A stretch of 64,000 nt of DNA from NCBI GenBank assembly GCA_963281255.1, contig OY725502.1:3596001-3660000 (forward strand). The letters run 5' to 3'. Position 1 is the first letter of the stretch. Each line of letters begins with the position of its first letter. Origin of the DNA: Aphrocallistes beatrix (lineage: Eukaryota > Porifera > Hexactinellida > Sceptrulophora > Aphrocallistidae). This document shows positions 1-64,000 of this stretch, in pieces. The position numbers and the translations under genes were made by a program. The notes under the pieces were generated by a model. That model had not been told where the DNA came from. It saw only the letters and a program-made list of their open reading frames with translations, and ran no database searches.

Positions 1-316
1 TAAATGATGTTCTCTTATCTTATAGATATAATTTCTAATACATAGTTCAAGAAGTATATATTCTCGAGTTTAAATCGAACTTCAAGTAAATCAGAGGGCT
101 ATTTTGAACTTCTAATTCTAAAACTGGATAAAAACATTTAGTGGATTTATGTGTAAATATTAAACTATTAATTTTTTATTAATCTCTGCCAATGTTAAAC
201 CAATATTTCAATGGTTGAGTTATTTTAATACTTTTTTGTACCAAAATTTTATCTATAGTAGGGCAACTTTTTACTTTGACCAATAAAATTAACTTCATTT
301 GCTCTAGGAAAATTAC

Positions 317-1825
317 CTCTTTTTTCACTTTTCTCACTGCAGATACTCCTCCACATAATGATTTGTCTGCCAGCTTATGATCAGGAAATCTCAGAATTCT
401 TCGAATAGTAATATGTGCTGGGCAGGCAACTTTGCAGTCACTAGCATTTTCAAAATCAATTGCATCTAAATATATAAGTTTTTATATTTACGGAAACTGC
501 TAAAGGGAAATGTTTTTCTGACATGGATTGTGTGGTACCTGGTAAACTAATAATCATATTTTCTGTCTTCATCTCACCAGTATATTTCCTTGTTTTAGGA
601 CCGTAAATGCAAAGAAATTCTGCCATCTACAAAAATTAAACAAACAAACACAGTTTTGAAAAATAATTCTTAAAACTGAATGGCAAACAAACCTGTCCGT
701 ACATCATAAATGGAACTTTATCGTAGGCAATACTTGGTTCTCCAACTTTAGTTTTCCAGAAAAGACGTGGTTTCGTAGATGAATTTTGGAATTTTTCATG
801 GGCAATTACATCAGAGGTTTCTGTAGAGCATGGAATCCTCGTTGAATATTCAGTACCTGATTCCATATAAAAAGAAAATTACTTTTAAATAGTTGTGTTT
901 AAAAAATATCAATTACGCAAATTTCAGAGGAAATTGATATCCCATTATATATAAAACAAATGTTGTGATCCTTAAAACAGTGAAGATGGGTATTTTGGTG
1001 GTAATTAAATCAATTCAGAACAGGATCTACATTTTTCAATTTAATTAGATTAAAAATACACAGAAAGATGTCTGATAATATTTGTCTAATTTTGATATAG
1101 CAATATTAGGTAATTTGGACATTATATTGGTTTACCCAGACTAATTTAATTGAACCTATACCTGAATATTTCTTAAATGATTCGAAAACTTGTTCCAGTT
1201 CTTTATGAGTTGTGACGTATCCAGTAATACACTTCCCTTTGGAGCCAAATTGAGCACATTTTAAGAGTGAGATCCAATTTTCATTGAATAAACCATAAAG
1301 CTTTCTAGGAAAATTGAGTAAGGAATAAATTGAATCTTATCAAGCCATCAGTTGTCAAAAAATCAGAGGGCTATCAACTTTTGCTGTAGCAATGTTGCAT
1401 TGTGCGGTATTACAAGTATATATGCAACATTGTTGAATATACGGGTTCTATCAATATACAGTATATGCTCGATATAAGAACATTCTACTCGAAAACGGTT
1501 GACATATACCCCATATAATTTATGCCGAATATAAGAACATTATATGCAGTTCCCAACGGTGTTCTTATAACAGGCATCCACTGTATAATGTTCTCTTTAC
1601 ATGGGACATTATGTATGCAAATGCCTAGGCAAATTAAATAATAAAAAATACCTATCTATTTGCACAATTATTCCATTAAAAATCAAATTTTATTTGATAT
1701 ATCTAAGAAAAATTGGTCATTGTATAAAAAATAGAACTAAAATTCTAGAAATATAAAAAATACCTTTTTTCCAAATTGTCCATTTGTGGTGATTTGTAAT
1801 GATTGTTGTCATATTGAGTTGACAT
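317..1825 (-). CDS. CARF/ALS2CR8-like protein, five exons, 3' end open
   Basis: I assembled this gene by hand. Coding exons on the minus strand are 1764-1825 (start ATG 1823-1825), 1162-1304, 693-856, 539-626 and 317-465. All junctions are GT-AG and the phases agree: 62 nt leaves 2 bases, 143 leaves 1, 164 closes, 88 leaves 1, 149 closes. The product (about 200 residues so far) has a segment with FNENWISLLKCA and TGYVTTHKELEQVF, then VPFMMYGQ, CIYGPKTRK and finally CPAHITIRRILRFPDHKL. From memory this order matches the CARF (calcium-responsive transcription factor, ALS2CR8) domain, a nuclear DNA-binding family also spread in transposon-linked copies. The exon ending at 317 is followed by a donor (GTAATT), so more exons should lie at 1-310 or outside the window. 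The structure is well supported; the family name is moderate. Confidence 0.55.
1459..1583. repeat. CAGT...ACTG MITE (pogo/Tigger-like)
   Basis: A short palindromic element begins CAGTATATGC and ends CATCCACTG. It is flanked by TA on both sides and carries repeated 'AATATAAGAACATT'-type text. It lies in the intron between the first two coding exons of the CARF-like gene. TA target sites with CAGT ends are typical of pogo/Tigger elements; no transposase is present. Confidence 0.6.
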
Positions 1826-1943
1826 TACGAGTAATATAGTCTATCTTCCTGGTGTTTCTGTGTTTGTGATGTGTTGCCTAATGAAAGAACATTAGCAATT
1901 TTGGAAACTATTTTTGTATTAAAGAAAAAATACATTGGATATA

Positions 1944-2131
1944 CAGTCGATTCCGCTTAATAGGGTCACTGTTTAATCGGGTCAACCGCTTAATCGGGCC
2001 ACTTTTGGCAGGACCGGAATAACTCTCATACATAGAAGTTAATACAAAATATTTTCGGTTAATAGGGTTCTCCGCTTAATCGGGGCAAAATGTCCTCTGA
2101 CCGATGTGACCATATTAAGCGGAGTCGACTT
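1944..2131. repeat. Family A MITE (CAGTCGACTCCGCTTAAT ends), slightly decayed
   Basis: The element starts CAGTCGATTCCGCTTAATAG and ends ATTAAGCGGAGTCGACTT, so its two halves are inverted copies. Internal blocks GGCAGGACCGGAATA and AATATTTTCGGTTAATAG are shared with the copies at 4112, 6558, 7144 and 33496. The right end has lost its terminal G. TA flanks fit pogo/Tigger-type mobilisation. Confidence 0.75.
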
Positions 2132-4111
2132 TACTATAACGATGGTTATAGTGATTCCTTTATATTTAAAATGTTAATAATTTTGCCTAAAGATCTGTAT
2201 CCTCAGCCTGGTGCATATGTATCCAATATTTACCGTTTGTTATTACATGATTTCACAAATATAATCGAAATTCTATCAGATCCATGGCAAAAGTAGATAT
2301 GTATCACTATAAGATATTATGGACTTATACTATGAATAATTTGGTGCAGCTATTGCTTTGTATAGAATTCAATTGCATTTTTTCTGCTATTACTGTGAAA
2401 AGACTAAAAAGTCTTTCACAGAAAAAACAACAAAATTTAAATCGAATATTTGTATACCCTGGATTTGCAGGATAAAATTAACTAGCAGTTACTTTAAGTA
2501 ATTGGTATTCCAAAATATGTATGAAGTATATGACAATTATATATTTTTAAAAAGATAGACATTTTTTATACATAATCACATTTAAAAAAGCATTGTGAGG
2601 AAATAATAATCAATATAAACAATGGTCATATGTAGCAATTTGGAGATATTATGTTGGAAATGTTGTGTGCTACATACTAGACTATGGAAACAACCAACTG
2701 GAACAGTCAAAAAGTTGTGATTGAATCCGTTAGAACTAAATTACCAGACGTCTCCTCATATCCTGAATTTAACATAACGAAATAAGTATCATATCAACTT
2801 ACTTTTGCCAATTAGTACTCTTGCGTATATATTAATAAATCAGTAGAAGATTCACTATATACGCATTTCAAGCTTGGAACTTGAAAAAAAACAGTCAGTA
2901 AACAACTGCATCGAGAAGTTTTTATACTCTCATTTGACTCGAATTGGCTGATCCCTGTGTGGAAGAGTTGACATTAATTCATATTTATGGTTATAACAAT
3001 AGTTACTCAATTAAACCTTTGGCAAAACGATATCAATTTATGGCCAGAGGCAAAATTCAACAGACCAAGAAACAATGTCATATGAATTAGTATACAATTT
3101 ACAACACAAAAACTCTTTAATGCAACACTCCCTATTAGTATTTGTCTTTCAACATTATTCTTTGAGCTAAGATTGTCTCACTTTCGATACCACAATAGCA
3201 TATATCCATATCAATTATGTTAATTTGTGCAATAATCAATATATATATAGTGGTCGAAAATTACATATGAAATTTTCAGGTATTTGACGTTTTAACGGTA
3301 ATAACATAGACACATGATATGCTGGTTTCGTGCGCTTGCGTAGCGTGGCTATTGAACACCTCCGTTTAGTCTCCCTGTGGGAACCTAATATTGATTAGAT
3401 TCACTAATCAATGGTGACAGAGGTTAAATTCAAATAAAATAAAGGTAGCAATGATGTCATCATTTTATGATGAGTAAGCATTTTCCACCAAAAATGCAAT
3501 AATGATGTAGAAAAGGTTATTTGGAGAACAAATGCTATATTATACGAGCGTTCTAACGAAAACTTACTTTACTCTGATACTCTGCTGCGTATATTACGCC
3601 ATTGTGTACTTATAATTTACCTATAAAAGGAAAGATTTAATCTCGAGTGTCAATTAAATATTCAGAAAATGAATTAATGAACTTAAATGGAGTAAATTTG
3701 GGTAACATTAATGGTCCTAAAACTTAAAACTAAAACTGAATAGTTAGTTTTGATATAAACAAATTAAAATGAACTCAAATGACCTGAAAATGTCCGAATG
3801 CAAAACATGATCAGTTTGTTATCGATATTTGGTAAACTATTGCATTAGTTATTATAATTCTCAACCCTGCTACTCCCTAGCACCATCCGTGATTGTATGT
3901 AGAACATGTAGGAGTCGAATTATAATTATGTATAATCATATCATAACCTAGAAATGTAGTAATGTAGCACGAGTCAAAAACTTTAATTAGCGAATTGTAT
4001 ATGTCTGAATATTTGTCCAAAATGAGAACTATCTCGAGCTAGAGACAAAACATCATAAAATCAGATTTGGGTTATTTCCATTTCCTAAATCAATTCGTAA
4101 AAATGGAAATA

Positions 4112-4298
4112 CAGTCGACTCCGCTTAATAGGGCCACATCGGTCAGAGGACATTTTGCCCCGATTAAGCGGAGGACCCTATTAACCGAAAATATTTTGTA
4201 TTAGCTTCTATGTGTGAGAGCTATTCCGGTCCTGCCAAAAGTGGCCCGATTAAGCGGCTGACCCGATTAAACAGTGACACTATTAAGCGGAGTCGACT
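4112..4298. repeat. Family A MITE, opposite orientation
   Basis: It begins CAGTCGACTCCGCTTAATAG and ends TTAAGCGGAGTCGACT. Internal blocks run in reverse order relative to the copy at 1944 (GGTCAGAGGACATTTTGCC comes first). It sits in intergenic DNA with TA at the left edge. Confidence 0.75.
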
Positions 4299-5379
4299 AT
4301 ATTGATATATGATATCTCAATTAAAATCCAATTTTGTTTGTATAAGAATCGATTGATTTATATCAATCGTAACAAATCATGTGCAATGTAAGTTGATTTT
4401 AAGGGGTATCATTTAATTAATTAGCTATTTGGATCAGGAATGTTACTAACTAATTTCCGATTAAGTCATTTCGGGGAGGAAGCCATTAAATTTCAAGGTA
4501 CAAACTATTTTACTCAAAAGGCCTTTTTTCAATGCTTCGAGAGAGAAAAAAGAGATGAAATTTCTTCTATGAGCGTGGCAAGTACATGATTCATATTTAT
4601 TAAACAATGAAATTGATATCTTTTTGAAAATACAGCATATCTTAATGCAATGATACTCATCACTGCTCGATACTATACCAGATGCTTATAGTCCCGCCTA
4701 ATATTTATGAATCCTACCCTTACTAGTAGAAAACACACTGCACTTGTAGTCTATATAATTGTCTATCAGCAGCAAGATGTTTATATTTACACCATGCAGT
4801 TACATCTTACAATTTAGTAAACAATATACATCAGGTTAATTATACACACCACACCTTTTGATTACTCATAAAACTTACAAGTAGCTTTTGGCAGAGCGAA
4901 TTTTAATGTTCATTGATAAAACAATTCAAAGTTAACTCGATTGAATAACCAATATGTTGAATCAAAATATTAGACATTTTGTCAATAGATTGAACCAAAT
5001 TTGGGCATTTTGTCAAGTCAAATATTGTAACATTAATTTGGATGTCTAAATCCATCTACTACTATGCAACTAATTGTATCTTAACAAAGGACGACAATCC
5101 TTTTCTACTTTTCTTCTAAGTTTCAATTAAACTAATCAATTCGAATATAGAAGCAGAGGAGTATAGTATATTGTAAGTTATTCAAATTAATTAACTAACT
5201 TTGCACCCAAGCATTAATATCCTCACAGCTAGGAAAAATTTTCTGAATAAATCAAGAGGGAGATAATTCTTAGAACTGAAATATTATCTCCTTGTACAAA
5301 GATCTTATTTCATGTATCCTCTCTATAAAGAAGAGTTATAATATTTGATTACATTTATCGAACAACTATCCTTTCTTAC

Positions 5380-6268
5380 TTGGGCCAGATTTTTTATGAA
5401 GATATGGCATTGAGATCTTTTGGCCGACTTAAACTACTTAATAACATTGAACAGGACAGTAAGGGTTATGAACATCTAACTGCTGTATGTCAGAGAGCGT
5501 ATCATCCTGGAAAGCTATGGAATCCTAGAGGTATTGCAATCAATAAAAATACGAACGAAATATATATTGTGGAGGCTGGAGTAGATTTTTCACGAATTTC
5601 GATTTTTTCAGAGGCAGGCCAATTAATAGACACGTTCATAAATAAAGCCATGAACTGGCCATATGGCATTGCGATCCATGAAGAGAATATGTATGTGACA
5701 GATACAGCATTGCATGCCATATTCAAATATAAATTGATGCCACATATCCATTTCATTGTTAGAGTGGGAAAATTTGGGTGCGGTAGCGAAGAGTTTAATG
5801 ATCCAAAACAACTCGCAGTCTCAACAAAGGGAGAAGTATTTGTAGCCGATCGCGACAACCATCGAATCAAAATACTGGATAATTTACTCGAATATGAAAG
5901 GGAAATTACGGACAAATCAATGACAAGCCCTTGTGATGTTAAACTAACACCACATGAAGTGTACGTATTGAGCTCGAAGGACTCTAATTGCGTTCATGTA
6001 TTTACCCACAGTGGAGTCAAGATACGCTCTCTAATCTCACGAGGCTATGGAATGTAGGTGAGAGAGGCTCGCTCATCATATCGAGATATTTTCTAAAGAA
6101 GGTTATCACATCAGCACCGTAGGAGAATACGGACATGGTGCGGGGATGTTGGAATACCCGCTTGGCGTAACCTTAACAAACAATAAAAAATTAGTCATTG
6201 TATCTTGTAATTACATGTGCGCACTGCAAATATTTTCTACAAGTATATATGATATTAATATTTTATAA
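5380..6268 (+). pseudogene. Broken NHL-repeat protein gene
   Basis: The open frame 5380-6057 (first ATG at 5404) has NHL-type blades (NPRGIAINKNTNEIYIVEAG, WPYGIAIHEENMYVTDTA, DPKQLAVSTKGEVFVADR). It closely resembles the intact NHL gene at 10476-11705. It stops at TAG 6055-6057 where the intact copy has GMQV: GGA ATG TAG GTG is one C-to-T step from GGA ATG CAG GTG. Homology resumes in another frame with HHIEIFSKEG and EYPLGVTLTNNKKLVIVSC and ends at TAA 6266-6268, with about 20 codons missing in between. The N-terminal coiled coil of the intact copy is absent or unrecognised. AATAAA at 6322-6327 may be its old poly(A) signal. A functional truncated protein cannot be fully excluded. Confidence 0.7.
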
Positions 6269-6557
6269 TAGTTCTCTACTTAACAATAATATATACGTAT
6301 ATCAAAATGCAAAATTAGTTGAATAAATACTTGAAATTCGATTTAAATTAAATTACTCTTCAGGAAAAATCGTTGTAAACTCTAACATTCCAGAGTACTA
6401 AATTTTATATTTTTTCAATGGGTATTCTTATATATAATTAATTAAAACTGTCGCTTCAAAAGATGAATCTTTGTAGGTTCTGAAAGACAAATCTACCTTC
6501 AAGTATCTGAAAATGTCCTTTGACTAGCAAACTCTCGGTTAACTAACTCTTGATATA

Positions 6558-6660
6558 CAGTCGACTCCGCTTAATGGTCCACTGGTTAATCGGGTCACTT
6601 TTGGCAGGACCGGAATAGCTCTCACACATAGAAGCTAATACAAAATATTTTCGGTTAATA
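6558..6660. repeat. Truncated family A MITE
   Basis: The left end CAGTCGACTCCGCTTAATGG and the body GGCAGGACCGGAATAGCT are present. The right half is replaced at about 6661 by a different repeat (6662-6770). Confidence 0.65.
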
Positions 6661-6661
6661 A

Positions 6662-6770
6662 GGAGACTCCAACATGCCAAAAATCAGCTTTCTGTGCCTG
6701 GCAGTTTCTTCAATCAATTCGTTACAGATATATATATATGTATATACATATATACACCAGGCCTTCCCAA
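6662..6770 (-). repeat. Dispersed repeat, fragment, inverted copy of one at 20.0 kb
   Basis: The text from GACTCCAACATGCC through CAGTTTCTTCAATC to a TATATA run is the reverse complement of the sequence starting near 20058 (CTGTAACGAATTGATTGAAG, GGCATGTGGGAG). The open frames on both strands here are by-products of the repeat. Confidence 0.6.
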
Positions 6771-7143
6771 ATGGCGGCGCGAGGGATCTTTCCATATGGC
6801 GAGTAGACCACAGGGGGGCATACTTCTTACAAATATAGTCATAAATTTTCTTTCTATTTTTAGTCTTGATTTTTATGCACCAAAATGAAGGAATAATATG
6901 ATTAATTACGTAGATCAATATTATTGCTCCGTCGATGGTTAGAATAGCTGTAGATCAATATTTCAGCAACTAATATTTAAAATTTTTTGGGGATCACCTT
7001 ATTTGCTCGCTTCGCTCGTTCAGGACCCCCCAATCCAAAATCCTGGCTACTATATCAACGCTGGTTCTTGGGTTCTTGGATAATATTCCATAAATGTATC
7101 AAATTCTCAAATTTCGGTGAACTGTTATCATTATTGACAACTA

Positions 7144-7272
7144 CAGTCGACTCCGCTTAATAGGGTCACATCGGTCAGAGGATATTTTTTTCCCGATTAA
7201 TAAGCAGAGAACTCTATTAACCGAAAATATTTTGTATTAGCTTTCATGTGTGAGAGCTATTTCGGTCCTGCC
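7144..7272. repeat. Truncated family A MITE
   Basis: It begins CAGTCGACTCCGCTTAATAG after TA and is cut after TTTCGGTCCTGCC. The remaining spacer 6771-7483 holds a phrase with GCTCGCTTCGCTCG and nothing that looks coding. Confidence 0.65.
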
Positions 7273-7483
7273 TATTGGGTCTTGGAAAGTCCTTTTTAGA
7301 ATTTATCTACTGTATACATCCTTGGGTTTAGGGAAATATATTTAATAATAAATCAAATATCAACATTCCATGCAATATGACATATTACAAACTAATTGCT
7401 TTGAAATCCTATTGTATCACTCATTATTTTTACAAAAAATACATTCCTTAATCTTCTAAAACTAGCATGCATCCATGGCCTAA

Positions 7484-8626
7484 TTAGTAGACAAGATGGG
7501 AACGAAACGCCTGAATAAACGGAGGCCGTCCATGCATTCTCCCTCTCTCCAGCTTAGATCTGTATCTCTCCATCAGAGGGCGAGTCATCCAATCATTGAC
7601 ATGATTAAACTTCTGTATTTTTATAACAAATTTCAACAAGATGCTAAGAGAAACTAGGGTATATGAGACAAATGCAAAAAATCCGATGACTACAGAACTA
7701 GTTGCTAGCATTATATGCGAATATTCCTCAATTTCATATGCAAAAGAAGCGAAAGGAAGTGTGAATGTTGGAAATAGGTCAAAAGTGAGATATTTAAAGA
7801 GGTCTTGGTCATAAAGAATTGGAATTGAGGTGTAGGAAAAACAAAATAAGTTGTCAAGAATTATTAAAAATAATCCAACAGTAGTTATTAATTGTGTGTA
7901 ATAAAATTGTTTGACAATTTTCCTTTTTTCTAAATAATCTCTTCGAGAAGAATGGTACAGTGCTTCAACTCTCCTACCTTTCAAAAGAACATAGAAAGCA
8001 CGAGCAGAAGAAATGTAGGTGTAAAAGTCAAAAATTGCGAAGGGAAGGTAGAAGAGTGGCAAAATGAAAGCAGTTCGACGGAAAATGGAGAGAAATGACA
8101 TCCCAAATAGCTTCACTAAGATGTATATACTGAATCCCTTCACCCAACTTTTATACTCAACTTGGAAAAAAGCTCGACGTAACACTATCAACAGAAGACA
8201 AATGACAGGAGATATCAAACTAATGAAAATCTCATCTAAATTCGACATGAGAAGATTAAATCGATTGAATCCAGCCAACTGTAAATAAAATGTATTATTA
8301 TCTACATTAGAAATACAGGATACCGTTATGCTTGCTTTCGAATGGATATCACACTGTTCAAATTGTTTAATTCCAAAGGAAATGTTTGTTAGAATTTCTA
8401 GTGTTATGAGAACGAGAAGAAAACTATGGATCATGGATCGTATTTGCAGATTTTTCTTCACCTTATCCAAGTCAATATTAAATATGGTTGAAAACGGTAG
8501 ATGTTTTATCTGCAATTTTATTTGATATTTTTGGTAGGCAAAGTAGACGAATACCAACGCAAGAAGAAACAGATAGGGAAACAGTAGGAGTGGAGTGATA
8601 GCTTTAAGTTGCTTGAGACCGTGCAT
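7484..8626 (-). CDS. Orphan multi-pass membrane protein
   Basis: A 380-residue single-exon frame starting at an ATG just downstream of a TATA box. Hydrophobic spans by eye lie near residues 12-34, 65-85, 136-155, 166-185, 190-220, 245-267, 295-315 and 325-360, so seven or eight membrane helices. I see no DRY or NPxxY motif and no recognised transporter motif. The C-tail is basic (RYRSKLERGRMHGRPP). A lineage-specific receptor or channel is possible but nothing in the sequence decides this. It is real-looking because of its length, clean frame, TATA box and regular helix spacing. Confidence 0.6.
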   Translation of the reverse strand: MHGLKQLKAITPLLLFPYLFLLALVFVYFAYQKYQIKLQIKHLPFSTIFNIDLDKVKKNLQIRSMIHSFLLVLITLEILTNISFGIKQFEQCDIHSKASITVSCISNVDNNTFYLQLAGFNRFNLLMSNLDEIFISLISPVICLLLIVLRRAFFQVEYKSWVKGFSIYILVKLFGMSFLSIFRRTAFILPLFYLPFAIFDFYTYISSARAFYVLLKGRRVEALYHSSRRDYLEKRKIVKQFYYTQLITTVGLFLIILDNLFCFSYTSIPILYDQDLFKYLTFDLFPTFTLPFASFAYEIEEYSHIMLATSSVVIGFFAFVSYTLVSLSILLKFVIKIQKFNHVNDWMTRPLMERYRSKLERGRMHGRPPFIQAFRSHLVY

Positions 8627-8686
8627 CCTCTCTCTCAGGAAATGATTAGAAAGTAATTTAATTAATTGTTAATGCGAACAATTGTA

Positions 8687-8694
8687 TATTTATA
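8687..8694 (-). promoter_or_regulatory. TATA box of the orphan membrane protein gene
   Basis: TATAAATA on the minus strand lies about 61 bases upstream of the ATG. It is the only clear core element there. Confidence 0.45.
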
Positions 8695-9768
8695 TCTTCT
8701 AACCAATTCTGCTGAGATACTTGTCTGTTGCATTATTATGGCACAGTCATGTAGTGAGATGTGCTATTAGAACTGACTTATGGAATTGCTATCATCATAA
8801 TACGAGAAGTGGTTATTTCGGTAAATTTTGATAAAAAAAGAAGCATTACATAGGTTTTGTCAGAAATCACTTACTTATCATTCACAATCAGATTTAAAAC
8901 TGGACTCTACCATCTTTCTAGTCATTTTATCGGAATAGGCTATGACGGAAATATTATGAGTTAGATCATTCGAATATTTACCAGCAAATCATATCTACAC
9001 TGTCTTGTCTATGCCACAGTATTCCTTCATGAATAAGATTAGTTCCATCTCTGTAATTAGTTCCTATCTGCAGAGGATACTCAATTAAATATTGACATGT
9101 ATTGCAATTCTGCTAAAATTCACTTCTCTATTACATTTAATAACTCAGTTTAGTTGCTTCTAGTTCCTATTGAATATTATTTTCCAAACGTTTAGTTCCA
9201 CCTGGACAATTTTACCATCACATACACAATATTAATATTCGTGATTCCTACGAAGCAGTTTGAGGAGAAACAATACACTAAACCTTAGGAACGAGTCAAA
9301 CAAAGGTTTCTCATTTAAAAATGTGAATTTATTGTAATAATTTCAGACTATTTGCATAGAAAAAGATATAATATATTCGGCACTAGGTCCTTTTTCATCC
9401 TCTGATCCCTAGTTACTCACCCCCCAACCTGTATGATACTACGATACGGTACCACGTTTAATAATTATATAATTATAACCCTGGGAATACTTGGGGTCAA
9501 AGGTATAGATAGAAATGGCCCACTTTCATTTTCACTTTCAAATGACTTTCACTTTCACTTCAACATTCCAGGACGTACGGCGTTTAAGAACCATGATTCA
9601 TATGATCAACTTCAATCATAAATCAAATATAATTATATACAGAGAAGCAGACTATAAAAATCTTAATTTTCAAACTCAGTCTGTGTATAATAATATACCA
9701 AATTATTACATATAAATGTGATACTATACATACTACATAGAAACATTAATATGATATCAGTATGTAAA
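8695..9768. other. Intergenic
   Basis: No gene is supported. A short pyrimidine-rich phrase of repeated CACTTTCATTTT-like units lies near 9517-9560. The small open frames over it follow from that low complexity. Confidence 0.5.
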
Positions 9769-10119
9769 TTAGTCAATGTTAGAATGTAGATCTGAGTAGG
9801 AGAACTCTCTGTAGCCTAGAACGATGTGAATGAAGATGCACATGGAGTAGGATCCTGGGATGAAGAGTAACAGGCCTAAGACGAGTGCTGGTATAAATTT
9901 GTCATTAAAATCAGGTGAATGTTGTCCGAGGTAAATTCTCAGTGCGAATATTAAAAGGCAAGATCCAATGACGAAAAGAAAAAACGTTAAAAGTACTATT
10001 TTGTATGGAATGGGTTCTTTCTTGTAATGCTTTTTAATATAAGGAGTGTTAAGATTTGGCTTAGTTGAGTAGACTTTCGTTGGAGGAGGAATGTATTTAT
10101 TTCTGATTGATTTGTCCAT
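9769..10119 (-). CDS. TMEM230: TMEM230 family protein
   Basis: A 116-residue protein with a hydrophilic basic N-terminus, then KKEPIPYKIVLLTFFLFVIG, a first membrane helix (about 38-61), a second (about 74-98) and the tail GYREFSYSDLHSNID. Human TMEM230 has the same length class (about 120), the same IPYK entry into helix 1, and a GYRGYSYDDIP tail. TMEM230 is a two-helix protein of secretory and recycling vesicles implicated in trafficking. The single exon starts at the ATG 10117-10119. I am confident in the family because motif order and spacing match throughout. Confidence 0.85.
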   Translation of the reverse strand: MDKSIRNKYIPPPTKVYSTKPNLNTPYIKKHYKKEPIPYKIVLLTFFLFVIGSCLLIFALRIYLGQHSPDFNDKFIPALVLGLLLFIPGSYSMCIFIHIVLGYREFSYSDLHSNID

Positions 10120-10475
10120 TATATGTATACACGTGCTAAAGAAAAGTGTGTAGACTATAGCGTGTCAGTACTCGAATAAATGGTTGAACACTGAAAAAAT
10201 TAAAGGAAATTGGTTAATGTGTTTAAAAATTTTAAGGAGGAATATACCATTCCACACATCCAAAATGTGATACCAAATTTATTTAGAACGCTAAGGTTTT
10301 AAATCTTAAAATCCCAACAAATTTATTTGCTCCATTAGTAGAATATTAATGTACATAACTTATTTACTAAAAAACCATGAAATATTTGTTCCAATTTAAT
10401 GAAATATATCCTTGATTCAAATATTTAATTTGAATTCCCTAAAATACTATTTACAAGGACTAAACAAACGAATAA
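10120..10475. other. Spacer between TMEM230 and the NHL gene
   Basis: 356 bases, AT-rich, with no repeat family or coding signal that I recognise. It must hold the TMEM230 promoter and the 3' end of the NHL gene. Confidence 0.4.
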
Positions 10476-11705
10476 TTAAGATGAATATATTTGAAGATGG
10501 AAAGTGTCATTAGGTGCAATGACTACAAGTTTTGCATCCTTGGTTAGAGCTATCCCTTGGGGATTATAAGAGGTACCACCTTGAAACCCCTCCACCGTTG
10601 TTATGAGAGTACCATCTTGAGAAAACACCCGTATATCATTGGTACCACAATCGCTGATAATTACATTCTTATTGGCGTCAAGGCAAAAGAACAAGGCAGT
10701 ATTCACTTGCATTCCTTGAATTCCAGATGTAATGAAGGCGCGTATCTTCTCTCCAGCGTAGGAAAACACGTGCACGCATGGAGAATCGCGACTACTGAGT
10801 ACGTACACTTCATCGTTAGTTAGTTTCACATCTTCTGGATAGTGCAGAGTATCATGCGTAATTGAACGTTGGATGTACAGTGATTCGTTCAGTACTTGCA
10901 CTCTGTGGTTTGTGGAATCGGTTACGAACACCAGTCCATCCTCAGAGATTGCGAGCTGTCCGGGAACATAGAATTCTCCAGGAAGAGATCCTTCACCTAA
11001 TAACGATTCTTTAAGACGCATATCTGCCTCTATTTTGTAGTGAAACACCCCTTGTGCTCCTGTGTCTGAAATATATACATTATCCCTATGGACTGCAATA
11101 CCGTGCGGCTTTTGCATATGCTCATGAGAAAAACTATCCACAAAAGCACCAGACTCAGAAAATATCGAAATCCTCGCGGGATTTTGCTCAGTGACAAATA
11201 TTCTGTTTGAATTCGGATCAATAGCGACACCTCTAGGATTTGAAAGTTCCCCCCGGGTCCTTCCTTCTTTCCCTACCGTCACTATCTGTCTCATTTGTTG
11301 ATAATTAGGGGTGGTGGGTACTTCTTCCTCGAAAACCTCTCCAAGAGTTAATATCAGCTGTTCCAGTCTTTCAAAGTCGGCTCGAAGGGCTAAACGTTTC
11401 TCAGGCTGAGGTATCCTCACCTCAGCCAATTTTCCTTCAATCTTTTTTAGTAATTGTTCTTGCGTAGTTCTGAGGAGGTTCTCCTTCAATTTTTTCTCAA
11501 TTTCGGCCTTGGTAACTAGCAATTGTTTTTCGCCTAGTTCACGTTGCTTCACTCGCTCAGCCATTTCAAGACTCTTATTATTGGCTTCCTCAATGAGTGC
11601 CATTCGACGATAGTTTGCACAAGCGATTACTCTATCAAAGAAGTTATGTATGCGATCCTCAATTGTAAGGACGTCGTGTGGGGCGTTGGAATCATGAGTG
11701 GCCAT
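10476..11705 (-). CDS. Coiled-coil plus NHL beta-propeller protein (TRIM-like, no RING)
   Basis: A 409-residue single-exon protein. Residues about 15-140 are a long charged helix (coiled coil). From about 150 there are five or six NHL blades (LSNPRGVAIDPNSNRIFVTE, KPHGIAVHRDNVYISDTG, YVPGQLAISEDGLVFVTDS, YPEDVKLTNDEVYVLSS, NPQGIALTKDAKLVVIAP). The layout is that of the C-terminal part of TRIM-NHL proteins, but there is no RING or B-box, so ubiquitin-ligase activity is not supported. NHL propellers usually bind protein or RNA. The gene at 5380-6268 is a decayed relative. Start chosen: ATG 11703-11705. Confidence 0.75.
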   Translation of the reverse strand: MATHDSNAPHDVLTIEDRIHNFFDRVIACANYRRMALIEEANNKSLEMAERVKQRELGEKQLLVTKAEIEKKLKENLLRTTQEQLLKKIEGKLAEVRIPQPEKRLALRADFERLEQLILTLGEVFEEEVPTTPNYQQMRQIVTVGKEGRTRGELSNPRGVAIDPNSNRIFVTEQNPARISIFSESGAFVDSFSHEHMQKPHGIAVHRDNVYISDTGAQGVFHYKIEADMRLKESLLGEGSLPGEFYVPGQLAISEDGLVFVTDSTNHRVQVLNESLYIQRSITHDTLHYPEDVKLTNDEVYVLSSRDSPCVHVFSYAGEKIRAFITSGIQGMQVNTALFFCLDANKNVIISDCGTNDIRVFSQDGTLITTVEGFQGGTSYNPQGIALTKDAKLVVIAPNDTFHLQIYSS

Positions 11706-12401
11706 TTCAAAAGTTGATAAGTTAAATCTATTAGCTCAGTTTCAGATGGAAATATAACTATTCTAATTTAGTAGAAATGCATATAGCGTGGAAAGGTTAT
11801 CTTTAAGGTTCCGAGAAAATACAATGGCATCAAATTTCTTACATAGACTCGTTTAGATGCTTAATTAAAGGAGTATATGCTCAAATCGAAGACTAATGAG
11901 ATTATGTAGTTTTGTGGGCTCGTTTATGGTAAAATCTTGATTTTATACAGAATTAGTTTCCTTTATCACTCTCCAGTATCCAAAAAGGTAATACTCTCTT
12001 CTATTTATTTGTTGTATAAATAAATTTTATCTTAAATTCCAAAGGATTTATCATAAAATCTGAACAATGGGCATCTTAACATACAAAATGCAATGCTGGA
12101 TCGGAGTATTGAACACTTACATAGATGTGACTAAGCGAATCCCATTGTGGCAACATAAACTGACTTAAAACTATTCTAAAACTAAAATACGTACGTAAAT
12201 ATGTTTATATAAGGTAACAAATTAGTTCCTGTATTAATTATAACTATATATATAAATGGGTAGGTAGGTATCATTGAGCCTAAAATTGCTCAACAACAAC
12301 AACAACAACAACACAATAAATAGGTGCTAAAATAAATAGGGGGTAAAATATGAAAACAAAGAAATACAAAAATAGTCTCTAAAGGTACGTGTGTGTATTG
12401 T
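11706..12401. other. Intergenic with a (CAA)n microsatellite
   Basis: A run of CAA units occupies 12291-12313. Otherwise AT-rich DNA, with no gene seen. Confidence 0.6.
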
Positions 12402-15400
12402 TCAGTGTTGGGTGTGTAAACGCGCTTCAACTGCGTTCAACTTGCTGTCTATTTGGGTGAGTAAACTCTCAAAACGCGCTTCCAGCCTTGATTCAAACTC
12501 TTTCATATACGCAAGCTGTTGATCAGTGCTTGTACGAGACTGTGCAAGCAATCCTTCCATCTTATCATCAATAACATCAGAAACTGGTCGGCCTAGTGAT
12601 TTAGTAGTAGAAAATAAATTTTCTAACTTCGCTTCGATTACCTGGGAAAGTGGTACATCCTCACTAACTATCTCAGAGACGAGGTTAAGGCATTGACTGG
12701 ACATCTCTTCAATGTTATCGACCTTAATATGGAGATCTGAACTGGCCTTCAGATTAATTTGCATATCTTTATCAACTTCCTGGCGAAATTCTTGAAGATT
12801 TTCAGTTACGTCGTACAATAGTTCTTCAGTGGTTTTAGAATAACTGTACATATTCAAATCTTCCCACTCCTGAGTTGGGAGTTGAATCTGCTTAACCAAG
12901 CAATACTTGCGAGGTCGAGACCCACAGAAAAAGAAAATATTGGACGAATGCTCTAAAGTCACAACCAACTCGAGTTTGTAATGCAATTCATTCTGGACAC
13001 TGATTTGCGAATACGTAGCAGTCAGCTGTGCAATCAGAATGTTGCTTAGAACGACAGAGATGATGAAAGCGAAAACGATGTATACAACTTCAAAATACCA
13101 TTTTACACGAAACGCAAAATCATCTTCATGCCCACTGGCACCACCATCTACTAACAAGAGGACACCGGAAGTTAGGAGGTCATTGAAAGTAGAGGTGTTA
13201 TGATGTGTAAAAAACGAGAGTCCAACACTACAGGTTCCGTTTTCAACTGGTCGCAGATAGTCAGGAGAGAGCCGCAACGCTAATACCGCACTACCGAAAA
13301 ATGCAACGAAAATAATGGCGAAAACTGAGAGGAATTTCGGCATGTCAATCAAGAAAATTCGGAAGATGATTACTGAGTAAGCGCCTAGAGCTGGGATAAT
13401 CCGAATATACTTGAACATACGGAAGACATTCGCAATGTACATGAGCGATGCGAAAAGCCATTCTGATTGTGAGGTCGATACTCTTAAGATGAAAACGAGC
13501 AGCACAAGCAGTATCGAACTGAGATCTAAGAAGTTGTAGAGATCCGAGAAGTAAGATAAGATTGCAGATATAAAATACGATGCACGCTCATCTGTTGCGT
13601 TGTACAAATCAAATAGTTTCTCTTTCGCCGAGATACGGGAATACTCACCCAGAATGGTAGATTTCATATTCCCGTTGGAGTAATTCTTTTCATGGATAAG
13701 GTTGTACCAGTCAACCCAGAACTCAACTACTTCAGACATAAATGCGACTATGACATAGATTAGAACGAAAATTTCTGATAGGAGTCGGATGTAGTCCGCT
13801 GCATCGATATACTGACGGGGATCACAGCGAGTTGTTGCTTGTAAAAGAGCGTAGGAAAGAAGGATAAGATAGAACACGTAGAGTAGAAAGGAGAATAGAT
13901 ACCAATTTCTGTATATAGAGATCTTATTATTCACGACAATGTTGACAATTGGGTGGTATTTGACTTCAGTTTCAGGGCAATCGAGCAGTTTATGGAGAAT
14001 TGTTTTCGAACGGAAATTGTAGCGTTCGTCTTTTGGAAGAAAACCATACTCATCGAAGTCTAGAAAAGAAGTGGTTAATGTCACACTTTGCGAACCTTGA
14101 CATTCGACCATTTTCTCTTGCAGTGTACGCATGGTTTTGAAACAAAATTTATTCATTACGCGATGGAAAATATTGACAGGCAAAGATTTATCCTCGAAAG
14201 GGATGGAAAAACGCTTTCCCCTTTTTGGATCCAATTTGGCAATATCTGGACTTTTTAAGAAATAATCACTGCTACCGTATTCAACAAAGAGACGAGAGAC
14301 GGTTTCTTTGGGGGTCGTTAAGCTTATATCGAATGGAGTCAGTCCTTTATTATTTTTATCTTCAAAAAGCATAAAATCCAAATTAGCATCCCGTAGAGTC
14401 TTCAACAAATCGAGAATACATTTTGCAGAACGAAGCGAAGAATGCATTGCTGCGATGTGTAAAGAATTATTACCATTCATGTCTCGCTTGTGAAGCGAAG
14501 CTCCAGCTGCGAAAAGAATTGGAATTAGATCGTGACTATTGATCTCAACGGCTAACATTAACGGTGTTAAATTCGCATTGTCATAATCATCTTGTTTCGC
14601 ACGTGCCTTAACCAATAGTCGAACCGACTCACGTTGATTCTCCCTCACAGCTAGATGCAGGAGAGTATCACCCGTCAGTGGGTTCTTGAATGAGATGTCA
14701 GCACCTGCCTCAATCAGAACTCGCAGACAGCTGGTATGGCCTTTCCGTATGGCTGGGTGAACAGGTAGAGTGCTGATCTTACTCAATGTGTTAACAGGGG
14801 CTTTGTACTTGGTTAGCATTACACGGAGAATCTCAGCTTCGTCCCAGAAGGCAGCAGAATGCAGTGCTGAAGTGAACATATTATCTCCCACTAAAATACC
14901 ACCAGCTCGCACCAACATATCCAATATTTCAACATGTCCATACTGCGCGCATGTATTGATTGAATTGAACCCAGCTTTGTTAGGCAAATTCGGATCACCA
15001 CCAGCTTCTAACAACAGCGCAACAACCTCATTACTTCCTACCACAATAGCCTCCATCAAGGGTGTGCTCCCTCCAATGTCCTGTGTGTTTGGGTTAGCTT
15101 TTGCTTGTAATAACACACGAACGAGATCCGCATCTTGATCTTGTACCGCTTGAAAGAGCGGCGTGCGGTGAATCTCTCCCCTCGTGGAATCGGGATCAGC
15201 ACCGTATTGAACCAGCAGGGATATGGCTTGAGGTGCTGCTATCTGGACAATGTTTAGCTCCTCTCCTTTTTCCGTATAAACTCTATGGGCGAAAAGTTTT
15301 TTCAGGTCTACACTCTTCTTCTCGGATTCGCGTAACATGAGATGTAGCATCGTCATGTAACCTTTTTGGGCGGCCAAGTGGATGGGTGACATGTTGGATG

Positions 15401-16193
15401 GAATCGAACCTACCGGATCGGCACCTGACTCTAATAACATTTCCACTGCGGTCTGGAATTGAAAATCGGTCGCTACGAAAAGAGGAGTTCCTTCATCACG
15501 GTTCAAATGGTTTATAAGGGACGAGAATACCTTTTCATCCTTCTTCAAATGATCTAAGCACACTCGAAACAATTCAGGGCTGTTAGACCGGCAAGCAGCA
15601 TGTAAAAACGAATTTCCTTCAGGATCAAACTTCTCGCCTATTTTATCCGTATTATTCAACATCCAAATTAATAGTTCTGACTGGTTATGTTCAGCAGCGT
15701 AATGTATCGGGAATACGTTGTGTGTCTTCCCCATCGTCTTTAGGTCAGGCCCTTTCTGCCATACATACTCGAGTGCTGGCAAACAACCGGTATCTATTAC
15801 CTCAGGAATAATCAGCGGTATTTGTGTGAGTGGAATGAACTTAAGAAGTATTTTATTAATACGGACTTTATTGCCGGTCTTTAGGTGTACAAGAGAGAGT
15901 TCTAAATCTGCTTCGGAACCACGGCTGTCTTCAGACGCTAGCATCAAATCTCCCATGAATACCTCCTCTGTGGTGGCAAGAGCAACTGATTGCGGTTTCT
16001 TGATATCAAATAAACTGGGACTCTTATGATGGTATCTGCATAGTCGGGATACAATGAGAGATTTGGAAGATTTGCTTTGTACAGAAATTGTCGAAGTGTT
16101 AGGAGTCGAAGTGGTGGGAGTGGAAGGAACTGATGCGGAATCGTCGTTGATATTGAACAGAGGGATGTGTGAAGGTTGAATTTTATCTGCCAT
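12402..16193 (-). CDS. TRPA-like ankyrin-repeat cation channel
   Basis: A 1,263-residue single-exon protein. Residues 1-100 are Ser/Thr-rich. Residues about 160-690 hold roughly fourteen ankyrin repeats (TPLFVATDFQFQTAVEMLL, SPIHLAAQKGYMTMLHLML, TPLMEAIVVGSNEVVALLL). A pre-S1 segment at about 744 (KYHPIVNIVVNNKISIY) is followed by six helices from about 757 to 1061. The pore loop is LLTSGVLLLVDGGASG (D at about 1016) and S6 ends SNILIAQLTATYSQI. The tail (about 1125-1263) is a predicted coiled coil. This is the layout of TRPA channels: plasma-membrane cation channels gated by chemical, thermal or mechanical stimuli. The pore DGG is not the canonical TRPA1 filter that I know, so subfamily and selectivity are open. 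Its channel part is a clear paralogue of that at 45318-51613. Confidence 0.8.
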   Translation of the reverse strand: MADKIQPSHIPLFNINDDSASVPSTPTTSTPNTSTISVQSKSSKSLIVSRLCRYHHKSPSLFDIKKPQSVALATTEEVFMGDLMLASEDSRGSEADLELSLVHLKTGNKVRINKILLKFIPLTQIPLIIPEVIDTGCLPALEYVWQKGPDLKTMGKTHNVFPIHYAAEHNQSELLIWMLNNTDKIGEKFDPEGNSFLHAACRSNSPELFRVCLDHLKKDEKVFSSLINHLNRDEGTPLFVATDFQFQTAVEMLLESGADPVGSIPSNMSPIHLAAQKGYMTMLHLMLRESEKKSVDLKKLFAHRVYTEKGEELNIVQIAAPQAISLLVQYGADPDSTRGEIHRTPLFQAVQDQDADLVRVLLQAKANPNTQDIGGSTPLMEAIVVGSNEVVALLLEAGGDPNLPNKAGFNSINTCAQYGHVEILDMLVRAGGILVGDNMFTSALHSAAFWDEAEILRVMLTKYKAPVNTLSKISTLPVHPAIRKGHTSCLRVLIEAGADISFKNPLTGDTLLHLAVRENQRESVRLLVKARAKQDDYDNANLTPLMLAVEINSHDLIPILFAAGASLHKRDMNGNNSLHIAAMHSSLRSAKCILDLLKTLRDANLDFMLFEDKNNKGLTPFDISLTTPKETVSRLFVEYGSSDYFLKSPDIAKLDPKRGKRFSIPFEDKSLPVNIFHRVMNKFCFKTMRTLQEKMVECQGSQSVTLTTSFLDFDEYGFLPKDERYNFRSKTILHKLLDCPETEVKYHPIVNIVVNNKISIYRNWYLFSFLLYVFYLILLSYALLQATTRCDPRQYIDAADYIRLLSEIFVLIYVIVAFMSEVVEFWVDWYNLIHEKNYSNGNMKSTILGEYSRISAKEKLFDLYNATDERASYFISAILSYFSDLYNFLDLSSILLVLLVFILRVSTSQSEWLFASLMYIANVFRMFKYIRIIPALGAYSVIIFRIFLIDMPKFLSVFAIIFVAFFGSAVLALRLSPDYLRPVENGTCSVGLSFFTHHNTSTFNDLLTSGVLLLVDGGASGHEDDFAFRVKWYFEVVYIVFAFIISVVLSNILIAQLTATYSQISVQNELHYKLELVVTLEHSSNIFFFCGSRPRKYCLVKQIQLPTQEWEDLNMYSYSKTTEELLYDVTENLQEFRQEVDKDMQINLKASSDLHIKVDNIEEMSSQCLNLVSEIVSEDVPLSQVIEAKLENLFSTTKSLGRPVSDVIDDKMEGLLAQSRTSTDQQLAYMKEFESRLEARFESLLTQIDSKLNAVEARLHTQH

Positions 16194-17387
16194 AGTCCTG
16201 TGTTGGCTGAATAAAAAAATTTGTATTTGTTAGTTGATATTAAAAAGCAATTTACAGTTTTGAAATTATTTCATAAAATTTTTTGACAAAGCAATGCAGG
16301 CTTTTGCACATCTTTTAAACTCTAAAATTAACAATTTTAAAGTCTTATTGATATAAATAGTGAAATTTATCAAAATTCTGCCGTATACCCTCGAATAGTA
16401 CCGGGCGATTATTAAATTCTAGCTCCAATCACCTTAATGATGAAAAATAAAATGGCGAGACTTTTCAATGAGTATAACCACACGATTATCTAATAAATTG
16501 AAGAGGGTAGGTGGTATTCGGGGGTTCGCTACTATTCGAGTATATACGGTTTATTTCAAATAAAAAAAGTCATAACTCAGATTAATTCGATAATTATGGC
16601 CCGAAATGCCCTCAGTTCTCACTATTATCAGCGGAAAAGAATATAACTAGGTTCAAATACACTCCTAATGAGAAGGGAATTGGGAACAGCTAACATATAT
16701 AGTATAAATTTGTATTTATCTCTTTAATAACTTCAGAAGAGTCGAGCGGAAAAAGTATATACTTGTACGAGTAAACTGGACAGCTTGTCAATACTAAGAG
16801 TAATTACATTTATGATAAACCTACAGCTCTTATCCCCATTTAATTGTGAAGGCCTGGAAGATAGGCAGATGATACTGAAGAATGGAATGAACGTGATATC
16901 TCCAATACAAATTAATTGTATACTTACAATATATACCATATCAGATGTCCGGAGTCATTGTTTCAAGCAAATGATTTGGTGGCATTGTACAGAACTCTGA
17001 GTAATTCTCTGTAATGAAATTGAAATGGATTCTTGTTATTTTTAAAAATGTATATATAAGGATTGATATTATTTACGTTAGCAAAATACCGGAGAATCCT
17101 TATAGGGAAATCCTGGAGACCAAAAGTCATGATTTATTGTTCGCTGAGAAAACAGTCCGATTTGAATAGTTTCTTTTTTACCACAAAAATTAGAACTCAA
17201 ATTTTTAGTCGTTTATTCAAACTAACTGCAAGAAATAGATAGAAACAGACATGGCACATAAGAATGCACACTCAGACAAACACACACAACTAATACTACT
17301 GATCCAGATTCCTATAGCATGGAATTCTTAACCTGCCTAATGACCTACTGACAACCTATCTAAAGTTCTAAATAATGTTATGATATG
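16194..17387. other. Intergenic between TRP channel and eIF5
   Basis: Contains the MITE 16381-16550 and AT-rich DNA. AATAAA on the minus strand at 17211-17216 is a likely poly(A) signal for eIF5. Confidence 0.5.
16381..16550. repeat. Inverted-repeat MITE with CCGTATA ends
   Basis: The left end CCGTATACCCTCGAATAGTA and the right end TACTATTCGAGTATATACGG are inverted copies with one small gap. No other copy was noticed in this window. Confidence 0.65.
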
Positions 17388-20300
17388 CTAGATGTTGTCG
17401 ATGAAATCATCATCCACTGGTTCACCATTCTCAACTGATTCAGTCACGACTGCATCCTTAACCGAGGCTGTTCCCTGAGCAGAGAACTCAACCTTAACTT
17501 CATCCGCTTCCGCATCCGCACCGTCCGAACAGCTGTCATTCTCTGCCTCGCGTAGCCAGGTGGTGAAGATGGAAGCGGACTTGCGCATCTCTGTCTGTAG
17601 AGCCATGTGTGAGACGTACTTCTTGCTGGGATTGCTGTCCCAGTCTAGGATGATGTCTTCCTCTATCAGGTCGTTGTCGTAGAACGCTTTCAGGATGTGC
17701 GGTACGCGTTTCAAGAGATAGGAACGATCCTTCTCCACTAGAACCTCCATCACGCCGAGAAGGTGTTTCTGTGCCTTGGTATTCTCGTAGGTGAACTGTA
17801 ATGGAGACGAGAGTTAAAGTATATACATTAGAATCTCATACATGACAACTGAGTCATGATGAAATCGGGACGCAGCGTTGAATTTCGCGGGACATGGCGG
17901 GACGCAATAGAAAAGTATTATACATAGAATACAAAAAATCGGGACATAATGGAGAAATTTCATGTAAAAGCGGGACACTCGAGAAAATTAGCTCAATAGA
18001 AGAGTGAAAAAAGCGGGACGTCCCGCCAAAAACGGGACAGTTCAGTTGGCAAGTATGGAATCTACACCAAATATTAGATAGGAACATTTTTCTAGGTCAT
18101 AAATTGGGCCAAATACTATACTGTGACCAGGGTATTATACAGCCTCCAGAGATACCTCCTAGGCTCAAACTCGTAAATTTTCATACGCCTAAATCGATAA
18201 ATAACATTATAAAATAGGGTAAATTGGGTAATATTCTAAATTTTCACGCTCCTAAACACTTTCGGGCTTAAAATCATACTCCTAAAGGAGCGTTTCGCGC
18301 TCCTAGATAATTCCTCGACTATAACCAATATAAAATTCTCGGTCCGAGGTCTCCTTACATAGTATATCCATGGTAATTGGTATTAAAACATAACACCAGT
18401 CAGTCAATTAAAATGAACTTTCACACAGAAGTGGGGCACTCATTGAAAATATTTGCCTTTTGGCAATCAGTGCTAGATAAAATCAAAATTTGTCCGTCTT
18501 TACCACCATTTACTTTTTCTGGTGGCTTATCGCTACATTTTAGTGGCCTTCACCACCAAATCACCATAATTTATTTCGATATTCTCCCCTCTTCAGCCTG
18601 CAAAATATCCTCTATGAAACTCTGATTCTAAAATGAACTCGTTTACTACAGTTCACCCTCTGGAGCAGTTAGCATAGGATTTCTATTAAGATTCTAAGAA
18701 CGAAATGTAAACATATCCATCAACATACGTGGATGAGAATAGGAGCGGTTTTGGGTATCTCGTCCACAATTGACTTAGTGAAGACAACCTCAGCTAGGAT
18801 GGGGGCTGCTCTGTTCTCTAAGTCCAGCTTGGTAGCTTCGTTCTTCAGCATCAGGATGGAGGACTTTAGTCCTAAAGATTTAGTGAGTTAGGATGTGTGG
18901 ATTATCAGTATAAGAGAATTTTCAGAGATTTAAAAAAATATTTATAGATATTTAGAGGTATACCTATACTACCTAGCACCGAACTGAGCAATTAATTCGG
19001 ACAAAATTAAATTTTAAAAGTTAAAAAGAGATGCATGAATATTTAAAAAATCCAATACAGCAGAACCTCTATAATCCGGAAGACCTGCATATCCGATATT
19101 ATTTTCTACCATAACAGGCGTTAGACAATATAAACTGTATAATCCGACAGTTCTTGTGTTTCCCAACGGGTGTCGGATGATGCAGGTTCTACTGTATAAA
19201 GTATTCTAATTTTAAAAATAAGATTACTTATAGATCAAAAATTCTTGAAAACAGAAATAATTTTATCGATTTCTGAATCTACATGGATAACTCACCTAAA
19301 GTCCCTTTGGTATCGTAGATATCTTTCGCTTTCTTGAGAAAGGCACTAGCCCTATCCTGTCCACTCTTCTGCGTGACAGCTTCATCCTGTATCAGGGCAC
19401 TGCTAGCTCCAGACACAGCAGAGCTCTTCATCTTCTCACTGATCGTCGTCACATTATCCGTCCATTCATCATCTTCTGACGATTCAGACGCATTCAGTCC
19501 TGCCTGTGCATGATCGTGTAGGCCTCCATTGTGCTCTTCTGTCGGAGACTTACGTTTCTGGTCTCGGCTTTTTTTGCCTTTTTTGCCAGTCTTTTTTGAG
19601 GCGATTGACTCGTCGGGAGGATTCCTCACGATGTAACCTTCCATCTTCGCCTCACTCTTACTAGCAGTCACTATCTGTGCAATGTTCCCGCATGCTTTGC
19701 AATTGAGCATAATTCGTTCATTCTTCACTTCCATTTTAGTCTCTGGGTTAGCGCATTCTGAACACAAAACGAAACGGTTGATGAAGTGATAGAGAATGTC
19801 TTGGAGCTTTTCTTTCGTGTGAGTACCGTTGATGATATAGCGAATCTAAACGTAGGCATAGAAATTATAATTATTTTCAGTGAGTAAAGGAATATACATA
19901 TCTTCATTACTACTGTTCATATTTATTGAGATCAAATTCGATTGTCAATGACAACAGTAAATCAATGAAAATATTTGAGTGAAATCAAAAGAAAATCCTT
20001 GAAGAATTTCTCAATTATCCTTACTATTAAAACTCGATTATTGTTTGTTTGTTTGTGTGTATATATATATCTGTAACGAATTGATTGAAGAAACTGCCGG
20101 GCGTAGAAAGCTGATTTTTGGCATGTGGGAGTTTTTTGGCTATGGCTCCAGTAAGTTCTGAGCTCAGACGAAAATGTCGACTCATCATGGAATTATGACG
20201 TCATTGTCACATTTTTAAAAGTTAAGCAACACAGTTATTCGGGCATAACTCAGCATTATAGGAGTTAGAAGGCTGAAATTTTAATAGAATGTGTATATTA

Positions 20301-21186
20301 ATACACCTCACATATGATGGAACTATCATCAAAAAATGATGACTCATCACTCTGTTATGACGTCATCATTACGCATCAAAATTTTTAAAATTGACAAATT
20401 TGGTGATTTTTCGTGCGTTATCGATTATAGCATTATGACAGACGTATTTAGGGATGTTATCTCCCATTAATTAATCAATGGTGACCACAGGCGCCCAAAG
20501 GGCGCCTCCGGCGGACACAAAGTGTCCGCCAGCCGCGCAGCGCAAGCAAGCGAAGCGCGCTTGTGGCTATTAAATGCGAATGATTTACAGTCAACTCCGC
20601 TTAATCGGGACACCGGTTAATTGGGAGAACCGCTTAATTGGGACAAGTCTCCAAGAACGAAATGGTTCCCATACATAGTAGCTAATACTAAATTTCATCG
20701 GTTAATTGGGAACTCCGCTTAATCGGGACAAAATGTCCGGGACCAAAGTGTCTCGATTAAGCGGCGTCACCTGTATATAAAATTTTATTTATAAAATTCA
20801 TAACTTTTTGGTTTCTTGAATGAGCCTAGCGGAAATGTTTGGGATACATTTCTGGAGAAAACCACTATTCAAGAGTCATAGTGGTTTTATCCAGAAATTA
20901 ATTATAATTAATAATATAATATTGTCTCTAAAATTATATTTGTTGGAAAACTATTTCTCACCTCTTGAGGAGTATGCTTCTCTACTTGGGTCTGAGTACC
21001 TACTTCGTGTCCGAAGAACTTGAGCGCATAGATACTTGATCTTTCAAGACATTTCGCGATTTCTGGCAGGTTCGGTAAAACCGTACGAACCCCATTTCCC
21101 CTACCTTCAACCTTAGCAATAATAGCCGGCATTTTATACCTGTAAAAGGCATCGGTCACTTCACGGTTGACGTTGATCTTGGCCAT
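17388..21186 (-). CDS. EIF5: Translation initiation factor eIF5, four exons
   Basis: Exons are 20962-21186, 19296-19845, 18729-18871 and 17388-17795, with canonical GT-AG ends and consistent phases; total 1,326 nt, 441 residues (human about 431). Exon 1 encodes the N-terminal GAP domain (FYRYKMPAIIAKVEGRGNG, with the GAP arginine region). Exon 2 completes it with IINGTHTKEKLQDILYHFIN and the zinc ribbon (C-S-E-C ... C-K-A-C), then a basic Lys-rich linker and an acidic patch. Exons 3-4 give the HEAT/W2 domain (VPHILKAFYDNDLIEEDIIL, KKYVSHMALQTEMRK, WLREAENDS). eIF5 is the GTPase-activating protein for eIF2-GTP at start-codon selection in the cytoplasm and bridges eIF2-beta, eIF3c and eIF1. Introns carry MITEs. 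Minus-strand AATAAA lies at 17211-17216. Confidence 0.92.
17838..18058. repeat. Family B hairpin repeat (CATACNTGCCAAC ends), in eIF5 intron 3
   Basis: Internal text GGGACGTCCCGCC and CGGGACACTCGAGAAAATTA is shared, inverted, with copies at 21724, 38921 and 35165. The right end GTTGGCAAGTATG matches the family terminus. Confidence 0.65.
19058..19194. repeat. CAGT...ACTG MITE in eIF5 intron 2
   Basis: It begins CAGCAGAACCTCTATAATCC and ends ATGCAGGTTCTACTG, flanked by TA. The ends resemble Tigger/pogo MITEs known from many animals. Confidence 0.6.
20042..20460 (+). repeat. Dispersed repeat in eIF5 intron 1
   Basis: The segment starting with a TG-rich run and ATATATATATCTGTAACG, then GAAGAAACTGCCGGG, recurs inverted at 6662-6770. 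The right boundary is uncertain. Confidence 0.45.
20468..20575. repeat. GC-rich palindromic repeat block
   Basis: Contains GGCGCCCAAAGGGCGCC and GGACACAAAGTGTCC hairpins, then GCGCAAGCAAGCGAAGCGCG and TTGTGGCTATT. Pieces recur at 3325-3425 (GCGCTTGCGTAGCGTGGC) and 45118-45172 (GGACACGTAGTGTCCGC, AGCGCGCTTGTAGT). It is strongly unlike the AT-rich surroundings. Confidence 0.55.
20588..20773. repeat. Family A MITE, diverged subtype
   Basis: It begins CAGTCAACTCCGCTTAATCG and ends near AAGCGGCGTCACCTG, with TA on both sides. Blocks CATAGTAGCTAATACTAAAT and GGTTAATTGGGAACTCCGC parallel family A with many differences. Confidence 0.65.
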
Positions 21187-21467
21187 TCTGAGCTGTTTTT
21201 ATTTTTTTCTGTTATGAGACTTGTAAACATACAATGGAGATATTTAGTGTAGTATTCTGTGATGCTCAGTGTTGAGACTGTTTCCACATAAAGGTCTTGA
21301 TTTGATATCGGAAATAAATGCGATATGAGAGAACGCCAAATTTGGAATTGCAGTAGTTGAGTGAAAAAATTCATAAAATCCTGATTACTATATCCACTGT
21401 TAGTTGCAGATAAGACGAGAGTTGAGAACGCTGTCACTAGGAATGAGATACTGAATAGGTAACGCAT
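21156..21467 (-). CDS. Possible small secreted peptide overlapping the eIF5 start (weak)
   Basis: A 103-codon frame starts MRYLFSISFLVTAFSTLVL, a good signal-peptide shape, followed by a neutral region without a recognisable domain. It overlaps the eIF5 ATG in a different frame of the same strand, so it could equally be an upstream reading frame within the eIF5 leader or chance. No TATA box or Kozak context settles it. Confidence 0.2.
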   Translation of the reverse strand: MRYLFSISFLVTAFSTLVLSATNSGYSNQDFMNFFTQLLQFQIWRSLISHLFPISNQDLYVETVSTLSITEYYTKYLHCMFTSLITEKNKNSSEWPRSTSTVK

Positions 21468-21723
21468 ATGAATTACTAAGGTTGCGTATCATATAAAATG
21501 TATCAAATAGTATTCTATAGTACAGCCTCATCTAACTGAACTACTAACTCCACAGTAGATTGATAGGAGCATTACTATGCAACCTTTGCTCGAGAGGAAT
21601 CTCAACTGAAAACTGATCGAAAATTTTCGTACATAACCGAACAATTTCGAACTTCAGTGGAAACCATAGGAAGCTGAGGAGGCCAAAATGTTCAGTGCTT
21701 ATAATTTGGATTAAATAATGATC

Positions 21724-21939
21724 ATACTTGCCAACTGTCCCGTTTTTGGCGGGACGTCCCGCGTTTTTCACTCTTCTATTGAGCTAATTTTCTCGAGTGT
21801 CCCGCTTTTACATGAAATTTCCCCAATATGTCCAGCTTTTTTTTTACTCTATGCATAATACTTTCTATTGCATCCCGCTATTGTCCACGAAATTCAACGC
21901 AGCGTCCCGCTTTTATCATTGCTCAGGTTGGCATGTATG
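21724..21939. repeat. Family B hairpin repeat, complete-looking
   Basis: Ends CATACTTGCCAAC and GTTGGCATGTATG are inverted copies. The interior has GTTTTTGGCGGGACGTCCCG and several CCCGCTTTT phrases. No transposase is present. Confidence 0.7.
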
Positions 21940-22170
21940 AATTATGGATTACCTTCTTTCCTTGAATAAGCGCCCCGGCACTTTTCGTGCACCTTAAACC
22001 GTCGGAGCTATTTATGTCGGTTGAAAACAGTCGCAATTGGAAGAGATAAACGATTTCTAGTATTCATGTATTCATAAATACAACTAGCCATAACAAATGG
22101 TTTACCTAACTTAAAATGCTCGCATCTTATCTAACCCCCGGCGCTTATTCAGGGAAAGATGGTAAGTGGC

Positions 22171-22316
22171 ATAGGCGCCAAGTTTTGGAAAATAGAATAA
22201 AATCTGGGGAGGGCCTAGAGCGAGCGACGGTAAGGGGGGGGGGGTCTGGGGGGCTTGCCCCCCATAAAATTTTTTAAATCTTAGATGCTCAAATAATACC
22301 CACACTTGGCGCCTAT
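22171..22316. repeat. MITE with ATAGGCGCCAAGT ends
   Basis: The left end ATAGGCGCCAAGTTTTGG and the right end CACTTGGCGCCTAT are inverted. The interior has a GGGGTCTGGGGGG stretch also found at 23680-23790. Apparent proteins over it are low-complexity translations. Confidence 0.65.
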
Positions 22317-24199
22317 GGTCAGTGGTAATGGATATTTTCACAATTTTTTCAAAATGGCATTCGAAACATCAAATATGCGAATGGAATAAACGAAAAAAGT
22401 GTTCCCTTCCTTAAGTTTTTCTTTTTCCATCTCTTATTCAGGAACGTAGCCACCGGTCCGGTTTCAACCTGACCACTTTTGACCAATTTAGCCTCAAAAG
22501 GGACCATTTTGTACCATCGGACTGGTTTCAACCTGACCACTTCACACCTTGTGACTACGGCTTTGCTTATACATTTTAGTAGCCCACCCATTAGATAATA
22601 TCCCTAAATAATAGTGAAGAGTATGGACAAGAGATAAAAGAGCTTAAACGGACTAAAGTATGGAAACACTGCGTTATAACTTCTAAGAAACCCAACAATT
22701 CAAATACTATCTCTATTTTATTTATTTTTCTAAGAAACAAATTCCTACTACACACTCGTTTATCTGAAAATATTAAATGTAAAGATATTAAATTAAAATG
22801 AACAAACTACCTTGATTTAGAACTGATAACAAATCGTATCGTATTACAATATCAAATAGAATTGAAATGAACTCAGATTATAAGTGCTGATTTTATATTA
22901 GCTTGAAAGCCTATAATTATGTGTACGTACGTATTCTTATTAATTAAAGACACGAGCTAATTATCTCACAGGTTTGAAGGCTTATCTTTGTCTATGGAAT
23001 ATGATGTGTGCATAAAAAAGAGATGTAATAGAGGTGTGTGCATAATTAGGATATCATTATATATCAGGTTATTTCCTAAAAAGTGACGAAAAAATTATTT
23101 TTTAAATAAAATGAATTACATTGAATATATCACGTATGAATTAAAAAAATTTAGAAATCTTTTAAATGCTATAAAATATTCTGAATTGTAATTTAAATAA
23201 TTAAAAGTAACACCTTATGCTAATACGTACATACTACTAGTGTATATGATCTATCAAATTAACCTTTGGGGCATGTCTAAGATTTAAACTCTCAACGCAA
23301 GATATGATGTGAAGTCAGGAGTTACACGGGTGTCATTGCCAAATAATTGTTTCAGTAATAGATAAGAAAATGGAGCAATCAGTAGGTGTAGATGAAAATT
23401 TATATATAAGATACAAGTGCAAATTCATATACAGTTGACTCTGCTTATTCTGGACACATTAGAACCCGATATTTTCATACATACCAACCGTCCCATTTTT
23501 ACATAAAATTTCCCTATTATGTCCCATGAAATTCAACGCTGCGTCCCGCTTTTATCATGGCTCAGGTTGGTATGTATGCATTTGTCCAGATGAAACCGAG
23601 TTCCCAAGCGACCGATGAAATTTAGTATTAGCTTCCATGTATACATAAGTTTTGGAAAATAAAATAAAACCTGGGGTAAGGGGGGGTCTGGGGGCTTGCC
23701 CCCTACAAGCTCCAAACCTGGGGGGGCGCCCCCCAGCCCCCAGACATGGGGGGTGCGCCCCCCCCCCCCCAGGTACCCACACTTGGCGCCTATGCATGTA
23801 TAGGAACTATTTGTCCAAATTAAGCGATTTTCCCGATTAATTTAACCGGTGTCCCAATTAAGCGGAGTCAACTATATCAATCGGGGCACCTGCTAATCAG
23901 GAAAACCGCTTAATTTGGATAAATTCCCAGGAATATTCTTATACATGGAAGCTAATACTAAATTTCATCAGTTCCTTGGGAACTCCGTTTAATCTGGACA
24001 AAATATCGAGTCCCGATTAATCGGGGTCAACTGGAATTAAGGATGAATGGCAAATCCCACTGAAAATAATAAGAAACACGATAGGCAGTAGAAATAACTA
24101 AACTTATTAAGAGAAATAGAGAGAAGTGATAAAAACAAAATCGATCAAACTTTACAAACTAATAACGAAAACTAAAATTCACTAATTCGAATAATATTT
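22317..24199. other. Repeat-rich spacer
   Basis: Near 22450-22550 the phrase GGTTTCAACCTGACCACTT occurs twice. At 23432-23873 a family A element is split by other repeats, and 23880-24035 is a further decayed family A piece. I see no gene. Confidence 0.5.
23432..23873. repeat. Composite of nested repeats inside a family A MITE
   Basis: The outer ends CAGTTGACTCTGC and AAGCGGAGTCAACT are family A. Inside are a fragment of family B (GCGTCCCGCTTTTATCATGG) and a G/C-run repeat ending CACTTGGCGCCTATG that matches the MITE at 22171. Confidence 0.55.
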
Positions 24200-25126
24200 C
24201 TAAATCTGAGATAGAGACTTGAATAACTGATGTTCGACTGGAAGAATAAATGACAAAGTTTTCTTCGCATAATATTCAGGGAATATCTTCAAGTTATCTA
24301 TGACATCCTCGAGTAGATGTGCCTTTCCAATGTAGGAACCAGGTGCCTCATAACCAATATAGGTTACATGGACGTGGAAATGATAATATGAAGGCTGGTA
24401 GTGTATAAAACACCTTATTTGATGGGGAGCGTAACCGTATTTGTCTGATATAAACTGATAAGATTTGGAGCGAATGTTTTCAAGGAGAAGTATGTGAGAT
24501 GAATTCAAATCGCGAATGGAATGGATATCTCTCCTCATCACAATGGCCAGCAAGTAGAGAGCAGATACATCTGAAGTGTCCCATTTTAAATCTGGCATCA
24601 AAATGAATCCAGTATCTGGACCAGGGTCCTTGAACAAAATGCGATCTTGCTCTGCTTTCCCATCTAAGATGTTACACACCCATGCTTGAGACAAGGATTT
24701 GGCTTCGATATACGGTTTGGTGGCTTTCTGAAACATGTCTACAGTTTCGTGGATAAAACCGTAATTCTGTGCGGAATACTTGGAAATATGAGTTTCCGTG
24801 GCTGGGCGAATTACGGTTATTTTTCCACCACAAAATGGAGTGGGAAACTGAGCTAGATATTTCTCATACACATCGTTTGTGAAATCTTTCGCGAGTTGAG
24901 TCTTTTGAAATGAATTATCTGTGAAAGCATTCGCAGATATAGCGTCTTTGTTTATGAGGAGAATTGATTGCTCATCTTCTGGTTGATCCTGAAATCTACC
25001 CAGGACGAATATATCTTTTGTTCGAGTGAGGAGATTGAGCACACGAGTGAATGTGAATCCATTCAGGTTCAATAGGTTCTTCGTGTCAATTGAGTTTCCG
25101 CTGTCTTTCACAGGTTCCGTCGCCAT
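24200..25126 (-). CDS. DCPS: Scavenger mRNA-decapping enzyme DcpS
   Basis: A 308-residue single-exon protein (human 337). The N-terminal swap domain occupies about 1-130. The C-terminal domain contains FKDPGPDTGFILMPDLKWD (cap-binding), the conserved MRRDIHSIRDL segment and the HIT motif HYQPSYYHFHVHVTY, with H249, H251 and H253 forming the H-x-H-x-H triad. By analogy with human His277, H251 is the likely nucleophile. The tail APGSYIGKAHLLEDVIDNL matches the family. DcpS hydrolyses residual m7GpppN caps after 3'-to-5' mRNA decay, in nucleus and cytoplasm. It lies upstream-adjacent to the TGR gene on the same strand, but no co-transcription signal is seen. Confidence 0.92.
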   Translation of the reverse strand: MATEPVKDSGNSIDTKNLLNLNGFTFTRVLNLLTRTKDIFVLGRFQDQPEDEQSILLINKDAISANAFTDNSFQKTQLAKDFTNDVYEKYLAQFPTPFCGGKITVIRPATETHISKYSAQNYGFIHETVDMFQKATKPYIEAKSLSQAWVCNILDGKAEQDRILFKDPGPDTGFILMPDLKWDTSDVSALYLLAIVMRRDIHSIRDLNSSHILLLENIRSKSYQFISDKYGYAPHQIRCFIHYQPSYYHFHVHVTYIGYEAPGSYIGKAHLLEDVIDNLKIFPEYYAKKTLSFILPVEHQLFKSLSQI

Positions 25127-25330
25127 GTTTGCTAAAAATAATCTCGTTTAGTTATCAGCTGATAAAGTTCGAGTATACTCTTTAGAAGTTTAATCGTTAC
25201 GTCACACAGTTAAGAGTTCTAATACTATTGTAATGTGTATTATAAACTAACAAACTAAAATGAAAAGAAATGGAAGGCAGGCCACTCAACCTGTAATCTA
25301 ACCAAATCGTGATATATGGTAATATGAACG

Positions 25331-25420
25331 GGCATGCCTAATTTCCGGGACGGGACGGAACCATCAGGTACCTAATTTCCGGAACGGGATCCCGTCCCGT
25401 CCCGGAAATTAGGCATGCCC
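25331..25420. repeat. Short perfect-looking hairpin MITE (GGCATGCCTAATTTCCGG)
   Basis: The sequence starts GGCATGCCTAATTTCCGG and ends CCGGAAATTAGGCATGCC, with a GGGATCCCG centre, so nearly the whole unit folds back. Related pieces occur at 36216-36359 and 36732-36805. Confidence 0.7.
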
Positions 25421-26003
25421 CATATGAACAGATAATAGTGAGTAGTGGTCCCATATAACAGCGAAAATCGTGATACACGACGAGATCGTGAGAGTTGAGA
25501 GGCCTGAAGGGTAGTGTCAAAGTGTTAGATTTAAAGTGGAGGAATTTGCCTTGAAAATCCAAATACGTATAAAGATTATCAATTACACTCAACTCTCATT
25601 ATATATCTGTAGAAACTGATCTCATCAAATTCAGCGCTTAAAGTGACGAAATATGACATATCTAGTGACTTCTCAAGGCGCGAAAATTTCATTTTGGTAT
25701 TCATAACTTTCGCGTTTTATAATTCCCAAGGAAATTTTCGTTTCCTGATCCGTTATACCATGTACCAACCCATCAGATAAAGCATGTATGTAAAAGTACC
25801 TAGCGCAAGCGATGGGTGCATTTAAACAACTCAGATAAAGATCTATATTTAATTAATCAACAAACATGAATATCTAATAGGAAAATAATAGAAATATTTC
25901 TGATCAAAACTCAAATATACGAGACTAGATAATGGTCACCTAGGGATATGACTAATGAGCACAGAACTAAAGATAAAATGATCAAATGTAGTGTGATAGG
26001 CAA
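25421..26003. other. Spacer between DcpS and TGR
   Basis: 583 bases, AT-rich. I see no repeat family or gene. It includes the 3' end of the TGR transcript. Confidence 0.4.
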
Positions 26004-26045
26004 ATCAGACACAGCTGCTCAAATAGATTTACAGCCGCATCGTCA
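26004..26045 (-). promoter_or_regulatory. SECIS element core in the TGR 3' UTR
   Basis: Read on the minus strand, TGAC (26042-26045) and TGAT (26004-26007) form the non-Watson-Crick SECIS quartet (U-U, G-A, A-G, C-U). Between them an 11-pair helix forms from GATGCGGCTGT (26031-26041) and GCAGCTGTGTC (26008-26018), including G-U pairs. It closes a 12-base loop that begins AAA, the conserved unpaired A's. The core starts about 100 bases past the in-frame UGA, a distance compatible with Sec decoding. In eukaryotes this element recruits SBP2 and the Sec elongation factor so that UGA is read as selenocysteine. Confidence 0.85.
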
Positions 26046-26142
26046 CCATACGAATTCCAATTCTATAAATGTTTGAAACTCGTCCACCTATACAATCTAC
26101 AATTGAAAGTTATTCGAACTGGGGAAGAACCAGTTCAAATGC

Positions 26143-28128
26143 CTAACTTCAACAGCCCCCAGGAGTGATATCAATCCCGGATTCTTTGCTGATGGCAAAC
26201 GAGGTAAGACTCTCGGAACAGGTCGGGTGGATCCCAATGGTAGCATCGATATCCGCTTTAGTCGCCCCCATTCTAATAGCCACAGCATAACCCTGTGTTA
26301 TTTCCCCAGCATTCGGGCTCAAAACATGGAAACCTAGTACTCGCTCATTATCAGCTGCGTTACAGACTAACTTGCCATAACACCATGGATACTCAAAGTC
26401 ATGCTCGACCGTGTCGAAGTATTGGCTCTTTGGCATCGCATCTTCTAACGGAAGGAACTTTCCATGATAAACGATGATGTTCTCTTCTCCGTACACAGCC
26501 CGTGCATCTTCCTCAGCTAGACCGATGGCACCGTATTCTCGAGGTGTGAACACGGTCGTAGGGACGTTTATATAGTCGCATTGCATGGTTTCATTCATGA
26601 ATAGACGCTTAGCTAACATACGGCCAGCTTGTATCGCGACTGGCGTCAGCTCGAGTTTATCCTTCAAGACATCTCCTAACGCGTAAATATTCGGTATATT
26701 CGTCTGCTCGTAAACGGTTGGTATGAAACCCTTACTATCTGTCACTACACCCGCCTTATCTAGACCTATGTTTTTAGTACAAGGTTGACGACCAGCAGCG
26801 AATAACACTGTATTACACTCGATTTGCTGTGTAACTTTCTTTGAAGGGTCTTTCGGATCAATCGTTTCGTAGGTAACTCGAAGTGTGCCTGGATTGCCGT
26901 CAGTTACTCGTTCAATCTTCACAGGCACCGATTGACGCTGGAAAGTAATACCATCTATGTTAGCCATATACTCCCCAATCAAATCTGCCATTTGCTGGTC
27001 GAAACCACGGAGAAGAATCGACCGGACCATCACGGTGACATCGAATCCGGCCGCTTTGAGAAATCCGGCACACTCAAGTGCGACATACGAAGCACCTACG
27101 ACTACCGTTTTTCCGGGCGCATACGGGAGACTGAAAAGGTCATCGCTCGTGATTCCGTATTCAACTGCGCCTGGGATTTCTGGGTAGAACGGGCGGCCAC
27201 CTGTTGCGATGATAATATATTTCCCACTAATTACTTTCTCCTCGGTCACCTGTCCATCCTTGTTCTTAGAAATACAGCGGACTTGATGGGGACTTTCAAG
27301 ACGTCCATAGGCATTGAAGTATTCCACGAAAGTTCGATCTGCATCCTTCTTACTTTGGAAGTTGAGACTTTTCACATGCATCTGAACATTTTGTACGAGA
27401 GTAGCCCAATCGTGTGCGACGGACTCAGGCGTTTTCCAACCGAATAGCTTAGAATCCTTCAAGTCGTGACCTAGAATGGCAGCACGATGCATCAGTTTCT
27501 TGGGAATGCAACCGACATTCACACAGGTACCCCCTAGCCCCCAGGTGGACTTCAGGGGTGAGGGGGACGGTTCAACAAAGTCGAGCATCGCTACAGCCTC
27601 GCCCATCTTCCCTGCCTCTTTAGCGCATGCAAGGCCACCTGACCCTCCACCTATGACGATAAGTTGGAAATCGAACTTCTCAGATGACTGGAAGTTTGGG
27701 ACGGAGTGCTGTAAAAGCTTATCTTTGAGAGCGCCGTTTGAGTAGAGACGTAGGAGGTCATCACATCCTCCTATATGCTCCCCCCACACGAATATATTCG
27801 GGACTGTTCCCTGCTTAGTAATCGTGGTCAGCGCCTCTTGTACTTTCTGTCCATCATCTGCTTTGTCTAATTCAATGATATGCGGTGAAACATTGGCGAC
27901 TTTTAGAAGCTTTTTAGCCCGAGTGCAAAAGCCGCATGTCGTTTTTGAGTAGACAAGTACTGGGGTATCTTTGATGAGTCGCTTGATGCGATCTGTAACG
28001 CTCTCACTGGATGCCATGGAAAAGTCTCCTTTTGAAAGCTTGGAAGGAATCCGTTGAATGGACTTATAATGACTGAAATACTTATTTATAGTAAAACGGG
28101 TAGTTAGACGGAGAAGTGAACAAGCCAT
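26143..28128 (-). CDS. TXNRD3: Thioredoxin glutathione reductase, selenoprotein (Grx-TrxR fusion)
   Basis: A single exon. Residues 1-37 are basic and lack acids until Asp35, like a mitochondrial presequence; M38 (TCC ATG GCA) offers a cytosolic start. Glutaredoxin domain about 45-145, active site C65-G-F-C68, glutathione site TVPNIFVWGEHIGGCDD. Thioredoxin reductase domain from about 153: FAD site VIGGGSGGLACAKEAG, redox pair C202-VNVG-C207, NADPH site VVVGASYVALE, and IGIHPTCSE with the catalytic His. The frame reaches GGC TGT TGA AGT TAG: read through, it ends Gly-Cys659-Sec660-Ser661-stop. The downstream SECIS supports this. The enzyme passes electrons from NADPH to thioredoxin and glutathione. 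The Ser after Sec differs from the usual GCUG. The symbol refers to the vertebrate Grx-bearing paralogue; orthology is not tested. Confidence 0.93.
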
Positions 28129-29008
28129 AATTTATATTGTATCAGATAGTATTGACTGGGTTACAAAGGAAATGATATTGTAAAACTGATATGATGGAAG
28201 TATATTTTATTTGTTTGGTCTAGTTTCGTCATTGATAATTGTGTTATTGATTTTATCTTTAATTAACCATCGAATTTAATGTTAGTAAATTATGGCACAT
28301 CTATTGACCATCTGTATTCAGTAATTAATAACAGATAACTACACAAGTATCAAATAATTATTTAATAACTGCAGATTCTACTAAGCTGTTTCTAGGGATT
28401 TATACCATCCAATACTAAAAAAAATGATGGTAAAGAAACTGATACGTAAAATGATCTAGTTAGTTAGAATAAAGGCAAAGGATGATGTAGGAAAGGTTCA
28501 TTGATCATGCAATATGATAACAAAACCACACTTTTTCAACTGGGGAATATTTTAATTGAAATATTACTTCCATCAATCCTACGATTAGAGACAAATGCAA
28601 GGTTTAAATATGCGATAGGAGACTACCGCCTCTTTGGCTTTAGACGTAGAGTTACAGGTTATGATGGGCAAAGGCATTAGACTTAATTCAATCACAGAAT
28701 TTAAACACAGATCACCCAAAGGAAAAGATCTTGATAAATCGCTATTCAAAATGATAAATTTACGTTAGCGTGCCATGCCAATGATAGTTCGATACGTATA
28801 AAATAATTGGGGGATCTGTATTCTGCAGCTCTGAGAATATGTATCTTCCAACATGGTAATATATCGTGAAGGACGATAATACTGCATGCAAACAGAATTC
28901 GACTCAATTTGTATATTTTCTGATATGTAAGCGTGACCATCATCATCTACACAAGTTGCATAATTCATAAGTATTTTGAGTGTTTGAATATGCTTTCTAT
29001 TTCTGGCA
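28129..29008. other. Spacer between divergent TGR and Kelch-b561 genes
   Basis: The two flanking genes point away from each other, so both promoters should lie here. The sequence is AT-rich with no recognised repeat. Minus-strand frames near 28746-29034 look like chance. Confidence 0.45.
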
Positions 29009-29015
29009 TATAAAG
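29009..29015 (+). promoter_or_regulatory. TATA box of the Kelch-cytochrome b561 gene
   Basis: TATAAAG lies 80 bases before the ATG at 29095, which would give a leader of about 50 bases. Confidence 0.45.
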
Positions 29016-29094
29016 TCAGCAGCACTCCATACACAAGGAGTGTTATCTAATATATTCGCATTCTCTAACTGTGAAAATCATAACTGTTTAGACT

Positions 29095-30753
29095 ATGAGA
29101 ATGAATTTCCTCATTTTCTCGATTTTCATATTCGTCTCTCAAATCGCCGCAGTACCACTCTCATGGTATCGCGTACCTAACTTCGGTTTTCCCTCAGAGA
29201 CGCCTCGTTACGGTTCCCTCGGGTATTTTGGAGGAACAAAAAAATTGATATTTTATGGTGGATACTCGGACAAGACGCACATATGCGAACTTTCAGGCAC
29301 TCCTGGGACTGACCTAACATGCAATTGGAGGCAGGTGAACACAATGAGGAACCCAGGAGAAAGGGGATTCACGTACTCAGGGGTATGCGAGTCAGAGAAA
29401 ATATTCGTTATTGCAGCTGGACAGAATTCAGATGGAAAAAATTTAAACGATATTTGGTACTTCAGTTTTGATGATGAGCAATGGTATGAAGTGAGCGCAA
29501 CAGGTGCCATTCCAAGTATAAGGTATTCTGGCGGTAGTGGGATTGCAATGGGTGAGTGCGAGTTTTTTCTAACAATGGGATTTGGTGATATACGCACTTC
29601 AAACTCGTTCACATTCGATCTACGGGGTGTCACTACGACTAGGTCAGGGGAATGGAGGCAAGTCGGACGCTCCTATAACTCTTACGACCCATCTGGTCCC
29701 CATGCTCGTTGTTTGAACGCGGGTACTTTCATCAATAAGGAGACATTCACAATATTCGGAGGTTGTCTCAACGCTTTGGGGGATCAATTAAATGGTGGAC
29801 CGTGCCCATCCTGGGATAGTTGGTATTTTGACCTTCCTAGTGGAAACTGGTATCAACTCCCCACATGTCTGTCACCAAGATCTTTTGTACCCATGAGCTA
29901 CTTGCCTAATAGTAACAGCAGTGCTGTGCTATACGGTGGACTTTTGGACTCGTTTAGTGGTATTCCTACAGTCATCACGAATCCTCCGCCACTGGATGAA
30001 GTGGCCATACTCGATATGTCTACCCCGGAAAAGTGGTTCCGTAAGAAAGCAATACCGGATAGCATGAATGGACTACCTGCATGGAGACAAGACCACCATA
30101 TGACCACGGGAGAGGGGGTAGTGTTTATGTACGGCGGTGCGCCTCAAGAATCAGGACCTGTATTGCCTGATCTATGGTACCTTTATGGGGATTACAAGGA
30201 GAATGAGGATATTGGCTGTCCTCAACCCTTCTTCACGACAGCAATGGCTCATGGAATCCTGATGTTCCTGGCTTGGGGTTTATGCTTCCAAGGAGGTTTT
30301 GTCGTTGCCCGATACGCGAGATTTGACAACTCACTCTTGTTTTACTTGCACATAATGCTACAAATGACGGGTCTCTTTTTCGCTGTGTTCGGGTTTATTT
30401 TGGGGTTTCTAAGCGGAGGCAAACCTGTCTTCCCTCACGCCATCATTGGGATCATAGCAATGGGCCTAGCTCTATGGCAACCTATCAACGCTCTCTACCG
30501 TCCTGAAATTAAAAAGGGAGAGAAATACTCTATTCTTCGTTGGCTATGGTACTTTATGCACATGAAATTGGGACTTTTGACGTTAGTATTGGGCCTCGTT
30601 AACATCTCTCTCGGCCTCTTTATGATGATCGCACCTTTGGGCCTATGGGTTACATGGTATGTACTGCTTTTTCTTTACATAATCTTCCTGATTGTGATGG
30701 AGACTCTCTACTGGGTTAGGTACTTTCGTCGCAAAAACGAAAAGATAAACTAA
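29095..30753 (+). CDS. Kelch beta-propeller fused to a cytochrome b561 membrane domain
   Basis: A 552-residue single-exon protein. Residues 1-19 form a signal peptide (NFLIFSIFIFVSQIAAV). About 30-375 contain six Kelch blades (KKLIFYGGYSD, NDIWYFSFDDEQWYEV, ETFTIFGGCLNALGD, SSAVLYGGLLDSFSG, GVVFMYGGAPQE, LPDLWYLYG), a propeller facing the lumen or outside. From about 380 there are five membrane helices. H386 (AMAHG), H419 (YLHIM), H448 (FPHAI) and H489 (FMHMK) sit in the first four, the pattern of two bis-His haems in cytochrome b561. Family members move electrons across membranes, often from ascorbate. DOMON-b561 fusions are well known; Kelch instead of DOMON is much less familiar to me. The electron donor or acceptor held by the propeller is unknown. 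Confidence 0.82.
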   Translation: MRMNFLIFSIFIFVSQIAAVPLSWYRVPNFGFPSETPRYGSLGYFGGTKKLIFYGGYSDKTHICELSGTPGTDLTCNWRQVNTMRNPGERGFTYSGVCESEKIFVIAAGQNSDGKNLNDIWYFSFDDEQWYEVSATGAIPSIRYSGGSGIAMGECEFFLTMGFGDIRTSNSFTFDLRGVTTTRSGEWRQVGRSYNSYDPSGPHARCLNAGTFINKETFTIFGGCLNALGDQLNGGPCPSWDSWYFDLPSGNWYQLPTCLSPRSFVPMSYLPNSNSSAVLYGGLLDSFSGIPTVITNPPPLDEVAILDMSTPEKWFRKKAIPDSMNGLPAWRQDHHMTTGEGVVFMYGGAPQESGPVLPDLWYLYGDYKENEDIGCPQPFFTTAMAHGILMFLAWGLCFQGGFVVARYARFDNSLLFYLHIMLQMTGLFFAVFGFILGFLSGGKPVFPHAIIGIIAMGLALWQPINALYRPEIKKGEKYSILRWLWYFMHMKLGLLTLVLGLVNISLGLFMMIAPLGLWVTWYVLLFLYIIFLIVMETLYWVRYFRRKNEKIN

Positions 30754-31409
30754 CAATTTTACGTAGATTTCCAATAGCCCTACTACTTTTTCATTTCCTA
30801 CTCATATCCAAACATTATTTCTATTTTGTTTCTCTTTATACGTATTCACTTATTAGCATAGTAGTTTTATTTATTAATTAATAATTATCCTTAGACTACT
30901 GGTTATTTTAAGCCAAATATTTTTTAAAATTTACTGTGTATATTAATTAAGCATACGTATTTTAAAATTTTGCCATAAATTGACCCAAAAAGGTGGTAAA
31001 TGATGATCCGTAACGATCGTAACACTTCGATCGTGGCCCCGGGGTAAAACTCGTTAATTTACTCTTTAACTGTAGAATGCCCAGCATTTATATGGCTTCA
31101 CTTGCATAGAAAATGGCTGGGAGACATCCGCGATATCGGGGACACTGTATCCCCACTGGGAATTCTACGGTTAAAGATGCCAAACTATTTCAACGATCGG
31201 TTTCAAATATTTTCACAGATGTGGAGTACCTTGATTGATTGGCTGACTAGAAACTCGACACTAAAAACAAACGTGTAATATAGAACCAAAATATACATAA
31301 TCTAAAAACACAGAAGGGAAAGTTTTGCCACTGACAAACAATATAAAGAAACAGCTAAATTGCAATGACACACACAATCACATTTAGTCAGAAAGTTTTC
31401 AATCACGAA
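30754..31409. other. Spacer between convergent genes, with one MITE
   Basis: Contains the inverted-repeat element 31064-31176 and, at about 31000-31045, a GATCGTAACACTTCGATCGT palindrome. No gene is seen. Confidence 0.5.
31064..31176. repeat. Inverted-repeat MITE with CTTTAACYGTAGAAT ends
   Basis: The left end CTTTAACTGTAGAATGCCC and the right end GGGAATTCTACGGTTAAAG are inverted copies. The interior is unrelated to the other families here. Confidence 0.6.
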
Positions 31410-33101
31410 TTAATTTATGGGTGTGTTAACTATCGGGGCGGGATAAAGGTCAACCGACTTTTCACCCACGCCAGAAGTATTAGCTGCCTCAAGTAGATTG
31501 ACGTCATCATTCGCATCTCCTGAGAGAACTCCATATGCGTTATCACTCAGAGTTGAGACAGGTTGGAAAGTCGTCTTAAATTTGTTCCTTTTCACATAGC
31601 ATCGAGCGACCACAATAACTACCACTAATGATATCAGTAAAAATACGTTCACTATAGCTTGTACTATTACGGCAACCAAAAAGGTAGGACAGCCAACGGT
31701 TTTACATTCATAGGAACCTATTTCATTGACACAAATTTCTGTACCCGTACAATCTACCAAACCAACTTCGCACTCATCAACATCTTCACACGATTGACTA
31801 TCAGCTGCCAGCTTATACCCAGCATTGCAGTAGCATTCAAAAGATCCTAAAGTGTTATTACAATTTTGAGCACAATGTGCCAGTCCCAGTTGGCATTCAT
31901 CTTCATCAATGCAATCGCCATTATGTGTCAGGCTGTAACCGCCGATACATGTGCAGGCATGGCCTGAATTCGTGTCGCGACACACAAAGTCCGTTGGGCA
32001 TGAAGTGGTTTTACTGAAGCATTCGTAGGTGTTATTCTGTGTACAGTTTGTGTAGAGAAAGGGGGAAGTGATGGCAGTTCGGTACACGTTACTCGGCTCA
32101 GAACAGTAAGCTGAATAAATGCGTAAACCGTATTTTGATACCAAGGATGTCCAAAGTAAACTACAGTCACAGAAAAATGGATTATCAGCATAGATGTATT
32201 TCAAGCTAGGCATTTGTTCGAATATTCCTGGAGCGAGCGTTTGGTAGGAATTATAATTGATGTATAGTCTCGTGAGAGTGCTAAGTCGAGAAAGGGAATT
32301 CAGTGGGAATGACGGGTTCCCACTGAGAGTCAAATACTTCAAAGCAGTCAACCCATTGAAAGACTCAACACTAGCTATTTTAATACCGTTTCCATCTAAG
32401 TCGAGGTAATTCAGTTTCCCAAGATCCGTAAACATGTCTGGCTCCAATTCTTCAATCTTATTACCTTCGAGACCGAGATGAGTAAGCATAGGCACATCTT
32501 TGAAAGTATAACGGACATCTGTTATGTCTGACCTTACTAGTTCCACATACTTCAGATTAGTCAACCCGTGGAATGCAGTGGGAATGAAATCAAACTTCCA
32601 AGTGGAAGAACCTAATCGAGGCTTAACTGATAAAGAAGTGAGTTTAGATAATCCAGAGAAATTTTGTGACTGAACAAAATTCAGGAATGATGAAGTATAT
32701 AAAGATTTCAAGTTCGGAAAGAAGTTGAAAAAGGATGGCTGGCTGAAGCTTACCGTGTAAGAATTGAAACTTAGACGCGTTATGTTCGGATTTGATTTGC
32801 TTGAGCAAATAGTTACATTGCTTAACGCACTATTCAAATTGAAACTCAATGAGGAGAAAATGTCAGGCAGATTTAGCTCAATATGGATGTCCCCCTTGAA
32901 AGAAATATACACGGTATGATACGTAGAGGTAGATTGGTTGAAACAGTATGTTAAAGTTTCTCCCACTTGACCTGTTGTGTTAGACTTCAAGTAACAATAA
33001 TTCCCATTGCAATAGTTCTTACTTCCTGATAATTGGCATTTGGTAGATACAACAGAGAAGAAACTCACCAGAAAAAGCAATGAAATGATAGATCTGTTCA
33101 T
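31410..33101 (-). CDS. Single-pass LRR-EGF cell-surface receptor
   Basis: A 563-residue single-exon protein. Residues 1-20 form a signal peptide (ISLLFLVSFFSVVST). Leucine-rich repeats run about 120-305 (LTHLGLEGNKIEELEPDMF, LNYLDLDGNGIKIASVESF, LKYLTLSGNPSFPLNSL), capped by an LRR C-terminal motif (NPFFCDCSLLW). About 360-475 hold EGF modules, at least two of calcium-binding type (DEDECQLGLAHCAQNC, DVDECEVGLVDC). One membrane helix lies at about 477-505 and a tail of about 58 residues lacks a kinase or TIR domain. The layout suggests adhesion or ligand binding at the cell surface. Signalling, if any, would use partners. I do not recognise a named orthologue. Confidence 0.8.
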   Translation of the reverse strand: MNRSIISLLFLVSFFSVVSTKCQLSGSKNYCNGNYCYLKSNTTGQVGETLTYCFNQSTSTYHTVYISFKGDIHIELNLPDIFSSLSFNLNSALSNVTICSSKSNPNITRLSFNSYTVSFSQPSFFNFFPNLKSLYTSSFLNFVQSQNFSGLSKLTSLSVKPRLGSSTWKFDFIPTAFHGLTNLKYVELVRSDITDVRYTFKDVPMLTHLGLEGNKIEELEPDMFTDLGKLNYLDLDGNGIKIASVESFNGLTALKYLTLSGNPSFPLNSLSRLSTLTRLYINYNSYQTLAPGIFEQMPSLKYIYADNPFFCDCSLLWTSLVSKYGLRIYSAYCSEPSNVYRTAITSPFLYTNCTQNNTYECFSKTTSCPTDFVCRDTNSGHACTCIGGYSLTHNGDCIDEDECQLGLAHCAQNCNNTLGSFECYCNAGYKLAADSQSCEDVDECEVGLVDCTGTEICVNEIGSYECKTVGCPTFLVAVIVQAIVNVFLLISLVVVIVVARCYVKRNKFKTTFQPVSTLSDNAYGVLSGDANDDVNLLEAANTSGVGEKSVDLYPAPIVNTPIN

Positions 33102-33172
33102 CTTAAACTTAAAATGGATATATAGACTTTCACAACGATCAGAAATTTTGCTTTGAAAACTCTATGCTCTCA

Positions 33173-33179
33173 TTATATA
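33173..33179 (-). promoter_or_regulatory. TATA box of the LRR-EGF receptor gene
   Basis: TATATAA on the minus strand lies about 72 bases upstream of the ATG. Confidence 0.45.
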
Positions 33180-34043
33180 GAGGGAATTGAATCAATTAAT
33201 GGATATAGTATGTGATTATCAGTGTTGTAATTAGATCTATACAACTTTATAGGATCAGACTAGTTGAATTAGATATAATTACTAACCATCCTGACTCGTG
33301 AGTAGTAAATTAATTCAGATGATAAACCATCAACATTCCATACCATTGTAATGGTTCCCTGGATCCTCAGGAGAACCTAGCCGCGGGCGAGTTAGGTAGG
33401 ACTGCAGTACAGTGTCACACCTGCAAATGTTCAGATCGAGATTCAATTTCCAGGTTTCAACACTTCACAACGCATACCAGTTTTATGGTGTAATACAGTC
33501 GACTCCACTTAATAGGGTCCTGTTTAATCGGGTCAACCGCTTAATCGGGACACTTTTGGCAGGACCGGAATAGCTCTCACACATAGAAGCCAATACAAAA
33601 TATTTTCGGTTAATAGGGTTCTTCGCTTAATCGGTCCGAAATGTCCTCTGACCGATGTGACCCTATTAAGCGGAGTCGACTGTACATAATTTTGAAACTT
33701 GTTTACTTTGTAGAGCTTTGTAATCATATTATTAATCATAAAACTTCAAAAATGTGACTCTATACCTTAAAAACATGTTTTTCAACCGTTGGAACCTAGC
33801 CTCTATTTTATGAAATTAGTTTATGAAATTAATTTGAGCACTATTGTAAACCAAAGAAATCAAATATAGGACACTTTTTTCGCTTTTCCCCCGCTTTTTA
33901 AAAGATAGTTCCATAATATCTGATTGAATAGTTGAGAGTATAAGAGACATAAGAATGGTACAGGTAACCTATTAGTTTATAAGAATGGAGACTGCCTGGT
34001 TAAATAGGTGAAGTGATCAGGTGACGAGTTCGTTAAACTTTTA
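33180..34043. other. Spacer with an intact MITE
   Basis: Holds the family A element 33496-33682. There is no gene. A plus-strand phrase TTTATT at 34040-34045 is the CFAP210 poly(A) signal in reverse. Confidence 0.5.
33496..33682. repeat. Family A MITE, intact, with TA target duplication
   Basis: It starts CAGTCGACTCCACTTAATAG and ends TATTAAGCGGAGTCGACTG, flanked by TA on both sides. This is the best reference copy of family A in the window. Confidence 0.8.
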
Positions 34044-37000
34044 TTACAAAGTGAAGCCAAGTCTTTTCTGTGTCTCTCCTCGACGCCAGCCCCGCCTTGG
34101 TCCCTGTGTATGCGGGATGTAGGAGGGCATTTCGATGGCAGTTGCATCTACAACCTGAAAACTGGGACGTATGCCCCCCTTGCCCTCATAAATGGGCCCA
34201 TGCCCCCCTCCACCACCTGATTGGGCAGCTTTCAAGAGCGGGTAAATATTGGTGTTGTCTTGTTTCTTAACTTGACCGATTAGATTCGTACTATACTTCT
34301 GAAATTGTTCCTCTTCCTGTTTCAACATTTTATAATTCAATTCTGCAATGTACTTGTTCTCCTTCTTTCCGAGTTCTTTCTTCTCTTTCTCTTTATCGAC
34401 TTGCTCCATGAGTTTACGCTGAAGACATTTCGATTCTTCTACCTGCTCCAAGTGCTGACGGGCTTGTTGCTGGTGGAAACGGCGATCCGCGTCCACCCTT
34501 TTATCAAGCTCATCTCTACCCTTCTCAATCTCTTCCATCTGTAGCTTGGCTTGCTCTCGGAGAATGTTCTGGCGGTGTTCATTACATTCTCTCTCTAATT
34601 CGTCCCTTTTCTCATACTTTATCTAATCGAATAAAAAGTTCAATAAAAATAATGTGAGATTTCGTACTAACTTGTTGGTTGATTTTGTAATTTTGTGATT
34701 GTTGGATCACAAAATTACACACAAAAAATGAAATAGTTCGGATTGGAGAAATGTCCTGGCTAAAGATTTATGTAAATATCGATGAAAATTGTTTGCTTTT
34801 GTTCCTCTGTGGGAAGGCACGGAAGTAAAAAAATGTCCAGGTTTTCTCCAAATTCCTCTGGTTACCTGGTAGATGTTACGTTTTAAAGTACGAAATCGGA
34901 AGAGACCTTATCTTCCTTGTCTCTCTTCTCCTCTGCTTGCCTCTGTGCTTCCGCTATTCTCTGATCCTCTGTGTCTGTCTGCTGTGCCATGTGAGAGGCG
35001 AGTTTGTCCACAAGATGGTCTTGCATCATACGGAGCTCGCCTATTCACACAAGATTGGATCTCAGCATTGATACACTCGTACTTGATGAATGTATCGATT
35101 TGGTGGCATGACTATACATGTAGCTTTGAATTAATGTCCTAATGATTTGCATACATGCAAACCTGAGCCTGATATAAGCGGGACGCAGTGTTGAATTTCG
35201 CGAGACATGGCGGGACGCAATAAAAAAGTACTCATATAATCAAAAAAAGCGGGATATAATGAGGAAATTTCATGTTTAAGCGGGATTTTTTTGGTGGTAT
35301 AGTTCATATTTTTTCGGTGGTTAACACCACTGTTAAGCTAAGTTATACGAAGGTCTCAACCTTAAAAATCCTTCACTTGATTATTATTAACACAGCTATT
35401 TAAATTGAGTTGAGGTACCTAACAGTTCTTTTTCCTTAGCTTTCCTCTTCTGCACCATATCCTGCTTAGTCCGAACAAACATTCCATTCCTCTCTGACTC
35501 TATCCTCTCCTTCACTGCTGCTACCTCTCTCAACTCACGCATGCACACCTGTGGATACGGATAGGCAGAGAAATAACAGGAATGGAATTGGTTGAAAAGA
35601 CAAACAATCGATTCTCGTTGATTCGAAGTCAGAAAATTTTCTATCTCCATCTCATGGCTTTTTTAAGGGCGAATTAGTGTAAACATTTACACCACGATTC
35701 TTCTACACACTGCTAGGTTCATATTTTTACGGTGATTAAACCCCCGGATGGCTTGGTTTTTTTCTATTTATAGTAAATACCCCGAATTTTTATGGCTTCC
35801 CAGCCCAAAATGGCTTAAACCGGAAATGACGCGACTAATTCCAGGGGCAACGGAGGATTTAATACCACGCGGTTAAGCCATGGTCTCAAACTTAAAAAAA
35901 CCCTGCTCTATCTTATTCTCACCTGTTGCTCCTCCAACTCATCTCGATACTCAATCATCTCTTTTCGCTTAGCTAACTCTTTCTCATCTTCTTCTTTATG
36001 ATAGTCCTCCGCTATCTTGTCCAGTTCCTTCTGCTCCGAAAACTGCTGGGTACGCTCGCTACCTCGAATCTCCTGCCTGTTGTGTACTTGCTTCAACTGC
36101 TCTTGACGGCAAACTATCTCCTACAACGCACCACCAATAATTGTAAGTTATTCCATATGGGTGTATATGTTACCGTTAAAACGTCAAATCAGTTATTATG
36201 TAAAATACCAAATTTCAGGACATACCTAATTTACGGAATGGAACGGAACGGTTCTGGAATTTTAAATGCCTAATTTACGGAGTTCCGTAAATTAGGTATT
36301 TAAAATTCCAGAACCGTTCCGTCAAATTCTGTAAATTATGTATGTCCAGATTTCAGGCATTATGCATAATAATTGATGGAAAATGCCTGGAATTTTTAGG
36401 TATTTTACATAATAGCTGATTTGACGTTTTAACTGTAACACATATATGATAGTCCTCCGCTATCAACCAATAATTATAATTGAATATTAATGAAAGTTTT
36501 GAAGTTTGCTAGACTGTTTTCAATTTTTTGAGAGTTTTAATTTCTTTCAAAACTGTAGTTTTAGAAAACGGCTTCATAAGTGAACATTTACGTCTACGTA
36601 TTTTAGTTTATCATTATGATACATCTTTAGTTTCCTAAACGTTTGTTCTAAAAATATAATCTCACAAATTGTATATATCCTATAAAGAAAATGTCGATAT
36701 CCTAACGACTCTACACTCATCTGTGAGCGATGATGGCATGACTAATTTCCGGGACGGGACGGAATTAGTTATCTTATCCGTACTGTCTCAGGAATTAGGC
36801 ATGCTTTCATCTGTAAAAAAAGTCGAGTTTAAAGAGGTTACTCTTAAAAAGATAAAATAAGGCAAACTGAGTCATAGTACATATTCCAGATGTAACTATA
36901 CAAAACATATCATATCCTGAAATGCTTACATCCTGAATTCTCTGTTCCTTTTTCAACTTTTCCTCTTCCTCCTTCATCTCCCTCTCTTTCCTCTGTAACA

Positions 37001-38820
37001 GTACAAACTTATCATCTCTCTTCTGCCTCTCATTCTCTATTTCCTGTTTCAGGTGAACTTGCTGCTCTCGCTCCTTCAACACCTCACTCAGTACTAATCC
37101 CCGATGCAAATGCTTGACTCGGTCTGTCTGGAAGTAACGGAGTTGATCCGATTTCTCAAGCACAATCTTCCTCTCCTCAGAACTAAGGAATAACATACAG
37201 TCCAAACCGGTTTTTTCTAACCATTTCTTTTCAGGTAAGAATAGTTAGAAAAACCCGAGTTAGATAAAACCGACAGTTAGAATAAACCGAGTTAGAAAAA
37301 CCGATGAAAATACTAGTCAATTTGGAATTTCTTACACCGTAAAAAGTTCAAATAATCCGAGTTCGAAAAAAACGATGAAAATTAATTATAATAACGAATT
37401 GAATAATATGTGCATTAAAAATTCGATAGAAAAAACGATAGTTAGAAAAACCCGGTTTCGACATACATGCCAACATCTGCAAGGAAAAAACGGGACATGA
37501 GTAGTATGCGGGACATATTATATTCGTATTAATCCTACACACTGAAAAGAGGAACAATTCCACTTTTTGGACGTTTTCGCGGGACATTACTTTCAACATA
37601 TGTCCGAAAAAACGGGACAGTTGGCAAGAATGGAATAACGTCACAAGAAGAAAGCTAGCAGATAACTGATTATCCATTGTTCATTACAATACGAGTATTT
37701 GGAGAAACTAGGCTTAATGGATTTAGAATCATTGGAGTTAGAGCAAAATGAAACTATGAACACATATTGGAAGAGTTTCAAAGACAATCTCACACTGGGA
37801 CAAACTGTTCTGGCATAACGGACACTCTCTATCTTCCTGCGAGTTTGTGATAGTTCACCTGGAGAAATTATCTTCCTGGTCTTACAAATAATTCGGGAAA
37901 TCCCTGGTACGTTATGTGCGCTATATTGAATTATTTGTCATATTTTAACTGTCGATTCTTTAGTCAATTGTTTTGTTTTTTGCCGACTGTTTGCCGACTA
38001 TACTAAGTATAGTGGTCAACTTAGCTAGCGTTTTCCTTTTTTCCATAACAAATTGTTCGTTAATCTCTCGTAAGTATGAGAGATGAATGAAATTATTAAA
38101 ACCATCGGAATTTATTGTAGAACCATTACCGTAAATTGGGGCGACTTTGGCCCTAAGAGGTTACTTTGTCCCACAATAGCAATTTTAATAAATATACTCA
38201 AACTTATGAATCAATGGAATCACATTAATATGTTGAATGAAACTCTCAATATATCTAAAGGTATTTAAACCACAATATTTCTAAGTTTGAGTATATATTA
38301 TTAAAATTGCTATTGTGAGACAAAGCAACCTCTTAGGGCCAAAGTCGCCCCAGTTTACGGTACCGTATTTCTCTGAATAATCAGACCAGCGATTATTCAT
38401 GGCAATAGGGTATTCACAAAATAATTTCATCAACAAGACACTGTGTATCTAAATAAACTACCGATGTTTCTCCTCCTCTGCATCGAGTCTCTGTCGTTCC
38501 AACTCTTCCTTCTCAGCCTGAATCCTCCTTGATTCCAGCTTCCTCAGTCGATTCCCTTCGATAGTGTTATCCCACTTCTTCACAATATCCTTCGCTTTCT
38601 GCTTCAACGCCTCCCTTTCTTCTTGTCGCCGTCTGGTCAACTCTGCTTTACGGTTGCGTTGCTCTAGGCTGCTGTTAGTCATGCGATGCAGTTCATGTTC
38701 TGGAAGGATTAGGATCTTCTGGTTGGGATTGTACAGCTGTGTGAGAGCTTCTGCCGAGTAGGCACGTTGCTGTTTGGCGCCTAATTTGTGCTCTCTTCTC
38801 TTAGGAACTCCGAGTGACAT
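34044..38820 (-). CDS. CFAP210: Ciliary coiled-coil protein, CFAP210 (CCDC173)-like, six exons
   Basis: Exons are 38462-38820, 36930-37182, 35923-36120, 35419-35548, 34907-35040 and 34044-34622, total 1,653 nt, 550 residues. Every junction keeps frame; the exon 5 donor (GTCTCT) is weak. The protein is almost entirely charged coiled coil of trichohyalin/plectin-homology type (EREALKQKAKDIVKKW, LSEVLKEREQQVHLKQEIEN, HKEEDEKELAKRKEMI). Length matches the roughly 552 residues I recall for human CFAP210, and the SDQLRYFQTDRVKHLHRG / VLKERE segment fits it. CFAP210 is a microtubule inner protein of axonemal doublets. CFAP45 or MNS1-like identity is less likely on length. AATAAA (34040-34045, minus) overlaps the stop codon, so the 3' UTR must be very short. 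Introns carry several repeats. Confidence 0.75.
35165..35292. repeat. Partial family B repeat in CFAP210 intron 4
   Basis: AGCGGGACGCAGTGTTGAAT and GGCGGGACGCAATA match the copy at 17838 in the same orientation. The right part is lost or replaced at about 35285. Confidence 0.55.
35743..35895. repeat. Family G dispersed repeat in a CFAP210 intron
   Basis: The phrase AGTAAATACCCCGAATTTTT, followed by CCCAAAATGGCTTAAAC and AGGGGCAACGGAGG, recurs nearly unchanged at 44239-44347 inside the Rieske gene intron. Confidence 0.65.
36161..36445. repeat. Nested palindromes in CFAP210 intron 2
   Basis: The outer arms TTACCGTTAAAACGTCAAAT (about 36170) and ATTTGACGTTTTAACTGTAA (about 36416) are inverted copies. 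Between them lies a second palindrome (about 36216-36359) with TAAATGCCTAATTTACGG against its inverse. The outer arm motif also appears alone near 3280. Confidence 0.65.
37198..37461. repeat. CAGTYGAAACCGG-end element, truncated, in CFAP210 intron 1
   Basis: It starts CAGTCCAAACCGGTTTTTTC and reaches AAAACCCGGTTTCGA, but the terminal CTG is missing where a family B-like unit begins at 37462. Its ends match the element at 51727-52240. Confidence 0.55.
37462..37632. repeat. Family B variant
   Basis: Ends CATACATGCCAAC and GTTGGCAAGAATG are inverted. The interior has AAAAAACGGGACA phrases at both sides and differs from the main family B. Confidence 0.55.
38128..38361. repeat. Long inverted repeat in CFAP210 intron 1
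   Basis: Arms of roughly 80-90 bases face each other: ACCGTAAATTGGGGCGAC and GGCCCTAAGAGGTTACTTTG on the left, CAAAGCAACCTCTTAGGGCC and GTCGCCCCAGTTTACGGT on the right. The transcript of this intron would form a long hairpin. Confidence 0.75.
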
Positions 38821-38920
38821 TTCTGTTCAAAATAATTAGCTAAACACATATTGAATTACACCACTCATGTTGGATCATATTAGCAATGTAAATTGTCTAA
38901 TATTACACAACTACGTATTG

Positions 38921-39137
38921 CATACATGCCAATGTCTCGTTTTTGGCGGGACGTCCCGATTTTTTCACTCTTCTATTGAGCTGATTTTTTCGAGTGTCCC
39001 GCTTTTAAATGAAATTTACCCCTTATGTCCCGCTTTTTTTGCATTCTATGTATCATACTCTTCAATTGCTTCCCACCATGTCCTGCGAAATTCAACGCTG
39101 CGTCCCGCTTTTATCATGGCTCAGGGTGGCATGTATG
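38921..39137. repeat. Family B hairpin repeat
   Basis: Begins CATACATGCCAATGTC and ends GGTGGCATGTATG. The interior GGCGGGACGTCCCG matches 21724-21939. It lies just upstream of CFAP210. Confidence 0.65.
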
Positions 39138-39908
39138 CTATTGAGAATTTTCCTTTTGGCTAAGAGTAGGCTCAACTCTATGGGTGAGGAAATTCGAGCA
39201 TTTATGACTTTCTATCAGGCAAATATTACAAGTGTTTGGGAGTAACTTCGAAATAATAATTCCATTAGTTTGAGTTTACGGGGTTTATTTTCAGAGGGGA
39301 CGAATGCCTGTTGAATATTCTAATAAGATTCCCCTCGACCGGATATATTATTTAGTGTCGAGATCATTATGAAAGTGATTAGATCTAGGATGAAAGTTCA
39401 GATAGCATTATGATATGGAATATCCTGTTGAATTTACTACTACAATTATTACGTTGTTCAATTCTTGCAAATTAGGAAACTACTCGGGTGTGAATCATAT
39501 TACTCAATAATTTGGGTAGAATAGTGGCTAGAATTGATAGTGATTTGACTACTGAACTAAGCTACATAATCTTACTATTCAAATTCAACTTTTTTGTAAA
39601 AAGAAATATTAAGATTTAGAAAGATTTGTGGAAGTATGTGTCCAGAAAATTTAATCTTTTAAGAAAGAAATTTTCTGGTTTGGGCAGAAATTCCTTTGGT
39701 CAACCTAATTAAAGTATATCAACTACTTCAGCAACTTTCCATTTCAAAATAGCTTTAAAACACAAATATTTTATCCTAAAATAGATAATCTTACACATCT
39801 TACACATGCGTATGGACGAACATATGCTAATGATGTCAACTGAAATGATATGAGTCTAAACAATGCTTTATGAATAGCAAGGTAATGTCCCTGTACCATT
39901 GAAAATGC
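39138..39908. other. Spacer upstream of the first WH1 gene
   Basis: AT-rich. I see neither a gene nor a repeat of the families named here. Confidence 0.4.
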
Positions 39909-39915
39909 TATAAAA
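39909..39915 (+). promoter_or_regulatory. TATA box of WH1 gene A
   Basis: TATAAAA lies 40 bases upstream of the ATG at 39949, implying a very short leader. Confidence 0.55.
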
Positions 39916-39948
39916 CCAGAAATAGCATTTCTACCCATTAGTCTTACA

Positions 39949-40719
39949 ATGGAAACTTCAGCGATGAATAAATCAAGTCACGTTATCTCGAAGAGGAATA
40001 ATAAATTGATCGAGAAACTTTTAGGCAGAGATAGGATCTCAGTCTGCACAGTCTTTGCACAAGTCGTGTCTGAATATGAAAATGAATGGGGCATGGTGGG
40101 CATTGGTCCACTTTGTCTAACGCATGATTTCCACCTCAACGCCTTCATTCTGACTCTAATAGACAAGAACTGTCAACGAGTAGTGTGGGAGAGTGAGCTC
40201 ACTCACTCAATGGATTACATGTGGGTGTCTGAAAAGTTCCATATTCTACAGCTAGATCAGATGATGGGGATCAATTTCATTTGCCATTTAGAAGCGCAAG
40301 AGTTTAAGACGAGGATACTTGAAATTCGGAATTATATAAAGGTTACAAGCCTGGATTCCGGTACGAATTCGTCGAACAAGGGACAAACAAAAATAAAGAC
40401 CACCAACAGTTTTACTTCGCTCTCACAGCTGAAAATAAAGTACACCCGCTCAGCTCCAATACAGAAACTCAAGAGCTCATCTTTTGGGATATCTTATGTA
40501 AAGAAATATTATAAAAAGCTAACGAAACATAAAGTGGATTATCAGAAATTGGACGAGACATCATTTTCAGCGCCTACTTCACCCATGAAGAAGAATTGGA
40601 GCACTCTACCTTTTGAAAGGGATTACAAAGAAGAAAATCCATATCAAACACTCAATGAGGTAAGTTCTCAACCAAGAAAATACCACACATTACCAAGCAA
40701 TCCAAAGACACTTGTTTAA
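39949..40719 (+). CDS. WH1 (EVH1)-domain protein A with tyrosine-motif tail
   Basis: A 256-residue single-exon protein. Residues about 20-130 resemble the WH1 domain of WASP proteins: LLGRDRISVCTVFAQVV, WGMVGIGPLCLTHDF, RVVWESELTHSMDYMWVSEK, FHILQLDQMMGINFICHLEA. WH1 domains bind proline-rich partners such as WIP. No GTPase-binding, proline-rich or VCA region follows, so it cannot itself activate Arp2/3 in the usual way. The tail is basic and Ser/Thr-rich and has two YxxL motifs (VDYQKLDE and NPYQTLNEV). The second is repeated in gene B as VYQTLSEV. It could be an adaptor or a competitor of WASP-type proteins; this is inference. It converges on gene B. Confidence 0.65.
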   Translation: METSAMNKSSHVISKRNNKLIEKLLGRDRISVCTVFAQVVSEYENEWGMVGIGPLCLTHDFHLNAFILTLIDKNCQRVVWESELTHSMDYMWVSEKFHILQLDQMMGINFICHLEAQEFKTRILEIRNYIKVTSLDSGTNSSNKGQTKIKTTNSFTSLSQLKIKYTRSAPIQKLKSSSFGISYVKKYYKKLTKHKVDYQKLDETSFSAPTSPMKKNWSTLPFERDYKEENPYQTLNEVSSQPRKYHTLPSNPKTLV

Positions 40720-41869
40720 TGCATGCGACTTTGAATTATTTGAAACTTTTAACAATTATGTAAGTACTATTAAATTTAGATGTTGAAAACTGAACTGAAA
40801 TTTCAGTCAAATCCTTTTTAAGAAACAGTTATTAGACAAAGTGAGTTCAATATTGGAGATCATTTTTTAAAACTTTGAGATAAGTTCCCTTTATACGCAT
40901 GTGCGAAACCGCATTGATTAAGCAATGATTTAGAATATTCGACCATTTAAAACTTATTTAGGATATTCAATTCCTTTTCCAAAAAGTGTTTATCAAATTA
41001 GCATAGCATTACTTTAACCAAAACGAATGATCTTTCTTTCAAAATGTAGACATATCCTACCACATACTATGATTTCAGGAAAAATATAAATGAGACATGA
41101 AAGAATTTGGATGCCAATTTGAACAATGTTGATTCGTAGAATAACTAAGAATATTCCCAAGCAAATCAATTCAAAATCTACCAGAAAAAATATTTCAACA
41201 GAATGCTAATTCCTATTCAATTAGACAAAAGTGAGTTTATTCCTAAATGCAAATGTTTCCGAACTGTAAGAGATACACTCTGTTTGAATTTATTTTTGAG
41301 ATTGGTAGTAATTCAATTTTATTTTTATTTTTATTAGAATTTCAATTTACTCAGGGACGTCTCCGAAGGGAGGCAAATAGGGGCACTGCACTCCCTCCAC
41401 TGGGAACTTTTCTTGCCCCTTCCCACCCCCCTGGCATATATTTATTCTTAGTTTCTAGTATTTAAACTCTCATCAAGATTTAATAAACTACATTTTTGAA
41501 AAAGAATGCATTTATTTTGTCCAAATTTGAGGACTCTAGGTATTTTAAGAGACAAATATTATCAGCTTCCAGGGATTTAGAGGGTAGGGTGTTGCTGTCA
41601 CGAAAAAAATGGCGACATCCCTGGTTTTACTACGAAGTACGTAGAGAAGATAACAAAACTATAATATTAATGTTTCACAATACACTTTTAATTGCAATTT
41701 GTGTTTATACATATGTTATGTGTTCATCTTTTTCGCTTAATTAATTATGACTTAAATTTGAAAATAATCGCAGTAAATTTGTGAGTATCGAGATTTATAT
41801 TCATATCAATGTATATAATTATTTGGCAAAATTTCAATACATACTATACAAACCGATAATTATCTATGA
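40720..41869. other. Spacer between the convergent WH1 genes
   Basis: AT-rich. Near 41350-41440 is a C/G-richer phrase (GGGACGTCTCCGAAGGGAGG) that looks like a repeat fragment. Nothing codes convincingly. Confidence 0.45.
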
Positions 41870-42595
41870 CTAGAGTAGACGCTTTCGTATTTGTATTTGT
41901 CTAACTTCAGATAGAGTTTGATAAACACTTTCTTCTATTTCACATGACATCTCATCTTCAGGGAGAGAATTTTTTGAATTTTCAAATCTTTGGTAGCTAT
42001 TGTTGTTCTGTCTTAACTTTTGATAACACCTTTTTATGCATAATTTACCGCGAACAATTGGTGACTTAGGTCTGGTGAGTTTGTTTGTACTGTTTGATGG
42101 TGTATAGGATTTGAGGCTTGTTGAAAGGTTGAAATTTTTCCCGTTTTTCTTCTGATTTTGTTTGATTTGACTGTTTCTAGTCTTCAAATCAAGTTGAGTG
42201 ATTTTGATGTAACTCTTTATATTCGACATTCTGTATTGAAAATGTTGTGCTTCTAAATGGCAAATGAAATTGATGCCCATCATCTGATCTAGCTGTAGAA
42301 TATGGAACTTTTCAGACACCCACATGAAATCCATTGAGTGAGTGAGCTCACTCTCCCACACTACTCGTTGACAGTTCGCGTCGATTAGAGTCAGAATGAA
42401 GGCGTTGAGATGGAAATCATGCGTTAGACAGAGCGGACCAATGCCCAACAAACCCCATTCATTTGCCGAGTTAGAAACAACATAGAGTTGTACATACACC
42501 GTACAAATTGATATTCTATCTCCACCTAACATGCTATTTACCAATTCGTTGTCTTTCTTGCTGAGGATATGACTTGAATTCACTTGAAGGTTCAT
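41870..42595 (-). CDS. WH1 (EVH1)-domain protein B, inverted paralogue of A
   Basis: A 241-residue single-exon protein with the same layout: WH1 domain at about 18-130 (MLGGDRISICTVYVQLYVV, WGLLGIGPLCLTHDF, RVVWESELTHSMDFMWVSEK), then a basic tail with KRCYQKLRQ and VYQTLSEV. The DNA at 42241-42445 is almost identical to gene A, while the flanks and tails diverge strongly. A recognised role is lacking. As for A, binding to proline-rich ligands of WIP type is the family expectation. The start is the ATG at 42593-42595. Confidence 0.65.
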   Translation of the reverse strand: MNLQVNSSHILSKKDNELVNSMLGGDRISICTVYVQLYVVSNSANEWGLLGIGPLCLTHDFHLNAFILTLIDANCQRVVWESELTHSMDFMWVSEKFHILQLDQMMGINFICHLEAQHFQYRMSNIKSYIKITQLDLKTRNSQIKQNQKKNGKNFNLSTSLKSYTPSNSTNKLTRPKSPIVRGKLCIKRCYQKLRQNNNSYQRFENSKNSLPEDEMSCEIEESVYQTLSEVRQIQIRKRLL

Positions 42596-42640
42596 TTTTT
42601 AAATTTAATACTCAACTTGTTACAATCATGAAATTTAAGC

Positions 42641-42647
42641 TTATATA
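42641..42647 (-). promoter_or_regulatory. TATA box of WH1 gene B
   Basis: TATATAA on the minus strand, 46 bases upstream of the ATG. This mirrors the spacing in gene A. Confidence 0.5.
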
Positions 42648-43776
42648 TACTTGTATGTATTAAGATTCTCCATGCATCATGGTGTAGGCAGTATAGACTT
42701 ATTGTTGCAACTAGAGCACCTGTGGCAGATTTAGCACAAATGAACGACCACCGTATCATGAACTTTAATCTGTATACTTCTTTTCTAAAGAATTTAATAA
42801 ATATGGTTGCCTATGGAATGGTTATTCACTATTTTCAACTTCAAAGTAGTTCCTTATAGCCACTAAATGTGGAATCCTACTGCTATATTGAGTGCTAATA
42901 TCTTCAAATGGAACAATATTTGTATGACTAAAATTGTAATTTGAAAGGATGCGAATACACTGAATCTGTCCACGTATTTTCCTAATTGAAGTTATATGTC
43001 TCTACACATGATCCTTTATATTACAGCACTGACTTCAAAAAGTTGCAAAAAATATATTCTACCTGACATAACTACTTAAATTGCTTCTGATTCCTTGAAA
43101 TATGTCCACGATGTTATGAGTAGTATTTATCACTAATTTTTCATGAGAACGACACGTTTACATCAAACAATCCTCATGACTTTAAAGCTCCAGTAATGTC
43201 TACTTGCAAGTAGTCAATGTTCAATTAGAAAGTAATTGAGTTCATCATGGACATGAACCTAGTTACGTTCATCATGGTTACAATGCACGCCTGTGGGGGT
43301 TAGTACATTATCTGAGACACATGGAGTCATTACATGGTATTGTGACTGAGCAAATCTAGCTCAAATTTGTCAGATATGTTTTTTTCATCTCCTACAGTTC
43401 ATTATAGTATACTTGCAATTCGATATTTTGGTAATTGTACAATAGTAGACTGTTCCCCGTAATTTACTATGCATAATTCAAGTACAGAGAAAGCAGTAAA
43501 CTTCCTTACTTGTGGTGTACCACCGTAGTTATACTCAGTGAATATACTTACGTTTGTGTTAGATGGCAATTCTATGTTATAAACTAGAACTTTTAATTAA
43601 AGATAATTTTAAAAGTTTGTAAAATTTGCCTCGCCCATCTGTTCAAGTGAGCAATCTCACTTTGTGTCCAATATACTCACAAAAAATACATTGCATTTTA
43701 AACCATTTCTTTTCAGTAACTAAAAAATAGATATTTTCATCTTTATTTGGTGTTAAATCTATTACATCAGTACCAT
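42648..43776. other. Spacer upstream of the Rieske gene
   Basis: No gene or known repeat. An AG at about 43769-43770 just before the Rieske ATG could be the acceptor of a 5' UTR intron. Confidence 0.4.
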
Positions 43777-44724
43777 ATGGCCAGTAGCTATGGATCAGAT
43801 GCTACAGAAGGCTTCAGACAAGTAGCTACAGCTGACAAATTAGAGAAATTGCTCAAATCGAAAAACAAGATCAAGTTTGTTGTTGATGGCAGACAGTTAT
43901 TGCTTATAAGGGACAAAGGACATTACTTCTGTCTGGATGAGTATTGTTATCATGCAGGAGGACCATTGTCACTTGGTTTGTTGCATGTGATAGTAGGTGG
44001 CATACATTAAAACGAGGAATATATATACTATTCGAGATATCATTCTTAGCCGTTAAAAGGTGTGAAAATATGCACGCATATATATATATATGCATTGAAA
44101 ACACGTATAATATTTAAAGATAAAACAAAATCTATGTCAAATTTAGTAGAAATTGAACTGTTAGATTCTACAGGAACCCGCGAATGGACAGCTTATGTTA
44201 CAGGAAAAGTATCACTTTAGTTCCTTTGATGATGGTTTGGGTTTTTTCTATTTGTAGTAAATACCCCGAATTTTTATGGTTTCCCCGCCCAAAATGGCTT
44301 AAACAGGAAATGACGCGACACATTCCAGGGGAAACGGAGGGTATTAAAGTTCGGAAGAAATAATAAGACTTAATATTGAGTCAATATATCTAAATACTTA
44401 TGCATAATGTTGATACTATGTATAGGAGATATAGAAGATTTCAATGGCTCAAGATGCATAACATGTCCATGGCATCACAACAGAATTTCCCTGGGCACTG
44501 GAGAGCATTTATACACAGGGATAGATCCGTTTACAAAGCAAACCAGAAGCGAGAGAAGACAATACAAGCAACGTACACATGATGTGATAGTAAATAGTGA
44601 AGGAGTGTTTGTGAAATTATCTACCAGCTGTACAACTCAGAAATATGAGAGTGATCACTACTACGAAGAAGAAACACAGAGAATAATCAAACCTGAATTA
44701 GAGGACGACTTTATAGGTTTATGA
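43777..44724 (+). CDS. RFESD: Rieske [2Fe-2S] domain protein, RFESD-like, two exons
   Basis: Exons 43777-43975 and 44426-44724 join in phase 1 (CTT G / GA GAT ATA), giving 165 residues. The split falls inside the Rieske fold: exon 1 ends CLDEYCYHAGGPLSLG and exon 2 starts DIEDFNGSRCITCPWHHNRI. The two ligand pairs, C-Y-H and C-P-W-H, are intact. The spacing and the G-D-I-E-D phrase match the animal RFESD family, a small soluble Rieske protein of unknown substrate; oxidoreductase or electron-carrier activity is the family expectation. The donor is GTTTGT, less common but workable. The intron carries a family G repeat. ATG 43777 is the first Met before the domain. Confidence 0.85.
44239..44347. 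repeat. Family G repeat in the Rieske gene intron
   Basis: Nearly identical to 35743-35895 (CTATTTGTAGTAAATACCCC, ATGGCTTAAACAGG, AGGGGAAACGGAGGG). Confidence 0.65.
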
Positions 44725-44750
44725 CTGAATTCTTAGAATGATGAAATTTG

Positions 44751-44756
44751 AATAAA
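44751..44756 (+). terminator. Poly(A) signal of the Rieske gene
   Basis: AATAAA lies 27 bases after the stop codon. Confidence 0.6.
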
Positions 44757-45317
44757 ATGGTACAAATTGTTTCGGCAGACAAGTACTATACGATTTTTTA
44801 TCAGACAGTTATTGCTCAAAATAAGTTCCTCTATGCGACGTAACTCACTCGGTATCACGGAGCTTTGTGGGCTGAATGGAAACTGCTTGAAAAGGTGGAG
44901 GCACACTGGGGTATAATGATAAAAAAATAATTTTATAATAATGAAAAATTTCTATATACATAGCATGTCTAATAACATTTCCACCTGATACTATCAACAT
45001 CAACACTAATGATGAGTCACCTTCAAATTATTACGTAATTATTAATCATCAATGACTAATGGAATTAGTAGATAATTAGAAAACAATCAACCTTTTATTT
45101 TCTTTGATATCTCTAGGCACAAACAGAGCAACTCTGCGGACACGTAGTGTCCGCAAGCGCGCTTGTAGTAATAAGAATTTAATGTGTTAAAAGGGATTAA
45201 AGTAAAATATTTATAGTATATACGAAAACAAAAACAAAATGAGCATAAGCAAGGCATTTATAAGAACAAAAAGTCTGAATTATGGGTCAGATTGAGTCTT
45301 AACAGCATTGTTCGTGT
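44757..45317. other. Spacer between Rieske and giant channel genes
   Basis: Contains a GC-rich fragment at 45118-45172 (GGACACGTAGTGTCCGC, CAAGCGCGCTTGTAGT) related to the block at 20468-20575. No gene. Confidence 0.45.
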
Positions 45318-48300
45318 CTACACATCAAACTGTTTAACACATTTCGAAGGCGAAATATTTCGCAACTCATCGTTAATTTCCAACAAACTTTGTTCCAATC
45401 GATTAAATCTTGCATCCATATTATCCTGAAGAGATTTCGTAACTTCCTTAAACTTGCTCTCATCTTCATTCGCTTTAGATGAATTTCCAATTCTCTCCAT
45501 GTAAGAATCGAAATATTCTTTCCATACATCAATCGGGATTATGATGCTCTGAACCAATGTTCGTCTATTCGGACCTCGAAAGGCAAACAAAATGTTTGAT
45601 TCATACTCCAATGCGAGATCTGCTTTGAAATCCAAAAAGTTTTTCGTTGAATTGATATCTGAATAAGTTTGAGAAAGTTGTGCAATGAATACGTTGAGGA
45701 GGATCACAATGATGCTGAACGCGAAAATGAGGTAAACAATTGAGAATAGAAACGACACATCACGAAGACTTCCCTCGTAGTTGGAAGGTCCACCATCTAT
45801 CGTGAACAGAATCCCAGAAATCAGTGGAGTGGTGATTGGTGAAAACGGAATTGAATCGTCATTGAACCAACCAGAAAATGAACAGCTACCCTTATCACAT
45901 TGAGAAGATGTGTATGTTCGAGCTACTTGTTGGATGCTACCTGTATATCCGATCAATATAATCAAAATGACCAAAGCAAACCTTGGTACATCTCTGGAAA
46001 CAACATTCGAAAGCGTCTCGATATAAATTCCAAGCGATGGAATCATTTTAGTGTATTTGAAGAATTTTAATGTAAATACTGTGAATGTGAGAGCTTGAAT
46101 TTCCCAATGGGTTCCAACCACGAAATCAGATTTGGAGAAATACAACACTGTTCGAAAGACGTAAAGAAAGAAGAGAAGAAGAATTCCGCTCAGATCGATC
46201 ATGTTGTATGTATCGGAGAAGTGACGGTAGATGGCACGTAGCAAAAATCGAGGGAAAAATTTGAAATAATCGCTGCAATACAACCTGTACAACCTCTCCT
46301 TAAAAACAGTGAGAATTCCGAAAAATATTAGTTTCACCTTTTTCAGCAGTTTCCTGATATTACTGTCTGATTCTTCACCATAATACTGGACATAATGACG
46401 TCTCTGATAACGAAGGTCGTTAGTGGTGTAGTTCAAAGATTCGAGGTAACGATATTTACCAAATATTTCCAGCACCTCAATCATCATGTAAACCCAAGTG
46501 AAAATCAAGATATACATTTCGAAGACGAAACGAGCATAATCTCCTGGTGTATTATATAGGAATAGTTCGTAGTCACAACGAGAAGATGCTAAGGAGAGTG
46601 CGATGACTAAGGGAATATAAAAGGAAAATAGGTAGAGTAAGAAGAGCTTCAAAAACCACCATTTGTAGATAGTCAGTTTCTCATCAATAAGAAATTTTAC
46701 TATTGGATGGTACTTGAACTTGATCTCGTTCGATTTGTACAATTTATGCCATAATGGATCAAGAAGGAAGTTGAAATAGGCAAAGTTGGGATAAGCACCC
46801 TCTTCATTCGAGTCCATTAATTTTGTAGAAAGCTGAACATTTTGTGAGTCTTGAATTACGGTTTTATCGAGGACTTTTTCAAAGTTGTGAAAGTCTTTCC
46901 CTCTAACCATCCTGTGCACTACGTCAGGACAAGCTTCAAAATACTCACAATCGCAATGCTCAATGAAGAGATCCACCATTTCTTGCAAGCCTCGTTTACG
47001 AGCCAGGTCTATAGGACTTTCTCCTCGGACATTTCTGTCGTTCATTATACGTGTGAATAGATAGACGTCATACTTGTAGATGCGTGGGACGATATACCTC
47101 GCCGTTTTGATGGATCTGTGTTTGGCTAGGTAATGCATGACATTATTCTCATCGGGATCACAGGCATCCAAAGAGTCAAGGAGATATTCATACTTGGATG
47201 TGGTGAGTAGTCTGAACAATTGGATCCTATCCAGACTTGCTGCCAGCATTACTGGGTTGATGCCATCTAAATCATGATAGAACAATGCTTCCATGAATGA
47301 TAGATTCAACTCTTCGTATTCTAATCGGTTTTCTTCCGATTCTCTCTCAAGTTTTCGCTCAATTGCTTCATCTCGTTTGGAGGCCTCGTCTAGAAAGAAC
47401 TTTAACACATCGTAATCATCTCTGTACTGAACCGCGTAGTGTAAGACACGTTTTCCGTCTCTGTCAGATGCAGTTAAGGCAATGTTGTTTCGTAGTAGCA
47501 GTGCGATGCGTGACACGCTACTCTGTTTTGCCGCATAATGAATGACGGTACAGTCAGCTGAACTGATCCGTCTCTCCACGTTGATCTTTTTCTTATCGAA
47601 GATCTCCTGAATATCACGGTTGTCGATTTTGTCGTAAGTCAGAAGGTCGAGATATTTGTTTATTTTAGCTCCTTTTTTGACGAAACGTAGTGCCAGATGG
47701 ATGTGGTCTTTCTGCATTGCAATTTCCACTGGGGTACCCTTGGCACTATTCAACTGAATGTCTGCACCATAATCCAATAACAAATCAACGATCTGCTCAT
47801 TACCAATCTCAGCTGCGACATGGAGTGGGGTCAGATCGTCCGTATCGCGACACGACAGAATGCTTTGGTTGCCTACTTCGTGTCGCTCCTCGATCTCTCT
47901 GATACTTTCAAGGATGCATTCGACTAACTCAGTCTTTTCAGTATAAACTGCAAAGTGAATCAAGAGTCCACTCCTCCCGTCTCCCATGCTCACTTCGTGA
48001 TAGTGGTTCCAAGCACGAAGCATTGCTTTCAAATTCTTTTTCTTTTTCGGGATACTAATCGGCATTAATTTGTTCTTATTCTCTCGAACCAGTTCTCTCA
48101 AATACTCCAATCGTCGATCAGCAAGTTGATGCTCTTTGGCTTTCTTGATTAGATGGTGCATCATTATTTCAATAGATCTATCATCATCGTTTAGGGCCGC
48201 AATGTGTAAAGCAGTGTTACGTTCGCGATTCGAAATTCCCAGAGGAACACCTACATCCATAAGGGATTTGGTCATGAAGTTCTTTTCTTTCTTTCGTACT

Positions 48301-51300
48301 GAAATATGCAAGGGAGTCTCGACATCATTGTTCCTCACGCGTAGAACAGTCTTTTCTTCATCTTGTTGTCGCACAGCATTGAGGACGACGGAAATACTTT
48401 CCATGTCTGACTCATCCCAATCATTTACAATTGCCGTATGTACAATAGTGTTACCCGTTCTCGGATCAATATCTTTGACGCTCGCTTTGTTTATAATCAG
48501 AAACTTTACAATTTCATTTTGACACGCCATGATGGCTATTTGGAGGACAGTGCGGCCATTATGGTTCTTGATGCTCAACAAAGTGCTCAGCTTATTCTTG
48601 AGTGTTTCGTTTTTGAGAATTGATTCAATGACAAGCTTCATTCCTTCAAATTTTGAGCTTTTGCTCTTGTCTTTTTCTAGTAAGAGTACATGGAGAATTG
48701 AATTGCCATCATTATTCCGTTCAGTCAAATTAGCACCACGATTGATTAAAGCAATGAAAAATTCGAATTTCCTCAAAGTTATGATTATTTGCAGAGCACT
48801 TTGATCTTTGTTATTCGTAAAATTGATTATTTTTCTCGCTAATTTCTCCTTTTTGCCCTTCTCGAATTCTTCTGTTTTCCTCAGCAGGTATTTCAGAGTT
48901 TTAATATTTGCAATGCTGTTTTTTGCGGCATAGTGTATCAAAGTATTTCCATTATTAGTATCCTGTGATTCATAGTCAAAGTCGGGCTCCAAATCTTCAC
49001 ATACATATCTCATGACAGCTTTTGATCCATTTTGTGCTGCAACATAGATCAGTTTTGTTTCAGGTGCATGTTCCTCGGTAATGGTTTTCTCCTTTAAAAT
49101 CTTTTGGATAAGTTCAGGACATTTTGTAGCGACAATGTTTTTGACCATTGTTTCTAAGTCTCCTGAATCGGGACCACATGGAAGAATATCTCTTTGATAG
49201 TTTTCGTCATTCATTAATTCAGTTTCTTCAAAGTTTGGGAGTGTAGAAACTAAATATTTACTGTCCACTTTGTAAATGATGACGTAAGCTTTGAGATGAG
49301 CAACAGTTTCAATTTCTTTCCATCCAAACTTTAATTTTGTATTTAAAACATCGTCCCCAGAAAGTCCAACAGTATAAACATCTGAACCAAATTCTTTCTC
49401 TACGGCTATTTTCGCACCTTCAGCAATTAACATTTCAACCAATTGTTCATTGTCATTTCTTATAGCTAGATGTAATGATGTCTGGTACTTTTTGTCCAGT
49501 GTGTTGATTAATGATTGGAATTCTTCCTTATTTTTCAAACATTCTAAAACATCTTGGAAAAATGCTGTATTTGTTGAGTATTTGTCAATTGCATGATGTA
49601 GAACGGTACATTGATTCACATCATCTCGACAGTGGAGTGATGGATTATAGCTTAATAATTCCCTGAATATCAATATCTGGGAATTTTCCTGTCCGATAGC
49701 CATTATGAGGGCTGTTCTTCCAGCTTTATCTTGTAAATTTAACAACAGCTGTCCGACGCGATTCAAAGGATGGTTTCTCAGTGGTTCTTTGACTAATTGA
49801 CTCACTACATATCCAAGGATTTTGCTGTTGTTAGTCATGACTGCGTGATGCAGAATCGAGCATAGATCATTGTCTCTACACAGGAGATAGTCATGTTCAG
49901 GATCTACCTTATCTCCACGCTCGAATATGAGATTCAATATCTTGATTGCAACTGCTTCATTATGTGCGTCTATTTCGAATTGAGTTTCTTTCGAAATTGC
50001 GAGGTGTAGAGGAGTTCTACCTTTTTTACAACGCTGATTCAATATTTTCTTATTTCGATATTCGCATCTCTCTTCCGTGTTAAACAGTATATTTATTATG
50101 TCAATTGTCTCTTCTGCGTCAAAAAGAGTTGCATAATGAAGTGGAGTGTATCCTTCTGGATTCCTTATGTAGAGTTGTTTGTCATGACAATTCTCCAGAA
50201 GAATCGAGACTACATCTGTGTAGTGTAGTTTTATTGCGAGGTGCATTGGATAGTTTCCTTTGAGATCTGTTACGTTTGCTATTCCACCCTTCAGAGAATT
50301 CTCTTTTTCATATTTCAATACGAAATCTACCATTTCTTTTCTGGCTTCCTGGTTGTCTAGTTTGCTAGCATGATGGAGTATTGTGTAACCATTCTCCTCA
50401 TCTTTTGAATAGAAATCTGCTTTAGCTTTTAAGAGAGTGTTGGCAATAGCCCTGCTTCTTTTGTTAATAGCTAAATGAAGTGCATTTAAACCTTGCTTGT
50501 TTTTAGCTTTAAGGAAGTTGGCGAGTATTTCCGGATCTATTTTAGCATTGACTAGCATAATCACTAACAATTCGTTTCCTTTCTCCACTGCGAGATGTAA
50601 GGCTGTGTTTCCATGGCCATCAACGAGTGAGATATCAGGATTGAATCGCAATAACCCTTTTAGTAGATCGCTCTGTCCACTCCGTACAATCTGATGAAGA
50701 ACAGAATCACCGTTACTATTCTTCCAATCAATAAAATGCATTTCGTGAATGCTTGTAAGATTGTCGTCAATGCTACTAACCTTTTTCAGAATAGCTTCTA
50801 GAAAGGTGTGTTTTCTGTCTGTTAAGCTAATGATATGAAGAAGAGTATTCTGCTTTGCTCCATACAAGTAATTGAAACGAACCTGTCCACAAGCATCTAA
50901 ATTGTGATTCAACAGGATGTGTAGAGCTTGGAGGACATCTGATTCTATGCATCGCTTTAGAGATTTCCCGAGACAATATGAAATCAGTTGATCTTGAGTA
51001 GGTTCTTTGCCTTCAATAGGTAGAGACTGCTTCTTAATCTGAGGTAGTGATTTGACTAGTTTCCTCAAAACATTATGGTTGGCATTAGTGATTGAAGATT
51101 CAATCATTGAACGCTGATTTCCCTTGCTCTTGAATAGATAGTTTGGATTTAGTTGGACATAATACATTGTTGTTTCTTCTGTACCTTTTTCTGCTATGTA
51201 TTCACTGATGTGCATTCCATTGGATAGAGTCATGTCGTGTTTAATTAGTTCTTGTCGAAAAGCAACAAATAATGGTGTAATGCAACGGCACTGGATTAGT

Positions 51301-51613
51301 TTAGTCAATCCCTGAAGATCACTTTCTTCTATTGATTCTTTTGAAAGTTTTGCAATATTTTCAATTACCTTTGGCCCTGAAAGATCAGGCAATTCTGTTC
51401 CTATCCATTTCAATTCTGGTCCCTCAAATCCTGCGTAGAGAGAATTTTTAGAACTTTTTATGTCAAAAAATAGTTGGAGTGGTAGTTTCTTATTTTCCCT
51501 TATTATCAATTCGTTTTCTTCAATCTGGAATAGATTCACGCCGTAATTTATAAGATGGTGAATAATCTGCATTCTTTTCTCTTTGATTGCATTTTGCAAT
51601 GGAGGAAGTTGGG
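45318..51613 (-). CDS. Giant ankyrin-TRP channel, 3' terminal exon (ankyrins, two linkers, channel)
   Basis: About 2,098 codons. The open frame extends to 51701 but only to a TTG. I place the acceptor at 51614 (ATGAAG/CC), which fits the phase-1 donor at 52903 and gives the join KY-A-QLPPLQNAI, aligning with GLPPLQFAI and GFPPLQYAI upstream. Linker cores lie at 51407 (LKWIGTELPDL) and 49256 (KYLVSTLPNF). Between and after them are many ankyrin repeats (NTALHLAVEKGNELLVIMLV, DLTPLHVAAEIGNEQIVDLL). KYHPIVKFLIDEKLTIY leads into six helices (about 46680-45690), pore LISGILFTIDGGPSNYEG and S6 end LLNVFIAQLSQTYSDI. A short coiled-coil tail follows. The channel part is a paralogue of 12402-16193. 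Expected role: plasma-membrane cation channel with a huge cytoplasmic ankyrin spring. An independent start at the inner ATG (51670-51672, MNQGDQ) cannot be excluded. Confidence 0.75.
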
Positions 51614-51726
51614 CTTCATTTAGGATTGAAAACTGGTGCTGGAACTTTTCAGTCTGGTCACCCTGATTCATTGTTATAAGTAAGCTAAGGTTGGAATACA
51701 ATTATTATTTATTTTTTCATCTAGTA

Positions 51727-52240
51727 CAGTTGAAACCTGGTTTTTCTTAATATTTCAGAATATTTATGGTTTAAAAAATTCCAAATCTATATTAATTTTC
51801 ATCGGTTTTTTCTTACTGTTTGAACCTGTAAAGCAGGCCCGGATTAAGGGGCATTTGGGCTGGAGGCAATTAATAAAATTGGGGCTCCTTGAGTAATAGC
51901 ATTCAAATGAAATATGTAGTATACTCAGTAGAAACGAATATAGTCAAGTAAGCAGTCATCGGTGACTGTAGTGATGCCAAAATTATTATTCTTCAAATTT
52001 TAGGTATTTCTATTTACAACAAATTTTCACAATAATGTGTATAATGTCTTTGTTACGTGATATTATATAAATATATATTGTTTCAAGTAGCCCATAAAAA
52101 ATTTCCCATAACTCAGGACGATCAATGATGCCAGTTTTCAGGGCCGGTAAAAATCGGGGGCCGGAGGCAACTGCCTCCATTGCCTCATGGATAATCCGGG
52201 CCTGCTGTAAAGTAATAGTAAAAAAACCCGGTTTCGACTG
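51727..52240. repeat. CAGTTGAAACC-end pogo-like element, split by another insertion
   Basis: It starts CAGTTGAAACCTGGTTTTTC and ends AACCCGGTTTCGACTG with TA on both sides. Its interior is interrupted by the hAT-like element 51834-52204. It lies in the intron 51614-52903 of the giant gene. Confidence 0.75.
51834..52204. repeat. hAT-like MITE with 8-bp target duplication
   Basis: 371 bases with ends CAGGCCCGGATTA and TAATCCGGGCCTG. Directly repeated CTGTAAAG flanks it (51826-51833 and 52205-52212). An 8-base duplication is the hallmark of hAT transposition. There is no transposase inside, so it is non-autonomous. Confidence 0.85.
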
Positions 52241-52903
52241 TAATATGAATGTATTGAGAAAATGAGTACCGCTACTAATTTTGACTAAGTAATTTAATGC
52301 TTGTCACGAGTGACATGGCTATACCACCAGGGTTGCAGTGCTGTGGGAATGGAATTTTCATTTCCCACATAATATTCATTGATATTCTCATAAAATTCCA
52401 AAATATTCACATAAATAAATTATAATGTGTATATTATTCAGGGTTCTACAAACACTATTTTGGGTCAATAGTATCCAATGGTAGATTCCAAAAGTTAAGT
52501 TAAAATATACATTCTAATGGAGATACCCATGGGGCCTATGGGACACTCACGCGGGGAAAATTGTCATTTTATTTCCTTGTGGTGAGGCATTTGTATGCAT
52601 AAAGGTTGCGCAGCGATGACAGTTATGACCTCGGGAAACTCTTAGGCCATTATGATATTCTTTCCAAGATAGTAAAAGTATATCAACATGAGCTATGGAA
52701 AATAACAATTTAAAACACATATATTGTTGAGAAATGTACAATAATAAAAGAAAATAGATATGTAGTTCAAAAATAGTTCACATGAGAAAAGCAATGTTCA
52801 AGGGTAAGAATAAAACATAAAAAATATCAACAAGGGTTCAAAAATGGAGATAGAAAAACTGTTTTTTAAAGTTCTAAATAAGGGAAAAATAACAATTACT
52901 TAC

Positions 52904-55900
52904 CATACTTTTCTATCTTAAAACAATCTAATATATTGGGATATCTCGTTCCCAATTCTTCAGTCAGCGACTTGATGAAAAAGACATCAGCATACGATCT
53001 TCCCGCTTCATGAGTTAGAATATTACCAATTTCATCAGGAATGTTAAGACAGGATCCGGTTTTCAAAATTTCCTTAAACGCATATTGATAGTTGTGTTCT
53101 ATGGCATAATGCATCGCAGTTCTTTTACGTTTATCTTGGAAACACAACAGATGTTCTCCTTCGCAATAAGCCTTATATCCGTGTTTTCCTTGTTGTTCAA
53201 TTTCCACGAGTACGCTATCAAATATCTCATTATTCAACTGAGATTCCAACGGAATGCCCGAAATGGTAGTGGGACAGGGTAGTGATGGTATGATAGTGAG
53301 ATGGAGAGGTGACTGTCCTTTGTTATCTCGAATTTGCAACGCTGTAGGATCTGCAGAAAGTAGAGAGTCTACAGCATCAGGGTATTGCTTTGAAACGGCG
53401 AGATGTAGTGGAGATTTCAATTCACGATCTTGAATACAAGTAATATTAAATCCTTTACTTGCATTATGAAAGATTAGTTGTTCCATAATGAGTTCTCTTT
53501 GGGTGAGATTTTCAATAACAACAGCTAAATGCAGAACTGTGGATCCATGGCTATTCTGAAAATCAAAGGGAGGCTCACATTCTAAAATAAATTTAACTAT
53601 TCCATCATTTGCATTCTTCACAGCAAGGTGAAGTGCAGTGTTACCAACATTGTTCTCAGCAGATAATAACTCAATACATGGACCATGTTGATATATTGCA
53701 TCGACAAATTCCAAACTGTTGCTATTAACCGCGTAATGGAGTGAGGTTTCTTCATTTTCGTCCACCAATAACGTTCCTGGGTTAAACTGTAGAAGAACTT
53801 CCAAAGTGCTGAGTTGTTTCCTTTCAATACAACAATGCAATGCAGTCTTCCTCTCAAAGTTGCAATGATTGATAATCTGCTTGTCCTTGTATAGAGGATT
53901 TGATGTCTCAATTTCACGTATGACTTCAAGAACTTCCTTAATGAAATTGCTTGATTTATTGTCCATTATCATCTGATGTATCAGTGTATTATCATCGGTA
54001 TAAGTGCAGTCTATTTTGGGGTAAAAATAAAGAAGAGAAATTAGTGCTTTTGAAGACTCGTTAGAAATACTTAACAGTAACGAATTCTTGAGACATGAGC
54101 AGATTTGAGTAGATTCTTCTGAGAGAGCTATACCAGCTATACCAGCATAATCATTTGGTGGATGGGATTTGGAATTTGAGTTTGGTTGATATGTATCGAT
54201 GGATTTAAGCAAAAATTCTAAAACATCAATATTTGGATTTCTAACGGCAGATTCCACCATTGAGAGATGATTATCTTTCCCTTCTATGAGAGTAGAATGG
54301 TTTTTCTCTAAAATATATTTGATTGATCGCAAGGTTCCTTTCTGAGCGATGATTTCAGTTATTTCAAATCCATCTTCAAGTTTAGTATCAAACTTGAGTT
54401 TTTCATTCCGAAATGCAGCATCAAGAGGTTCAGGAGAACTACATTCTGCTATTTTTCCTAACAAATCTTTATTAAGTTTTTTTACAATGTTTGGTTTAGA
54501 CTTGTAGACTTGTATCGTTGTTTCTAATTTTGGTAATTCAGAGAGTACCCATACATCAGATTTTGTGTATTCATAGGTGTATCCAACCCAGTATTTAAGA
54601 TGTCCATATTTATATTCGACAATTTCTAGAGAGAATCCTTCTATCATATCACATAGTGTTTCACCATTATCTGTAGAGAATGCAAGTTTGATGCCAACTT
54701 TTGTTAGTTCATCAACAGATTCGAACATTTTGTGCTTGATTGCAAATTGTAGTGGTGGAAGGCCAGTTTTGTTTCGAGAATAAAAATGCGTGAAACTACT
54801 ATCTGATAACTTTGGGATCAAAATTTTTAAAATTTCCGGTTTAATCACAGCATCATGCAAAATTGAATTTCCATCTCCATCAATTGTCTCCAAATAAGGA
54901 TTAATTTCTAGAATCTTCACTAGAGCATCAGGATTATCGAATGTTATACATAGATGCAGTGGAGTGTGACCTTCTGAATCTTGTGAGTTGATGATACTCT
55001 CCCTAGTTGGTAGATGTTCAATTTTCAAGACTGTATCCAGTATGGATTGGAATATTTCTTTGTTTAAGGATAATACTGCGAGATGGAGTGGTGTTTGTTT
55101 TAAGTTATTGGCTAATTTGACAGCTAATGGGAATTCTAATAATCTCGTAACTATCTCATAATTAGATTTCTTTATAGCGAGGTTTAATGGAGTGTTACCA
55201 TCACTATCTTTCATTGAAAAAAGCTTTTGAGAAAATGCTTTATTTTCAAAATCGATGAGCAAATTAATGATCATCAAATTCTCTTCTACATTTTCGATAG
55301 CATGATGTAAAACTGTACTGTTAAACATATCTTGACAATAAATATCTGCATTAGAGTTAAGCAAGAGTTTGGTTATGTTAAAATCTCCGTTATCAACGGA
55401 GAGATGAAGCGGTGTACACTTCTGTTTGTTTGGAGTATTTACTATCTCTTCGTTTTGCTCCATGCCTAAATTTAAGATAGATTCAACTATTTTAAAGTCT
55501 TTTAACAAAATGGATGAATGCAATGGTGTATTTCCATCAGAGTTTTGAATTAGAATATATGGACCAAAGCTCAAGATTGCTTTAATGGTATTTTCTTGCT
55601 TGGTTTGTAATGCTAGGTGGAGTGCAGTCTCTTTCTGTGCATTCTGTGCATCGATAAAACGAATTGTTCCAGAATCTGCAGGGAGTTTCTCAATTTCACT
55701 TATTCGCGTTAGAAAAGATTTTATAAATTCACATGGTTTATGCTGAATAACCATCAAATGTAAAAGTGTGTTTTCACCATCATAAGTATGGTCATATCTA
55801 GCGTTGAACTCGAGTAGCAAATCTAGAGCTTTTATGTTGTTGTTGTTTAAACTTAATCTGAGTGCACTCTTCAAGCAGAGAGCTATTTTGAATTGATCAA

Positions 55901-58900
55901 TAACTTCTTGTGCAGCATCTGATCGAGGAGGTGAAAGGGATTGATTGGAGTTCTGAGGGAGTCTTTCCAAAAGGAATCGCAAAACTGATAAATCTGAATT
56001 AGCAACTGTATATTCTATCAAGGATTGTTCTTTGGTACAGTCAAAAATAATACATTTGTACAAATCAATATATAATGCAATGACTTCTTTGGTAGAATAT
56101 TGTCCAACATATTTGAGAAGTGTGTATCCTCGGCTAAATTTTAGATTTTGATTTATTAGTCCTGAACTCACTGCTGACTTGAAAGGATCAGTTGAGTGAG
56201 ATTGCAATAAAACTTTTAAAAGATCGGTGTTCAACATATTTGGTTCAATTTCTACCATTGAACTTTTACTATTGAAATGTAAAGTTATAAACTTCTCAGG
56301 AGAGATCACAGGGAGGTTAGTAGCAATCCAGTTAATCTTTGAAGACACTGAAGACACAACACGAAAACCGATCCAATACTCACTGGGAAGATCTTTCGAT
56401 GACTTTGGTGTTTTATATAAGATTCGTAGAGGAAGTTGACTGTTTGGACTGCAAAGTAGATAATTATTCTCTCGATCTTGATATGGTAATTGGACAGAAC
56501 TTTCGATCAGAATGAGAGCAGCTGGAAGTTTGTTTAGTTCGATTGCATATTGAAGTGGAGGGAATCCTTCTGAGTTACAAGGATATAAGTGAGATTGAAA
56601 ATCTTCAGGAAAGTGAGTTTTGAATGCCTCAAGCACTGCTTTTAAGTAGTCACACTTTTCTCCAGATACTTTCACTGCATAATGAAGCAGTGTATCTTGT
56701 AATTTGTCGGTAGTTTCCAAGCAATATTTAGATAATGAGAGTAACTTTTCGAGTGCGCACAAATTCTTACTTTCAATACTCAGATGAACAGGTGTCTTGC
56801 CATCTATATCTTGTTTACAAATTATTTTGTCAATCGATGAATCATCTGAAGTTTCGAATTCTTGTTTTATATGTTCAATAATTTTGTCAAAACTTTCTCG
56901 ATTTTGTGAAAAAACTGCCATGTGTAATGGTGTTCGATTATTATTTCCTGGAATTAGTACTATCGAGGGATCAGCTGATAGTAGAATATCAAAAGTATCA
57001 CTCTGCTGTTTCAACACAGCTTGATGAAGAGGTGTGTTATTATTGTGATCTTTAAGCAAAGTTATCTCATGCTTGTCCAGTTTTAGAAATTCTTTTTCAT
57101 GTTTGAGCAACGTTTCGATGATCGTTTTTCTAAAACTGGGATTGTCTGTCATTTGCATGGCTCGATGCAATAGAGTTTCATTCGTCTTTTCATCTCTGAC
57201 ATAAAACTTGACATTTGAATCAAGGAGACTCTTTGTAATAGCTGCGTTTGAGTGAGAAACTGAAAGTTGAACTGGAGTTAACCCTTCGGTATTTCGAGCT
57301 TCCAAATATTTCTCAGGTTCAGAACACGCTTTAATCACTTCGAGTAGAGCTTTCATGAAATTAATACTCTTGTATCTCACAGAATGATGAAGCACTGTAT
57401 CAACTAATTCGTTTTGGATTGAAAGGTCAGGGTTGAATTTGAGCAACACTTTCATGATATCAAATCTATTCTTGGAGATAGCAAGATGTAAAGCAGTCTT
57501 CCCAGCGCGATCTGGAAAATTGATAAAACTAAACTCACCAAATTTAGATTTAATCTTAATTTGCAAGTCTTTTGCAACATTTAAAATTAATTCTGCGTAT
57601 TGAAAATCTTTTCCTGTCATTCTAAGGGTAACATAGTGCAATAATATTCCTTTATAATTGCCGTATAAATATGACAAACATTCTTTATGTCTTAAGAGAG
57701 TCTCTAAAGCAATTGATTTTTCTTTATTTATACTCTTTTCAACAGATGACATTAAGCATTTAGAGATCGCAGCCTGCTGATTTTCATTTTTCTCTTGGAA
57801 ATTTGTGAGAGCTGTCAAAAGTAATTGAAGAGTATCAGTATTAGAGTTAAGAACGGCACATTCAATAAGAGAAGGACCTTTGTCAATAGGTTCGAATACA
57901 GTTATGTTATATATTTCAAGTATATATTCCATTACTTGTGGAGAAGCAAATTCTGCTGAAAATTGAACAAACCTTGAACCATCCACGATTTTACCCGTTA
58001 CTGCTATTTCTTTCTGTCTTATGAGAGATGATAGCGGTTCATGACTTTTACATTTTACTAGCACTTCTAGAAAGGATACATTGTCAAATTTTCTCAAAGG
58101 GGTCAAATTGCTTGACTCATCAAATACGCTTTCATTAAAATTCGGTAGATCTGTATAGACCCAATAAGTATTTCTATTCTCACTGAGTCGAAAAGAATAT
58201 CCAGTATAATATTTTTGATGAACCCGATCCTCCAAGAACTTTAAGTTAAGACCACTTATGTTATCACAAAGTGTTATTTTTCCAGAGGAGTTCTCGAAAG
58301 ATAATGTTGTATCTGGACTCAACAATCTATCAGATTGTAGATTTTTATGTATGATAGCTAGATGTAGAGGGCGAAGGCCTTGTCGATTTGTTTTCGATAG
58401 AAAATCCTGAGTATTCAATTTTCTCTGTTTGATTTGTTGAAGAATGCTTTCAACAACTGTTGGGGATTCCAGATGCTTTACCGCCTCATGAAGTATAGTG
58501 TCTTCGTTAGAATCTGCCAAGTCTAGGCAAGCATGTGCTTGGAGGAGTTTTCCTATGGCATAGTCGTACTTAGAAGCAATGGAGATATGTAATGCAGTTT
58601 TACCATTAATATCCTGGTGACAAATTAACCGTCCATTCGACTGGTGTGTGTCTAAAGTACAAACTTCAGGTTTAACAATGCTATGAAGAATTTGGTCAAA
58701 TATTTCATTAGAAGGTGGAGTTACTACGGTAGAATCTGATGATGTTGGAACTACAGCTAGATGTAACGGCGTTTGTAGGTCATTATCTTCAAGATCTACT
58801 GCAGTAGGATCTGCTCGTAAAATGGAATCTACTTCAGCCGTATACTGAAGCTTCACTGCTGTATGTAGAGCTGATAAGCCCTCAGCATCTTGACACTTGA

Positions 58901-59129
58901 TAAAATTAACTTTTCTGTCTGAATGTTGATGCAAAATTAATTTAACAATAGCCAAACGATTGTTTTTGTTCTCATTTTTGAGGGAATAATGTAGAGTAGT
59001 TTGTTCAAGAGTATCAGTAGCATGTAGATCTGCACCTTTTTCTAATAATGTACTGAAAATACTTTCGTTGCCAAATTCTGCAGCTAAATGTAATGGAGTA
59101 CACCCATCTTGGTTCTTTCCATGAAGTTC
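52904..59129 (-). CDS. Giant ankyrin-TRP gene, middle segment (ankyrins plus three linkers)
   Basis: Open from 59129 to the donor at 52903/52904 (TATG/GTAAGT), about 2,075 codons with no intron. The TAA a few bases past the donor is therefore intronic. Linker cores stand at 58163 (YWVYTDLPNF), 56330 (NWIATNLPVI) and 54551 (VWVLSELPKL). Each is followed by a C-x-x-x-(E/D)-P-(L/F) helix (CKSHEPL, SHSTDPF, CSSPEPL), an I-E-x-A/T-V-x-N segment and a long ankyrin array (TALHLAISKNRFDIMKVLL, TPLHLSVDNGDFNITKLLL). No ATG is needed at the 5' side because the frame continues, one base shifted, into 59084-64000. The segment is cytoplasmic in the model. No catalytic motif is seen. Confidence 0.72.
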
Positions 59130-62100
59130 TTAGGAAAGCTATTTGAGAAAGAGGACTTTAAATGATCAAATATTATTTTTGCGGTTGACTCGGAACCTAA
59201 CTTTGCTACACAATGAAGAATGTTGTTTTTCGATGCGTCTGATAATGTTAATTCAGGCTTGTACTCTAACAGTTTCTTCAGTAACTCATCATGTCCATTT
59301 TCAATGCAGATATGTAATGCTGTTTTACCCTCGTTATTTCGATGGTTTATCATTGAAATTCCTTCAATTAGCTGTTCTGGATTATTTGATTGTAGTTCCC
59401 TAATTTTTTCTAAGATACTTGTCAGAAAAGCCACTGGTCTCTTTTTCCGAATTATCATATGAAGTAGAGTGTCATTCTCTTCATACAAATGATTGAAGCG
59501 TGCACCGTATTGGAGAAGTATATTGAGGATATCAGTATTTTTATTGTCAATACTATATTCAAGCGAGTTCTTGATTATTTGTGCCAAAGAATTTTCATTA
59601 ATTGTTTTGTTTAACTCTTGAACCCCAGGATTGGGATGTTTTTCTAAGAATGATGACACAGTTTTTTTATTCTGTGCTTTGGTAGCGTTTTCAAGTGTCT
59701 TGAACATTTTTGGAGATACCATTTCATCTGGATATTCTGTATATAGATAGTCTGAAATTTCTTCACTTATATTTCCACACAACACTTCCCATTGTTTATC
59801 GGCCTCCTCTTTTGAGAAATCTATCCATTTCTTCTCGATCGCATAGATTAATGGTTCAATACAATGGCATGAACAGATCATTTCTAAAGTTCGCTTTGTC
59901 ACACTAGTTATTGTACTAAGATCAGTACTAATGGCCGTAGACTTGAGATCAGGCAATAGAGATGCAATGTGATAAGTAGTCTTGTCATCAACTATATCAT
60001 AGCAAACAAAATAATCATTGTAATCGGTGAACACATTACCTATCGTTTTAAGTCCTAAAGAAGGTGGTCGAGATACTATTTCGAACTTAATGCCTTTCCC
60101 ATTACAAAGTGTTAATTCTCCATTTGGAAGCTGAATAGCTATGTTAGCTCCATGTTTACAAAGTTTCTCAGCAGCTCTATGATTTTGATTCTTTATTGCG
60201 TGATGTAACGACGACAGACCATTGTTATTTATTGCTCTCAAATATGATTTCATTTCATCCGTATATCTTTCCTTTATAATTACTAATAATTTGTCCAAAC
60301 ATTCCAAATCATTAGCAATTTCAACCGCTTTATGTAAACAAGAATTCCCATCATCATCTGTCAAATGTAGAAGCGGGGAATATTTGAGTATTTCGTTAAG
60401 AGCTTCAATGTTCTCTGTTTCAACAGCTAAAATAATCGCTGTTTTGCTTTGATTATTTTTTAAGTTGATTAGTTCATTTTCATTAGAAGCACTTAATGAT
60501 TTATTTTCTTTTTGGAATGTTTTTAGGATGTTATGGAGTATTGAGTTATTATAATGCATTAATGCTAGATGGAGAATTGTATTACCCTCCAAATCTCTTT
60601 TGTTATAATCGGGATCAGACTGTAGTAGAACAATTAGAGCTTTTAAATTTGAACACGCAATTGCTGAATGGAGTGGTGTATATCCTTTGCGATCTTGATA
60701 GGTAGATAGAGTTTGATTCGGTTCAGGATTATTTGATTCATGTTTGAGTAGATATTTGACCATTTTCTCCGATTTTAAGAAGTCACTGATTAGAACAGCA
60801 TAATGCAGAACTGTCCTACTCTCATCATCAACCGCATAAAGTTTTGAATTATTGCAAAGAAGTAGTTGTACAATTTCAAGATTGGCAATTTCTACAGCAA
60901 TGTGAAGTGGTGTTTGTTTCTTCTTGTTTGTTTTGTTGATAATCTCAGTTATTCCACTGTTTTTGAATGCATTAACAATCTCTTCAGTACAGTTGAAATT
61001 ATCAGAATTTACAGACAAGTGTAGAGCAGTGTTACCAGAAGAATCTTCCTTAATCGGAGAAGGATTGAGCTGTAATATTGTACCGATACAATCTGGATAT
61101 TTGGATGCACATAAATGTAATGGCGTTTCTCCTGAATCTCGTATTTGACAATCCACAAGAAGAGTGTTGTTGATGTATGTTGATTTAGGTTTCTTGTTCT
61201 CTCGATCTTGAATAACAGTCGCTAATATATCGAGGAATTGTTTCCGAGTCTCAGTCACTCTTACATTTTCTAGAATATAATGGAACAATGTATTTCCTTT
61301 AGGATTTTTCATCTCTAAAGATAAGCAGAATTCTGGCTGTAGGAAATATTGAAAGGTTTCTAGTCTCGATAATTTGACACACAATTCTAATGCACAAAAA
61401 TCACATCCTTGTTTTCTACTCAGGATTTTGTCAATTCTTTCCAAGTGATGTTTTTCTACCACTGTATCGCAGAGCACTTTTACTATCTCTATGTTAGGAT
61501 TACGGATAGCTTCATAGAGTATGTTACCATGATTGAGATCCATAAGTTCCTGCGGAGAAAAATATTTTTTAATCAGGAATTGAATCACTGGAAGAGATCC
61601 AAATTGAGCTGCTGGAATAAATAGTGATGACTTCTGACGTTGAAGCGAATATTTTGAAAATTTTACTTGTTCAAGTAGTGTTCGAAGAGGTTGAACTAAC
61701 TGGCAACTTACGATTTCCTGAACTAAATGATCATTCAAATCTTTAGGGACTTTAATTGTTCTATCTGAGGTATATTTTGTAATTTTCAAATCGCTTAATG
61801 GTGATAGAATCCAACTTAAATTGCTCGTAGTAACAAATGGAAAATGATATCCTACATGATAAGAGTGCTGGTATTCGCATATGGTCAGAGGTAGCTCTCC
61901 AATTGTTTCATGAAGTGCTGGCCCATCAACAGTTCTGTAAAATAAATTAACTTTTTCGTTAACCAATGTTTTACAAGCTTCATAATTCTGGTTACAAATT
62001 GCATGATGTAGCGGAGTGAAATAGTTTTTATTAGGTTTTTCTAATAGTTTAGATAAGTTAGTTGAAGATTTTCTGGCATGTTCGAGGATGAGTTTCAGAA

Positions 62101-64000
62101 TGTCCACTGTGCCAGGAGATTTTGAAGCTACATGAAGATAAGTGTTCCCTTCTATATCCTCAGATTCCAATGGTAAATCCAATTTCAAAATCTCTTCAGT
62201 CGCTTCTTTATCATTCTTTTCAATTGAATAATGGAGAACTGTCCTTTGCAGTTTCGTCTCTTCAAAGTTTACGATTTTCTTCGAGTTTTTGTCAGATTTA
62301 ATAGCATTAAGTAGCATGTTAAACGTCATCTTGTCATATGAAATAACAGCATTATGTAGCAAAGATAATCCTTGAGAATCTGTTGCTAACAAATCAGGTT
62401 TGTATTGTAGGAGAATATTAACTATGTCCACTTTGTGGTTAATGGTGGCTAGCATTAGTGGAGTTCTGCCATCTTTGTCTCTAATCTCCAAGAGAGATCT
62501 GTCAGTGAGCAGTTCATAGATTAATTGTTTTAAAACTGACAAATCAATTGGTCCGCAAAGAACAGCTAGATGTAGCAATGAGTGTCCTGTCTCGCTATCA
62601 CACGAAGATAAACCATGTTTTTTACCATATAGTTTAATAATTTCAATTTGGCCACTAATTATTGCACATTGGATCGGTGAATATCCTTCTAAATTTCGTT
62701 GATGCAAAAATTTTAAGTGATCATTTTCTTTTATGATGTACTGGTCTACAAAATCAAGGATACATTGGAATACATCTTCTTTTCCTAATTCTGCGGCAAT
62801 ATGGAGAATGGAATTTCCTTTATGATTAACAGAACAAATAGATGCATGATCCTTAAGCAGAGATTTTACAAACTTAAAATAGTTCGAATGAACAGCTAAC
62901 ATTAGAGCAGTGCAACCATCACTTTTATTCTGTAAGTCAAGCAATTTGGAATAATGTGCATGGTTATGATGCTTTTTGAGAATGTTGATTATACAATCTA
63001 TTACTATAGGATGCTGATGAAGTGTTGCAGCAGTGTGTAGCAGGGAATTTCCTTTAGAGTCTAGCGTCAATAAATGTGTAAAATGAGTAATCTTACCCAG
63101 TAAATCTATTACAATAGAATTACAACTTTTAACACTGTAATGTAGGAGAGTATTCAAATCATTATCTGTGACTTCCCAAATTTTGACTTTAGAAGGTTTG
63201 CTACATTGCGAACATTGATTAGGATCAAGATCGATATTTAGAAGTTTTTCAAGTTTTTTAAGTTCTTCTTCCTCCTGACAGAATTTAATTAAATAATGAA
63301 AGTAGCAATGTTTCCCCTCGTTAAGGTTGGCTGCACCTGCTTCTAATAACTTCTCTGTTGCTAAGTATTGTTTGTTTTTGAGACTTAGCAGTAGAGGTGT
63401 AAGATCCTCAAAATCGCTCGAAGGTAAAGTAACTTTGAGATCAATTAGGTTTTCCTTTTTGTATTTCCTTAAAATGAAATCAAAAATTTCTTCACTGTGA
63501 TAGTTTTTTACCGCAATGTGAAGAATCGACAAACCTTCATCATTAGTCTGTTGGTGGTAGAGCTTGCCTTCATGCTCTTTAGTGAAATAGGTCATTAACA
63601 CTTTTAAAACTTCAATGTTGGAATTTGAAATTGCATTGTTGACATTAATGAACCATTGTTCAAACAGTAACTCATTCTTTCCGTTTTCAAAAATGATTGC
63701 AATTGCACTTGATTGGTGTGAATCAATAGCAAGTTCAAGTGGAGTTAATCCAAACTCATTTTTAGAGGATAGCATAGTACTTAGTGCAGAAGATGTGCAA
63801 TGTTTCATTAAGATTTCTAGATTGTCATTATTTCTCAATTCGATTGCTTTGTGTAATAAATTTTGATGATTGATTGTATTCTCTTCATGAGTTTGGGAAA
63901 TTGTTAACTCTTTGAGAAGTTCACGTAGAACCACTGTATGTCCGTGTTCAACTGCCAAAAATAGTAAATTATCATATTTATCCAGCTGTGTACCCAATAA
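59084..64000 (-). CDS. Giant ankyrin-TRP gene, 5' segment, runs off the window
   Basis: Open from the window edge to TAG 59084-59086, about 1,638 codons. There is no ATG start at the edge, so the gene begins outside. Linker cores lie at 61813 (SWILSPLSDL) and 59974 (TYHIASLLPDL, with Trp replaced by Tyr), followed by CQLVQPL and CHCIEPL helices. A residual copy near 63660 keeps only the NAISNSNIEVLKVLM tail of the module. Ankyrin repeats fill the rest (TPLMLATINHKVDIVNILL, TPLHIAVEIANLEIVQLLL). The similarity to other modules runs past the stop in a different frame: the C-terminus KNFMERTKMGVLHYI is an out-of-frame reading of KNQDGCTPLHLAAEFG. So one base appears to be missing near 59130. Confidence 0.72.
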   Translation of the reverse strand, partial: LLGTQLDKYDNLLFLAVEHGHTVVLRELLKELTISQTHEENTINHQNLLHKAIELRNNDNLEILMKHCTSSALSTMLSSKNEFGLTPLELAIDSHQSSAIAIIFENGKNELLFEQWFINVNNAISNSNIEVLKVLMTYFTKEHEGKLYHQQTNDEGLSILHIAVKNYHSEEIFDFILRKYKKENLIDLKVTLPSSDFEDLTPLLLSLKNKQYLATEKLLEAGAANLNEGKHCYFHYLIKFCQEEEELKKLEKLLNIDLDPNQCSQCSKPSKVKIWEVTDNDLNTLLHYSVKSCNSIVIDLLGKITHFTHLLTLDSKGNSLLHTAATLHQHPIVIDCIINILKKHHNHAHYSKLLDLQNKSDGCTALMLAVHSNYFKFVKSLLKDHASICSVNHKGNSILHIAAELGKEDVFQCILDFVDQYIIKENDHLKFLHQRNLEGYSPIQCAIISGQIEIIKLYGKKHGLSSCDSETGHSLLHLAVLCGPIDLSVLKQLIYELLTDRSLLEIRDKDGRTPLMLATINHKVDIVNILLQYKPDLLATDSQGLSLLHNAVISYDKMTFNMLLNAIKSDKNSKKIVNFEETKLQRTVLHYSIEKNDKEATEEILKLDLPLESEDIEGNTYLHVASKSPGTVDILKLILEHARKSSTNLSKLLEKPNKNYFTPLHHAICNQNYEACKTLVNEKVNLFYRTVDGPALHETIGELPLTICEYQHSYHVGYHFPFVTTSNLSWILSPLSDLKITKYTSDRTIKVPKDLNDHLVQEIVSCQLVQPLRTLLEQVKFSKYSLQRQKSSLFIPAAQFGSLPVIQFLIKKYFSPQELMDLNHGNILYEAIRNPNIEIVKVLCDTVVEKHHLERIDKILSRKQGCDFCALELCVKLSRLETFQYFLQPEFCLSLEMKNPKGNTLFHYILENVRVTETRKQFLDILATVIQDRENKKPKSTYINNTLLVDCQIRDSGETPLHLCASKYPDCIGTILQLNPSPIKEDSSGNTALHLSVNSDNFNCTEEIVNAFKNSGITEIINKTNKKKQTPLHIAVEIANLEIVQLLLCNNSKLYAVDDESRTVLHYAVLISDFLKSEKMVKYLLKHESNNPEPNQTLSTYQDRKGYTPLHSAIACSNLKALIVLLQSDPDYNKRDLEGNTILHLALMHYNNSILHNILKTFQKENKSLSASNENELINLKNNQSKTAIILAVETENIEALNEILKYSPLLHLTDDDGNSCLHKAVEIANDLECLDKLLVIIKERYTDEMKSYLRAINNNGLSSLHHAIKNQNHRAAEKLCKHGANIAIQLPNGELTLCNGKGIKFEIVSRPPSLGLKTIGNVFTDYNDYFVCYDIVDDKTTYHIASLLPDLKSTAISTDLSTITSVTKRTLEMICSCHCIEPLIYAIEKKWIDFSKEEADKQWEVLCGNISEEISDYLYTEYPDEMVSPKMFKTLENATKAQNKKTVSSFLEKHPNPGVQELNKTINENSLAQIIKNSLEYSIDNKNTDILNILLQYGARFNHLYEENDTLLHMIIRKKRPVAFLTSILEKIRELQSNNPEQLIEGISMINHRNNEGKTALHICIENGHDELLKKLLEYKPELTLSDASKNNILHCVAKLGSESTAKIIFDHLKSSFSNSFPKNFMERTKMGVLHYI

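What the first reader, a model, noticed from the sequence alone, without database searches (positions are those of the whole stretch)
49254..61813. A seven-copy non-ankyrin linker module makes a super-repeat of about 605 residues
Cores ending in W-(V/I)-x-(S/T)-x-L-P-x-(L/F) occur at 61813, 59974, 58163, 56330, 54551, 51407 and 49256. Intervals are 613, about 604, 611, 593, 618 (intron removed) and 717 codons. Each core is preceded by a G-x-x-L-C-like start and a (V/I)-G-(Y/F) phrase. Most are followed by C-x-x-x-E-P-L, an A-V-x-N-x-N-I-x-V-L segment and CLKxSL...NTLLHxM before the next ankyrin array. I do not recognise this as a named domain. It may be a joint between ankyrin superhelices or a ligand-binding insert.
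Basis: seen in the sequence. Interest (0 to 1): 0.88.

Follow-up and report, generated by a model that had tools for sequence, protein, structure and literature searches.

The report
Beta module punctuating giant ankyrin channel
A huge animal gene carries seven copies of a small, unnamed module, predicted to be beta-strand rich and spaced about 600 residues apart, in a very long chain of ankyrin repeats that leads, probably in one protein, to a TRP-type ion channel, suggesting an unusually long and jointed channel tether.

Summary
The repeated core is present at all seven coordinates. Leave-one-out profiles of the whole module find 7 of 7 copies (51.5-155 bits; best non-copies, stretches outside the copies in the same ORFs, 19-24 bits). 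The core block alone finds 6 of 7 (49256 missed). The motif as written holds strictly in 3 of 7. The "linker" splits in two. A core of about 75-90 residues has no ankyrin signal (hhalign 1.6%), no Pfam match (6 copies scanned) and no solved relative found by sequence. AlphaFold2 gives it several strands plus a helix, in context (mean pLDDT 84.6) and alone (79.5). More than half of the rest is degenerate ankyrin repeats. The unit of about 605 residues is a tandem duplication: ankyrin repeats match in register (30 of 65 against 14 expected). Best reading: an animal TRP channel with a very long ankyrin tether punctuated by a new small domain. The join across a supposed 1.2-kb intron, a frame slip near 59110 and the missing 5' end leave the full-length protein unproved. 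Function is inferred. No eukaryotic proteome could be searched.

The parts
61697..61957 (-). beta module copy 1 (core at 61813)
59861..60154 (-). beta module copy 2 (core at 59974)
58044..58316 (-). beta module copy 3 (core at 58163)
56193..56501 (-). beta module copy 4 (core at 56330)
54435..54698 (-). beta module copy 5 (core at 54551); the copy modelled
51282..51545 (-). beta module copy 6 (core at 51407)
49119..49421 (-). beta module copy 7, degenerate (core at 49256)
   Evidence: missed by core-only profile, found by whole-module profile
59084..64000 (-). ORF P0001, ankyrin arrays and copies 1-2; open at the window edge, so the 5' end of the gene is missing
52896..59129 (-). ORF P0002, ankyrin arrays and copies 3-5; overlaps P0001 in another frame (frame slip about 59084-59129)
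51685..52908 (-). supposed intron (one possible pair of splice sites, not established); holds an inverted-repeat element
   Evidence: read; flanks match complementary parts of the module profile
45318..51701 (-). ORF P0003, copies 6-7, ankyrin arrays, TRP-type channel and C-terminal tail; possible independent start ATG at 51671
45612..46724 (-). TRP-type channel domain (P0003 residues about 1660-2030)

Best explanation
The feature is a small strand-rich domain (about 75-90 residues; four or more strands, then a helix) inserted in the ankyrin solenoid where, after a finger-like hairpin, an ankyrin helix pair would be expected. It sits once in each tandemly duplicated super-repeat of about 605 residues (an estimated 14 ankyrin-type helix pairs plus one module). 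The super-repeats form the cytoplasmic N-terminal arm of an animal TRP-type cation channel whose pore domain is encoded in the same exon as copies 6 and 7. Most likely mechanism (inferred): the ankyrin arm is a long elastic tether or gating lever, as proposed for TRP-N, and the beta modules are regularly spaced joints that also dock a partner (cytoskeleton, or the same module on a neighbouring subunit), so that pull or rearrangement of the arm is passed to the pore. Shown by computation: repeats, module, channel homology. Predicted: the module's fold. Inferred: one polypeptide, tether function, docking.
For: Whole-module leave-one-out 7 of 7, 51.5-155 bits against 19-24 for non-copies; core leave-one-out 6 of 7. 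Core without ankyrin signal, four later blocks with it (hhalign 1.6% against 88-98%, unchanged or nearly so when overlapping reference pairs are removed). Strand-rich prediction in context and alone. In-register duplication 30 of 65 against 14.0 expected, 0 of 1000 permutations. Channel: PDB phmmer 7e-9 to a TRP-like channel and 4.8e-8 to TRPV2, two-paralogue profile 6.6e-12 to TRPV2, NCBIfam trp model with best stretch at P0003 1790-2019, 31% identity, 9e-52, to an Ank+Ion_trans neighbour. Continuity across the supposed intron: end of P0002 matches profile positions 6-78, start of P0003 76-142.
Against: A frame slip separates copies 2 and 3. The strongest-looking donor (GTAAGT at 52903) is not in phase with the best-looking acceptor by my reading; an in-frame stop (52896-52898), an AATAAA at 52573 and an ATG at 51671 allow two genes. 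Core-only signal is weak for the inner core and absent for copy 7. Sheet topology was not seen: the tool returns only strands and confidence. Pfam Ion_trans was not found in the giant's last 560 residues at E 10, and the NCBIfam trp score, partly due to ankyrins, is far below cut-off. No functional data.
Confidence: 0.55

Rival explanations
1. Two neighbouring genes: a giant ankyrin-only protein (copies 1-5, ending at 52896) and a TRP channel of about 2117 residues (copies 6-7) starting at the ATG at 51671. The module is then a part shared by related ankyrin proteins, not joints of one 5800-residue channel.
For: In-frame stop, AATAAA at 52573, possible start ATG; the strong donor is out of phase and the in-phase donor (GTATGG) looks weak (my reading).
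Against: The two sides match complementary, barely overlapping parts of the module profile (6-78 and 76-142), expected if an intron or recent insertion interrupts one unit. This is weakened by ankyrin repeats being alike everywhere.
Confidence: 0.3
2. The core is only a degenerate ankyrin repeat pair, and the beta fold is a modelling artefact of a six- or seven-sequence alignment.
For: More than half of the linker is degenerate ankyrin; the inner core is supported by few clear sequence matches.
Against: hhalign of the core against the protein's own canonical ankyrin pairs gives 1.6% (inner part 0.1%) while four later blocks give 88-98%; two AF2 runs on overlapping input give the same main strands.
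Confidence: 0.08
3. The module is a diverged member of a known small-barrel class (SH3-like: PWWP, Tudor) and acts as a peptide-docking domain.
For: PWWP, R67 DHFR and extended Tudor are among the 50 Foldseek rows shown, of 120; that these share SH3-like barrels is recalled.
Against: No hit is significant (best E 1.4, probability 0.47-0.51); unrelated folds are in the same list; no Pfam or PDB sequence match.
Confidence: 0.25
4. The locus is a decaying pseudogene: frame slip, insertion between exons, degenerate copy 7.
For: Frame slip at about 59110.
Against: About 17.5 kb is otherwise open in three long ORFs; channel residues are shared with the paralogue. A one-base sequencing error would explain the slip.
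Confidence: 0.12

Closest known systems
TRP-N / NOMPC
   Same: Long N-terminal ankyrin array before a TRP pore; the array is proposed as gating spring (PMC4494053, abstract and passages).
   Different: TRP-N has about 28 ankyrin domains, called there the highest of all TRPs and near-fixed in number; that they run without interrupting modules is recalled. Here more repeats, seven modules and a 605-residue super-repeat; the pore's solved relatives found are TRPV types and a TRP-like channel, not NOMPC.
TRPA
   Same: Ankyrin arm plus TRP pore.
   Different: [quoted passage not shown] TRPA1 is not among the hits of the pore domain (E up to 1, up to 1e-4).
TRPV2 and the TRP-like channel of 6pw4
   Same: Best sequence matches, mainly over the later transmembrane part and pore.
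   Different: Short N-terminal arms (recalled).
Tankyrase ankyrin repeat clusters (recalled; 5jhq appears)
   Same: Ankyrin clusters separated by recurring linkers in one protein.
   Different: Clusters of about 5 repeats; linkers are not beta domains (recalled).
SH3-like small barrels (PWWP, Tudor, R67 DHFR)
   Same: Weak fold resemblance of the core.
   Different: No significant score; no sequence match.

Membership tests
TRP channel superfamily | sequence homology over the later transmembrane part and pore | tested here: met
   best stretch of the trp model 1790-2019
TRP channel superfamily | six transmembrane helices | tested here: inconclusive
   hydropathy shows five clear regions in the channel part; S4 assumed
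TRP channel superfamily | curated profile cut-offs (Pfam Ion_trans, NCBIfam TIGR00870) | tested here: not met
   giant: no Ion_trans at E 10 in the last 560 residues, TIGR00870 93.5 bits against 498.75 and also hitting the ankyrin-only ORFs; the paralogue passes Ion_trans (28.0 against 25)
TRP-N | about 28 ankyrin domains | tested here: not met
   52 repeats over three ORFs by a narrow profile, part of them its own seeds; 12 of these in P0003, so the count depends on one gene or two
TRP-N | pore closest to NOMPC | tested here: not met
   pore hits in PDB are TRPV types and a TRP-like channel; no tree was made
Ankyrin repeat (core module) | ankyrin profile match | tested here: not met
   hhalign 1.6%, inner 0.1%
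Ankyrin repeat (later phrases of the linker) | ankyrin profile match and helix pairs | tested here: met
   four of five later blocks 88-98%, the first, which holds CxxxEPL, only 7.9%; helix pairs
SH3-like barrel | significant structural match | tested here: inconclusive
   best E 1.4, probability about 0.5

The most novel reading that the evidence does not exclude
A single TRP channel polypeptide of more than 5800 residues, with an estimated 100 or more ankyrin-type repeats built from tandem 605-residue super-repeats, each jointed by one copy of an undescribed beta domain: a new architecture of channel tether and a new domain family.
Probability: 0.35. Interest if true: 0.85.

Novelty: new variant of a known kind. 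Interest (0 to 1): 0.66.

Why it matters
Ankyrin arms of TRP channels are candidates for molecular gating springs, and a 2015 survey calls the roughly 28 repeats of TRP-N the highest among TRP proteins and enough for one helical turn (PMC4494053, passages). An arm several times longer, built of repeated jointed units, would let the spring idea be tested by unit number, and the regularly spaced module offers a defined place to look for the anchor. If split into two genes, it is still a small unnamed domain tied to ankyrin giants, and the second gene is still a TRP-type channel carrying two copies.

Tried and rejected
Whole-linker-is-novel: rejected, as the later blocks are mostly degenerate ankyrins. 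A named domain for the core: none in Pfam with 6 of the 7 copies each scanned alone at E 10 (copy 7 was scanned only within its ORF at E 0.01), none in PDB sequences (best E 0.69, proteasome alpha-1, judged chance), none significant in the PDB or viral structure libraries. The NCBIfam effector names that hit the ORFs (AnkX, AnkY and others) lie far below cut-off and I take them as ankyrin matches; rejected. Relatives elsewhere: none confirmed for module 5 in IMG/VR or GTDB contigs (these scans reach close relatives only) or phages; none for the channel in IMG/VR; 5 plasmid records match P0003 within residues 260-1069, four annotated as ankyrin proteins and one hypothetical. Foldseek of the whole module lists mostly ankyrin-repeat proteins by title (50 of 1121 rows shown), with TM-scores to the query of 0.20-0.37. 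Rfam at gathering scores and tRNA scans were empty. Copy 7 was left out of the isolated-core model because it is degenerate and spoiled the alignment.

Literature: seven searches listed no paper that I recognised as describing a TRP channel with more than about 29 ankyrins or this module; I saw listings with the start of abstracts only, plus passages of PMC4494053. This is not proof of absence.
Full report
WHAT IS THERE. The stretch is the minus-strand coding sequence of an animal-type gene in three long open frames: P0001 (59084-64000, open at the window edge), P0002 (52896-59129) and P0003 (45318-51701). P0001 and P0002 overlap in different frames by 46 bases, a frame slip near 59110. P0002 and P0003 are separated by about 1.2 kb read as an intron. 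Pfam finds ankyrin models throughout; the only other matches at E 0.01 (Ank_KRIT1, EAD11, PUS7L_N) are below their curated cut-offs. No genome is held for this window, so the organism is unidentified; the neighbouring genes (thioredoxin-glutathione reductase fusion, DcpS, kelch with cytochrome b561, LRR with EGF) fit an animal (inference).

THE OBSERVATION. All seven cores lie at the given bases. The motif as written holds strictly in 3 of 7. Leave-one-out tests against all window frames show more than chance: the core block recovers 6 of 7 held-out copies with E from 4e-12 to 4e-5 while the best non-copies score 0.067 to 1.4; copy 7 (49256) is missed, E 35. With only the inner core, copies 3 and 5 alone are clear, so much of the core-block signal lies at its edges. 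With a module profile of about 270 residues, which includes ankyrin-like flanks, all seven are recovered across the core: 83.3, 81.6, 127.2, 122.2, 155.0, 121.8 and 51.5 bits for copies 1-7, against 19.2-24.0 bits for the best non-copy in each test. With the core profile of all seven, the best hit in any other reading frame of the window was E 0.27.

WHAT THE LINKER IS. Profile-profile comparison with 17 canonical ankyrin pairs of the same protein gives 98.5% for the block before the core, 1.6% for the core, 0.1% for its inner part, 7.9% for the block just after it, and 95.2, 87.8, 98.2 and 98.5% for the four following blocks. Removing reference pairs that overlap the block tested changes only the last value, to 97.6%. 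AlphaFold2 on copy 5 with the seven-copy alignment gives mean pLDDT 84.6 and pTM 0.80: helix pairs, then strands at 103-105, 108-110, 121-127, 129-140, 143-150 and 157-161, then helix pairs to the end, with low-confidence stretches at 269-287 and 408-411. The 88-residue core alone, with six copies, keeps strands 25-31, 33-44, 47-54 and 61-65 and helix 77-84, mean pLDDT 79.5, pTM 0.67, block means 85-92 from residue 21 to 80 and about 50 before that. The tool gives no coordinates, so that the strands form one compact antiparallel sheet is inferred from their order and the confidence. The first strands sit where an ankyrin finger hairpin would be, so the module appears inserted where a helix pair should start (inference). 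The phrases CxxxEPL, AVxNxNIxVL, CLKxSL and NTLLHxM lie in or beside the helix pairs; CxxxEPL is in the block with only 7.9%.

IS IT A KNOWN DOMAIN? No Pfam match for any of the 6 copies scanned alone. PDB sequences: with the module profile, none of the best stretches in the 60 rows shown (of 519) covers the inner core, though two, 9jxq (to position 127) and 6sku (to 121), run into its first strands; the core profile's best is E 0.69. Foldseek: best E 1.4 in PDB, with PWWP, R67 DHFR and extended Tudor among the hits, beside unrelated folds; best 0.79 in viral models. An SH3-like barrel is a lead, not a result.

THE SUPER-REPEAT. Among units 1, 3, 4, 5 and 6 the global alignment score is above the mean of rotated controls in 10 of 10 pairs and above the best rotation in 8; U4-U6 ties (482) and U3-U6 loses (395 against 401). 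Unit 7 beats the best rotation in 2 of 6 pairs, and the stretch before copy 1, which was not cut at a core, in 3 of 6. Independent of the core, canonical ankyrin repeats of one unit find their best match at the same distance from the core in another unit in 30 of 65 cases, 14.0 expected, and 0 of 1000 permutations reach that; the cases are not independent of each other (units 1, 3, 4, 5 and 6 only). So the unit grew by tandem duplication. The core profile reports no copy in the roughly 680 residues before copy 1. From 9 helix pairs in about 335 non-core residues I estimate about 14 per unit and 100 or more in all; a narrow profile recognises 52 at 5 bits or more in the three ORFs, some of them its own seeds, against a mean of 0.05 in 20 shuffles.

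THE CHANNEL. The last part of P0003 matches a TRP-like channel (6pw4, 7e-9) and TRPV2 (4.8e-8) and, as a profile with its neighbour, TRPV2 at 6.6e-12. The NCBIfam trp model has its best stretch at residues 1790-2019; its total (93.5 bits) is far below cut-off and the model also hits the ankyrin ORFs P0001 and P0002. Pfam Ion_trans is not found even at E 10. A neighbouring ORF, 12402-16229, has ankyrins plus Ion_trans (1.5e-6) and is 31% identical over the channel (9e-52), including a DGG near the pore. Hydropathy shows five clear regions in the channel part; S4 is assumed. The pore-containing exon itself carries copies 6 and 7, so the link of module and channel does not depend on the intron. 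Whether copies 1-5 belong to the same protein does.

ONE GENE OR TWO? For one gene: the end of P0002 matches positions 6-78 and the start of P0003 positions 76-142 of a profile made from the other copies, as if one unit had been cut; ankyrin repeats are alike, which weakens this. For two: an in-frame stop at 52896-52898, AATAAA at 52573 and an ATG at 51671. By my reading the good donor GTAAGT at 52903 is out of phase with the best-looking acceptor (AG at 51685), and the in-phase donor GTATGG at 52908 looks weak. The gap also holds an inverted-repeat element (about 51830-52210). I give one gene about 0.6.

MECHANISM. Inferred from TRP-N, whose array of about 28 ankyrins is proposed as gating spring (PMC4494053, abstract and passages; the paper calls that number the highest among TRPs). 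Here each unit would be about half a helical turn and the module a joint or docking point. No step of this is shown.

VERDICT. A genuine repeated module, probably a new small domain family, in a TRP-linked ankyrin giant; new variant of a known kind. Main gaps: no eukaryotic proteome search, no transcript, no experimental structure.

Noticed in passing
12402-16229 (-): A second, ordinary-sized ankyrin plus Ion_trans channel ORF (1275 residues, no stop inside), paralogous to the giant's channel domain.
   Followed up: partly
59084-59129 (-): Frame slip between P0001 and P0002: two frames overlap by 46 bases; sequencing error or real lesion not distinguished.
   Followed up: partly
26149-28131 (-): Glutaredoxin-thioredoxin reductase fusion in one open frame that ends Gly-Cys-TGA-Ser-TAG, which looks like a selenocysteine codon; no SECIS family among the 12 Rfam matches listed for 25300-26300.
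   Followed up: partly
39886-40719 (+) and 41870-42598 (-): Two similar ORFs on opposite strands that look like WH1/EVH1 proteins (name recalled, not tested).
   Followed up: no
43720-44724 (+): Two-piece ORF resembling a Rieske-domain protein (recalled, not tested).
   Followed up: no
51830-52210: The supposed intron holds what reads like a small mobile element: ends GCAGGCCCGGATTA and its reverse complement TAATCCGGGCCTGC, with TTTACA on both outer sides (read).
   Followed up: no
25332-25418 (-): Stretch matching Rfam mir-3718 at E 3.3e-7 but well below the gathering score (39.2 against 78).
   Followed up: no
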